Source of the DNA: Antedon mediterranea
Taxonomy: Eukaryota > Echinodermata > Crinoidea > Comatulida > Antedonidae
Reading direction: 5' to 3'
DNA length: 64,000 nt
Assembly: GCF_964355755.1 (NCBI RefSeq)
Contig: NC_092674.1
Location: 27,082,001-27,146,000 of the forward strand
Each line of letters opens with the position of its first letter. Within the stretch, counting starts at the first letter, position 1. Under the pieces are notes generated by a model that had not been told where the DNA came from, made no database searches, and was given only the letters and a program-made list of their open reading frames with translations. The translations under genes and the position numbers were made by a program. Shown piece after piece: positions 1 to 64,000 of the stretch.

Positions 1-2402
1 TTAGATTGGTGTCCATATAAATTTGCTACACAACCTGAACACACAATAAAATACAGTAAATGTTTCTTGTATTCTTGTAATGCATAACTAATGTACTTTT
101 CATGCGCATAGTTTTCAATAATAATGGTGTAGAGACTTTATGGAAACCAGCTTTAATTTAAAGGACCAACACTATTGTGTTTGATGTGTTTGTTCATGCA
201 TCAGTCACAATGAATACTCCATAAAATAAAATATCTGGTAGATTAAATTATTAACCCTTTAAAAAATGTTTCCTTTAATACTTTACTGTATTTTATTTCT
301 TATATTAAGCAAGCTTGTGAGGTTTCGCCACAAAATGAGGCACAAATAAATATAATAATTATTATTAATATTAATAATAATTATAATAAATAAAATAAGC
401 CTATTATTAGACTTTAAAAAATATATATATTTTCATTTTGAGACCTCACTTAATAATAATCACTTAATATAAATAAACTTAATAAATATTGTTTTACTTC
501 TTTTTTGTGTAATACAACTAGCGGACATGATTAGTGGTAAGTGTAAGATAAGTACCAACAACATTTTGCATGGGCCTTCTTTTTACTTATTGGCATTCTT
601 TTATTATATTATTGTATTTCTAATTTTTGTGACGCAGTGGTTAGAGCATTGGACTTGCAATCAAGGTTGCCGGTTCAAGCCACTGTAGTGTTGAGTCCTT
701 GAGCAAAATTCTTTATCCACATTGTTCCTCCCCACCCAGGTGATAGAAATGGGTACCGGTAGGTAAAAAGTACTGGGAACAAATAGAGATGGGCAACACG
801 GCCGTTAGCATTAGCTTAGGTTTCGAATTTACCTTTACCTTTTAATAAACAGTTCCATACAGGCCAAAACGAGAATTGTGTACAGTTGAAACGGTGTACT
901 TAGTATGTATGTTAGTAGTTTACTAGTAGTTTACTAGTAGTACAATCACGTCAGAGTCAGAGTCTTCTCGGATAAGGACTATAAACCGTAGGTCCAGTGT
1001 ACACATCTAGCTCGTGTGCACTTTAAAGAACCTAGTACATCTTTCGAGACGAGTAGGGGGTGACCCCGGTGTATTAGTACATCACAGCCACTGATCACCA
1101 ACTGGGCCCTCTGGGAGACCAGTCATTGACTGAAGAGGTTACCCAGTATAAATATATATTTCAATAATCAATAAGAGTAAGGCTAGACTTGGCTGGTTGA
1201 TGGTTAACACACCTATGATTTGACGCTTGGCAGATAAAAATGCTTGTACTTTACAGTAATTAGTTGTGGACCATTTAATTATTATTATTGTTAAAAAACT
1301 GTAAATGGTAAAACCTTATGTGCGTGGGAGTTTAAAAACCTCAATCATTACAAATCAAAGCAATTAGGCTTCTGTCCAGTATAGTAATTACTTTAAAATC
1401 ACTTCTTTATTAGAAATAATAGTTATTAGCTTTAATGTGCATTTTTACCAGCGAACAAAGAATGTTTTTATTAATTTTTTTATCGGCATCTTTGTGTAGT
1501 TTTTCTTGTTTTTATGTAGTTTATTTTAACAGTTATATGACCTATTATTTCATGTAAATACTTTTGTACTATTTTAAATATGTTATTACTTTTTTGTTTC
1601 TTTATTTATCTCCAATTCATAATGTTCTGTAGTTGTAGTGAAATGTGTTTTTTGCCCTTTTGTATATAACCATATGAAGGCCCATAAGTTTTGGAAAATG
1701 GTTGGAATGTATACCTATATAAAAGGTTTATGCCCGGCCTTCTTCTATCTGAAATTGAGCCTAAAAACTTTATCAAATACTTTTATCCATCCATCATTTG
1801 TTTCCATTTGTTTATTTTTCTTGGTCATTTTGTCATTGTTATTAATTCATAATTTTCTTGTATTATTAATATTATACTAACAAAATGCTTGCTTTTTTAT
1901 ATTACTATACTTTCTATTGAACATAGCGGTATAATTAACAGTTTTAAATAAAATATATTTGTTTATATTGTATATTACTCATTTTTAGTATAAAATTATG
2001 TCGGATGGGGAGAATATTTGTCGTATGATTGACTGTTCTATTGAATGAGAAAGAGCATAGAATTAAAACATTTATTTTGGTTCCAGGGTTATAGTCTTTA
2101 ACAGCCTGTATTCACTTTTATTAGAATTAGTAAATCTAAGGGTTCGATTAATTTGGTTTTCAGTAAAGGTCACAGAAAATTTGTTTAGAAAAAGCTGTTT
2201 ATTAGAGAGGTACTAGTAAGAAAAGGTTATTTGGTGGCGTTGCATGATATATATATATATATACAGTACAGTATATATAACGTTTTTATGGAAATGATTG
2301 TATTACCACAACCAAATGAATTTCCCGGGAGTTTGGGATAATAAAGTGTTATTGTTGCATCAATCTATAATGACTCTTGTTGTATTTTTTTTTTTTTTTT
2401 AG
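1..2402. other. Non-coding 5' stretch, probably intron of the MICU3-like gene
   Basis: No coding exon recognised. The first exon seen downstream starts inside a codon after an acceptor AG at 2401-2402, so this stretch is most likely intron, with upstream exons (mitochondrial targeting region, first EF-hand half) off the left edge. It holds AT-rich low-complexity sequence (about 350-480), one tRNA-derived SINE, and a long poly-T tract leading into the acceptor at 2386-2400. Confidence 0.5.
629..843 (+). mobile_element. tRNA-derived SINE
   Basis: The head looks like a tRNA gene. An A-box-like segment (cagtggttagagcattgg, 636-653) is followed by a B-box-like ggttcaagcc at 672-681, the spacing of an internal RNA polymerase III promoter. 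The tRNA-like head then runs into an unrelated body of about 150 bp ending in an ACCTTT repeat. It cannot fold into a clean mature tRNA with a paired acceptor stem, so a SINE is the better call than a functional tRNA gene. Confidence 0.7.
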
Positions 2403-5400
2403 GTATCATCTCTTACACAGAGTATCTATTTCTGTTGTGTATTCTTACAAGTAAGTAAAACAATAGGCATTCATTATTAAGAAAAGGACCACTAATAGAC
2501 CAAAAGGGAAATAGTCCACAAGCTACACTGGCTTCTTTTTATAAGCATTAGGTGCATCAAATCTTCAAATGTTCACTTTCTTTAACTTTAAAAGTATCTT
2601 TTCATCTATTGCTTTGAACAATAAAAACTTTGGTGAATTTATCCATTTCATTGTTTTCCAGAGCCCAAGGGCGGATTTCAGGTTGCTTTCAAGATGTTTG
2701 ACCGTGATGGAAATCAGCGAGTTGACAAAAAGGAATTTCTTCTGGTAACAATGAAAGAAATATTTACTACCAATTGACAATATTGTTTGATGGGGTGGTC
2801 ATCTTCTGCTCCCTCCCCCAACTTGTTTACTTCTGGATACGCTACTACTGGAAGTAATATCGGCCAAGTGGTTAAGACAGTGTACACTTTCAGTGTAGTA
2901 CAGTCCATTTTTCAGAAAGAGGGCTATTCTGGTGTTATCAAGCTTTATGTGACAAAAAAATGTGATGTGCCGATATATGGACATGATGATACTACCAAAT
3001 TTGGGCACATCACACTTTTTTGTCAAACTAGTTTAATAGTGTAGACAGAGCTTAAAGCTCAGGTACAGGCATGAATTTTAAATATACTATCTGGTTAATT
3101 GTACATAAATCAAATATTTGTAACAGAAATCAAGATGAAAAAACATGAATTTCCCCTAATATGGTCAAATACAAATTTTGGCAAAATTCTGGCATAAAAA
3201 CCAGGAAGACTTTTTTTCTTTCAGTAGTTAGGTAGTTTAACCTAATGTAATAACATATCTGGTGACTCCCTAGAAGGTGAAAAAAGATGGTTGATATACG
3301 GTGGATAATTTTTTACTATAGCATGAAAATAAAAATCTGAAGTTAAATAAAAATAAAAGAAATATAAAATTCAAGTTATATTACCTATATTTAGTCATCT
3401 GATAACATTTTTTAGCACACCGTTTATTTTTCATAGCTAAAATTTGTGTACAAAAGAATAGAGATTTTACTGTGTAATTTGAACTATCCCCCCCACTGAT
3501 AAGAAAGTGCTTATTTTCAACTAGCTCGTGTAACACAAATAAAATCCCAAGAATTATGAAACATAGGGGAAACTATAGATTGATAATTATTGGAATGTAT
3601 GATCAATAGAAATGTTTTGCCCCAACATGGCCTTTAAGGCTAGCTGATTAACTACATTTTTTCCCTGCCTATCATTTTATTCCTCACTTATATAATATCT
3701 ACTATTCCAGATGGAAGAAATATTCCGGATGAAGAGTGAGCGTTCAGTAGATGATTCTGTGAGTATTTTCTTTGATAGTGTTTTGAAAACACTATTTTTA
3801 GCAGCATAATTTGTTGTGGTCTGATGAATTTGTTGGTTGTTTTTCGACCCTATAGTTATATAGAGCTGCATGTTGTGTTTCATTTTTTTATGTTTAATTT
3901 AATAACCAGAGGTAATCAAAATTGGCTTATTAAACTAAATATTAATAAATGAGGTCTACTTGGAAAACAACAACTTAAATGCCAAAGTTCTAATCAGACA
4001 ATACTTCCACATAACAAAAAAAGCTAACAAGGTAGGTAGACTATCTATCTGATCACCCCCTCACAGGGTTATCCATATCCCAAGAACCCCCCCCCCCCCC
4101 CACACCATAAAAAGCAGATTGTTAATAGTATTATTTATAAGATAAGACAGTTCAAGAAGATGCAGGTAAATGAATAATGAAAATGTTTGATCTTTGAGTT
4201 TGCTTGTAAGTTGTATGTTCAGTAACCTTGTTTTTCCCAAGATGACGTTTGATTTCTTTGCAGTCCTCCTCACAAAAGAGTACAAAGTCCCATGCAGTAA
4301 GTTTACAACAAAGTGTACACTACTTTGCAACACTTAATAACTAACATTGAATCATTGCTACAACTCACAGGTCAACACCAGCTTTGAACATTAATGGTTT
4401 GAAATAGGGTAGAAAGTATAATACAGTATTTACTCACTGTTAACATTGCACGATTGGAGCTGAAGAGATTCATAAAGACACAGTTCTAAACCTACTAGGT
4501 GTTTGTCTCTTAACATAGCATTCAATAGCATTTACAACACCCCTCTGCGGTGGCCATTATTTAGTACTTCTAACCCCATTCTTTAAGAGTCGACCCATTA
4601 ACATTCATTTCCTAAATCTACAAATTACTGAAATCTTGCAAAAACACCACTATTGTAATTGAAAATTATTGTGAGAAAAGTTATTGTTAATAATAGTACC
4701 CTACAAATCAAATCACACTATTTATTAAATTGCAGCTTAATACCTCTACATCTTTGGTGATACAATATAGAGAGAGTAAAATGCATGTGAGTAGACATTG
4801 TGTGATATCATCAATGTCAAAGTTCAAAGGTCATTCATACTTTTGATGTCACCTGATAACATTTGCCATATTCCATATTTTAATATTAAATCACTATAAA
4901 TTTTAATAAAATAAAAAATAACTAATAAATCATGAAATAATTTAATATTTACTTTATTTCTCACCTGTTAATCATTTGCTATATTTAATATATTATTAAA
5001 CTTTATTTCTGTTGACTAATTCTTCATCAGAAATACAATTGTTTTCACCCTGATGAATCGACAAACTAGCACATTTTTTTTTAATGCAATTTCTGCAATT
5101 GTATTCAAAATCTGCCTGATCCACTGCTACCATAACATTTTTTGTGTTTTCTTTTATCAATATTTTGTTTCTTATCCTACACTTAATTTAAATCCTAGTC
5201 TACACAAGCAAATTTTGACAGAAGTAAAAAAAAAAACGATTTCAAATGTTTGCTAGTTGACAAACTTTGACAACAAGTTGTCTAAAGTTTACATGTTTAG
5301 ACCAGTTGACAAACTTTGGAAAACTGCAGAAAACTAGTTTGCAGAAAACTTCACTAGTAAACTTTAGTTTGGAAACTGGAGGAAACTCTGTTTGTCAAGA

Positions 5401-8400
5401 AAAAATGTCTAAAATTTGCTTGTTATAGACCAGTTGACAAATTTTGGAAATAATTTCAGTAAATTGTTATTTTAGAATAGGCAAACCAAAGCAATCTCTG
5501 TTTTTCAGGGTAAAAATGTCTAAAGTTTGCTTGTTTTAGACCAGTTGACAAACTTTGAAAAACTGCAGAAAACAAGTTTACAGAGAAGTCTACACTAGCA
5601 AACTTTAGTTTGCGAACTGGAGCAATCTCTGTTTGCCAAGAAAACATTTCCAAAATTTGTTTGTTATAGACCAGTTGACAAATTTTGGAAAAGAAGTCTA
5701 CACTAACAAAAAATCACTAAAGTGTTCAATTGTAGAATAGGTTGCTACAATAAGCATTTGTTCCTCAGAAGTACTTACTTTTTTTACTCATTGGTTAAGA
5801 GAGTTAATGGAAAGAAGGTCTTATTGCTATTTGAGAAGTATTCAGGTGGCACGTTTAGAAAGAATAACTTTTGAGCTAGGACAACAAACACTGCGCCATC
5901 AGTTGACTAAGCAAACATGAGCAAGTTTGGCAAGAACAGTTTCCAAAAGTTCTACCACCTAATAAACTGCAGAAAACTAGTTAGCCAAAACTAAACTTAT
6001 CTTACCTGACTAAAATACATGAAGATATTATTAGTTAAATTATAAAGTTATTGAGTATAATTGCTATGCCAGCGTGAATACACAGGGTAAGATAGAAGAT
6101 ATTTAAGAAATGCCTACTCGGGTTATGAGTGTTAACGAGCATGATACAGAAATAACTGTATTTTTATATTTATTAATTACATAAATTATTATTAATATTG
6201 CTTTTATTTGTAGTGGTTGCTTTTAATAACATTTACATTAATACGAATAATAATAAATCATTTTTAATAATAATATAATACGTTTTGTTTGCTGTGACCA
6301 TACTAATTTGAAATTATAATATTTGTTTTACTTCATCATTTCTTTATTCTTCCAGAAAAACTTTGCTTTACTAAGCTTTATTAACTTAAGAAGATACTAC
6401 TACCTTTTCATTTTTGCTTTTTCAATAAATATCTCATTTTAAAAGTTTTTTTGTTTCTAACATAATTACTTGATTTCAGTTAAAAGATAATTCGCTAGGA
6501 GCAGTTATATAATTACTATCAAGTTTCATTTATTTTAATTCCACCCAAATAAGGCTTAATTGGTGTTTTATTTAAACAAATACTCACTATACAATATTCA
6601 TCACATTTAATTTTTGTTGATGTAAATTTTATTTATTTTAAATTGTTTTGTTTAATCTATGAATGAAAAGTTATTAGATGGCTAACAATAATTTTTTTAA
6701 CAACTCAAAATTATATTTATATTACTGTAATAACTCAAACCCCTGGTGAGTAATGAATTGTAATTCACTGACTCTCTTACCAAACAATATGAAAATTAGA
6801 AACTTTTTTCTTGCAGTTCAAAAAGTCCTAATTTGTTTACCTTTATAAAATACATTGGGAATTACCAGAGATAGGCCGGCCCAATGGGGTATTATTGTGA
6901 GGTTTACTGTATATGGCAAGCCACTGAATTTTGTTTATATTTTGTGTAGTTCATTCTGTTAACATTACTAAATTGAAGTCAAAGGTCATTTGCTGTGGCT
7001 TTCCTTGTATTTATGACTACAATATGAATTTCTTGTGCCATTTTAGACAATGATACTTCTGGCATTGTTTGTTTTAATAAATATTGATTTTGATTGATAT
7101 ATTGATTTTCTTGTCATCTAGGATTTCGTTGTTCAGGAGACAACTTTACTTCGATATTTTTTTGGATCTAAAGGGAGAGAAACTTTAGACTTTAATACTT
7201 TCTGCCAGTAAGTAATTATCATCATTATCATCAGTATGGTACATAAGGCTACTGTTATATGAAACAAGAAGTTTTTTAATTACCTGATTATTTTTATCAT
7301 CCAGGTTTATGGATAATTTACAAACTGAAGTGCTTGAGCTGGAAATATCCTTTTATATACCACAGTAGACACTTTTGTGAGAAAAGAACATATGGTTTTT
7401 CATGATTTCAATTATTTATCTTTTCATTCATTTCATGCATTTTTATTTCTCTTAAAACATGTGATATATTTCTATGATTATCTTTAACTGACAAAATACT
7501 TTATGGAGTTTTCTAAAGGGATGCCGACCATTTCAGAAGGAGATTTTGCGCAGGTTCTGCTCCGCTACACACAGATTGACGAAGACGAGAAGCAGAGCTA
7601 CTTCGCCAGGGTTAAAGATAAGATTCGCCATGAAACGGTTAGCTAAGTTCATAATTTGACATCATCTTATGTCATTTAATATGAATTAATATTTCTAATT
7701 TGGAATATAATATAGTTTACATGGAATGATCAGGAATAAAAACAATGTTTTGCTAATGTTATGATTTATTACAGGGAATCTCCTTTGATGAGTTCAGAAA
7801 TTTCTTTCAATTTTTGAATAATCTTGATGATTTTGAAATTGTTATGAAGATGTATACATTTGCTGATCAATCAATCTCACAAGGTATTTGCTGTCATTTA
7901 AATCAAAAAAAAATTATAGTGTATATGAAGCTATAGACATATATAGGTGGGTGTCAAAGGTTAATAGTGGGTGTCAAAGGTTAATAGTGGGTGTCAAAGG
8001 TTAATAGTGGGTGTCAAAGGTTAATAGTGGGTGTCAAAGGTTAATAGTGGGTGAAAAAAATAAGGACTTGTTCTACAGAGGTGTTCTATAGTATACATAT
8101 GTACAGTATATTATTGGTGTTTTTATCTTTTTAATTATAATAGCCGAGTTTGAACGTGCTGTGCAGGTCACAACAGGTCACCAACTAGCACCTCATCTGG
8201 TTGATACAGTTTTTCAGATTTTCGACAAAGATGGTAAAGTAGAACTTATTCAGGGTAGTACAAGGTTGGACTTGACATTCCAGGTCATAGGTTGCATAAA
8301 TTGCCACACAGGTCATAGTTGGAAAATGTGACATCGAGTTCATATGTTTCATTACTTGACATGCCAGGTCATAGATTTCATTACTTGACATCCCAGGTCA

Positions 8401-8977
8401 TAGATTTCATTACTTGACATCCCAGGTCATAGATTTCATTACTTGAAATCCCAGGTTATAGGTTGCATAACTTGACATCCAGGTCATGTTTCATAAATGG
8501 AAAATTGAATTAATTAATTTCTGCATTTCTTTAGGTGATGGAAAGCTTAGTCAGAAGGAGTTCATAGGTGTCATGAAGAATAGAATTCATCGAGGTTTCC
8601 GAGTATGTACTGTCTATTAAGATAAATACATTAAAATTTGAATAGGCCAGTTTGTAGTTTTAATAATCTTATTCACATTTTCCTAACAAAATCAATGATA
8701 ATAATAAATACACAATTAAATTTAACCAAAAACCCATTGACATTGGTTTATTATTGGTTGAATTTAAATTAAATATGATATTACCATGAAGTTATATAAA
8801 CATGATGTATAAGATAATCAAATAAAAATGATATAAATTATTATTGTAAGTGGAGAGAGGGATTTTTAATTTTATTAATTTTTAATATATTCACTTTTGT
8901 AGGAACATTTGAAGAGTCCAGTTGGATGGTCTGGCTTTAAGGCGTGTGTAAAGCATGAGATTAAATATAGCGTGTAG
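2403..8977 (+). CDS. MICU3: MICU3-like mitochondrial calcium uptake regulator (3' part)
   Basis: EF-hand regulator of the mitochondrial calcium uniporter, acting in the intermembrane space. Exons: 2403-2450, 2662-2744, 3711-3758, optional 4264-4296, 7122-7207, 7305-7344, 7500-7637, 7775-7883, 8144-8233, 8535-8602 and 8903-8977 (stop TAG). The reading frame is kept across all junctions. The first exon encodes ISYTEYLFLLCILTK, a MICU-family signature. EF-hand loop 1 is DRDGNQRVDKKE and loop 2 is DKDGDGKLSQKE; both have Asp/Asn at positions 1, 3 and 5 and Glu at 12. Between them lie LLRYFFGSKG, FMDNLQTEVLELEF and DEFRNFFQFLNN, which match vertebrate MICU proteins. The C-terminus (NRIHRGFREHL..FKACVKHEI) resembles MICU3 more than MICU1 or MICU2. 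The N-terminus is off the window. Paralogue choice is inference; family membership is certain. Confidence 0.93.
2932..3053. mobile_element. mariner-type MITE, copy 1 (5'-truncated)
   Basis: The right end (tttaatagtgtagacagagc, then TA) and the interior (gatgtgccgatatatggaca) match three further copies in this window. The left terminal repeat is mostly missing. It lies in an intron of the MICU3-like gene. Confidence 0.65.
4264..4296 (+). CDS. Candidate 33-nt cassette exon of the MICU3-like gene
   Basis: A strong acceptor (gatttctttgcag) is followed by 33 nt encoding SSSQKSTKSHA, then a consensus donor (gtaagt). It is phase 0 at both ends, exactly as the flanking exons require, so inclusion or skipping keeps the frame. 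It would lengthen the linker after the first EF-hand, the place where MICU3 proteins have a long variable linker. Being short and Ser-rich it could also be a chance match; RNA evidence would decide. Confidence 0.45.
5245..5720. repeat. Degenerate tandem repeat
   Basis: Several diverged units share the core gaccagttgacaaactttg, preceded by a tgtctaaagtttgcttgtt-like stretch, and in places the inverted form (aaactttagtttgcgaactgg). Unit length is irregular, roughly 120-230 bp. It lies in an intron of the MICU3-like gene. Confidence 0.6.
7345..7499 (+). other. AT-AC U12-type (minor spliceosome) intron
   Basis: The intron begins ATATCCTTTT, the U12 5' splice-site consensus, and ends in AC at 7498-7499. 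A branch-point-like tctttaactgac (7480-7492) lies about 12 nt before the end. Removing exactly 7345-7499 joins ..EVLELE to FMEFSKGMPTISE, which aligns without a gap to vertebrate MICU proteins. No GT-AG pair gives this junction. Confidence 0.88.
7951..8053. repeat. 20-bp minisatellite, five copies
   Basis: Five perfect tandem copies of gtgtcaaaggttaatagtgg lie in an intron of the MICU3-like gene, ending in a partial unit. Confidence 0.95.
8265..8500. repeat. About 29-bp minisatellite, imperfect
   Basis: Repeated cttgacatcccaggtcata blocks are joined by gatttcatta or gttgcata. The central copies are nearly identical and the outer ones diverged. It lies in the next MICU3-like intron downstream of the 20-bp minisatellite. 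Confidence 0.85.
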
Positions 8978-10480
8978 TACATGATGTAGCATTCAAGAGA
9001 ACATTTCACAACAATGACTTTGGCACAATGAGTCAGTACTTTAACAATATTGAAACACATATATCAATGTAGACTTGCCCTAAGTCTGTAGTTATTGTCT
9101 GAAAACTGCAAAAATGTAAGATCAGGTATTGTACGTATGAAAGGCCATATGTGCCGAAATATTGACCTTCTTTATCTTTAAAAAAAAGTAATAATTTTGG
9201 TGTAGAACCTATTAGTATTATTATACAGATTTTAATATATCTATAATATATATATCCAAAGGCACATACTAAAGAAATAACAATGCTGTGGGTATCAGTG
9301 GCTGGATCTCAATGGAGATGCAAATAAAATAAGCAAAAAGCTACTAAACAAACAGTAACGTAAAACAGCCAGAAAAAAAGTAGTGTCAAGCATATGTGTG
9401 AAACACTATTCCTTCGTCAAAGCTAATTATAATATATGTACTGTATATAGTCTCCTGCTAAAGGTGCAATTTCTACCAATTGTTTTAGATAATTATATAA
9501 AAAAAAATTCTAGATACAGTAATGCATAAATTTGTCATTCAGTGTGTACTTTTTGTTTTAAAGGCAGAAAATGTGTTGGTGACCAATTTTCCCCCATGAA
9601 CAACGGCGTAATGCCACAATAGAAAAGTTCTTGACAGGCCCATTGTTTACTACAGGTGCTGATTTTTGTAAATATCTCTATAATACTGTACTTGAATGAA
9701 TTTTTTTTAATATAGCGCCCTCTATGGTTTGGTTATTCTTTTATAATTGCGTCAAGGTACTCATCAAACCATTTTCTGTGCAATTAGAAAATAATGCACC
9801 ACCGACTTCGTGTGTGTGTGTTCCCAATCTTGATCTAATTTGCATATCTAATTTGCATACTACTATTATATACATATACTAAATCTGTATATATAGAGGG
9901 CTCAATCTCTATCTCTATATATATAGCAATGTTCAGTATAGATTTTATTTGTTTCAATCAGTGAGCTTATATAGATTAGCTAGAGGGCAGACTTCAATGT
10001 TGTCACACAGAGCCATTATTTGATTTTTGATTTTATAAAACTGCACGGTACTTTAACAAAATATGTCCTGATTTATAATTTTTTCTTTTTAATATTTGTT
10101 ATTTTTTTTATAATACTAAATAATATTTGTAAATAAATATGGTTCACACTAAGATTATTTCAGTGTCGGGAGTTCGCCCTCTATACTGGTTTCAATGAAC
10201 TCTATGAAAATTATTGAGCATGACACGTACTTGAGAATATTTTATTTAATATCTTTTAACTTAATACTTTTTATTACTAACTACTATATGAATCTAAACT
10301 AAATTTATTAATATGTTAATTGTAAAAAGAGAGTTTTAGTAGTAGTTGGAAGAAATAAATGTTTAAACAATATAATTGTAATCATTTGCACTGAGGTAGG
10401 CATCTTGAAAACCACTTTCCACTTTGCTTGAGAAATCATTAAATTATTGATATTTCGACATAAATCAGGCATGGTCGGTT
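8978..10480. other. 3' flank of the MICU3-like gene, no gene seen
   Basis: It holds the probable 3'UTR, AT-rich sequence, TA microsatellite patches (about 9235-9255 and 9870-9925) and one dispersed repeat (9254-9425). No coding exon is recognised on either strand. Confidence 0.6.
9254..9425 (+). repeat. Dispersed repeat, copy 1
   Basis: It shares ccaaaggca..caatgctgtgggtatcagtgg, then ctggatctcaatggagat, with the reverse strand of 30815-30990. The downstream part (aaacagccagaaaa..) is also shared but diverged. The family is unclassified. Confidence 0.7.
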
Positions 10481-13400
10481 TTATTTTCAATTATTTGTTC
10501 AAAATGGTAAGTAAAGTCCGCTTTTTCACGTATAGTACAGGGAAATGTTCAACAAATGTTGACCTTTTTATTTTCAATAAAACTGGCCATATATCGAAAA
10601 TTGACCATTTTTCAACCTTTTTATTTTCGATAAAACTGGTTACTATAGCATAATTGACGTGCGCAAAACGCATTATTTGACTCTGCGCATGTTTATTTTG
10701 CTATAGTAACCATTTATGTCATCAAATAGATAAAACTGGTTACTATAGCATAATTGACATGCGCAGAACCTAATATTCGACTCTGCTCATGTTTATTATG
10801 CTATAGTAACTATTTATATCAAAAAATAAAAGGGTCGAAAAATGGCAATATTTCGAAAATTTCCCTGTACTATAGTACAGGGATTTTTTCAAAAAATGGG
10901 AAAATTTCGACCTTTTTATTTTGCGTTAAAACTGGTTACTATAGCATAATTGACATGCGCAGAACCAAATATTCAACTCGGCGCATGTTTAGTATGCTAT
11001 AGTAACTATTTACATCAGAAAATAGATAAAACTGGTTACTATAGCATAATTGACATGCGCAGAACCTAATATTCGACTCTGCACATGTTTATTATGCTAT
11101 AGTAACTATTTATATCAAAAAATAAAAGGGTCGAAAAATGGCGATTTTTCGAAAATTTCCCTGTACTATAGTAAAGAGATTTTTTCCAAAAATGGGAAAA
11201 TTTCGACCTTTTTGTTTTTGATAACACTAGTTACTATAGCATAATTGACATGCGCAGAACGCAATATTCGACTCTGCGCATGTTTATTTTGCTATAGTAA
11301 CCATTTATGTCAGAAAATAGATAAAACTGGTTACTATAGCATAATTGACATGCGCAGAACCTAATATTCGACTCTGCGCATGTTTATTATGCTATAGTAA
11401 CTATTTATATCAAAAAATAAAAGGGTCGAAAAATGGCAATATTTCGAAAATTTCCCTGTACTATAGTCCAGGAATTTTTTCAAAAAATTGCAAAATTTAG
11501 ACCTTTTTATTTTGCGTTAAAACTGGTTACTATAGCATAATTGACATGCGCAGAACCAAATATTCGACTCGGCGCATGTTTAGTATGCTATAGTAACTAT
11601 TTATATCAAGAAATAAATAAAACTGGTTACTATAGCATAATTGACATGCGCAGAACCTAATATTCGACTCTGCACATGTTTATTATGCTATAGTAACTAT
11701 TTATATAAAAAAATAAAAGGGTCGAAAAATGGCAATATTTCGAAAATTTCCCTCTACTATAGTACAGGGATTTTTTTTTTAAATGGCAAAATTTCGACCT
11801 TTTTATTTTGCGATAAAACTAGTTACTATAGCATAATTGACATGTGCAGAACCCAATATTCGACTCTGCGCATGTTTATTTTGCTATAGTAACCATTTAT
11901 GTCAGAAAATAGATAAAACTGGTTACTATAGCATAATTGACATGCGCATAACCTAATATTCGACTCTGCGCATGTTAGTTATGCTATAGTAACTATTTAT
12001 ATCAAAAAAATAAAAGGGTCGAAAAATGGCAATTTTTCGAAAATTTTCCTGTACTATAGTAAAGGGATTTTTTCCAAAAATGGCAAAATTTCGACCTTTT
12101 TATTTTTGATAAAACTAGTTACTATAGCATAATTGACATGCGCAGAACGCAATATTCGACTCTGCGCATGTTTATTTTGCTATAGTAACCATTTATGTCA
12201 GAAAATAGATAAAACTGGTTACTATAGCATAATTGACATGCGCAGAACCTAATATTCGACTCTGCTCATGTTTATTATGCTATAGTAACTATTTATATCA
12301 AAAAATAAAAGGGTCGAAAAATGGCAATATTTCGAAAATTTCCCTGTACTATAGTACAGGGATTTTTTCAAAAAATGGGAAAATTTCGACTTTTTTATTT
12401 TGCGTTAAAACTGGTTACTATAGCATAATTGACATGCGCAGAACCAAATATTCAACTCGGCGCATGTTTAGTATGCTATAGTAACTATTTACATCAGAAA
12501 ATAGATAAAACTGGTTACTATAGCATAATTGACATGCGCAGAACCAAATATTCAACTCGGCGCATGTTTAGTATGCTATAGTAACTATTTACATCAGAAA
12601 ATAGATAAAACTGGTTACTATAGCATAATTGACATGCGCAGAACCTAATATTCGACTCTGCACATGTTTATTATGCTATAGTAACTATTTATATCAAAAA
12701 ATAAAAGGGTCGAAAAATGGCGATTTTTCGAAAATTTCCCTGTACTATAGTAAAGGGATTTTTTCCAAAAATGGGAAAATTTCGACCTTTTTGTTTTTGA
12801 TAAAACTAGTTACTATAGCATAATTGACATGCGCAGAACGCAATATTCGATTCTGCGCATGTTTATTTTGCTATAGTAACCATTTATGTCAGAAAATAGA
12901 TAAAACTGGTTACTATAGCATAATTGACATGCGCAGAACCTAATATTCGACTCTGCGCATGTTTATTATGCTATAGTAACTATTTATATCAAAAAATAAA
13001 AGGGTCGAAAAATGGCAATATTTCGAAAATTTCCCTGTACTATAGTACAGAGATTTTTTCAAAAAATTGCAAAATTTAGACCTTTTTATTTTGCGTTAAA
13101 ACTGGTTACTATAGCATAATTGACATGCGCAGAACCAAATATTCGACTCGGTGCATGTTTAGTATGCTATAGTAACTATTTATATCAAAAAATAGATAAA
13201 ACTGGTTACTATAGCATAATTGACATGCGCAGAACCTAATATTCGACTCTGCACATGTTTATTATGCTATAGTAACTATTTATATCAAAAAATAAAAGGG
13301 TCGAAAAATGGCAATATTTCGAAAATTTCCCTGTACTATAGTACAGGGATTTTTTCAAAAAATTGCAAAATTTAGACCTTTTTATTTTGCGTTAAAACTG

Positions 13401-16010
13401 GTTACTATAGCATAATTGACATGCGCAGAACCAAATATTCGACTCGGCGCATGTTTAGTATGCTATAGTAACTATTTATATCAAAAAATAGATAAAACTG
13501 GTTACTATAGCATAATTGACATGCGCAGAACCTAATATTCGACTCTGCACATGTTTATTATGCTATAGTAACTATTTATATAAAAAAATAAAAGGGTCGA
13601 AAAATGGCAATATTTCGAAAATTTCCCTGTACTATAGTACAGGGATTTTTTCAAAAAATTGCAAAATTAAGACCTTTTTATTTTGCGTTAAAACTGGTTA
13701 CTATAGCATAATTGACATGCGCAGAACCTAATATTCGACTCTGCGCATGTTTAATATTCTACAGTAACTATTTATATCAAAAAATAAAAGGGTCGAAATA
13801 TAGCAATTTTTCGAAAATTTTCCTCTACTATAGTACAGGGATTTTTTTTTTAAATGGCAAAATTTCGACCTTTTTATTTTGCGATAAAACTAGTTACTAT
13901 AGCATAATTGACATGCGCAGAACCCAATATTCGACTCTGCGCATGTTTATTTTGCTATAGTAACCATTTATGTCAGAAAATAGATAAAACTGGTTACTAT
14001 AGCATAATTGACATGCGCATAACCTAATATTCGACTCTGCGCATGTTAGTTATGCTATAGTAACTATTTATATCAAAAAAATAAAAGGGTCGAAAAATGG
14101 CAATTTTTCGAAAATTTTCCTGTACTATAGTAAAGGGATTTTTTCCAAAAATGGCAAAATTTCGACCTTTTTATTTTTGATAAAACTAGTTACTATAGCA
14201 TAATTGACATGCGCAGAACGCAATATTCGACTCTGCGCATGTTTATTTTGCTATAGTAACCATTTATGTCAGAAAATAGATAAAACTGGTTACTATAGCA
14301 TAATTGACATGCGCAGAACCTAATATTCGACTCTGCTCATGTTTATTATGCTATAGTAACTATTTATATCAAAAAATAAAAGGGTCGAAAAATGGCAATA
14401 TTTCGAAAATTTCCCTGTACTATAGTACAGGGATTTTTTCAAAAAATGGGAAAATTTCGACTTTTTTATTTTGCGTTAAAACTGGTTACTATAGCATAAT
14501 TGACATGCGCAGAACCAAATATTCAACTCGGCGCATGTTTAGTATGCTATAGTAACTATTTACATCAGAAAATAGATAAAACTGGTTACTATAGCATAAT
14601 TGACATGCGCAGAACCTAATATTCGACTCTGCTCATGTTTATTATGCTATAGTAACTATTTATATCAAAAAATAAAAGGGTCGAAAAATGGCAATATTTC
14701 GAAAATTTCCCTGTACTATAGTACATGGATTTCTTCAAAAAATGGGAAAATTTCGACCTTTTTATTTTCCGTTAAAACTGGTTACTATAGCATAATTGAC
14801 ATGCGCAGAACCAAATATTCAACTCGGCGCATGTTTAGTATGCTATAGTAACTATTTACATCAGAAAATAGATAAAACTGGTTACTATAGCATAATTGAC
14901 ATGCGCAGAACCTAATATTCGACTCTGCACATGTTTATTATGCTATAGTAACTATTTATATCAAAAAATAAAAGGGTCGAAAAATGGCGATTTTTCGAAA
15001 ATTTCCCTGTACTATAGTAAAGGGATTTTTTCCAAAAATGGGAAAATTTCGACCTTTTTGTTTTTGATAAAACTAGTTACTATAGCATAATTGACATGCG
15101 CAGAACGCAATATTCGATTCTGCGCATGTTTATTTTGCTATAGTAACCATTTATGTCAGAAAATAGATAAAACTGGTTACTATAGCATAATTGACATGCG
15201 CAGAACCTAATATTCGACTCTGCGCATGTTTATTATGCTATAGTAACTATTTATATCAAAAAATAAAAGGGTCGAAAAATGGCAATATTTCGAAAATTTC
15301 CCTGTACTATAGTACAGGGATTTTTTCAAAAAATTGCAAAATTTAGACCTTTTTATTTTGCGTTAAAACTGGTTACTATAGCATAATTGACATGCGCAGA
15401 ACCAAATATTCGACTCGGCGCATGTTTAGTATGCTATAGTAACTATTTATATCAAAAAATAGATAAAACTGGTTACTATAGCATAATTGACATGCGCAGA
15501 ACCTAATATTCGACTCTGCACATGTTTATTATGCTATAGTAACTATTTATATCAAAAAATAAAAGGGTCGAAAAATGGCAATTTTTCGAAAATTTCCATG
15601 TACTATAGTACAGGGATTTTTTCAAAAATTTCGACCTGCGCATGTTTAGTATGCTATAGTAACTATTTATATCAAAAAATAAAAGGGTCCAAAAATGGCC
15701 ATTTTTCGAAAATTAGTACAGGGATTTTTTTTTTAAATGGCAAAATTTCGACCTTTTTATTCTTCGATAAAACTAGTTACTAAAGCATAATTGACATGCG
15801 GAGAACCCCATATTCGACTCTGTGCTTGTTTATTTTGCTATAGTAACCATTTATGTCAAAAAATAAATAAAACTGGTTACTATAGCATAATTGACATGCG
15901 CAGAACGCATTATTCGACTCTGCGCATGCTTATTATTCTTCAGTAAACAGTTATGTCAACAAATCAAAAGGTCAAAAATTGGCAATTTTTCAAAAATGTC
16001 TCTGTACTTG
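10480..16010. repeat. Palindromic satellite array (about 296-bp composite unit, higher-order)
   Basis: The array is built from two hairpin modules. Module A (about 86 bp) runs from gttactatagcataattgac through acatgcgcagaa to its inverted complement ctgcgcatgt..attatgctatagtaac. Module B (about 95 bp) runs from aaaagggtcgaaaaa to ttttcgacctttt around the perfect 20-bp palindrome CCCTGTACTATAGTACAGGG. The usual order A-B-A gives a 296-bp period, with 592 bp also common. About 35 A modules are countable. A longer order is visible: the block near 11755-12630 recurs near 13826-14700, offset 2071 bp. An extra A module at 12512-12610 breaks the period. Edges (10480-10730, 15600-16350) are degenerate. 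Short open frames inside repeat identically with the satellite and are not genes. Confidence 0.93.
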
Positions 16011-16480
16011 GAATTTTTTCCAAAATCGGCCAAATTCCTATATCATAAATTAGCATGCACAAAAAAAAAATTTCTGCGCATGCTACCTCAAATGTATTTT
16101 GAAAAGGGTATATATTGGTCATTTTTTTAAAATCCATGTTCTAAGGTTTTTTCGGAAAATCGGCCAAATCTCGACCCTCATTTTTTGGCATGTGCAGAAT
16201 GACACAATGTTTTTAAAAATAGATATTTTGGCCAAACAGTACTTTGAAAAAATAACTATTTTCCAGAATCTCCTTTACGTGTCTTTCTATTTTAATTCCA
16301 CCAATATGGCGTATGTGATGTGCAAAACAGTAATAGTAATGGGATTTTTTTTTAATGTGAACTAATTTCTATAGTATTCATAATGCACATTTAGCGCGCC
16401 ATACACCCTGACCTGGATCGACTGGAGCTGTAAACAATGCTTCTTTGGCAGGATCGGGCACTAGATCAACTGACACAAGA

Positions 16481-19400
16481 ATGCTTATTACTTCTCATTT
16501 AGGCAATGTGATTTGGGTGACTTTTCACCATCATGGAGAAACATGCTCATTAAAGGCACAGGCATTCCAGTTACACCTACAAAGGGAGTTCATCCCCATT
16601 GGAAATGTCCCATGCTATGACATCCAAGCCAATCATTTACATTGTGTTGTACATCACTTAGTTGAAAATGATAGTACAGGCTTGGTTACGTTAAACATGG
16701 TATTACATGCAGATTTAGATGAAAAATTCACTTACTACATTCTGCAAGTAACCACTCATGCAATTAAAATGATATCAAAGTTTAATCTACCTTATGAAAT
16801 ATTGCCAGATCATGCCAATCTTACAGATGGACCAAATGTTGTCTGGTTGCACGGAGGTAACATCTTTGTTTATAATGCTACTGATAAATTGCAGAAAGTT
16901 GTACCTAGATATAACTCAACTGCTGGTGGTGGTGATCTTTTCTGGTCTGGAATGATTGGCACAGATCTTGTGACAATAGGCAGAATAAAAGAGAAAAATG
17001 ATGACGTTGGTATTGATCAACACCTGATGTCTTTCCCAAGTACCTATCGCTTTATCAAAATACTTTTGAGAGGTGGATTACAAAAGAGTTTTTTCAAACT
17101 TATTCCGGATGTTTATGCAGATATTGTTACGGTTGTAAATGTGTGTGATGATTCTGTTATTATCTGCACAAAAGAAAATCAGTTGATATCATTTCAAAAT
17201 GGAAAGACAAAGAATCTCTGTCGACTACCATTTAAAGACGCTGTTGCAATGGATGTTGCTGTTGTGGCTGGTGGCAAGAAATTGATTGTCATTTCTTCTC
17301 GCTGTTCAGAAGTTTGCTGTGTTTGGTCTAACACTTTTGAGGTATTGTTCACTAACAATGTCAATGATAATCCAAACGTTTTTAGGTTGCATCGCGAATA
17401 AACGCTAGTAAAGTGAGGTTTTTTACATAAGAATTAATTATGAAAATAAAATTTTTATTTAAAATTAACACAAAAATCACTTTCGAAGAGCTTCTGCTTT
17501 TAACGAAGCTAAAAATTTTGCAACCAATCGTAGCGCAGGAAATAAGTTGTCATGCATTCATGAGCACTCATGTGAATCAAATAGCTTAGTAGACAAGCGA
17601 TGGAATTAAAAATTGTAGCTATTCGCTCTTGTAGTAGAAAAGGTAGTGATTTTTTCTCTCCTGTAACATTGGATTTGCATTAACAATTTTTCCTAGTGTA
17701 AAACAGACGTTTTGCTGCTTCAGATATTGTTACTTTTACTTTTTACAGATTGCAGCAAGTTGGAACGGTATCTCCAGAGTTCTTGTAGATGATTTTTACA
17801 ATTATGGCAGTGATCAAATTCTTCTTCTTAGCACCAACTCTATTCACACCAACATTTTTACAGGATTCATGTTAACAGATTTACTTTGCTATAACATCAA
17901 AGAGGTAAATTGAATGATTCTTGGTCGCGGAAGATGTATGATTAAATTTGGATATCAAATTGTTTACTGTTTTATTTTCAGGGTGATGGAGATGTAGTTG
18001 AAGACGGCACAACTGTTTCACAGAACAACTTGACATCTGCTGTCAGAGCTCTACAAAAGCGAATGCAGGTATACCATCCTACATGTCAAGTATCGCGCAT
18101 CTGGCATGAGTTTCACGCTTTTTCAACAATCTCAATCTTCATTTTATTAAACCAAACTTTTAAAATTCTGTCGTTTATGAGGCATAGAATCATCAATCCT
18201 AGGCCAAAAACAAGTAAAACAATGTACCATCAGGTGTAGTCTACAGCAGGGAGATTATTTTACATCTCCCTGTCTACAGTATAAATTGAATGTCCTTAAA
18301 TATATATATATTTTTTTCCAATAGGTTAGTGTTGCTGCCGTGAAACAAAGCCGAATACAGCTCACAGAAAAAGTTAGAATGATTCATCAATCCCACAAAG
18401 CATTAGTCAAAATGGCAACTGACATGAATGATAATGCAGACCGTTCAGATCAAATGGTAATGCAATTAAAGTTTACTGGTTTTAAAGTTACTTTTCTTAA
18501 ATTGGTAACTAATATCGAAAGAATTATCCATTATAAAAAGTAAACTAAAATTGATTAATAAATTCTAAAATGTTATTTCTTTTCTTTTTAAAGTCGTTGG
18601 TTTGTCTTTATGATGGATTAAGCCACAAAAGCATGTCTGGTACTAATGCAGTGCAGATAGATAACAAGAATACCGAGTATCATCCTTCTGTTTCCTCACC
18701 ATGGCAACGTCTTGTAGGAGATGAGTGGATTGTAGCAATGGAAGTTGAAAACACAACTCGCAAGTAAGTAGAAATACCAAGCAGGTTATAGGCAACAACC
18801 AAACTAAACCCGATTTTGTTCAACTAAAGTCATATCTGACACTATAAAGGTTATAGGCCACAACCAAATTGACCCACCAGAGTGTAACGACCACAACCAA
18901 GACTAAATGTCAATAGCTATAACATTGTTTCTCATTTCAGATCCATTCAGAAGTTGGCGATTTCCCTGATTCATAGAGATAGTGGTCAACATCCCATTGT
19001 CTTTAAAACTAGGAGTAGTCTGTATGTACAAAACAAATTCGAACTCAAAGGAACCATTTTTGAGGAGCCTGTACAGAAGCGTTTGAAACCCCAACCTAAC
19101 AACCCTAAGCCGCTAAAAACTATTTTACATCCAACTGAACGTGCATTTATATGTGCAGTTACAAAACTACCATCTTTTGTGCAGTCATATTTGGTGTGTA
19201 ATTTAGTGTTGCACTGGAAATCATGTACGGAGGACATGTCTCGTCCACTTGAAAGCATCGGTGTTGGAAGTGTTTCTCTGACAGCCTCTGATGTAGCCAA
19301 GGGTGACCTGCAAGTCACTTTGCAAGAATTTTGTGGTATGTGTAGCCTAGCATAAATGTAATATATACGCAGTTTTTAGATACTGTACCAGACGTTTCTT

Positions 19401-20140
19401 TAGGTTAGGTAAATGCATTTCTTTGTACTATAGGTGAGTTGACTGATCATGAGGAAATTACCCTCAATGCGGTTCAACTACAGACAACCGTAAACATTAC
19501 AAGTCAACATAGCAACATCAGTCAATTAGACTCGTTCATCCAGACTTCATTCAAGTTTCTACCAATTGCAAACAATGGCCTCATTTGTACGTCTGGAGCA
19601 TTCAGTCTATGCAGAATTTATATCACGGTTCTCAATGCAAAAAGCGTATTGGCAGAAATTTATACAAGGTATTGTAAATTTACTGCATTTTTTTGTACAA
19701 GTTGTGCTAGATTAAACTCACTCACTCTCTTAACTATCTTTTAACTTCCCAGAGACGAGAAGTGTTTACATCTACTTGTTCATTCCTTGCAAGACATGCT
19801 TCCTGATGATGTCATCATCACGCCAACCCAATCACGTGTGACCTCCGCAAGTAAAAACGCACTTGATGAACTAGAAAAGGAAATAACTACAAAACTTAAA
19901 ATTCTAACCACTCACAAATTTGATGACAAAGTGGAAGAAGTGAAAGATGATAAAGAAAAAACAAAATCTGTAGAAGAGTGGAGGAAAGCGTTTGTGAACG
20001 AACAAATGTCAACCAAGTGCAACTCGTCAACAAAAACAATAGACAGTCATACAGCTGTAACCATGGAAATTGAAGACCTGAAAAGAAAGGTTGCAACAGA
20101 CAATGCTTTTATGGAATTTGCTATAATTTCTGACAAGTAA
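16481..20140 (+). CDS. FANCB: Fanconi anaemia group B protein
   Basis: Part of the FANCB-FANCL-FAAP100 module of the nuclear Fanconi core complex, which supports FANCL-dependent FANCD2/FANCI monoubiquitination in interstrand-crosslink repair. Exons: 16481-17341, 17749-17904, 17982-18068, 18325-18456, 18594-18763, 18941-19335, 19434-19668 and 19753-20140; 807 aa, near the human 859. The best-conserved block straddles exons 1-2: KENQLISFQNGKTKNLCRLP, then VCCVWSNTFE, IAASWN, VLVDDFYNYGSDQILLL. The N-terminal part is the beta-propeller-like region; exons 3-4 give a helical stretch; the rest is the C-terminal beta-rich part, ending in a Lys/Glu-rich helix. The start is the first in-frame ATG; the frame stays open upstream to a TGA at 16409, and an acceptor-like ttctttggcag precedes it, so a 5' exon is possible. 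The gene converges on PFAS. Confidence 0.93.
18247..18272. repeat. Short hairpin in a FANCB intron
   Basis: CAGGGAGAT and ATCTCCCTG flank a tattttac loop. A near-identical hairpin occurs at 36352-36380. Confidence 0.6.
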
Positions 20141-20709
20141 ACGTACAATGAGAAATAAATGAGAAACTAATTGACCAAATTTTTGTAATGTCGATTTATT
20201 TCAATGTTTTCATTATAAATATAGTATTATGTGAACAAAATTATTTTGTTAACTTCAATAAAGACCTGGCCAGAGTAATCGAACTTGATTTATTTTACAC
20301 TTAATGTGACGTAACTGTAAAAAGACAAGTGCAACTACAATATATTTATACATTTATTCTTAAACCCTGTAACAGTTTTTTTTGCACCAACTTAAATTCA
20401 AATGAAGTACAAATATTTCTTATTTCTTGTTTAATGTATTATAGTTTAAATTCAATAGCACCGCCAATAGCGATCATAGCTTGTGTTTCTTCTTTCCTTC
20501 TGAGGAACTACTTCTATGGAATGCATAATATATTGCTGAAATTAAGCCTCGATAATTTTTTATTTTATTTTTTATTATTCAATAAATAATATTGTTGAGA
20601 AGAGGAACAAATTAATACAGTATATAAAGCATAAAGCAATAGTATCTGCCTCTAAAGCACCACCAACAAGATAACATTTTTTTTAAATATATCCCATGCA
20701 TAAGCAATA
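20141..20709. terminator. Convergent 3' ends of FANCB and PFAS
   Basis: The two stop codons are 570 bp apart, facing each other. AATAAA polyadenylation signals for FANCB lie at 20154-20159 and 20257-20262. TTTATT (AATAAA on the minus strand) for PFAS lies near 20570. The two 3'UTRs share this AT-rich gap; no other gene is seen in it. Confidence 0.6.
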
Positions 20710-23700
20710 TTATCTATCTGCCTCTGACGTCTCCAAGCACCATGAACAAGCATTTTGGAACATCTTCATCCACGGTGACGCTTGTAATGTCTCCCGCCAA
20801 TCTTGCGGCATCCATGGCCATTGCCACGTCAAAGTTGTACGCTCTGGATGAGGCATGATCGCCAGATGACGGCCATCTGCGGAGCAAATTGCCGCTATGC
20901 CATTGGGTGAGCCGTTGGGGTTCAACGGGTATTCAGTTGTCACTTCTCCTTTGTCATCGACAAAGCGCACTGGTGCAAGATTTTCAGACAGAACTGTGTC
21001 TTTTGTTTCTTTGTTAGAAAACTTCATGTGCCCTAGAGAGAAACAATTTGAGTTGAGTACATTTAATAACATTTTTAGTTAAATTAAAATATAAGTTGGT
21101 ACTAAACATCCATCATTATCAAGAGGTATCAATATCTAACCTTCTCCATGCTGTGTCCAGACACCAAGCACAGAGCCTTCCATTCCTTTCAGCATTAAAG
21201 CAGGGCTTTCATTAATCTTTACAGCAACAAAACGAGACTCAAAACGCTCGGAAAGATTATGAGCAAGATGGACTCCTTGCTGAGCTGATGCTGCGTCTAA
21301 AAGACAATAACAAATAATTCATAATAAACATTAATAGTCTGTCAACAAATGGATATCAAAAAGTAGTTCATATTTTCTTTTTACTTGTCAAAGAGGCATA
21401 CCTGCTTTACACCGGTGTCCTACTACCACTACACTACTTACTAAATATACCTCATGATACCTTACCTGTAGTAAGCTCCTTGGTGACATCCGGAGCAACC
21501 CAGCCTAGCAGGCCCATTAGTTGGCAGCCATTGCATACACCCAGTGAGAAAGTGTCTTTCCTTGCTCTAAATGCATCAAACTGAGCACGCACAGCTGGGT
21601 TGAACAAAATAGTTGCTGCCCAACCTAAAATGATTAATAAACATTATTTAAATAATAATATAAGTAGTTCTTTGATAGTAAACCAATAAAACTTACGTTG
21701 GCAAGACAGTTTCGTCTAGCTGTCAGCTTGACTTCTTCAGTTGCTACTGAAGAAGTCAAGCTGACAGCTAGACGAAACTGTCTTGCCAACGTAAGTTTTA
21801 TTGGTTTACTATCAAAGAACTACTTATATTATTATACGAATCGAAACCAGAAGAAATGTTTTCATTATTATTTAAATAAACTAGAATAAATATCTATTTA
21901 GGTTACTATCTGTCTAATACTAGTATAATACTTGGTTACTGCTCCAGCATGTATTTTTGCTATGCTACAAAAAGTTCAATCAGAAAAGTATACCTTTTGC
22001 GGAACCACAAACGTCTGCAAAACTGAAACCGCCAACAAAAACCACTCCACGAAATTGATCGAGAGCGACTTTACCGCAAGCTAAATCTTGCATATTGATG
22101 TCCCATGTTTCAAAGCCAGCCATGTGTAGTGTTGAACTCATCTCTCGATCTCCATTACTGCCTTCCTCACGGATCACAGCAACCTTTGGTTTCATTCCAT
22201 CTATGGAAGGCCAATTATGATTATGTATATTGTAACTAATGAGCCAAATTTAACTTGTATTACTTTAACAAATTAAAATTCAGAACAAGATAATCAATAT
22301 TCCAAAATTGGTTCTAACCTTTAGAGCATCCATTTTTAACAGAATTCAGATTTGTTGCAACTGGGTCAAAGGTTAATTTAAATGGTGGTGCTGTTCTATT
22401 TGCTAAATTGCGTTGCTCCACTTCAACACACTCTGGATTTGCTTGTAGTTTTTCCAGTTGAAAACTAGTCTCTTCCCACACGTCTCTAAGAACAGTCATC
22501 TTTTCATTCAAGACTTCTTTCTCATTTACTGAGATGACAACCTATAATTTACATATAAAAAACATTCTAAAAACTATCATAAATGATAAATGATTATAAA
22601 TAAATGTTCAAATATTGCTTCCATTTAAAAAAAAAAACTTACCATTGACCCTTGACCTGATCCACTGGAGTGACCAATTAGAGAACAAGGAACATTATTG
22701 TCACTGAACTGTCTACAAATGTCCTCACTAGCATTAGCTGTTACTTCTAACACCAGCCCTAGTTCTTCAGCAAACAGAATATCAATTGCAGTTACTGAAA
22801 ATAAATATATAAAGTTTTACAATGTATTATTGCTTACCAGAGGTTCTGGAACCATATGAAAGATTAAAATGATCCATTCAAGGCATGTGTAGAGATAGCA
22901 TAATGCTTACCATCAGTTTCGGAAAGTTTGACGTCAATACCACAATTCCCAGCAAACGCCATTTCTAATAATGTTGTTACAATACCGCCATCACTAATAT
23001 CATGACCAGTTGATATTTTTCCATCTACAAAAGGATACAAAATTGAATGTTATTCATATCTCTAAAGCTCTGTCTACACTATCAAACTTTATGCGACAAA
23101 AAATGCGATATGCCCATATATGGACATGATATCATATCACTAGCATTTTTAGGCATATCACTACCCTATTTAGGCACATCACATTTTTTTGTCAAACTAG
23201 TTTGATAGTGTAGACAGCGCTTTATATTATAACTACAAGTAAATGGATTTTTTGTAAACGTCTAATTAATAAGTCTATGAAAATGACTACCTTTGATAAG
23301 ATTTTGCGTTGTGTTGAAAGCCCTTACAAACGTTTCTGGTTCATCGAGATCAGGCGAGGATTGTCCGAGTTGATTATAGCACTGAGCGAGGGCACTACCA
23401 CCTAACCGGTTATGCCTTTTACCAAATGAAACCCAGAGCAAAGTCCCTGAAATAGAATATGTAAAGTCTTGTTTATAAATATATTATATTTTTTGTTTGT
23501 TTAGGTAGTTAATTTAATTGTAGCTAACAAAATGTGCAATGTTATATTCACTTTACCTTTACTGTCTGGACATTTAAGGTCAGGGGTCACAGTTGCAGTA
23601 ATATCTGGGCATGCCACATACACAGACACAACCAATGCACCTAAAAAATTGTAATTGATATTTCATTATTAGTAAGTAAATGGAGTAAAGAAGTGTATTA

Positions 23701-26700
23701 GTGTCTTCAAGCTTAACTTATCAAAATAATTCACAAGATTGTACATCAGACACTATACGAGTTATTAACAAGCATGAAATGTCTAACCTGGAGCTTTGAC
23801 CGTTTCAGAGCCTATCCTGGCAGCCATACTCAAAGAGTCCTTCCCACCATCCACAGCAACACCCAACTTGCCCATCACCTCGCACATAGCCTCGCATGCA
23901 TCATACAATGCAGCACCCTCACCAGGAAGCTTCGCTGGCCACATCCAGTTACCGCTACATTTGACATCTTTAAGATCGGAGACTCTAGCAAACACAAGAT
24001 TGGTGAGGGCTTCTCCTACAGACATTCTGGCACCACAGCCAGGATCGACTAACCCTTTAATAGGCTGCTCTCCAATAGCTGTAGCTGAGCCTACAGTTTC
24101 AAAGTGGGAGAGTGCGGTAACAGCAACATCAGCGAGTGGTGTGTGCAGGGGGCCTACACATTGCTGCTGGGCTATCAGGCCAGTGACAGCACGATCAACC
24201 TAACAGAAACAATGTATCCTGGTTATACACTTTCCATATTCCTTCACACAAATAAGTTATGCAATATTAAAGATAAACAGATCTTTACCTTATTAGTCAA
24301 AAATCTTTTACTGGCTACTGAGGGTAGACGCAATACACGGTTGAGTGCACATCGGACAGTCAAACCATCAGGTAGTGTTAACTGCTTAAGTTTTGGTTTA
24401 CATCGATCATACTTGAAAACCTGAAAAGAAAAAAAAAGATAATTCTATATAATTTTACAGACAGAAAGAGAAAGAGACACTATTATTATAACACATAATT
24501 ATTTTCAATGGTTATTGATGAAATCTGTGAGATTGAGAAAAAGCGACCTCAGCTGAGATTTGAACCTGGAATCTTCTGCTTGATATGCAGACATCCTACC
24601 ATTACACCACTGATGCATTCATGGTATGGTTCGAACTTATTACCGACACTACTCTACCATCAAGTCTCCATCATACCTTTTGCGGCATCTTTCCAAGAAC
24701 CCATTCAAGTTGGAGATCAACTGGATAAGTAAGTGCTGTTCTTTTTTTGCTTGGAGGTTCTGCATCACCCTCACCAGCTTCCACTTTCTTTTCTACCTCA
24801 AGACGAATCTGAAAAAAAAAAAATATTTTTGTATTGCAAAACTCTTATGCACTCTATCTGTCCATGAAAAGGCATTCTTCAAAATTAGTAATACTGTAGT
24901 ATTTAAATGTGTTTTTTTCATACTTGAACTTGCCAATTACAGGATGGATAAACTATTTTATAGTTTATCGTGCTTATAAACCAAGTCTTATTTCAGGCTT
25001 ATGGAGTGAAGTTGAAAGAGTCGTGAGTTACAACCCTTGACCTTGATTGAACCCTGGACCTTGGAATTGGAAGGCAAGCATGTTAAACCACCAAGCAACA
25101 GCTCCACTAAAAGAATTTAAAATAAAGTAGGTAAAAAAATCATCCAAATATTACCTTCCCATCACCTGTAATGTCACCAACAAAAACAGCTGGACATTTC
25201 TCTCTGTCACAAATATCTTTAAGTTTTTCTTGATCCTCAGATCGTATTAGTATGGCATTGGACTCCTGGTATTCTGCACCCCATAGTTCTAAGGTGTTGA
25301 TGGTTGGATCACCTAGTTGGAATTCCTTAGCTTTTATTAGAGCACCTGCAGGTTCACATATCTCCTTTAAAACATTACCTGTACACAAAAAAATGATTTA
25401 ATTTGTCAGATGTTAGCCATAGTTTGACATAAAAATAAGTACATTTGTCTGACAAAGTTTCCCCTTAATAGGGATGTCCCAAATGACGGGTGCTACTGTA
25501 CTTAGTAAAATAATAAAAATAAGCACATTGCATGCAAACTCACCATTGCCTCCAGCTCCTTGATCATGTATACTACATATAGGGTTTGTATCACCCATCT
25601 CAATGCACGCCCTTATAACTCGGTTTAGTTTCTGTTCCATCTCCGCATCACCGCGCTGCACGGCTTCAAAGTCCAGTTTTTCTGTATTGTCACCTTGAAC
25701 TTGAATGGAAGATGCAGCACCCCCACCGACTCCGATGCGATAGATTGGTCCACCAAGTTTTACAATTTTCATTCCTGCATGGTAAACAATTATTCAGTCA
25801 ATAATTAGTTTTCAATGGAGAAATAAAAACCAAATATTTTATCAGGTTACTATAATCTTATTTTATATGACAGACATATAATATATATTTGGAGACAATA
25901 ATAATAAGAAGTACAGTATTTTTTATGGTGTTGTATTTAGTTTGTTTAACAAACCTTTTTCTGCTTCGTCTTTAGTCGCATGCATACTCTCAAGCATCCC
26001 AATACCCCCACTGAACATAATAGGCTTCACCCACTCTCTTCTGTCGCTCTCAGAAAGCATCATGCCAAATGAACGAGAGAAACCGGTTAGAACGGGTTCA
26101 CCAAACTTGTTGCCGTAGTCAGATGCACCATTGCTGGCCTCTACAGCAACCGACAGAGCAGGCGCCATGTTGCTAGGATAAACCATATTTTTGTCCTCCC
26201 ATGGAAGGTCATACCCTGTTTAAACAAATGTTCAATCAATGATAATAAATAATTAATTAAACTGAATATATAACGTTTATAAAAAGCAAAATTATGTAAA
26301 TAAGCACGCAATTATGCCTGTTCACTGCATGCGTTACTTAATATCTTTCATCCCATACTCTATTTATACATACATATAAGTGCCAGTAAATGAATATCTT
26401 TTAATTGTTAATGTTACTTTGCAAATCTTTGATAAGGTTTATCCTTTATATCTGTATATTTGTTATGTTTTATTTTCTTTTATATTTGTATTTATTTTGA
26501 TTTTTGAGCGAGGACAGTCTGACATCAATAAAAAAAAAAGGACTACAAAATCTGATTTTTAGATTTATATATTTTACCTGGAATGTTCAAATTTCCAAAA
26601 CAGTAGCCTGCAGTGCCAGCCACTACACGTGCCCCCTTCCCTGCAGCCTGAACATCACGTATCCTACCCCCAGTACCAGTTGTAGCCCCTGGGAAGGGTG

Positions 26701-29700
26701 CAACCCCAGTTGGAAAGTTATGGGTCTCTGCTGTGAAGATGATATGCCTGAGTGGTTCAGATTCCTCCATCACACTTGCTGACCCGGGATTGGCTGGTTT
26801 GAGAACTTTGACCTTATGGCCTTTGATTGCACTGAAAATCAAGTAAAGTTATCAAAGTGAGAAAAAACAGTATAGGTTCATTGACAACATTTAAAGCTCT
26901 GTCTACACTCAAACTAGTTTGACAAAAAATGTATTGTCCCCAAATATGGTAGTGATATGACATCATCATGTCCATATATGGGCACATCACATTTTTTACA
27001 TAAAAGTTGATAGTGTAGACAGAGCTTTAGGCAACACTTTGTGGTTCAACAAAATCTGAATAAATATCATTTACGATGGAAATTATGCCTGTAGTATTTT
27101 ATGGGCTATTTCATGACACCCTCTAAAACTAATAATGTCAGGTATAATGCCTAATTCTGTCCAGCACAACAAGATTTATATAAGAGTCATAGACACCATT
27201 CCAGTAAACTATATCGTGATTCGCTTTGGAAAATATGGATATAAAATATGAAAGCCACGTAAAATGTTAAGATACCTGCTGTTATCCGAGAATTTAATGA
27301 CGTTGTTATCATTGCTGGTAGCTTGCGTTGACATCACCATCTTGAATAAAGAATGATCTTTTTCTTCTCCATCGATTACCATCTTACCCTTAAAAAACCA
27401 ATGACGACTATGCTCACTAGAAAGAAGACAGAAAGCAAGAGAAAACCATTTGTAGGAATATTTTCAGGAATTTCTAAATACAGTAATGAAAGCTGAGAAA
27501 TGTTGCATAGATGAAAAGAATTTAAATAAAGAATGGTCTATGTCTTAGGAATATCCATGGTTACAGATACTATTTTACTTTATTTTAGGCTAGAAGGCAA
27601 ATAGACAATGCCACAATTGTTTTTCACCTGTTTTTTTTTTCAGGAGGTATATATTGAGGCAGATAGTTTCTTTGTTCTTTTTGACTGTTTTACTTCATTT
27701 ACTTTATTTTTACCTCATTTTGATTTAGCTATTTAGCATAGTCTATTTATATCTCTATCCAATCACTGATAAACTCACAGCATTGCAATATTTTCAATAA
27801 TTTAGGTTTGTATTAAATAAAGATATTACTTTTAAAAGACACTAAAGAATGTAAATAAATATTCATGACCATCATTCACAGATGGTAAACTTCATGCGAC
27901 TAAAACTAAAGTGCTTTGTACCTGTTAGACTGAGCCAAGTCAAAGAGTTCAACACTTGTCGGATTACGTTTAACCTTTTCAATAAACATGTTGGTGTAAA
28001 AGTCTAGATCCCACGCATCAAAGGCAAGTCCTGCAGTAAAAAAATAAAACAAAATGTTTACAATGAAATATTAATAATAGAAATCTTCATCTACCATTTA
28101 ACGGTCATGACGAACTTTGTTTTATAAATGCAGAAACAATGAATTCATAAATGAACAATTTATGCGCAGACAGCTTAAATAATTACTCCTCGGGTATAAT
28201 CCCATCCCCTACGTTATGACTGATTTCAGGCATATCCCTGGGTATAGTCCTAGTATTGGCTTTTGGTCTGGATGTAGACCTCTCTCTATCTAGGTCAGAT
28301 GAGTTTGTACAAGAAATGTATACCAATAATTTTTTTCATGAAACAGGTTTTCCCGGGTATAGTCCACCTATTCCACTAAGTTTTGTGCTCTCAGGGGTGG
28401 GATTATACCAGATAATATGCGGTACAATCATACAGTTATACTGACTGGTTACTGGAATACATTTAAAAGAATAGGAAATCATGGTGGACTTTAAGGTAAT
28501 GTAATCTTAATAATGTAATGGTGTACCGTATCTAAGTTATCAGTATTAATTTTAAAGCTAAGTTAATAAATAGACACAAGCAGAAATAGGATTCACAAAA
28601 AACAGTAAGTTTAAAGGTCAGAGTTCATCTATACATGGGAACACGAATCACAAAAACAAACATAATTACAATCACCTAATTCTTTGTTTGCCTTTTCCAG
28701 AGCAACTTTCCCTTCACCTATAACATCAATTTCAAAGACTTCTTCTGGTTTAGCTTTAATTTCAAAGCTGCTGATTGGTTCGTGGTAGCGACATTCCGTC
28801 ATACGATCGTGAAGTACAGCTACCAGTAGTTTCTCTTCTTTGGGGCTGATAGACGCACGAATGCCATCCTTGTCGGCTACGTTTATAAGATAGCGAATAG
28901 AACGCTCAATACGCGTCACATGGTTGATTCCAGCCGATTGGCAGATTGAGACAGCATTTGTTGACCAAGCTGTAGAGAAGTTCAACCTGTGTGTAAAAAA
29001 ATTCAATTTATTATTTCATATACAGTAAATAGTGTAATGTAATTCCCATGATATTAGGGAGGTTTCGCAACCTTACGAATACGATAACGAAAACAGATAC
29101 GTCATACATTTGTGAAACTTTTGAGCTGATCCCCATTTCATATTCGTAAAGCGTATTCGTGTTGACGAATATCACCAGTCATATTCGTAACTACAAAACG
29201 AGTATAGTTTTTGATCTATTTTACATTTGAATTAGGAATGATTCGCGATTATAATATAATTATAGATTTATTGAAAGTAATTTACTAAAGTAATTTACTA
29301 AAATGCCAGGTCAATTTTGATAAATAGCAGTTGTTAAAGTCCTCACTCGCTTTAATGTTACGCTAGGCTTAGGCAGCCAAGCACCAAGAAACACGTACCT
29401 GCGCTTCGCTCAAATTTACCGCAGTCATATTTTGGACGCGCCTCAATATTTCGTTGCCATGCGAAACAGATTTTTTTATGGCTTACGAAAACGAATACGT
29501 GTGCGTGACGTATCCGTTTTCGTTATCGTATTCGTAAGATTGCGAAACCTCTCTATTAAATATACAGCAACATCAGCCATGCATTTTCTTGAACACAAAC
29601 TTTGGAAGTTGACATTGCAAATGACAGTGGATTAGCTTTATTCTTAATTAAATTAAATTTATGCCTATTACCTTATTCAACAAAAAATTATGACTTTTAC

Positions 29701-30694
29701 TTTCTCAGATATTACCTATCGAATAACAAAACATACAGTATTATCTATTACTTATTCTCATACCAACAGTATTTGTTAATTAAAAAACCTTTTCTGACCT
29801 AGGCCCAATTTCAATCAGAAGTCCATCAGGTTCTTGACCGTCTTCAACTATGATTGACTTGGTCAGTAGGCTAAATTCTTCAAAAGGGGTACCTAAGATC
29901 CATTGTATCTTCTTTTGTTCATCACCACTGAGGTAATCTATGAAATTAATATACAGTTTAATTGACTTTTTAAAAAATAATATACTGTAGTTGGTTGGGA
30001 AAACTTTTTTTTCTAGCTGCTGCTCTAGCCAGGTACGTCCCATAAAAGGACTACTCATTCAGAAGCTAAAGCAAGCAGCAGTTATAGTATCTAAGGCCGA
30101 CAGTTTTGTGACTTTGTAAACTCTACTATAATGTATAGATCCCAGCTGCTGGACCCAAAAAAACATCTGGAAAAAGAGAGTCTATGAGGGCTCACGGTTG
30201 AACAATTTTGGATTCTCGCCCTTTGATTGGTTGACCCGAATCAACAGACTGGAAAGATTTTCTCACTTGTACCACCGTGAAGTCACGTTGTCTCTAGAGG
30301 GTATTCAGTTGTATGCCAATAGGTTGAGGTCACACACAGCACATTAAAGTTAAAAATTGACTGAATGAATGAATCATAATTAAAAAACTATCTTTGATTT
30401 GTATGTATTTTTGCGATTAAAGGATACCTTTTTAATAATTAATCATAATATATCTGAAGAACAATTTTTTATTTTAGAATGTCGAGCAGCGTTCTTTGTA
30501 AGAAATATTTCTTGTTTAAATTAGAAAGGAAGTGTACTGTACCTACCTCCGTTAACAGCCACGTTAAAACAAATTTCTGTTTTTAAATCTTGCAATTTAG
30601 AAATTTCCAACTGCTTGGCTAATTTCTTCCACAAAACATTTGAAGCCCCTGGGAGTAATGCCGGACTTTTATAAAAGCGAGTAATGATAGTCAT
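20710..30694 (-). CDS. PFAS: Phosphoribosylformylglycinamidine synthase (FGAM synthase)
   Basis: Cytosolic enzyme of de novo purine synthesis, converting FGAR, glutamine and ATP to FGAM. Coding exons, 5' to 3': 30694-30547, 29937-29799, 28986-28676, 28030-27922, 27416-27276, 26831-26578, 26215-25955, 25774-25544, 25378-25155, 24808-24677, 24420-24289, 24199-23788, 23640-23557, 23446-23291, 23024-22911, 22794-22643, 22541-22319, 22200-21994, 21624-21466, 21296-21141, 21032-20710. Total 4068 nt, 1355 aa (human 1338). The N-terminal domain is followed by FGAM-synthase motifs ([59 protein letters not shown]) and a C-terminal class I glutamine amidotransferase with nucleophile Cys in GVCNGCQL and His/Glu in MPHPER. 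ATG is preceded by an acceptor (ttttttttaaag|aat), so the 5'UTR is split. Nothing is broken. Confidence 0.97.
21652..21835. repeat. Perfect long palindrome (89-bp arms, 6-bp loop)
   Basis: The arms 21652-21740 and 21747-21835 are exact reverse complements around the loop ttgcta. It lies in the PFAS intron between the exons at 21994-22200 and 21466-21624. It could be a young fold-back element, or a fold-back artefact of sequencing or assembly. Confidence 0.97.
23065..23222. mobile_element. mariner-type MITE, copy 2
   Basis: Terminal inverted repeats (aagctctgtctacactatca and its complement) are flanked by TA on both sides (23063-23064 and 23223-23224). It is the most complete copy, 158 bp, with no coding capacity, in a PFAS intron. 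Confidence 0.85.
24530..24615 (-). mobile_element. tRNA-like SINE head
   Basis: The minus strand reads as a tRNA-like unit: A-box region cagtggtgtaatggtagga, anticodon-arm-like ctgcatatcaagcag, B box ggttcaaatc. The acceptor stem is not clearly paired and it lies in a PFAS intron, so a SINE head or tRNA pseudogene is likely rather than a working tRNA. Confidence 0.55.
25035..25110 (-). mobile_element. Second tRNA-like SINE head, different family
   Basis: The minus strand reads gttgcttggtggtttaacat (A-box region), an anticodon-like arm, then gggttcaatc (B box). The sequence differs from the other two tRNA-like repeats in this window. It lies in the next PFAS intron upstream in the gene. Confidence 0.5.
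26894..27027. mobile_element. mariner-type MITE, copy 3
   Basis: The ends aagctctgtctacact and gtgtagacagagctt are inverted repeats with TA on both flanks (26892-26893 and 27028-27029). It is 134 bp, in a PFAS intron. Confidence 0.85.
28190..28411. mobile_element. Short inverted-repeat element
   Basis: ggtataatcccatcccct at the left is matched by the complement of aggggtgggattatacc at the right, about 220 bp apart, in PFAS intron 3. It looks like a small non-autonomous element; flanking duplications are unclear. Confidence 0.5.
29057..29553. mobile_element. 497-bp MITE with about 47-bp terminal inverted repeats
   Basis: The left end (gggaggtttcgcaacc, then ttacgaatacgataacgaaa) is mirrored at the right end (ttcgttatcgtattcgtaag, then attgcgaaacctctc). 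TA flanks both ends (29055-29056 and 29554-29555), which fits Tc1/mariner-like insertion. There is no transposase frame. It lies in PFAS intron 2. Confidence 0.75.
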
Positions 30695-30814
30695 ATTCTT
30701 TAAAAAAAATAAATTATATCTATATTTTAATATTATTATTATTAATTAATTTTTACACTAGTCTATTTATGACTTAATAATCATTTTTCTTTCTATATTA
30801 TATAATAATGCACT

Positions 30815-30990
30815 TGCACTGATAGTGCACTTGCACTGATGAAGGGCTAAGTGTTGTTGCCCGAAAGCTCTGCTAACTTTTCTGGCTGTTTACTTTATCG
30901 TTTTGATTTAGCTTTTCACTTTTTTTTTTGTATCTCCATTGAGATCCAGCCACTGATACCCACAGCATTGTAATTTTTTTGCCTTTGGAT
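30815..30990 (-). repeat. Dispersed repeat, copy 2
   Basis: It is the reverse-strand match of 9254-9425, sharing ctgtgggtatcagtggctgg and the following ctcaatggagat. This copy continues with tctgctaacttttctggctg and gaagggctaagtgttgttgc. It lies in the intron between the probable PFAS 5'UTR exon and coding exon 1. Confidence 0.7.
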
Positions 30991-31382
30991 TTATATAATA
31001 AAATAGGCTATATATTTATATGTAATGTAACTCGGAGTTTACGTCAAAAATCATACGCCTACTTTTATTTGTATTTGTTATGATTCCCCGAATCCCGCAC
31101 TTCCTTAGTTCATTTCCAGTTAGTTGATTAACTCAAATAAGGGCCTAGCTAGGCCATTATTAGTTAGGCCTAGTCTACTCTACTACTAGAGTACTACTCT
31201 AGTACGACCTAGAACCTAGGGCTAGGCCTAGCCTACTACTAGCCTTACTAGACTAACTAAAATTGTGTGTGGCGCCTATCATTTTAGTCATCAGAAAAAG
31301 CACCAAATAAAAAAACAGATACACAGTATGTAATAAATGATATATCAATATTTTAACACAAACAAAAATGAAACCAACTTAC

Positions 31383-31490
31383 AATCTGATTAGAACGGGG
31401 GCTAAGCTTTCAAACAAATAAATACTGTCTTTACTACTACACTACACTCTTCCCGCGAGCGTAAACATTTATTTAATCCACCACATGTGT
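31383..31490 (-). promoter_or_regulatory. Probable PFAS 5'UTR exon and promoter zone
   Basis: A donor (minus strand, cagatt|gtaagt) ends a non-coding exon at 31383; it pairs with the acceptor just before the PFAS ATG at 30697. The small CpG-rich patch cccgcgagcg near 31455 is a plausible transcription start zone. The right edge given is approximate. Confidence 0.5.
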
Positions 31491-34034
31491 TCGGTTACGG
31501 TCTGATGATTTTGAAGAGCGCCACCAATAATTTAGCAAGTGTGTCAAAAGGTGGATACGAAGAAATGATATAATCGCATAATAATAAATATTATAATCGA
31601 AAGAAGAAATGATACATTTATTCTATAATATCATTCGCAGCAAAAACACTTTACACAATCACGATTATTCTCTCATTTAAAATCATGAACGACGCGATTT
31701 GCGTAACAAATTAATTCCGCCACTCAAGTTGATTTTGATTAAAAGTGACTAGTATCTTAATGTGCTCCAAATAACATATGTTATCCCAGACAGATAAGAG
31801 TTTGTAAACCAATTGAATATTTTCATAATGACAGTAAATATGAAAATGTGTGTTTATCACAGTGTGCATATTCATTCTATGAAACAGTATTAACTGTAAA
31901 CAAACTATTTACCCCAAGTAGCCATACACCAAAAACAAATGTAAAACAATACCCACCACAATATACAATGAATGAATTGTCCAATTTCACTCTGAATCTA
32001 ACTCTGAACAAAGCAAAAGTAAGATGACTTAAATTCACTCACTACTATGTCTGACGCCATGATAAATAGACCTAAACCAGAGAGTTTGTATAAATGAAAA
32101 TCCTTGAAATAAACTCTTCTCCCCGATTTATCGGATCGCCTAAAGAAACAATTGAAAGTCCCGGTGATGGTGGTATGTTGTGCACCGAATATTCAAATTA
32201 GTATTCTATGAGCACAATATGATTGGCTAAAATTCCAATTCTAAAAAAACCTCTCGTCTCTCTCATCTCATTTCTTTTACCGTTGAAATTTAGTGTAGAA
32301 AACCTATAATGGAAAGGTATAACATGGCAGTATTAGTAAAGCGCCTTTTTTTAGTTTTCATTAGAGGTTATTAAAGCTTGGTTCCCATTAGAACGTAACG
32401 CAAGGACGTAAACGCAACGCAAGCATTTTAACCAATGACAAACGAAGTTATGACAGTAAACCGTGGTTCCCACTAGCGACGCAACGCAAGGACGTAACGC
32501 AACGCAAGTGAATTGACCAATCACAAGCGATGGCTTATTCGCTTGTGATTACGTCGCGTTGCGTCGCGTTGCGTTACGTCCTTGTGTTGCGTCGCTAGTG
32601 GGAACCAAGCTTAAGCAATTTTAGTTTCGTTCCATATTCCGTATTCATATTTATTTTTTTCATTTATTGAACAATTTAAGTGTATTTTGTTTCATTATTA
32701 TTATTATTACGGTCGACCGTGTCTATAGACAATGATTAATTTGACAAAACTTTGACACTCTCTCAACGTGAAAAAATGAAATCGGGAGTTGTCCAAACTA
32801 TAGAGGACACTATAACCTTTTGAAAAATATACCAAACCATAGGAGGCGCTATGCATCAGTGATAGTACTGTTTGTGTTCTATTCTGTAGAGCCTAGTACC
32901 GTATGAATAAATTAAAATTTGTTACAGGAATCATCATTTTTTGTTTATCTAAAAAATAGGGAGAAATTGCATTTTAGCTGGAGATGACAAAATATATACA
33001 GTATGGGGAGATATCGGAAGACTTTCGCGATTTCATCTTGGCCTACCCACCATGCAGGACTTCATACAAATATTCATAATTAATATTAATAAAAGCAAGA
33101 CATATTCTGATTCACTACACCCTGAGATTGCATTTATTTTTATCAAAATTTACAGCCAATTTTAGAAAGCTCAAGCATCTATTATTTCAGGAATAAAAAA
33201 AAAGAAAACTACAATTTTAAAAGTTTTGTAGTAAATGTGACGTCAATTAATGTACATTTTAATATAGTGTCCAAGTTTACAAATATTGTATAAAATATTG
33301 TACAACATTAAGTGCTATGCTTGTATTAAAGGCTATATGTATGTAGGGGTCACAACACTGAAATACATAACACAATACTGTCACACACACAACTATTGTG
33401 TATGACATCTATTGGCAACACTCTAAACATGTTATTAAATATCACACAATGTAGGTAAACATTTTCTAAAAGAGTTTGTATACTGTTCATATCATTATTA
33501 AAAAGCCATATAACAACATAGTATAATATTTGACATAGTGTTTAAAACGGTAATTTAATTACGTACTAATTAATGTTGAGATAAGAGATAATTAATGCTG
33601 TAACATGATGATGTAACAGCATGATACCTGACATTTTTGTGTGCTTTAAAATTAAACAAAAATATACTGGAAATCCAATTATCCAGTTAATAAAACTGAT
33701 ATTCTATATGATTAGGTATTTAGTGTGATTCATTCAACAAATATGTAATGTCAGCCTAGTAGCAACTCTATGCCTGTATGACATAGCATAAAAGTTTTTA
33801 ATGCAAACTACATGATCTATGTTATTGTATTAATCTCTGCAACGTTTTTCAAATGAGAGAGTCACAATAAATTCTAAAAACCAAATCTAAATAGATCTCA
33901 TAAATTATTTAACATTGCAATCCGTAAAAAATAATTCAGAACCGTTTTTGACAATGCTCTATTTTTGAAATAACATAGCTGCATATTTTGGAACAAAAGT
34001 GTTCTTCCCGCCTTAATGTTTGAATGTTTTTTTT
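31491..34034. other. Spacer between PFAS and the POLR1D-like gene
   Basis: No complete gene recognised. It contains a TTAA-flanked inverted-repeat element (32381-32614) and a possible orphan first exon at 32043-32060. The remainder is AT-rich, including the 3' flank of the POLR1D-like gene. Confidence 0.55.
32381..32614. mobile_element. TTAA-flanked palindromic MITE
   Basis: TTAA occurs at both ends (32381-32384 and 32611-32614). The termini gcttggttccca and tgggaaccaagc are inverted. The inside is a large hairpin of aacgcaaggacgtaacgcaa-type repeats, and an inner second copy of the left end begins near 32463. The signature fits piggyBac- or Kolobok-type elements. It has no coding frame. Confidence 0.75.
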
Positions 34035-36076
34035 CTATTTGTGGTCTTTCTTGTGCTTTTTATGTTTGTGATGATGTCCACTTTTTTCTTTCTTTCGTTT
34101 ACGTTTTTCGTGTTTCTCACCGGCGCTATCGCTTTGAATTATTTTGCGTTCTTTGGTTTCGTTATAATCAGCTGACTGTTGGTCCATTTTATCGCTTTCT
34201 TTTCTTTCATCCACTTCATCTTTTCTTTCATCCACTTCATCTTTTCTTTCATCCACTTCATATTTTCTTTCATCCACTTTTCCCCTTCTTTCATCTATTT
34301 TCTCTTTTTCTTTATCCACTTTCTTTTTTCTTACATCTTCAGTTTCTACATCATTGTTTACCATATTTTTATTGTCAAAATTGTTGTCTTTTATTTGGTC
34401 TTTTTCCCCTATTTCTTCCTTTTCACTAATTTCCTTAACTTTGTTACTTTCTCCATTTTTTTCATTCTTACTAACATGTTCATGTTTGCTTTTCTTTGCA
34501 TTTTTATTTTCACCTAAATTGTCAATTCTTTCATCGCTCTCTGTTTTTGAACTGCGGTGCATCTTTTTTTTCTTTCGTTTCATTTTTTCCTCATCATCTC
34601 TTCCATGTTTAGTCTTTTTATAATCCGATATTTCATTCTTCTCTATCCAAATATTTTTAGCAGTGGAATCTTTTTTTCCTTTCGTCTTCTCTAAAGTTTC
34701 TTCTTTATCAATTAAATTACAATATTCCTTTTTCTTTTTTTGAGTACAATTCTTGTTAATTTCTGTTATTGCATCTAAATTAAGTTGTTCATTTCCCTCC
34801 CCTTCAATGCCTTGCTTATTATTTTCTGGAATTGTCGTTGCTTCACAATCTTCTATATTTTCCTTCTTTACATCAGACTTACTTGTGTCGGGCAAAGGTA
34901 TAGTAGCAAGGTCTATCTTATGTGTTTCTTCTGCCTCTCCAGCGTTTGATGGCTTTCTTTTGTCATCAATTTTCGTGCTCGTTTCTTCAGTTTGTTTTCT
35001 ATCAACTTTATGAGAACTTGTTTTATGTCGGTGTTCATCCAAGGACGACTTACGTTTTCTTTCTCTTTCTGGTGACTTTCCTCTACTTCTATCTCTTCTG
35101 TCAAATGAATTCTTTCGTTTGTCTTTTCTTTCTGGCGATTCTTTCCTTCTGTTGCGACTATTTGTTTCGGTTCTTGTGTCATGTTCTGGGGAGTGTCTTC
35201 TTCGGGATTCATTTCTTCCTACTTCACTCAAATGAGCGCGATCTTTCATAATGTGGTCCGGTGATGGCCTCCTTCCTGGGCGTTTTCTGTCTCTATCCAA
35301 ATGTCTGTAATCTCGCAAGGTACTAACTAAAGTATTTGCTAAGAACGTCTTGTTGGCAGACCCAATGCCCTTATTCCTAAAAAAAATATTATTAATTATT
35401 TATTTCATAAAAATTGTAAAGCAATAAATGTTTAGTAGACACAGGCTAGACAAACTTCAATCTACAATTTCAAAATATAATAATTTACTTACTATATAAC
35501 ATAAAATACTAATTTTAACAACTTTAAAGATGTAGATTATCTTAAATAAAATATTAACATATGTAATAATCATTAGACTAGAGTATTACAGTATTAGTTA
35601 TTTCCAAGTTCTATATTACAATTTATATTATACACATACCATCCCATTGCACCCATAGTATCAGCTCTTTCTTTGGCACGTTTAGTCTCCCGAAGAAGCT
35701 CCTCCATTGCCAACCTGCAAATAAAAGAAAAATCATTTTTTTAACCATTGATTTGTACTTTCTATTAATATTATATTTTATAATTTTATATTATCTTATT
35801 TTTATTTATCATTCATATTATATATTCCACTTCTATTATTCCCACCAGTCAGTGTTTGTTAGCCAGCAGATCTAGGCCTAGACTAGAGGTTAGACGAGAC
35901 CTCCGCAGCAACCCTCCGCATAAACTGCCTTGATACCATCAAACCGCAAACTGTGCTAGCGGCTACAGTCTAGTATTTGGGCCTAGCGTAGCCAGGAACG
36001 GACTGCCTAGCTAGCCGCTTCCAAGCGACAAACTATGGATACACAACACTACTAACCTTTCTATTTCGTCAGCCAT
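34035..36076 (-). CDS. POLR1D: POLR1D isoform-2-like, Arg/Ser/Lys/Glu-rich protein
   Basis: Exons: 36076-36057, 35714-35640, 35376-34035; 1437 nt, 478 aa. The first ~55 residues (MEELLRETKRAKERADTMGA, then MGWNKGIGSANKTFLANTL) align with the alternative product of the human POLR1D locus (isoform 2: EELLKEAKRGKTRAETMGPM, then a TNKRFLINTI segment), a protein unrelated to the RNA polymerase I/III subunit RPAC2. The RPAC2 fold is not encoded here, so the symbol refers only to the isoform-2-like domain. The rest is low complexity: an RS/RE-rich stretch (SPERKDKRKNSFDRRDRSRG), long Lys/Glu-rich segments, a seven-residue repeat VDERKDE (about 34190-34300), and a His/Lys tail (GHHHKHKKHKKDHK) typical of nuclear proteins. 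The human protein is far shorter (about 120 aa). Function unknown; nuclear location is inference. Confidence 0.85.
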
Positions 36077-37351
36077 TGTATTGAGTCTAGTGAAAAGATA
36101 ATATTATTATAATTTATATCCTAAAACATGATTTTATAATTATTTTTCTAGCGACAACACACGAAAAACGGCAAAAAATGAATCTCGAGCGAGTCCGGTT
36201 GTTTGTGAATGTAGCATTTTATAAACTCCACCAAAAATGGTTTTGAAAACTGGTGTCAGTAATAGTACCAGAATGCTGCGCAGCTGCAGTACAGTAGAAC
36301 ATGTGACGCAGTGTTTAAATTCCTGAATTTCATAAATTTGGTTCATAAAACCAGGGAGTTGTTTATTTTACAACTCCCTGCTCCCTGATAAAACTATGTC
36401 CAGCTTTGTCTTGAAATTTTCTTGATGCTTAAAAACACAAAATATATTTTTTTTTTTGCATCTTTGGCATCATCATGATGAGATATTCCATGGCAGTATA
36501 ATAAGACTCACAAATTATCAGAATCCAAGAATCTCATACAAAAAAACAACTTAAATCTCTAATTTTGAATATTATTAAACATTACAAACAATAAACATAA
36601 AGTATGGTGCACAGTGTTTTTCCAAAATTTAGGTTGGTCTATATACATCATTTGGATATTAGCCTTAAAAATGTATTGTCCCCAAAAACATGAAAAATGA
36701 AGATTAATGAAATCAGACTTTGAATATGTTATTTTGTAGTTTTAATAAAGTTAATCACTTCCATAGAAAAAAAACATTAAAAAAATAATGTTTTCACTTA
36801 TAAAATGACAAAATGAATGGTTAAATTCAACCAAAAATCCATTGACCATTTTTTGCTTTAATTTACATTTTTTCAGGTAAATACAATTTTTTTGCGATTA
36901 AATTTGTGGTCAAAGTGGATAACTATTATGTTACATTAAAATGGAATATTCAACACACTTTTTTTTAGTAACAATGTTTTTTTTTTTAATAAACAATGCT
37001 CAATCAAACGTTAAACTATTATCTCCTCGAAACAAAAATTACGATTCATATAGTTATTGCCACAGAGCGACAGCAGAATGTCTAGACACTACGCATGTGA
37101 AATGAGTTTTGTGTTCTCACAAAGCGATTATACATACTACTAGAGTACTACACATGTTGAATTTTCTGGAAGCAAAAAAAAAATTGAAATGAACATTTCT
37201 TGGAGCTAAAATTTTGTGAAGCCATCTACATCCACATTTTATGCAAAAATGCTGTTTTTATAAAACCACTACGCAGTCAGTGTCACTTCTAAGCATCACA
37301 AACGGTACGAGTTAAACATGAGATCTTTCAAACAGCAAGAAATATTTCCAA
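36077..37351. other. Spacer: POLR1D-like promoter side and THAP gene 3' flank
   Basis: No coding exon seen. It includes the upstream region of the POLR1D-like gene, a hairpin at 36352-36380, and AT-rich sequence that should contain the THAP gene 3'UTR at its right end. Confidence 0.55.
36352..36380. repeat. Short hairpin, second copy
   Basis: CAGGGAGTTGT and ACAACTCCCTG enclose ttatttt. Same design as the hairpin at 18247-18272. Confidence 0.6.
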
Positions 37352-40300
37352 TTAAGCTGTGAGTTCAGTAGCTGCATCCTTTGCTAAGGATTCACCAAGA
37401 GATATGACAACAAGAGGTGAAAGTTCAACCATACGGTCTACCATAGCTGGCAAGTTTGAGCCATCAGCAGCTTCAGAAATGTTGTGGTATACCGTTTGCT
37501 GCTCGGAAGGGTTTGCCTCGATGATTCCAACCATCTCTTCTACAGCGGTTGCAGATTCCTGGAACATCACTGGAACAGTGACAGAGATCTGTTTATCAAT
37601 ACTTTCACCAGTGACCTGTTTATCAATACTGCCATCAGTGATCTGTGCATCAACACTGCCACCACTGATATGTGCATCAACACTGCCGCCAGAGATCTGT
37701 TCATCAATACTGCCACCAGTGACCTGTTCATCAATACTGCCACCAGTCTTTTGAGGTGCAGTTCCCTGACTTGCTTTGAGCAGCTTACGGGCTCTTTTTT
37801 TTAATGTCGATACTATGGGCAACGTAAAAACTTTACAAAGCTCTGCATACGCTTTCGGGCTTTCCTTGTACACTTTCATCGCCAGTGACATTACACCCTC
37901 TTTATACCGTCTGCCCTCTTTCTTATTAACTCCAGTTATCTGAGATACAAAAAAATCTAGAGTTGTTCCACTAATATGGTTTCTAGCTAGCTTTATTAAA
38001 TGCTCCTCAGAATTATCGCATTCTATCGTCTTCGACACTTTATCTTTTAGAGCTTTTACTTTTTTTCGAAGTCGGCATATTTGTACTCGTTGTCTTGTAG
38101 AAGTTTTCTGGGAAGCTAGACACCGTTTAACCAATGTTTGCATTTTATATCTCTCCATCTGGTGGCTCAAGATTTCTTTTCCCATCTCTTCCCTCTCATT
38201 TAGCAACGATTGTATCTGCTGATCTTTGGTCAGCTTGGGTTTTTGATTCGTTGATTGAACGTAGCCAACTTGTTTTATAGGTACAACTGAAACAAAAAAA
38301 TAACAGTATTAAATATAACAATATATTAAATATAACAACATTTAATAGAACAACATTAAATATAACAATATATTAAATATAACAACATTTAATAGAACAA
38401 CATTAAATATAACAATATCAAATATACATATACTTAAAAATAAAATACTATGAATGCAGGTGCAAAGAATGTGCAGAAGGTATTACTTCATTATTAACAT
38501 CATTACATTTTAAGAAAATGATAACCACTGCACACTGTTTTGTTATCACCTTTGTTATCACATTGTAAAGCTGATAAATGATAACCACTGCACACTGTTT
38601 TGTTATCACCTTTGTTATCACATTGTAAAGCTGATAAATGATAACCACTGCACACTGTTTTGTTATCACCTTTGTTATCACATTGTAAAGCTGATAAATG
38701 ATAACCACTGCACACTGTTTTGTTATCACCTTTGTTATCACATTGTAAAGCTGATAAATGATAACCACTGTACACTGTTTTGTTATCACCTTTTATACAT
38801 TGTAAAGCTGCTTGTTCATCTGATAATAATCTCTCTCTAAATATTATACTACAAACATTGAATGATGTACGTCATTTGAGACACAGCCATGTAAAGCTCG
38901 TCTACGCATCAAACCACAGTAGTTTGACAATAAAATGTGACATGCCAAATATGTTAGTGATGTGCCCAAATATGATAGTGATATGACATCATCCTTATAT
39001 AGTAACATCACATTTTTTTTGTCATATAAAGTTTGATAGTGTAGACAGAGCTTAATGAGACAAACTTAAGGTTTGTTTGAATATATTAAAAACATGGTTT
39101 TGATAAGTAGGTATAAAGACAGTTTTTTTTTCAAGAAAGTTTTTTTTGTATAAAATGATTAGAAAAAAACTTCACCTATTGTACTCTGTTGATTTCGTTT
39201 GTCCACATTTAACTTCTGGATAGTGACAGTATTTGCGGGCTTGTTTGTTTTGTCCAGAACTTCCTTCAGGATAATCACAGGATTGTTGTTTCTCGATGTT
39301 TGGTCTTTATCATTCTTTCGTACATAATCGTGATCTTTGAAGATTGAAGCACCTTTGTAAAAAAAATGAATATTTTGTTAACATTCACAATATCATTTCT
39401 ATATTGTTTTCGGTCTATTTTAATATATACATAACAAACAAAAAACTGAAAATGGGGAGACCAGCGCCAACCTAATTGAACTTAATCACTGTAGCTGCTT
39501 GTTTATTGGTAATATAAGTAAGGAATATATACATTTTGAATCAACTATGAATGTCTACAACTTTGCAGAAAATGATTTTTTTTTTTAAAGGAAATTCAAA
39601 TTTTTCCAGAACTTTATTCAGAGAACATTTTTGTCAGTGTTACTGTTAGATAGTATTTATTTTCTAAATTAACAGAAAAGGCTATTTCATATATTTTTTA
39701 AAATCAAATATGATGCATTTGCATGGAAAAGACTCGTATTTCATATTATCAACAATGATATAAATTTTAATCGTTAAATATTTACTTCTTTTATTTTTAA
39801 TTTTGTTCTGTGGTATGTCGTTATCTTCCTCATTTTGTACTCCAGCAACTAGCATCTCCTCATTTTGTACTCTGCTGGCCACTAGCATCATCTCCTCATT
39901 TTGTACTCTGGTCATCACTAATGTCTGCTCGTTTTGTATTTTGGCCACCAACTTCTGCTCGTTTTGTATTTTAGCCACCAACTTCTGATCATTTTGTACT
40001 TTTCCCACAAATACCCGTCTTTTTGGTAATCTTCGTGGCGGATTTGGAACATCAAAGAGAGTCGGAATTGCATTCCAAACCAGTTTATTTGAAAATTTGA
40101 ATTTCTGGGATTCCTCAAAATGTTCTGCACATAACCTACAATTTCTGTGCAAATATTCAGAACTTTTTCCCCTGTAGTCTTTCCTTCTGCAGTTGTCAAC
40201 CCATACAGCACACCTATATAAGTATATATATAAACAGTAAATAAAACATAGAGAGTAATACTTTTATTATCAATTTATTTTATTTAGTTGCTCACTTTAA

Positions 40301-41587
40301 CGGTCATTGTTTAGTCTGGTAATCGTTTCTACTGCACTTACTACTACTCAGAGCCATATATATAAAGAGTTACAACATTGAAAATTAGAAGCCATTTTTG
40401 TGTCAAAGAATTCGCACGCTGAGGGCGCGCGCGTCTCTTTTGTATAGCGTTTTCCTATAGTTCATGCATTATTTTTAGATTTTGTTGTCTATGAAATAAC
40501 GCTTTATATTCCGTTTTTATTTTAGTAATTAATTTTATTAATGGTATTAATTTGGTAACATATATATATTGTGTCTATAATAACAAAAGAATAAATGCTA
40601 GGGCCTACATGCAAGTCAGGATACATCAAAGCATGAACCAATACAAAAACACACAAATTCACCCCTCTTTTTATACAGTATATGGCTCTCTGTGTGTTTT
40701 TGACACAAACGTTCAGAGACTCGTTCATCATTTCATTTGTAATAATTTGCCTTTATTATTTTAATATTGTTCATACCCTATTCAATATATTAACAAATAT
40801 ATCCACGACACTTTATTATTTTATTTAGTCATCAAAGCATGCATTATGAATTGAAAATATTACATAATTGTTATTAATGGGACGTAGTTATGGGATGTTT
40901 TGTTCCAAAATCAATCAATCGAACGTTATAATGTACTAGAGCACGCGCGCGCAATATTCTTTGGCGCAAGTACTTCTGTACGCTGTGCACATCGATATTT
41001 CACCATAAAATGTGCAATTACATTTTTTTAAATATAAGAAAAAGTTTAAAGTATTTTGTTGCTCCTATACTTTACATGCATTAATGCAGACAAGTTTGAC
41101 ACATTTTGATCTGCATATCACGTGACTATAATCCAATGTCGTAACTCTTTATATATATGGCTCTGCTACTACTAGTGTAGTAGCCTGCCCTCTATTTACT
41201 TAGAAGCTAGCTAACTAAAATTCTAGACTCCAGTATGCTGATAGGACTAGGGTCCCTCCTCTTATATTATAGTTCCATGGTATAACCTAGGCACATCACT
41301 AGGTGTTCGACCGTTCTAATTATTAATCTGTGCTGTAGGCCTAGGCCAAAAGGGCATCCGGCTAAAGCCCAGCAGGCTACTGCTAGAACCGCTACAAATC
41401 AACACTCTCTGAACTTGAATACTGAAGGCGCCCACTCCCGGCGGGTCCACGTAATAATTTTAATCGAAAACTTTCTTTACCTTTCTGTATCTTTTGGAAA
41501 CCTGTAAAATGGTATTTTACTTCCTAGCCCTTTAGGTCTTTTGTTTTTGCAATTTATTGCCGCACAGTAAGCAGATCCAGCAACCAT
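37352..41587 (-). CDS. THAP-domain protein with P-element-transposase-like N-terminal region
   Basis: Exons: 41587-41481, 40213-39786, 39352-39176, 38286-37352; 1647 nt, 548 aa. Residues ~1-90 form a THAP zinc finger, a C2CH DNA-binding domain: YCAAINC, FYRFPKDTERCAVWV, LCAEHF (Cys-x2-His) and the closing AIPTLFDVP. A Gln/Asn/Glu repeat tract follows (LVAKIQNEQ units), then a coiled coil (RQRVQICRLRKKVKALKDKV) and a helical domain (RRYKEGVMSLAMKVY, SPKAYAELCKVFTLPIVSTL) like the region after the THAP finger of P-element transposases and THAP9. The RNase-H-like catalytic domain is absent; a second tandem tract (GGSIDEQVT-type, nine residues, six copies) and a short hydrophobic tail replace it. 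It is therefore probably a domesticated or truncated transposase acting as a DNA-binding protein. Function not known. Confidence 0.88.
37590..37746 (-). repeat. Coding 27-bp minisatellite in the THAP gene
   Basis: Six units of nine residues (GGSIDEQVT, GGSIDEQIS, GGSVDAHIS, GGSVDAQIT, DGSIDKQVT, GESIDKQIS) are encoded in frame. Differences are clustered, as in recent unit duplication. Confidence 0.9.
38320..38425. repeat. Short AT-rich tandem repeat
   Basis: ttaaatataacaatat and aacatttaatagaacaac motifs alternate, with unit pairs repeated about every 50-60 bp. It lies in the last intron of the THAP gene. Confidence 0.7.
38519..38808. repeat. 60-bp minisatellite, four perfect copies plus a fifth
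   Basis: Lines of ataaccactgcacactgttt, tgttatcacctttgttatca and cattgtaaagctgataaatg repeat with no change four times. The fifth copy has one substitution and a deletion. It lies in a THAP gene intron. Confidence 0.97.
38894..39052. mobile_element. mariner-type MITE, copy 4
   Basis: The left end aagctcgtctacgcatcaaa and right end tttgatagtgtagacagagc are inverted. TA flanks it at 38892-38893 and 39053-39054. It lies in the last intron of the THAP gene, close to the 60-bp minisatellite. Confidence 0.8.
40349..41165. mobile_element. Non-autonomous hAT-type element with 8-bp target duplication
   Basis: Termini cagagccatatatataaaga.. and ..tctttatatatatggctctg are inverted repeats of about 32 bp. 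They are flanked by the identical 8-mer CTACTACT at 40341-40348 and 41166-41173. An 8-bp duplication with CAG..CTG ends is the hAT pattern. It is 817 bp with no transposase frame, in intron 1 of the THAP gene. Confidence 0.85.
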
Positions 41588-41642
41588 AGTTAAAACACAG
41601 GCCGCCTAATTAAACGTCGTAACTCTCAAAATGATCTTAATT

Positions 41643-41655
41643 CAAAATGGCGGCC
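41643..41655 (+). promoter_or_regulatory. YY1-like site in the THAP gene promoter
   Basis: CAAAATGGCGGCC lies about 60 bp upstream of the THAP gene ATG (gene on the minus strand). It matches the AAnATGGCGGC core found at many animal promoters. Predicted from sequence only. Confidence 0.45.
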
Positions 41656-41715
41656 GTTTTGGCTATACTGGTCGATAGGTGGCTCTCTTGCTGATTTTCC
41701 TAGGTACATAATATA

Positions 41716-42353
41716 CAAATAATGAATGTTTATGAGTGCAATGGTACAAATAATGGCACGAGGTGAATGATGAAAGGTTATATCAACGAGGCAAAGCCGA
41801 GTTGATATAACCTTTCATCATTCACCAAGTGCCATTATTTGTACCATTACACGAATACAAAACATTCATTATTTGTTTTATATAACATCTAGACGTTTTT
41901 TTTTCGTACACAAAAATGTTTCAAAAAGTACTATTTAACGATCGTTGAATAGTGCGTACTATTGCACGCCATGTGACCCACATTCGTCCAATCAAATGAC
42001 AGGAATTTATATAGGTGTTATATAATATATAACACCTATATATTATGTCGGAAGACGATCTTCCGCATTCAAAACGTTCGTGTAATGGTACAAATAATGG
42101 CACTTGGTGAATGATGAAAGGTTATATCAACTCGGCTTTGCCTCGTTGATATAACCTTTCATCATTCACCTCGTGCCATTATTTGTACCATTGCACTCAT
42201 AAACATTCATTATTTGTTTTATATAACATCTAGACGTTTTTTTTTCGTACACAAAAATGTTTCAAAAAGTACTATTTAACGATCGTTGAATAGTGCGTAC
42301 TATTGCACGCCATGTGACCCACATTCGTCCAATCAAATGACAGGAATTTATAT
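41716..42353. repeat. Fold-back duplication with a captured gene fragment
   Basis: Block A (41716-41875) is itself an imperfect hairpin centred on the inverted pair gttatatcaac / gttgatataac. Block X (41876-42013, tttatataacatctagacg to caggaatttatat) follows. A linker (42013-42078) contains the palindrome aggtgttatataatatataa.. and a 35-nt match to the FAT-like gene. Block B (about 42069-42216) is the reverse complement of A, and X is then repeated (42217-42353). X copies are almost identical, so the rearrangement is recent. Confidence 0.85.
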
Positions 42354-44062
42354 ATCAAATATTCTTTGGTGATATTTAATGCAAGTAGTATATAAAAACG
42401 AATTTTAATTTGCAGGAAGCCTGTTAAATCTAGTTTTGTTGAAATTAGTTTATAAAAACTTATATTTGGAGCTGTTTTGTATTGAATTCATATGTAAACT
42501 CAAAGAATTGAAAAATAATGACATAGAGTATACTGTTAATTTTTATTTTCCACAATGTTCTAGTGTGGCAAGCTTAAATTTTATCGTAAAAGAAACTTTT
42601 GGTATATACATTAAATACTTAAGATTTTCCTTGACGCTTAATACAATTTTAAAATTTACTCTCCTAAATAAATTAAAGAGTAATTTTACATAATTAGATA
42701 TAAAAGAAATTAAGAAAAACATGATAATTCACAATTTATGATATTCTCTTATCTACTTTAATACAATATTGCTTTTTTACATATATAAAAAAAATACAGA
42801 ATTTACAGAGTAAATGGACGTTATTAAGCTAAAAAATTAATTTAAAAAATTGTAAATATGCTTTTGGTTAATTTAAGGTATGGCTAATCAATAAGTGTGA
42901 TTTTATTATTTTTCAAGGTATCTTACTGTATTTGAATAAAGTACAAAATTCAATACATCAGTGTTCACAGATAAAGACACATTATGTCCTCCTAATTAAA
43001 AAAAAAACGCAAAATTTAAAATATCTTATGGATACACATAGATTTCAGCATTTACTACTGTAAATACTTTTTCTGCTAATGGCGCCCCCATATTAATTAT
43101 CATAAGAAAATAACCACAACCATGAGGGAGTTGTGGTTTCTTTTTAACCAAATAATGTTGTATACATTATATTTAAACAACATATAAGTTATTGCCTTCT
43201 TGTGAAAGGCAATTTCAAATGTGTATAAAAATTATCATTTATTATTATTCAAAAATTGCTATAATGAAACATGGAAGGAAAACCATGTTATTGCTTCTTT
43301 TTAAGCTAATTGCTAAGGTAAGGTAAAGAGTACTTCAATGTTGGTTAAAATCCTCAGATAGAACTTAAAATATCAAAGTGATTATACTTCAATTAATTGT
43401 TAAAAATATTTTTTTAATCTGAAATTTATCTTTAAATTATGTCACAAAACAATTGTAGAATTAACTAATGCTTTTACGAGATATAAAATGCTGATGGTAC
43501 ACATGAATGAGCACCTGCCCTATGTATTTATATTCTGGGTTCAAATCACCACAGTTCATATTTTTCTTATTCTAATGACACACATATGTAAATAATAATT
43601 ATGGACATTATAAAAATTCAGTATAAAAATGGATAATTTTAAAAATCATAACACCTTAATTGTAATACTTTTTAGTAGTGACATCTTTTAGTTCATAGGT
43701 CACAATTAAAATATATTGTCATAGTTGAAATATTCCTGTCAACAATGTTTAAAAAACTATTTACATTACAAGGTATTAAATGTGGAATACAGAATACTTT
43801 TTGCATAAACATTTAGAGACATTAAACACACTTCAGGACGATTTGAAATGCATTTATACAAAAATACTTTATTTTGACAAACTGAAGAACGTTTTATAAA
43901 AAATGTACCATTTTGGTCTCATCTAAGCGTTACATTAATTATTCATTTCGCAAGTTTCTGAATGGAATGTTTATCAAAACTATGGAAGTATTTTATTTAT
44001 ATTTTCATTCTTTTAATAAATTAATAACTATATTTTTACATATTTCGATATAACTTTTGATA
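42354..44062. other. 3' flank of the FAT-like gene, no other gene seen
   Basis: AT-rich sequence. An 85-codon open frame on the plus strand near 42436 has no recognisable family or splice context. TTTATT at 43992-43997 could be the minus-strand polyadenylation signal of the FAT-like gene, 66 bp past its stop. Confidence 0.5.
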
Positions 44063-47000
44063 TTACACATACTCTTCTTCAATTGTATGGTTTATATCTT
44101 GAGATATTTTTGTACAAGAATCCGAATCAGAGTCTTGTAATTGTGAAATGTCTTTAAAAACTCCAACTAGTTTCTCGAATGCTGGTCCCCAGTTAAGCAA
44201 CTGATCCCAGTTAAATAAACCGTTACGTTTTGAATGCGGAAGATCGTCTTCCGACATAAACAACGTGCTTAATGATCCTCCAATTGAATTAAAACCTTCG
44301 TAATTGTAAGCGACCGTAGAGTCATGATCAATTTCATCAGTTTCATTTTCTACTTCCGCTAACCGCGAGAATATTAAAGTCCCTGGTTCGAGTTCATTTC
44401 TCGTCATAGGATGTTCAGACTCGGATTCAAATTCCGAGCATGTGAAAGAGTCATTGCTCTCGTCTGATGTCGAGTCAGGCGGTTCTAACAGACGAGTTGA
44501 ATCAATAAGAACGCTGCTCTTCACCCCTGTTTCGTCACCACTACTTAACGACGATAAATTGTCCATAGTACTAGCGTGACTGCCCATCATGAGGTCAGGT
44601 CGCGCAGTGTTCAAACGCTTAACCTCGTCCACAGTCAACCCAACTGGTGCATCGTTGGGAATACTATTTGGAGTGCGAATTTTTGTCTGTGATTGCGATT
44701 TTAAATTTAGTTGATTCAATGCCGGACTTGATGTGCGTACAGTGGGGGCACTATAAACGCTATGTTGCTCGCTTGTTAGACTATATTGCGAATTAGCTCG
44801 CTTTTGTAGCAAGTCCTTTGTCGGTGATGTAGGCTGGCTATTGTGGACAGGACTAGCACGAATGTTTGGTTTGAAGCCTGCAGGACTCTGTCTAGCTGAC
44901 TGTACTGGTGTACTTTCAGTCGGTAGGTAGGGGCTAGCCCGTAACAATGGATTCGGACTTTGCCTGGACATTTGGCTAACTGGGCTCTCACGATGCATAC
45001 GAGCTAAAAGTGGATTAGGACTACGTTTTCCATGATTATGCTTTCTACTTCTTTTATCCATGTTGTGATAATTTCTATAATAATATGTCGCTTCAACATC
45101 TGAGGGCGCTATACTGCTAGCGTTTTCAATATCATAATGTTCAGGAACTATTTGTTCATCGATGTTGTCTTCTATCCCGATGGTAACATCGTCTGTCTCC
45201 ATTATCATATTTCTAGAAATTGGGCTTATATTTGGATATTTATAACGATTAGATTCATTTTCTAATATGTCTGGTTGTCGAAACGTAATTTCCATATGAC
45301 CTTTGACCATCGAAGGGTCATCAAATGCCATATTGTAGTGACCTGGTTGTTGATTCATATCATCCTCAGTTGTTGAGAAAACCGAAGGACCATTTGGTAT
45401 TCCAATTTTCTTCTCCTTTCGCCGTCTCCAGAAGATGAAAAATAATAATGCAGCAATGATTCCGGCAAGAATGATAAAGACAACGATAAGGATGATAACA
45501 AGCGAATTATCGGTATCACTTGACGAAACTTGGCACATCGGCGCACTTACATCATCCACAATACAATTCTCATTTTCGTTACAGACTGTATCACCGCATT
45601 TTGTTTGTGATGTACACTCGTACTGCGTTCCCTTATCAATGCATGTTTCAGATTCAGGACATGGGTTGGATATGCACAAATCAACACCGACGCATCCCTT
45701 GGCAGCATTTTCTGATACGGTAGCTTCAAATGCTTCATTACTGCCATCAAAGGGTAGCTCATCACCATTTAGACTAAAGCTGTCCACGCAACCTTCCAAC
45801 CCTACAATGAAAACAATAATAATAGCAAATAATACAACAATAATAAAACTATTGTAACCATTTGTTAATATAGTTTTTTCAATAAATATTGTATATCAAA
45901 TTTGTTATCAAACAAATGAATATAGACACTCAACTCACCAGTGACTGATATTCCATCCACTATAAGATCATTCTTTGTGCCACCAAGTGACATCAAACTG
46001 ACATCAACACCCGCAAAGTCTGGTGGTGTCTGGTCAAAAGTCTTGCTCTCGACTACTTCATCAAGACTGAGGGCAATATGGCGATTGTCACGTGTAATGC
46101 TGGCATTGTGCCAAGTTCCGCTGTTACACTTTGGGTTTGATATGGTAATGCCACCAATGGTAGAGGACAACGATCCATAGGAATAGGTTAACTCTCCATT
46201 TACAACCTAAAATATAATTTTTTTAAATACTTATTATTAGTATATATTTTACACTTTCTTCTTATTTGTTGAGTACTATACTCCTTTCACAAAATTCTAA
46301 AGTTCCATACACCAAGACGCACACCATTATGGTGTAGATGCTCTGATGAAATAATCATCAAAATGATCAATGAACCATGAACAATTGATTTACCTGTAGC
46401 AAAGTGAACTCCTCCCCTGTCTTCACTAACAACAGTAGACCATCATCAGCTTGTGTACGGAACTGAATCGTCACTGATTGTTTGTTGGTTGCTCTTCGTT
46501 TGCGATTGTTGGTTTTTGCTGAGTCTAGTTGTTGTTGTCTTTTATAACTTTCCTTTACAGTGTACTCCACGTATGCACCGGAACCAAAGGACACTGGCGC
46601 AGGAACTAGAACAAAATAAAGAGTTTGATCAATTTGACATTAAAAAAAAATGTTGATTCAAAATGTATTTATCTATTGGAGTCATTTATTGGATTAAATT
46701 GTTTTTGTAGTTTTTTAACAAAGTTTATATAGTAGAACTCTATTAAGGGGCCAAAAATATTTTAACACTGCAGCAAACTTCTATTAAGGGGACACTTTAG
46801 GGACATAACCGTACCTTCATTGCAAGTAACACCTGCTGTCCCGTCTTCACATTTGCATCTGTATGACCACCATTCATCCACACATACACTTTGTCCCGCA
46901 CACGATTGCTCATTGCACGTGGTCAGATCTCGAGGACAACCTTCGATTGTTCCTTCAGACCGCAAAATGTTGGTGTCACCAAGACGCTGACCGTTAATAT

Positions 47001-50000
47001 AGATGTCACGTACGCAGCCAACGAAATCAGCGGTGGACACTTGCCAATATCGATCCGTCACATTTTTTATTGACATTACGCCACCAATGCTAACTGGTAC
47101 ACCTTGCAAATTTAACCCTCTAAAATGAAAACATAATTAAAATATTAAATTTCAAAATATATTTTACATGATCTCTTAGTACATTCATTACCATTTAGAT
47201 ACATTCTTTAGGGTGGAGGTCATGTAGCCAGAGACCCAAACAGAGCCAGATTCTTAACCTGGGCTTCTGGGATAGTTGAACAGGTAGAGGTCAATTTGTG
47301 TATTAATTTTAAAAATTATATATACAGTACATTATTTTATGTGTCCTAAGGGATTTGATTGATTATTCTAACTTTACACCAAATTGTTACACATTAAAAA
47401 CAAGCCGACATGTCCTTCAAGTTTTCCAAAAAACATTGACACCAGCTCTTGGCAAAGTCACGTCTTATTTGTACACATATGCAACGCAAACATCATACTT
47501 AATTTTCTCTTCCTTCGCATCACTTCAAATCTGGAATGCTAACTATAAAACTCATGTCCCAATAGCATTTGTCTTCTACTTGTTAATATTTTGTTGTTGT
47601 TTTTTGTTCCCAGGCCAAGAGTATTTAGATTTTACTTTTGATAATTCTTTATTTTTGACTTACCGTGCAAGATTTGCTGACTTAGAGGCACGGCACATAT
47701 TGGTGACATCAGGGCTAGGGCAGTCAGTATCAAACAAAACCAAGTCACACGTCTAAAATGAAATTAATAAATAAAAATTATTTTAAAATGTTTATTACAG
47801 GAGAGTACAGGATTGCAGGGGAGAAAGAGAATAACTTTTAAGTTTATTTCTGTGGCTAGTAGTAGTAACCAGAGGGGAGCTTACTAGGTGGACCTTCAGA
47901 ACCCCTAGCCTCATTTTAATGAAATATTTTTCAGTTAAACTAAATATTAAGAGATTTTATCTGGGATTACCACGGTTCTCGGGAAACTAGGCCTACCATG
48001 GTGGCCGACAAAGTAGCCTGATTGCATAAATAGAAATTACATGGTTCTTGATAGAATACAGCAATAACTGGAGTGAATGATAGAATAACAACAAGCAAGC
48101 AATTAATAGTACTGATACACCTGTGCTGTGGAAACCTGTCAAATTAACTTTACAATGGAATTTTTCATACTTTGACAATCACAACTTGGGAATGGGGACA
48201 AGTATAAATACTTTAGCATATGTCTAATGTAAAGTGCATTGAAATATGGGTTATTATTACATCAACATTATTACATAATTTCTAATTATGAAAATATTCA
48301 TTACATAACCATATATGGTTACATAATTCCCAATTATGGGCATGTCACATTATTTTTTTTTTAAAGAAATGACGGTTTATATTCTGTAGATCAGAACAAT
48401 TACTTTTAATAAGTTTGTGCGCAACAAAATATAGACATCTCTATTTATGATTAACATAAAAATCTGCAATGTCTGCGATGTATCAACATCATACCAACAA
48501 TAATGTTTATTATGATTGGTAAGCATGAACGTGACATAAAGTCGGTATCTTGCATGGTAACTTTGATACAAACACTCTTAATAGCGCTAGTAATTTGGTT
48601 ATAGTTGCGGTGAAGCGCTAAAGATTATGTCTTCTGTGACCAGTTAACTGTTGTACTAACTTTCTCCTGCTAATTCTACAATGTAACCTTGAGTGTTTTA
48701 TTCCCTCACAATTTATAACCTAGCCCCCAAGAGGTGTGTTTAAATTGAAAACAGCAACTACAGAGGGGAGGCAATATTTAGTGGATAGACATGATGTGAT
48801 CTGTTAAATGAGAATTTCCATGTTTTATTTGTGTGGAACGTGACCAAATCAATTGTATCAGTTTTGATGTAACTAACAAGAGACTGATTAGAAATAATAA
48901 ACAATAAATATTAACAAAATATGAAAGTGTCACTAAAATATTAATTTCTTCTTATGTATGTATAAAAAGCCTACTGATTATATTTTTACAAAACATTTAA
49001 AAAAAAAGGATATTTTTACTTCGGATTATTTTTTTCTATCAGCTATAACTAAATTCATACTTTATTGCAATAAAAAAGCCTGTACAGTTATAACAATTTT
49101 GACAAGATCCCAAACAATTGAAAAAAACTGTAGTATGTTTTTACCTAATCTTGGATTATGCTTTAAAAAATAATAATTTAAATATTATATGAAATTATAT
49201 TTTACATTTATATCAAAGAAAAATAAGGATTCATAAATATTAAATTGTAATAATTCTATGAATGAAACGTGATGTGGCCGTTTTATAGTAACAAGCTTAA
49301 TTTAACTTTACTGTCTTCTTCCAAAGCAAACTTATCATCTAAACCTTCGATCCCAATCAGAACTTTATCACCCATAACCAAAGGTAACATCCCTCTCTCC
49401 TAGGGGTGAAATCTAACCCCCTTCTCTATGCTTTGTCAGAAACTAAAGTAGCTAAACCTTCACCTAAACTAAGCATACAAGAAAGATCCTAAGAGATTTT
49501 TATGAAGTATAACCAAGCTTTATTGTACTTGATTAGAAACGTATTATTCCCTGGGTGAAAATTTGTCCCATTCTCATCTTTGTCAGCAGAAATCACAAAT
49601 TAAAATCTCACCTAGATTGTCATTTAAACCTTGTAAAGACCCCAAGAGAATGAGTAGATTAAAGATCTCTGTAGCCCCATACCAAAAAGTGTGAAATAAA
49701 AAACCTTGATTTGGTCACGTTTTCAAATTGAATGTGTTTAACAATTTTATTCTATGTCAACACATTTAATAAAATAAATATCTAGTATTTGGAATTTTAA
49801 AAACAATTACTAAATTGTTCAATACTTCAACCTTTATCAAAATCAAATGGTTGATCAACAAATTGAATAATATAATTTACTACCGGATTTTGGATAATGT
49901 ACAGTTCACATGCACCCAATATGTTAATGATAAAAACACATTTCCATAACATATAAAGATTATAATATTTGAATTTCTGATTTATCACATTATTTATTCT

Positions 50001-53000
50001 CTACAATTGACCCTTTATTGAGTTTTTTCTAATTTCAGAAATGCGAACAGTTAACAAAAATGTGTTTTTGTACAAAAGAAATGTTAAAAAAACATAAATA
50101 TCAAAAGCTGTTGTGGAATATATTATGAAAGATAATACAATATAAAATTTCTAATTTATAATACTGTACATCTGTTAATGTTCCATAGTGTTTCATATTA
50201 CTACACGTTTGCCTCAAAGCTGTTTCTATCTGGTGATTCCACGCAAAATGTCAAGCTAATTACTGAAGCTTTGGAACCTGACTTTTTTATCGGCCACACA
50301 ATCTAGATGCAAGTGATACCTATCATTCCTAGGCCCACAAGCAACTCGTGTTATTCAGTTGTTCATTTGATCCCATACCCTTGCAATGTATCTCTACTGG
50401 TACAAATTATATCTAGGCCGTGATAAAATAGTTGTTCAAAGAACACCAGGTGTTGGATGTGCAAATTGACCTAGTAACACGACATCATAATGATGAGGAC
50501 TTTTAACATGAAATATTATTATTTCTAAATTAATTTCCAAATTATTTCCATTTTATTTACTTGCAGAACACTATAATTAATGCAGTAACCTACCAAACTC
50601 ACAATATGTATCAACACATGCCAATTTAGTATCACAAATTTGCACCAAGAATTTTCATTTGTTTACTGCAGTACACAGTTAGTTTACTGAGGAAAAACAG
50701 TATAAAATGGGATAGAAAGTGTTGTTTTTTACCTGTTTATTTTGGTTGGCTTGCACAGTATGCCACTTCCCATCACTGACCGTCTTTGTTATCTTTAATT
50801 GTATGATGTCATCACCATCAGAGTATGATAGTTGTAGTTGTCCACCAATAATCTCAAGTGCCAAGAAGTTTGAAGAAAAGGATGTTGTGCCATCATGGTT
50901 GTAGAACAGCAGAGCATTCTCCTGTACTGTTGTAAACTCAATGGTGATAAAGTTGGATGAAGATCGTATAGTACTAGAAAACTCCATAAAGGAACCGCCT
51001 TCAAAACCAACACTACTGAATTGGCAGTCATTTCCTTTCTCACCAAAGTTACACTCGCACTGGTAGGTTCCACCTTGTTCTCGGCAAACACCACCATTTT
51101 GACACGGTTGGGATGTGCAAGGCCCTTCCTCGCAATAATTGCCAAAGTAACCCAATGGACATTCACATCGGTAAGCATTTACCAGATCAATACATGTTCC
51201 ACCATTCAAACAAATGTCACCATTGCAGTCATCGAGATTTACTTCACAAAGATCTCCAGCAAACCCACTTAGACACTGACAACTAAAGGATCCAGAACCA
51301 TCTATACAAGTCCCTCCATTTTGGCATGAGACAGACTCACACTGATCGACTTCTAACTCGCAGAGAGTTCCATGGAATTCAATGGCACATTTACATTCAA
51401 ACTCACGGGTGGTGTTTCGTGCAACAATAATAATCTCATTTGTATCCACAACGATTTGATCATTGTACATCTGGATGTAGTCGCTGCAAACTCCTTCATT
51501 TTGACATGGGTTTTCTTGACACGGACTGAAATCAATAACCTCAATGTCAACATTAGATTGGCTCTGAATTGTGTTGATGTTACTACGAAAAAAGGCTGTA
51601 GCTTGTGACCGAGATATATATTGTCCGTTACTTCTCTCAATTGCCACTAGAAGATCAAGACGGTTACTAGTCTCATCCTTTAAACTGAACACAATGATGC
51701 TCTCTCCATTATTGAGCAGACCAGAAACCGATGTCAGGAAGTCATTGTAAGAATTCAAGACAAAATTTCTGGCGTTAGTGTTTGCAAGACGAAGTGTTAA
51801 GCTGCTTAGTAAGGCATTGCTTCCAAATGATTCAAACTTGACAGAAAAAATTGACTGAACTTCATCATGTATTCCATCATTCCCATTGATTGTTAATTGA
51901 TACTGGTTCTCACCAGCGTGAGATGTCGAGTGCAGTTCACAGCCTGATGAAATGCTAAAAATCGAGCCACTACTAGGAGAAATTAAACGACAATTGAAGG
52001 TATCATCAGTATCCATATCATTTGGTTTTACCTCTGAAATGATTCCACCAGGAAAAGTGTTCTCAAACGTTTTCACTTCAATTCTAGCTGTTCGAGATGA
52101 AGAAGGATTATCATTTTCATCTCCAATTTGAACACGCAATGGTGACAATGATGTCTGCTTTGGGAAACCAGAATCAGAGATTTCTATTAAAAGAGAATAT
52201 TCATTCCTTGCTTCACGGTCGAATACAGTGGTAGTTGTCAATATTCCACTGTTAGGAGCTAAGTTAAAGTTACTTCCTCCAGAATAGATTGAAAACGTGA
52301 ATGGAGCTTGAGGTGCCACATCAGGATCGGATGCAACCAATGTCATAACAGTGGATCCAGCAATTTGATTTTCCAGTACTACTCCTATTGTAGTTTCAAG
52401 TACAGGTCCATTATCATTGACATCAGTGACAGAGATGACTACAGAAGTATATCCTGTTTGTGGTGGATTTCCGGCATCTGTTGCTGCCACAGTTAACGTG
52501 TATTCATCAATAGTTTCTCGATCTAAATTCTTATTTACCATTACCACACCAGCCGAGTCTACCTTAAATGCACCATCAATGTTACCAGCAGAGATTGAAT
52601 AATTGAAAGTCCGGTCAGATAGCAGCTCATCATACTCTACAGCTGTTACAGTTACAACAGATGTCCCTGTCATTGCATCCTCACTGACAGTACCAGTGTA
52701 GTGATCTGACAGAAAGAATGGAGGATCATTTGCATCTGTGATGTACATAGTAACTGTTGCCTCAGCAACATTATCTCCGTCAATTTCTCCTGCATTCTTA
52801 GCCAGGACTGTCAGAATAACTTGGTTCTCAGTCTCTCTATCGAGTGTGCCATGAGCCATAGACACAAACAATTCTCCAGTGATTTCATTGATGGAAAATC
52901 CTTTGTCAGTGTTTGCTCCAACCAGGTAATAGAATACTTTTCCATCTTCTCCTTCATCGGCATCTGTTGCTATGACTCGATCAACTACAAAGCCATCAGC

Positions 53001-56000
53001 TGCATCTTCTCGAACAAAAAACTCGTACTGATTCTGAATGAATTTAGGAAAATACTCATTGACTCCTGTTACATAGATCATGACATGAGCAATTCCTTGC
53101 ATGAATTGACTTGTATCAACATTCGTAGCAGCAACTGTCAGTTGAAAGTTTTGGTTGCTGCTCTCGTAATCTAGGTTTCCTTGAGTTAAGATAACTCCAG
53201 TCTCCGAATTAATGATGAAGTAATCACTACCGCTACCACCAATGATGCTATAGTAAAACTCTTCATTTGCAGCTGTATCTGCATCAGTAGCAGACACCTC
53301 CACAACTGTAGTGGCACTTGGAGAATTTTCGGCAATCATGACACTGTAGCTGGAAGGATTAAATACAGGTGGATTGTCATTGATATCTGTCAGTTGAACT
53401 GTTAAGACAACTGTGGCTTGTTTGGAGTCCCATGCCTGATCTTGTACAGTGATGTACAAGTAATGCACACTCTTTGATTCATAATCAACAGCTTTGATGA
53501 TGCTTACAGCCCCTGTAGATGGATTGATATCAAACAACCCAGCATCATTTCCACTGGTTATTGAGTAGACAATTTCACCATTCATTCCGTTGTCGCCATC
53601 TGATGCAGAAGTACTAAAAAATTGAGATGGCACTAACTGATCTTCAGGTATCATTTTCTGGTATGGTGTTCCAGTAAAGGAAGGTGCATACTCATTAGTA
53701 CTTGTTACATAGATTACAACAGTACAAGTTGCTTCCATTTTATCTTGCTGTCCTTTATCTTGAGCTTTGACATAAATTTGAAAATATCTACCCACGAAAC
53801 CAAACAGTGAAGCTTTTGCTGAGATTGAACCTGATATTGGATCTACATCAAACGTGGCAGAGCCATTACCTCCACTGACGGAATAAACAATCTCTGCATT
53901 AACACCTATATCCAGTTCATCTCTGGCAACAACATGAAGGATTGATTGTCCAATTCTAATGTTCTCTGGAGCAGGAGAAAAATAACTATCTTCCTCAAAT
54001 ACTGGTGGATGATCATTTGAATCTTGAATATGGAAGATAATGTCTGAATAATTTGCATATGATGGAATGCCATTATCATATGCTACTACAGAAACACTGT
54101 ACTCATTTTGATCCGGCAGGGTTCCTGGGTCTTGAGGAATAAATAGTATTTCATTCTTGATGCTAATAACACCAGTGACGCTGTCAACTTTGAAATAATC
54201 AGACATAGTTTTTAATCGGTATCTGACCTCTCCACCATTTCCTCCATCTACATCACTGGTCATTAATGTGAACACTGGTGTATTTACTGGCAATCCTTCA
54301 TGTATCCACTTTTCATATGTGCCGTCAGCAAATACTGGAGCATTGTCGTTGATGTCTACAACATTTATCGTGACTTCTGTTTCAATGAGATGAGTCATAT
54401 CTCTTGCTACTACTGGCAGATAATGCCTAGATTTTGACTCAAAATCAAGGTTTCCAACCACTGTAATCATCCCATTATTTGGATTAACATTGAAGAGATC
54501 ACTTTCACCGTCTGTACCGATAGCATATGAAATAGCAGAGTTTGTGCTTCCATCGTTGTCAGTAGCTGTAACAGAGATGATGTATGTTCCAGATGGGGAG
54601 TTTTCATTAACACTTGCTGAGTAGATGTTATCAAATTTAATGCCATTATCGTTTACATCTCCAATGGTGACTTCTATTATTGTGGACCCAGTCATTGATG
54701 AAGCACCTTGATCAACAGCATATACAGTGAGTTCATACATTGCATATTCTTCTCTGTCCAATGATCTTGTTGTGATTATCTCACCAGAAGTAGAATCGAT
54801 GGTAAAAGCATTCTGATGGTTTCCAGCAGTGCCCATTGAGTAACTGAATTCTCCATTAGTACCTGCATCAGGATCACTAGCCGTTACAACAACAATGGTT
54901 TGAGGGGCTGGAATATTCTCCATAACCTGGCCATAATAAACGTTCTCTGTAAACACAGGTGCATTGTCATTGATGTCAGTTACAGTAACATCCAACATAA
55001 GGAAGCTGGATAAGGTGGCAGTATCACTAGTTCTTGCTTCAACCCATAGTTCATAGGTAGATATTGCCTCTCTGTCTAAACTCTTTGCAATTCTAAGCTG
55101 ACCATTGCTGTTAATACTGAATACATCATCGATGTTACCACCAGATAGATGGTAAGTGATTCCAGCAGTAGAACTAGAAACTTGAATAGTGCTAATAAGA
55201 CTGCTGACTGGTATGCTTTCTTCAATGTCATAACTGGTATCAACTGAATTAAACACCGGAAACTGACTATTGCTAAATCCAATGGTTACAGTTGCTACAG
55301 CAGGAGAGAATTCTGAATGAGAATCCCTTCCGGTAACTTCTATTACGTAAGTTGAAGATTCTGATGATAATTGCATTTTTGTTGTCACAACTCCACTAGT
55401 TCTTCCCACTTGAAACCTGGAGGTATCACCTGATGTAATCGAGTAAATTATATCTCTGTTTGTTGGCTCATCTCTATCAATTCCTTCTATTGCAGCTACA
55501 AATGTACCTGTGAATTTAATATAACAATTGGGGAAATTAGCTGAGATTCAAAAATAAAATGTATCATGGCTTTGTGGAACAGTTTACTGAAAGCCTGTAT
55601 CATAATATATGATTGTCCACAAAAGAGCAAGTACAAAGTTTATATACAGTATTTATATATTATTAAAATTTGTATTCAAGAAGAATTTACACAAAAAATG
55701 TAGATAGTGACTATTTGTATAATAATCGCTTTCTAATTCCATCAGAAGGAATAGTCACAATAAATAAAAGAAATTTAAATCCTAGCAAATGAAAATACAA
55801 TAGCAGTATGTGACAAGGGTCATCAAGGAGATTAGATTTGAGGTATAATCAAATTAAAACCACAAATGAAGGAGATGATCTGTCTCTTTACATTGTCTTG
55901 ATGAGTAATGAAAGGATTACATAATAAAAGATAAATACCTGATGCACAGGTGCTTGGAATGGTAGAAGTGAACGATGTAATAGGGAAGACAGGTCCATTA

Positions 56001-56561
56001 TCATTGATGTCTCCCAGACGAACAACAACATTCGCTGATGCTGTTCTAGAGTTGGATGGGTTCAATGCATTTCCATCTATGGCAGTGACAACCAAGTTGT
56101 ATGTTGATTGTGTTTCTCGATCTAATATTCCTGCTGTGATGATCTGGCCGGTTACTGGACTTATGGTGAAGAGTGTGCCAATGTCATCATTAAGTTGATA
56201 TCTGGAAATATTAAATAATATACAAAGTAAAATATGAGTAGGGATGTAGAGAAGTCTAAGGTTGAGTGGAGAACAATAAAACAGAACTTTTATGTATCCA
56301 TAATTTTGCTGTGTTGAAAGTAAGTTGGGTGGGAAACTTTGAAGGTGAATGACAATAATGGAATAATATGAATACGATACCTTATATTTCCATTATCTCC
56401 AACATCGGCATCTGTCGCACTGACTAGTAGCACATCCTCACCTATTTGAACATTTTCATCTACCGTGACGGTGTATGTGTTTGGATCGAACACTGGACTG
56501 TTATCATTCTCATCTCCAACAATAATGTTGACAGTACTTGTACCAGTAAGAGAAGGAGATC
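44063..56561 (-). CDS. FAT4: FAT4-like giant protocadherin (3' part)
   Basis: Cell-surface cadherin; Fat family members bind Dachsous and act in planar polarity and Hippo signalling. Exons: 56561-56381, 56201-55939, 55507-50733, 47752-47664, 47119-46815, 46605-46394, 46206-45939, 45801-44063; 2610 aa in frame. About a dozen cadherin repeats show DxNDNxPxF linkers (VTDINDNAPVF, LTDINDNPPVF). Then come four EGF domains (SCQNGGTCIDGSGSFSCQC), laminin G 1, an EGF (CNEQSCAGQSVC), laminin G 2, one or two more EGF-like modules, a membrane helix (LVIILIVVFIILAGIIAALL) with stop-transfer RRRKEKK, and about 460 cytoplasmic residues. EGF4-LamG-EGF-LamG order is that of FAT4 and fly Fat. Near the C-terminus LNWGPAFEKLVGVFKDI looks conserved. 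The gene runs off the right edge; a preceding exon of phase 1 is required. Paralogue assignment is inference. Confidence 0.93.
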
Positions 56562-59438
56562 CTATAATGATAAATATATTATAAACTGCTGTTAAAGGTT
56601 TATCTTTAAGGCTTTGCAACAATACAATGGCTAAAGAACATTTGTGCTTCTTTATAATTTTCTTTCAACAAAATACAAAAATTGAAGATATATAATACAA
56701 TTTTAAGTGGTTTTAATAGGCTAACAAATGGTACTACGAAAACAGAACAATTTATCAAAATCACATTTGTTTTTAAACTGATTTAGATTTAACATATTTC
56801 ACATTTTGTCTTTGTTCTTACAGAATCATTCATCATTTTTGCATTTTGTGTCTAGCCAACTAGTCTCATGCAAGTTATAAAATATCCCCTTACTGGTTGA
56901 TGTCGATAACTTTTCCTCGAAGGTCAGGGGTCATGGGCAATACGATATATATTTTACCTAGATACATCTCTTCCCTTTTGTCATAATACTTAATAGTCAA
57001 AAATTATTGTAAGCAGTCCAAATTCAGTATAGTAAAAATGCAATACCGTAAATGGAAAAAGTACTGCATATACAGTTTTGGTATTATTAATAATTTACAT
57101 ATTTGTATGATGGAAATCTTAGGAGGTAAATTAAGTTACAATTAAATTATTTTGAAATGAGGTATGAGAGGGTATACCAACAATTTTAATTAAAAATATA
57201 ATTAGAAACAGTAGTTTGAGCAGCATATAATGCAAAACATGTACAAGAATTCTTCAGAAATAGTTGTGGTTGATTTTGACTTGTTCTATGGAGCTCAAAC
57301 TTTACAAAGAAAAACAATGACCTAACTTAGTTTATGAGCAAAAGTTAAAGCATATTTTTGTATTGAATAAAATATATTTATGTCTATAAATTAATTACAA
57401 TAAATCTAAATAAAATAATAAATCAAGACTACTATTTTAATTTCTATTAATTCTTGTAACATGACAGCATCCTGTTTTCCATCATATTTCTGACATGTTT
57501 CCATTGTGCTGTTGTCTTTAAACGACCCCCTCCTACCAACACCGTCCCAAGGCTTGTAGAAATTGACAAGAATGTCACGTTTAGGAAGAATATAAAATGA
57601 TGGAATGTCTTTATTAAATGACAAGAATATATTATTTCAAATAACAACTGTGAACAAAGAAATAAGTATGCACGGACAGATAATGTTATAAAAACGGCGA
57701 GATTTCAACAGAATAATAAATCGGATTCAAAGACGGCTTGAAGCAACGAAACAACTGATGTATTATTGCAACAAATTTTTTTCGTAAACTAAACTCAAAG
57801 CACCCCTGGGAGGAAGAGAACAAGTCGTTGCTCCGACACTAGAATAAAAAATGCCGACTGAAGATAATAAAAAATGTTTATTACCATGAAGATAAATGTT
57901 TATAATCTTTAAAAATACTTCTGATATATCATTACTATAACACTTTTTTTATTATTTTTTGCAAATTCATGCTCATGTGTATTTACGAAAAGTAGGTCGA
58001 GTGTGAAGAATCGTTAGTGACTTTTTTTATATCATTTGACCTTTAGAAAATACATATACATACAAGAAAAAAATAACATAATAATAACATTCGTCTCACG
58101 CACAGATAACTGTAGGTCTATCGGTAAATTAAGTCTACTTGTACGGTAATGATAAATAAGTAGATTTATTGTAGTGTTCATGGGCCTAGACGATAGCTAT
58201 TCCTATCATGAAATAGTATCAGGTAGTAGCCTAGGTCAACCAAGATGAACTTGAGGTTGCCTGAGAGCTGTTGCTTGGCACGTCCACCAGGCCAGGATGA
58301 GTGTGCACCTTTACTCTAGTTTCCGAGTTCAAACGAGGATATAGCTTGTGGAAATGATGGTGAAAATCAACACTTTCACAATTAGTATGTTGATAATCAC
58401 TTTGACATTCCTGATTGGTTACTCATTGTTCTCATATTATGACTAATTAAATCTACTTTTTAATTAGCTAGCTTGGGAAAAACCAAAAAGAAATAAAGTA
58501 TAATTTTTATAACATTTAACAAAAATTGTTATCTTTCCCTCAGTTGCGTAAGAAAGTTCTATACAAATTACATTTTTTATATCTCAACACTTACTTACAG
58601 TAAATTAACCATTTTGAATTTGGTCCTGACTTATTGCCTATTCCAAATTTCTCATGATTGGAACAAATAAACAAAAATGAAATTTCTTTTTGGTACAGTG
58701 TATGGTATTGTACAAAACCAAACAAGATCTAATAGCCATCCCTAATTATCTCCAGAATGTTTGTATACACTTCATTTCCTTCCTAGTTAAACTAATAAAT
58801 ACAATTTCAAATTTGCTACTAGAACTTTTTGGATTGTTTTTAAAGTACATAAACTTGCATGCAAAAAAGTGATAAAGATCTGTCAGCATACATTACTAAT
58901 GTCCATGTGACCAGTCCATGTGACCAGTACATAAATCACTGGACATACTAATGAGTTAATTAGTACCCATGTCCACTAATAAAACTGACCAACCTAACAG
59001 GGCAATCAATTCTGTACAGGATGTCGAAAATGACAAGTCAAAGAATGAACAAGCAACTTAAATATTTCACCAAAACTGGATTTTAAATTTGCTAATATGA
59101 CATTTTTAAAGATATTTTGTTACATATTCTTTTATCGCGGCGATTTAAACCATTTAAATGGAATAATTTCTCCCTGTTTACACAATGATTAAAGTTTAGC
59201 CAGAACTATGAACTTTCTCTCCTCAGTATGTCAGTCACAAAGGGTAACAAAGGTGCCTAGCTGTCAGCCGTCTTAGGCTCCTAAAACTAGTCAAGTTTAA
59301 AAGGAATTGATGTGGTTTATTGTTCTGGGATCATGCCCTATACTGCCTGTCAGCTGAGTTCGCTACAAGTTCACTATTAAACCTCAGGTGAAGGTATCTG
59401 TAATTTACCTGAATACAATGTTGGTTGATATAATATAC
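56562..59438. other. Large intron or 5' flank of the FAT-like gene
   Basis: No cadherin-like exon found on the minus strand and no other gene. AT-rich, without an evident large repeat. Confidence 0.5.
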
Positions 59439-61738
59439 CATGGAGTAAAGAATAAGAGGAGACACAACTTGAATAGTTCAGTCAGTTCATCGTGTTTACC
59501 GCTTGCTTAAGGCTATGCTTGTAATGAGTATTTAAGGAGGTTCTAAACACTGCCGTTACGTAACCCAATTAGCAAAGAGTACAATGTTTACTGCCCGCGG
59601 TCAATTTTGGTGTTAGTACACATGCGTATTAGGACGTCACAATACTCTTGCTAGGCGATGTGCGTTCAAGCGTGAAAGGTGTACTATATACTGTTTGTAG
59701 ACCTACTGAACTTGTATTCCGACCTTGTTTATTAATTTTTATTAAAAAGCAGCGCTATATATATATTCTACTGGATATCTTTTATTAATAAATTAATAAT
59801 ACGAGTTTTATACGGCACCAATAAAGGAATTATATTTATATGGTTTACTGTGTACTAAATGTTGGTAATTTCTCCAGACAACTTATCATGAATCATGATG
59901 AATAAATGGGTTTAATAAGGACCAGTGGTGGTGCCAGCGGGGGGTTACGGGGGCTGTATCCCCTCGTCGTCTCCCCCCTCCTCCCCTCTTCCCCGTCTGG
60001 GAAACGCGAGTACTTTTCGTCGGGGAATATAATATACAGTAAAAATCATTCGCGTTCACTTCGTATAACTTCAGCGCCTAGAAAAACCGCGACGTTCCAT
60101 TTTTTTTAGTACTGTACGTTGCTTGGTGGAGCGGAGAGCAATTGCACTTTGCATGCATTATTGCCAGCGATCTAATAAACAATGATTAGGTACGCACTTG
60201 TCTGGCGGTTCCCCTTTGTACGAATTGTTTAACATTGGACCTGCTCCATTGCGGTTTACGTGTGATATCATGTTCCATCCAGGGACCAGAATGTGTACTG
60301 TACTAGTTACTTTCCAGGCGAAGTTTACAGCCGCATCAGTCGTGATCGACGTACGCAATACAGCAAAAGGGTACGAATAATGTTGGCGACCTATTGTTCG
60401 TATGTCCGATTTTTTAATTTTACGATTAACCGCTATGTACCGAACTGTACATAATCCTTTTATACAATGGCTTATAATTACAAAAGAGCATAGACTATAT
60501 TTGTAATTGAATTTTTAACCAACACATATCATTTGTAGTTGTTGTTACGGGTTGATACTAAACGAATATTCTCGTAGTACCGTACCATTTTATACCATAT
60601 TATATAATATTATAATAACGACCAACCGAAAACTAAAACTAATTGATTAATTTCTTCTTTAATAAAATATTACTACTATTTGTTTTCTAACGTTATTACA
60701 ATTATTAATATATTAATATAGACCTACATAAAAAAAACCTATTATTATTATTGATATTGTTTATTGTTACTATAGGCGCGCCTATGCCTGAACCTATTAG
60801 GCCTACCGGTTACGGTATGCACTAAATATGTCCATCATTATGGGATTAAATATTATCCTTATTTAGGCTATTTATTAAATAATAATATATTACGAACTAC
60901 TAGGCCTATGTGTAGCCACAAATCGTTAAACGATATATAATTTAAGTCCTACAAGTTCACTGAACTCTAAGTATGTGATCGTAAAAATCATATATTTTAT
61001 GATATTAATATCATAAATAATTTAATTATACAATATCAGACTAAAATAGAAGAATGTTAGTTTTGCTAAACAGTCATAATATAGACTGAAACATAAATTA
61101 AATGTCATATACAGTAATAAAAATAAGAAATTGTGTCGTTGGAATTCTACTATACGTATATTTTTGAATATTCATGAGAACAAATTATATAATTTTTTTC
61201 ATGCGCGCATTTGCGCGCACTAAAATGTGATTTTAAAATAAGTTGGAGTCTTTAATATGCTACAAAATGCACTAGGGTTCGTAAATTAAAAAGTTGCTTA
61301 AACGGTAAAATTTCGATTTACCAAATGATACGTCTATGGCTTGATAAAAAATATGATTAATTTGTTAGCTGGTATAAAAACTGCGATATCTCCGTGAAAA
61401 TTTACTCGATTTTTAAACGGTTTTTTCGAGAAAAAAGCTCAAAGAACAATGAACAACTGCACAAAGGTCATGCTTCACTATGATGTATTAGAAACTACTG
61501 CGCAGCCTCTGTTTACTTTTTTTGTCACCGATGTCATGCCTGGCTTCTTCCTTAATTAGGGTGTTACGTAATCAGAGCCGACTCTGCAGCGAGCTGCACG
61601 GGTAAACAGGATGTTCTTCAAAGGATCGTTATGGGAAGTTTATTACCCTATGCTTAAGCACTACCGCACAGCGTGATACTAATTGGATTAACTGGATAGC
61701 TAGGCCGAGTTGTGCCTCCTCTTATTCTTTACTCCATG
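59439..61738. mobile_element. 2.3-kb element with 31-bp P-like terminal inverted repeats
   Basis: The left end CATGGAGTAAAGAATAAGAG (continuing GAGACACAACT) is repeated inverted at the right end with one difference. It is flanked by the direct 7-mer AATATAC at 59432-59438 and 61739-61745. Subterminal inverted similarity is visible further in (ccgttacgtaacccaatta versus the complement of taattagggtgttacgtaa). A CATG start, 31-bp repeats and a 7-8-bp duplication recall P-superfamily elements. No transposase frame was found, so it is non-autonomous. Confidence 0.75.
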
Positions 61739-61960
61739 AATATACTATATTATTCTCTGAATCAAATCCAGTTGTCAGTTGAATCCTCTTTGAGTTCATC
61801 ATGACAGGAATCTGAATAGGTTATTTGTACTATGAGGTTGTAGATGTCAGATGTCAGTTAGGGTGAAAGCGTATATGACATGGATGTACACAATCCCAAA
61901 AGATGGATCAGTCTTATTTTGAGGATGTAGAATATAAGAAATATTAAACAAGAACTTGCA

Positions 61961-62594
61961 TTAAAGCCCCATTCCCTACGTTTTTTAGATCTAATTTAAG
62001 ATCACAAACTATATTTAATGTAAAAATAATACTATATGGTCCTATTGCGATAACTTTTTTCGTCTTTAAACGGTTAAAAATGTGAAAAATAAATCGATTT
62101 TAATAATTATAGCGGCCCGCTATAAATCCCAAAATGCATTGCGCGCGGATTGATATTTTTGTTTTTCACCTGTAATTCGCCCACTTTTCGATCGATCGTG
62201 AAGCCAAAACAAATGGAAGACTCCTAACTTTTCAGCGAAAATACCGGGTGTTCCCCAATTTGTATCAACGGAGTCTGGCAAAAATAGAAAGACAATTAAT
62301 GCAGCAACTATACAACGTCAGCCTAGGTATATAGCTAGCGTACGATGTTCGTACGTTACCGATGTTTACCAGCTAGGCCTACAAAACTAAGCCTAGCTAG
62401 GCTAGGCCTGAGACTGTCCACGAGAGGTCGATCGCCGCGAGCTACTTAGGTAGTGCATTGTTTCTCACTTTTTATCATAATTTACCATAAAACGTACATT
62501 TAAGACAAGGAATGACATGGTTTAATGTTTTTAAAGTGATATATATGTATTATTTTCCAAAAAACGTCCAAAATTGCAGGGAAAGGGTCTTTAA
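61961..62594. mobile_element. TTAA-flanked MITE, about 634 bp
   Basis: It starts TTAAAGCCCCATTCCCTACG and ends gcagggaaagggtctttaa, with imperfect inverted ends and TTAA at both sides (61961-61964 and 62591-62594). The signature is piggyBac/Kolobok-like. No coding capacity is seen. It sits 220 bp from the P-like element. Confidence 0.65.
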
Positions 62595-64000
62595 GTTTTA
62601 AGTTTGATCCTATTTCATGAAGTTCTTGCTATGGTAGTTTATGATGAGAAAGATATGCATAATAGTATATAATTATTTTTTCACTTTTATTTCAATAGCT
62701 ATTGTTAAAGTTAAAGGTATTGTTAATTTTTTATCTTAGGCTCAGTTGATATTTCTTCTATAGAAGCTGTATAGTTTAAGTACTGTTGCTGTAGTATAAC
62801 TTTATATGCAAAAAGTAACTAGATTTTGAACTCACCACTAGGACAAATTATGTTTTACAGGAAAACGCAACTTATAAAATGCACTTTGCTAAACCTAGCA
62901 CCACCATGAGATATGATTGTGATTTGGTGGCGCTCTCTGATATCAATATTCGCAGATACCGCAATATGATCAGGTGTAATACAGGTAACAAAAGATATTA
63001 TAAGCCCTGAGGTGTTGCTAGTCTAGGCCCTCTTACATAAAAACTTTAGGCTCCAGCCTTCCATTCCAATTTGTTCCACATGATTAAGGCATGTCAATAG
63101 TCTTTTGTATGGGAAATACTTTATACATTTTAATGATACCTCTTTAGTAATTCTTCACTAACCTCTCTGAAATTTATAGGTCATCATTATTGTTTAGCAT
63201 GATAAATAAAATTGTTACAATTTAACAACATAACAATAAGTACTATGAAATGAAGTCTATTCTAATGGTATTTAGTGTAAATAGTTAGTGATGAATGTTT
63301 TTCAAGTCTTTGGTCATCAAATATGTCAATATTAAAAAATAAACGAATAAGATAAATTCAAACAAAATGTATTTCACCAAAAAAGTATTCAAGAATATTC
63401 TAAAATATTATCTATAGATCGTAAGGGCCAAATTGTTTTTAAAATTTTTTCTTAAATGTACAGACTCCATGTTGTTATCGAACAGAGGTGTGTAGCCATT
63501 CCACTACCACTAGTCCAGTCCAATAAATAAAATAGAGGCTCTCAATCATATTAAACTTTTCAAGGTACAGTAAGATCACAAGATGTCTGTGCCTATTTTT
63601 TCGAACGGAACTCCTAAGTTTAACAACAAAACCGGTCAGGATTAAATGTAATATATCTCCGTCCGTGAGAAGTATTACAAAATATCAATCATAAGGGCCA
63701 TGTTACAATTCAAGGATATAAAAATCAACGGACAGTTTTATTTTGACCGATAATATATCTCTTTACCGAAAAAATACAGACCCCCTAAGTTCTCCCAGAG
63801 CGACGAATCCATTTAGGATTAATTACCATATATCATAGAGCATTACTCTATTACTGGACAAATTAGCCACTAACGTCCACTAATGTCCAGTAACGGATGT
63901 GAAAAATCAAACCGTAATCCCAATTTCTCAAATCATCATTCACTCCCTCTCCTACCTTGGCTTCAGATATTAATTTTCTCTGGCAGCTCAAGGTAAATCA
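62595..64000. other. Right-end non-coding sequence
   Basis: AT-rich; no coding exon, RNA gene or clear repeat recognised. Probably intron or 5' flank of the FAT-like gene. Confidence 0.45.

Follow-up and report, generated by a model that had tools for sequence, protein, structure and literature searches.

The window analysed here, the whole 64,000-nucleotide stretch, carries a MICU3-like gene (last recognisable coding exons at 7488-8620, + strand), of which the best PDB match is MICU3 (E 2e-12), in agreement with the gene assignment made in the earlier note. Downstream, from 16.4 kb, lies the beginning of a FANCB-like gene, with its first long coding exon at 16412-17401 (+; matching a chain named FANCB at E 1e-19). 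Between the two lies a tandem array of hairpin-forming modules, A and B, spanning 10531-16190 (+) with its decayed edges; the last recognisable MICU3-like coding exon ends near 8.6 kb and the array is therefore intergenic. Decayed yet recognisable copies were found from 10531 to approximately 16190, slightly past the end given previously (16010). Other features of the window include a perfect 20-bp tandem repeat (5.3 copies, 7947-8053) in an intron of the MICU3-like gene, a 29-bp repeat (8270-8496) overlapping the next exon region of this gene, a 60-bp tandem repeat of five copies (38516-38810; 98% identical) that is open in several frames, a reading frame with a THAP domain (39682-40263, - strand; Pfam E 2.5e-8) and a large cadherin gene (44063-56664, - strand) that has numerous cadherin repeats together with laminin-G and EGF domains, and a cadherin motif at the C-terminus.

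Tandem Repeats Finder (TRF) reported a 296-bp period with 17 copies at 10610-15628, and a string of fuzzy anchors placed along the array read BAABAABAABAABAABAABAAABAABAABAABABAABAAB..., both of which bear out the 296-bp A-B-A units first described. The homogeneous section (10629-15561, +) contains 34 A modules in an AAB pattern, with the 296-bp period and a 591-bp dimeric alternation. Module A occupies about 100 bp per repeat, with a stem of about 80 bp; a representative copy at 11320-11419 (+), a palindrome with a 14-nt loop, gave a DNA fold of -27.9 kcal/mol (z -10.6), matched by none of 200 shuffles. The representative B module at 12306-12400 (+), with its core CCCTGTACTATAGTACAGGG at 12342-12361, gave -17.3 kcal/mol (z -4.7), again matched by none of 200 shuffles. 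The perfect 20-bp core of B noted earlier is present six times in the array (10863, 12342, 13329, 13625, 14413 and 15300), the remaining B copies being altered relative to it. The local duplication of one A module was also recovered, as A modules at 12404 and 12504, the latter (12504-12603, +) being the extra A of an AAA run in the anchor string, and one unit lacks an A and has only a single copy (13687-13786). The distal edge (15628-16190, +) is diverged and consists of a truncated B, A copies at 15766 and 15866, and decayed remnants. The statement that nearly every base lies in a potential stem proved too strong: 69% of bases were paired in the array, compared to 58% in a control stretch, while the local minimum-energy fold of the array had approximately double the energy of that of the control.

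Structure of the elementary unit

A and B had been taken for two unrelated palindromic modules. Instead, they are the two dyad centres of one imperfect palindrome of approximately 197 bp, arranged as half-B + A + half-B. Whenever a palindrome is repeated head to tail, two dyad centres result, A corresponding here to the middle of the unit and B to the junction between units. Palindromy was judged by fold z-scores and arm identities, and the plain 195-bp form at locus L044 (C9:19.18-19.19 Mb) gave the clearest case. This locus contains 21 units with a mean column identity of 95.8%, of which the consensus folds into one end-to-end hairpin with arms 82% identical (shuffled mean 56%, maximum 64%). 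Arm identity averaged 78% in 16 units of 194-201 bp, and the monomer is thus composed of inverted halves, as evidenced in arm identities and the consensus fold. In the window, the elementary palindromic monomer survives as a single full unit of 196 bp (13630-13825, +). More generally, arrays that appear to consist of hairpins only can be read in this way, because a tandem palindromic unit yields two kinds of hairpin.

The idea that A and B are separate miniature inverted-repeat transposable elements (MITEs), one inserted within the other and then amplified in tandem, is very improbable and has been largely refuted. It fits the palindromic and AT-rich nature of both modules, as well as the presence of other repeats inside some arrays, such as the 1.8-kb insert in L014, which turned out to be an unrelated tandem repeat when its sequence was read for a transposase or reading frame. 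However, base pairing is continuous across the A/B border in the L044 unit consensus, no target duplication separates the B halves from the A halves, and the junction core TACTATAGTA is identical in 57 of the 90 scored junctions at 20 loci, which is not what differing insertion sites would give.

The array itself is most likely without function. A role for the hairpins, either as small RNAs made from an array that is transcribed or read through, or as cruciforms binding proteins, might be considered given the very stable folds of both modules, the somewhat higher conservation of stem columns than of loop columns (0.954 vs 0.890) and the location between two genes, but we regard it as quite improbable. 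Double Watson-Crick changes numbered eight, compared to 8.3 +/- 2.6 in shuffles, showing no compensation beyond chance, and broken pairs were not fewer than in shuffles; the stems are therefore not maintained by selection on pairing. All Rfam matches were to hairpin models and below threshold, which is what any hairpin would be expected to give. A microRNA hairpin array was rejected, given that nothing exceeded the Rfam gathering threshold and compensatory pairing was absent, as was a retrozyme or ribozyme satellite, with no hammerhead or other self-cleaving motif above the Rfam threshold.

Higher-order units and local homogenisation

The 296-bp A-A-B unit consists of two palindromic units, with the inner ~96 bp of B missing from one junction. 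Across the loci, 346 A-A linkers contained either a full B (mostly 115-130 bp) or belonged to a short class with at least five types of breakpoint, mostly locus-specific. The type TCAAAA(G) was observed at many loci, TCAAAAAATAGATAAAA in the window array, L009, L010 and L012, and TCAAAAAATAAAAGGG in L015, L019 and L033; L021 and L029 carried a 39-bp form, and L027 one of 59 bp. Comparison of these breakpoints suggests that the centre of the B palindrome has been lost repeatedly and independently in different arrays. Palindromes are prone to losing their centres, and the formation of a hairpin or cruciform during replication would make the centre of B deletion-prone and so give rise to the higher-order A-A-B unit. 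The arrays provide a natural series from full palindromic units through differently deleted junctions to higher-order units, in which the effect of palindrome instability on satellites outside heterochromatin may be studied.

Above this level, the window array displays a two-unit alternation of 591/592 bp, a finer pattern than those in the earlier note, and an internal duplication. The higher-order offset of 2071 bp reported before was confirmed as part of this duplication: at that offset, 11691-12600 matches 13762-14671 with 98.5% identity, and an offset of 2267 bp continues the match for 12501-13360 with 99.1% identity. A block of about 1.7-1.9 kb has therefore been duplicated, with copy 1 at 11691-13360 (+) and copy 2 at 13762-15627 (+).

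Homogenisation proceeds locus by locus. The nearest neighbour of an A module lay in its own array in 71% of cases, compared to 4.5% by chance, and A modules at array edges were the most diverged, the best match rising from 0.967 at the edge to 0.995 inside (Spearman 0.46, p 6e-17). Edges are thus older than middles, and blocks are duplicated within arrays. Nearest relatives in the same array together with diverged edges are the usual signature of local unequal exchange, and the arrays evolve in concert within each locus. Repetitive arrays can be misassembled and their copy number is uncertain, but an assembly artefact is an extremely improbable explanation, as the palindromic unit structure was found at dozens of loci on different chromosomes with varied periods, orientations and linkers.

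A dispersed family and its possible ancestry

The window array probably belongs to a family of short satellite arrays (1-10 kb) found throughout the genome, a judgement that we make jointly for the whole explanation, namely a dispersed family, a palindromic unit, origin of the A-A-B form by deletion, ancestry in mobile elements and a likely lack of function. The genome-wide search for the modules that had been suggested earlier located the family at hundreds of places: the exact B-core 21-mer CTATAGTACAGGGATTTTTTC occurred 787 times, mostly inside local arrays, and its reversed control not at all. First-look candidates numbered 799 for A, 1324 for B and 1170 for a further monomer, C; counts from these genome searches are lower bounds or rough. 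All 20 randomly chosen B sites were inside arrays. Extrapolation from 13 arrays, which total 42.4 kb and hold 32 exact 21-mers, gave a rough estimate of ~1 Mb for all arrays of this kind, or some 0.3% of the genome. As most loci were selected for their resemblance to the window array or for an intact B core, the numbers are biased towards younger copies.

In the complete lists for chromosomes C1 and C2, 28 of 40 loci were located in the outer chromosome halves (p 0.017); the corresponding figure was 51 of 72 in the biased list for the other chromosomes. Exact B-core sites were absent from 23-35 Mb of C1 and 16-36 Mb of C2, the arrays favouring distal arms, and best-hit lists suggest the same mid-chromosome absence on C4 and C7. 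The monomers are arranged head to tail in tandem, as in a satellite. A classical heterochromatic or centromeric satellite was rejected, given that long localised blocks are absent and the 1-10 kb arrays are spread over the chromosomes. No published description of the motifs was found in the open-access papers searched, consistent with the previous remark that no named satellite was known to have such a layout.

Two further monomers resemble A at their ends. Monomer C (~185 bp) forms arrays of its own at C4:1.81 Mb and C2:37.29 Mb, and monomer D (~181 bp) is found at L028. The three monomers are 70-86% alike over their right 75 bp, with the inner right part of the C-D pair only equalling the shuffled maximum, and 78-94% alike over their left 32 bp, while similarity of the middles is at shuffle level. 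In A, the inner left arm is 86% identical to the monomer's own right arm when the latter is reverse-complemented, suggesting that the A monomer may have arisen by inverted duplication of the right end common to all three. As in MITEs, the outer ~30 bp form terminal inverted repeats, which pair in A and C and more weakly in D. MITE families have ends in common and different middles. The ancestors of the monomers would then be non-autonomous mobile elements bearing the end GTACAGGGATTTTTTCG, a descent to which the common ends and differing middles of A, C and D, the rare solo C units and the occurrence of a non-coding core flanked by arrays on both sides (see below) all point. Neither a target-site duplication nor a transposase was found, and we therefore infer this ancestry from these features. 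Of the MITE origin put forward earlier, a MITE-like ancestry hence appears plausible, with ends in common and middles not, whereas the nesting of one MITE in another does not agree with the continuous pairing of the unit.

Unlike ordinary MITEs, the units hardly ever meet unique DNA at their ends. Four end patterns were searched and 27 sites fetched, with ends almost always internal. The TACTATAG end gave 18 matches in the genome, CAGGG without TA gave 7, and TAGTACAGGG gave 41, mostly junction variants; GTACAGGG without A gave 100, and among the 20 of these that were read no more than one or two were non-internal, L077 being clear. A TA-target model was rejected on these grounds, and so was an ordinary MITE, in view of the absence of a target-site duplication and of mostly solo copies. 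Two independent solo C units were identified, L048/L049 on C10 and L050 on C4, neither with a clear target duplication. At C10:1.28-1.33 Mb (L048, L049 and L060) a C-type unit lies within another tandem repeat, ..cctaagtcacacag/tgacttaggcag.., such that the empty site can be seen in the neighbouring repeat units.

M, a non-coding repeat of 560 bp with no long reading frame, was detected at about 79 candidate loci (for example, L061:1252-1811 and L055-L074); the window array contains no M. Of 20 fetched loci, 19 had array next to M, 15 of them on both sides, and in 16 the right junction was ...GACAGGGCAGTA|TAGTACAGGG or closely similar to it. The flanking arrays are of differing types and in both orientations when compared with foldback (FB/Tetris) elements. 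M resembles the core of a composite mobile element and is joined to B-type arrays, and its near-constant right junction and flanking arrays suggest that part of the family spreads, or has spread, as a composite unit. A stronger proposal is that a composite non-autonomous element of A-array, M and C-units, either foldback/Tetris-like or pearl/Helitron-like, was the main vehicle of dispersal, with arrays lacking M as its decayed or expanded pieces. In addition to the arrangement around M, the seeding of arrays by elements of this kind is known from Tetris and from oyster satellites (PMC4079207, PMC8268682). We nevertheless hold this proposal only tentatively and consider it somewhat doubtful, because candidate M loci are few against ~1000 array regions, C units follow M in both orientations, and neither a target duplication nor an outer terminus was found. 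Moreover, apart from two unrelated repeats, no flanking box was common to the 62 array edges compared, and no conserved left and right boxes of the Helitron/Helentron (pearl) kind were found among them. At or near the array edges of L012, L016 and L035, a GACCGACC-rich repeat with ..GTCGCGTGGACGCGACTC.. was observed.

It is also conceivable, but rather unlikely, that the palindromic junction box GTACAGGGATTTTTTCGAAAAATGGCC and its inverse act as a recombination or integration signal through which the unrelated monomers A, C and D and the core M are swapped as cassettes from one short array to another genome-wide; if so, satellites would spread via a common joint and not a common monomer. Our best reading remains that the arrays constitute a dispersed, transposable element-derived, dyad-symmetric satellite superfamily that is locally homogenised. 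The family allows the exchange of parts between mobile-element-like cores and satellites to be studied.

Relation to known satellites

Dyad-symmetric satellites have been described in Tribolium madens (TmSat2), T. brevicornis and Trichogramma brassicae, which likewise have a monomer of inverted halves foldable as one hairpin, and derived higher-order units (PMC13081366). The Tribolium satellites are major (peri)centromeric components, whereas the Antedon arrays are kilobase-sized and dispersed on chromosome arms; the unit measures 385-1061 bp over the three examples, compared to about 197 bp here, and the present family has three monomer types with common ends (PMC13081366). In Drosophila virilis, the foldback transposon Tetris and the TIR-220 satellite offer a parallel, in which AT-rich repeats of ~200 bp placed in tandem beside a middle domain seeded arrays (PMC4079207). 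Unlike in Tetris, no flanking domain was found at the array edges, nor a target duplication of 8-10 bp, and the repeat is itself a palindrome (PMC4079207). Scattered satellites of oyster and other bivalves reside in Helitron/pearl-type elements (PMC8268682, PMC5139131). Compared to these, the unit in Antedon is a long palindrome and conserved boxes are absent from the 62 edges, but the short arrays scattered over the genome, some of them tied to an element core, are similar, and the array junctions of phBglII400 also fall within a palindrome (PMC8268682, PMC5139131).
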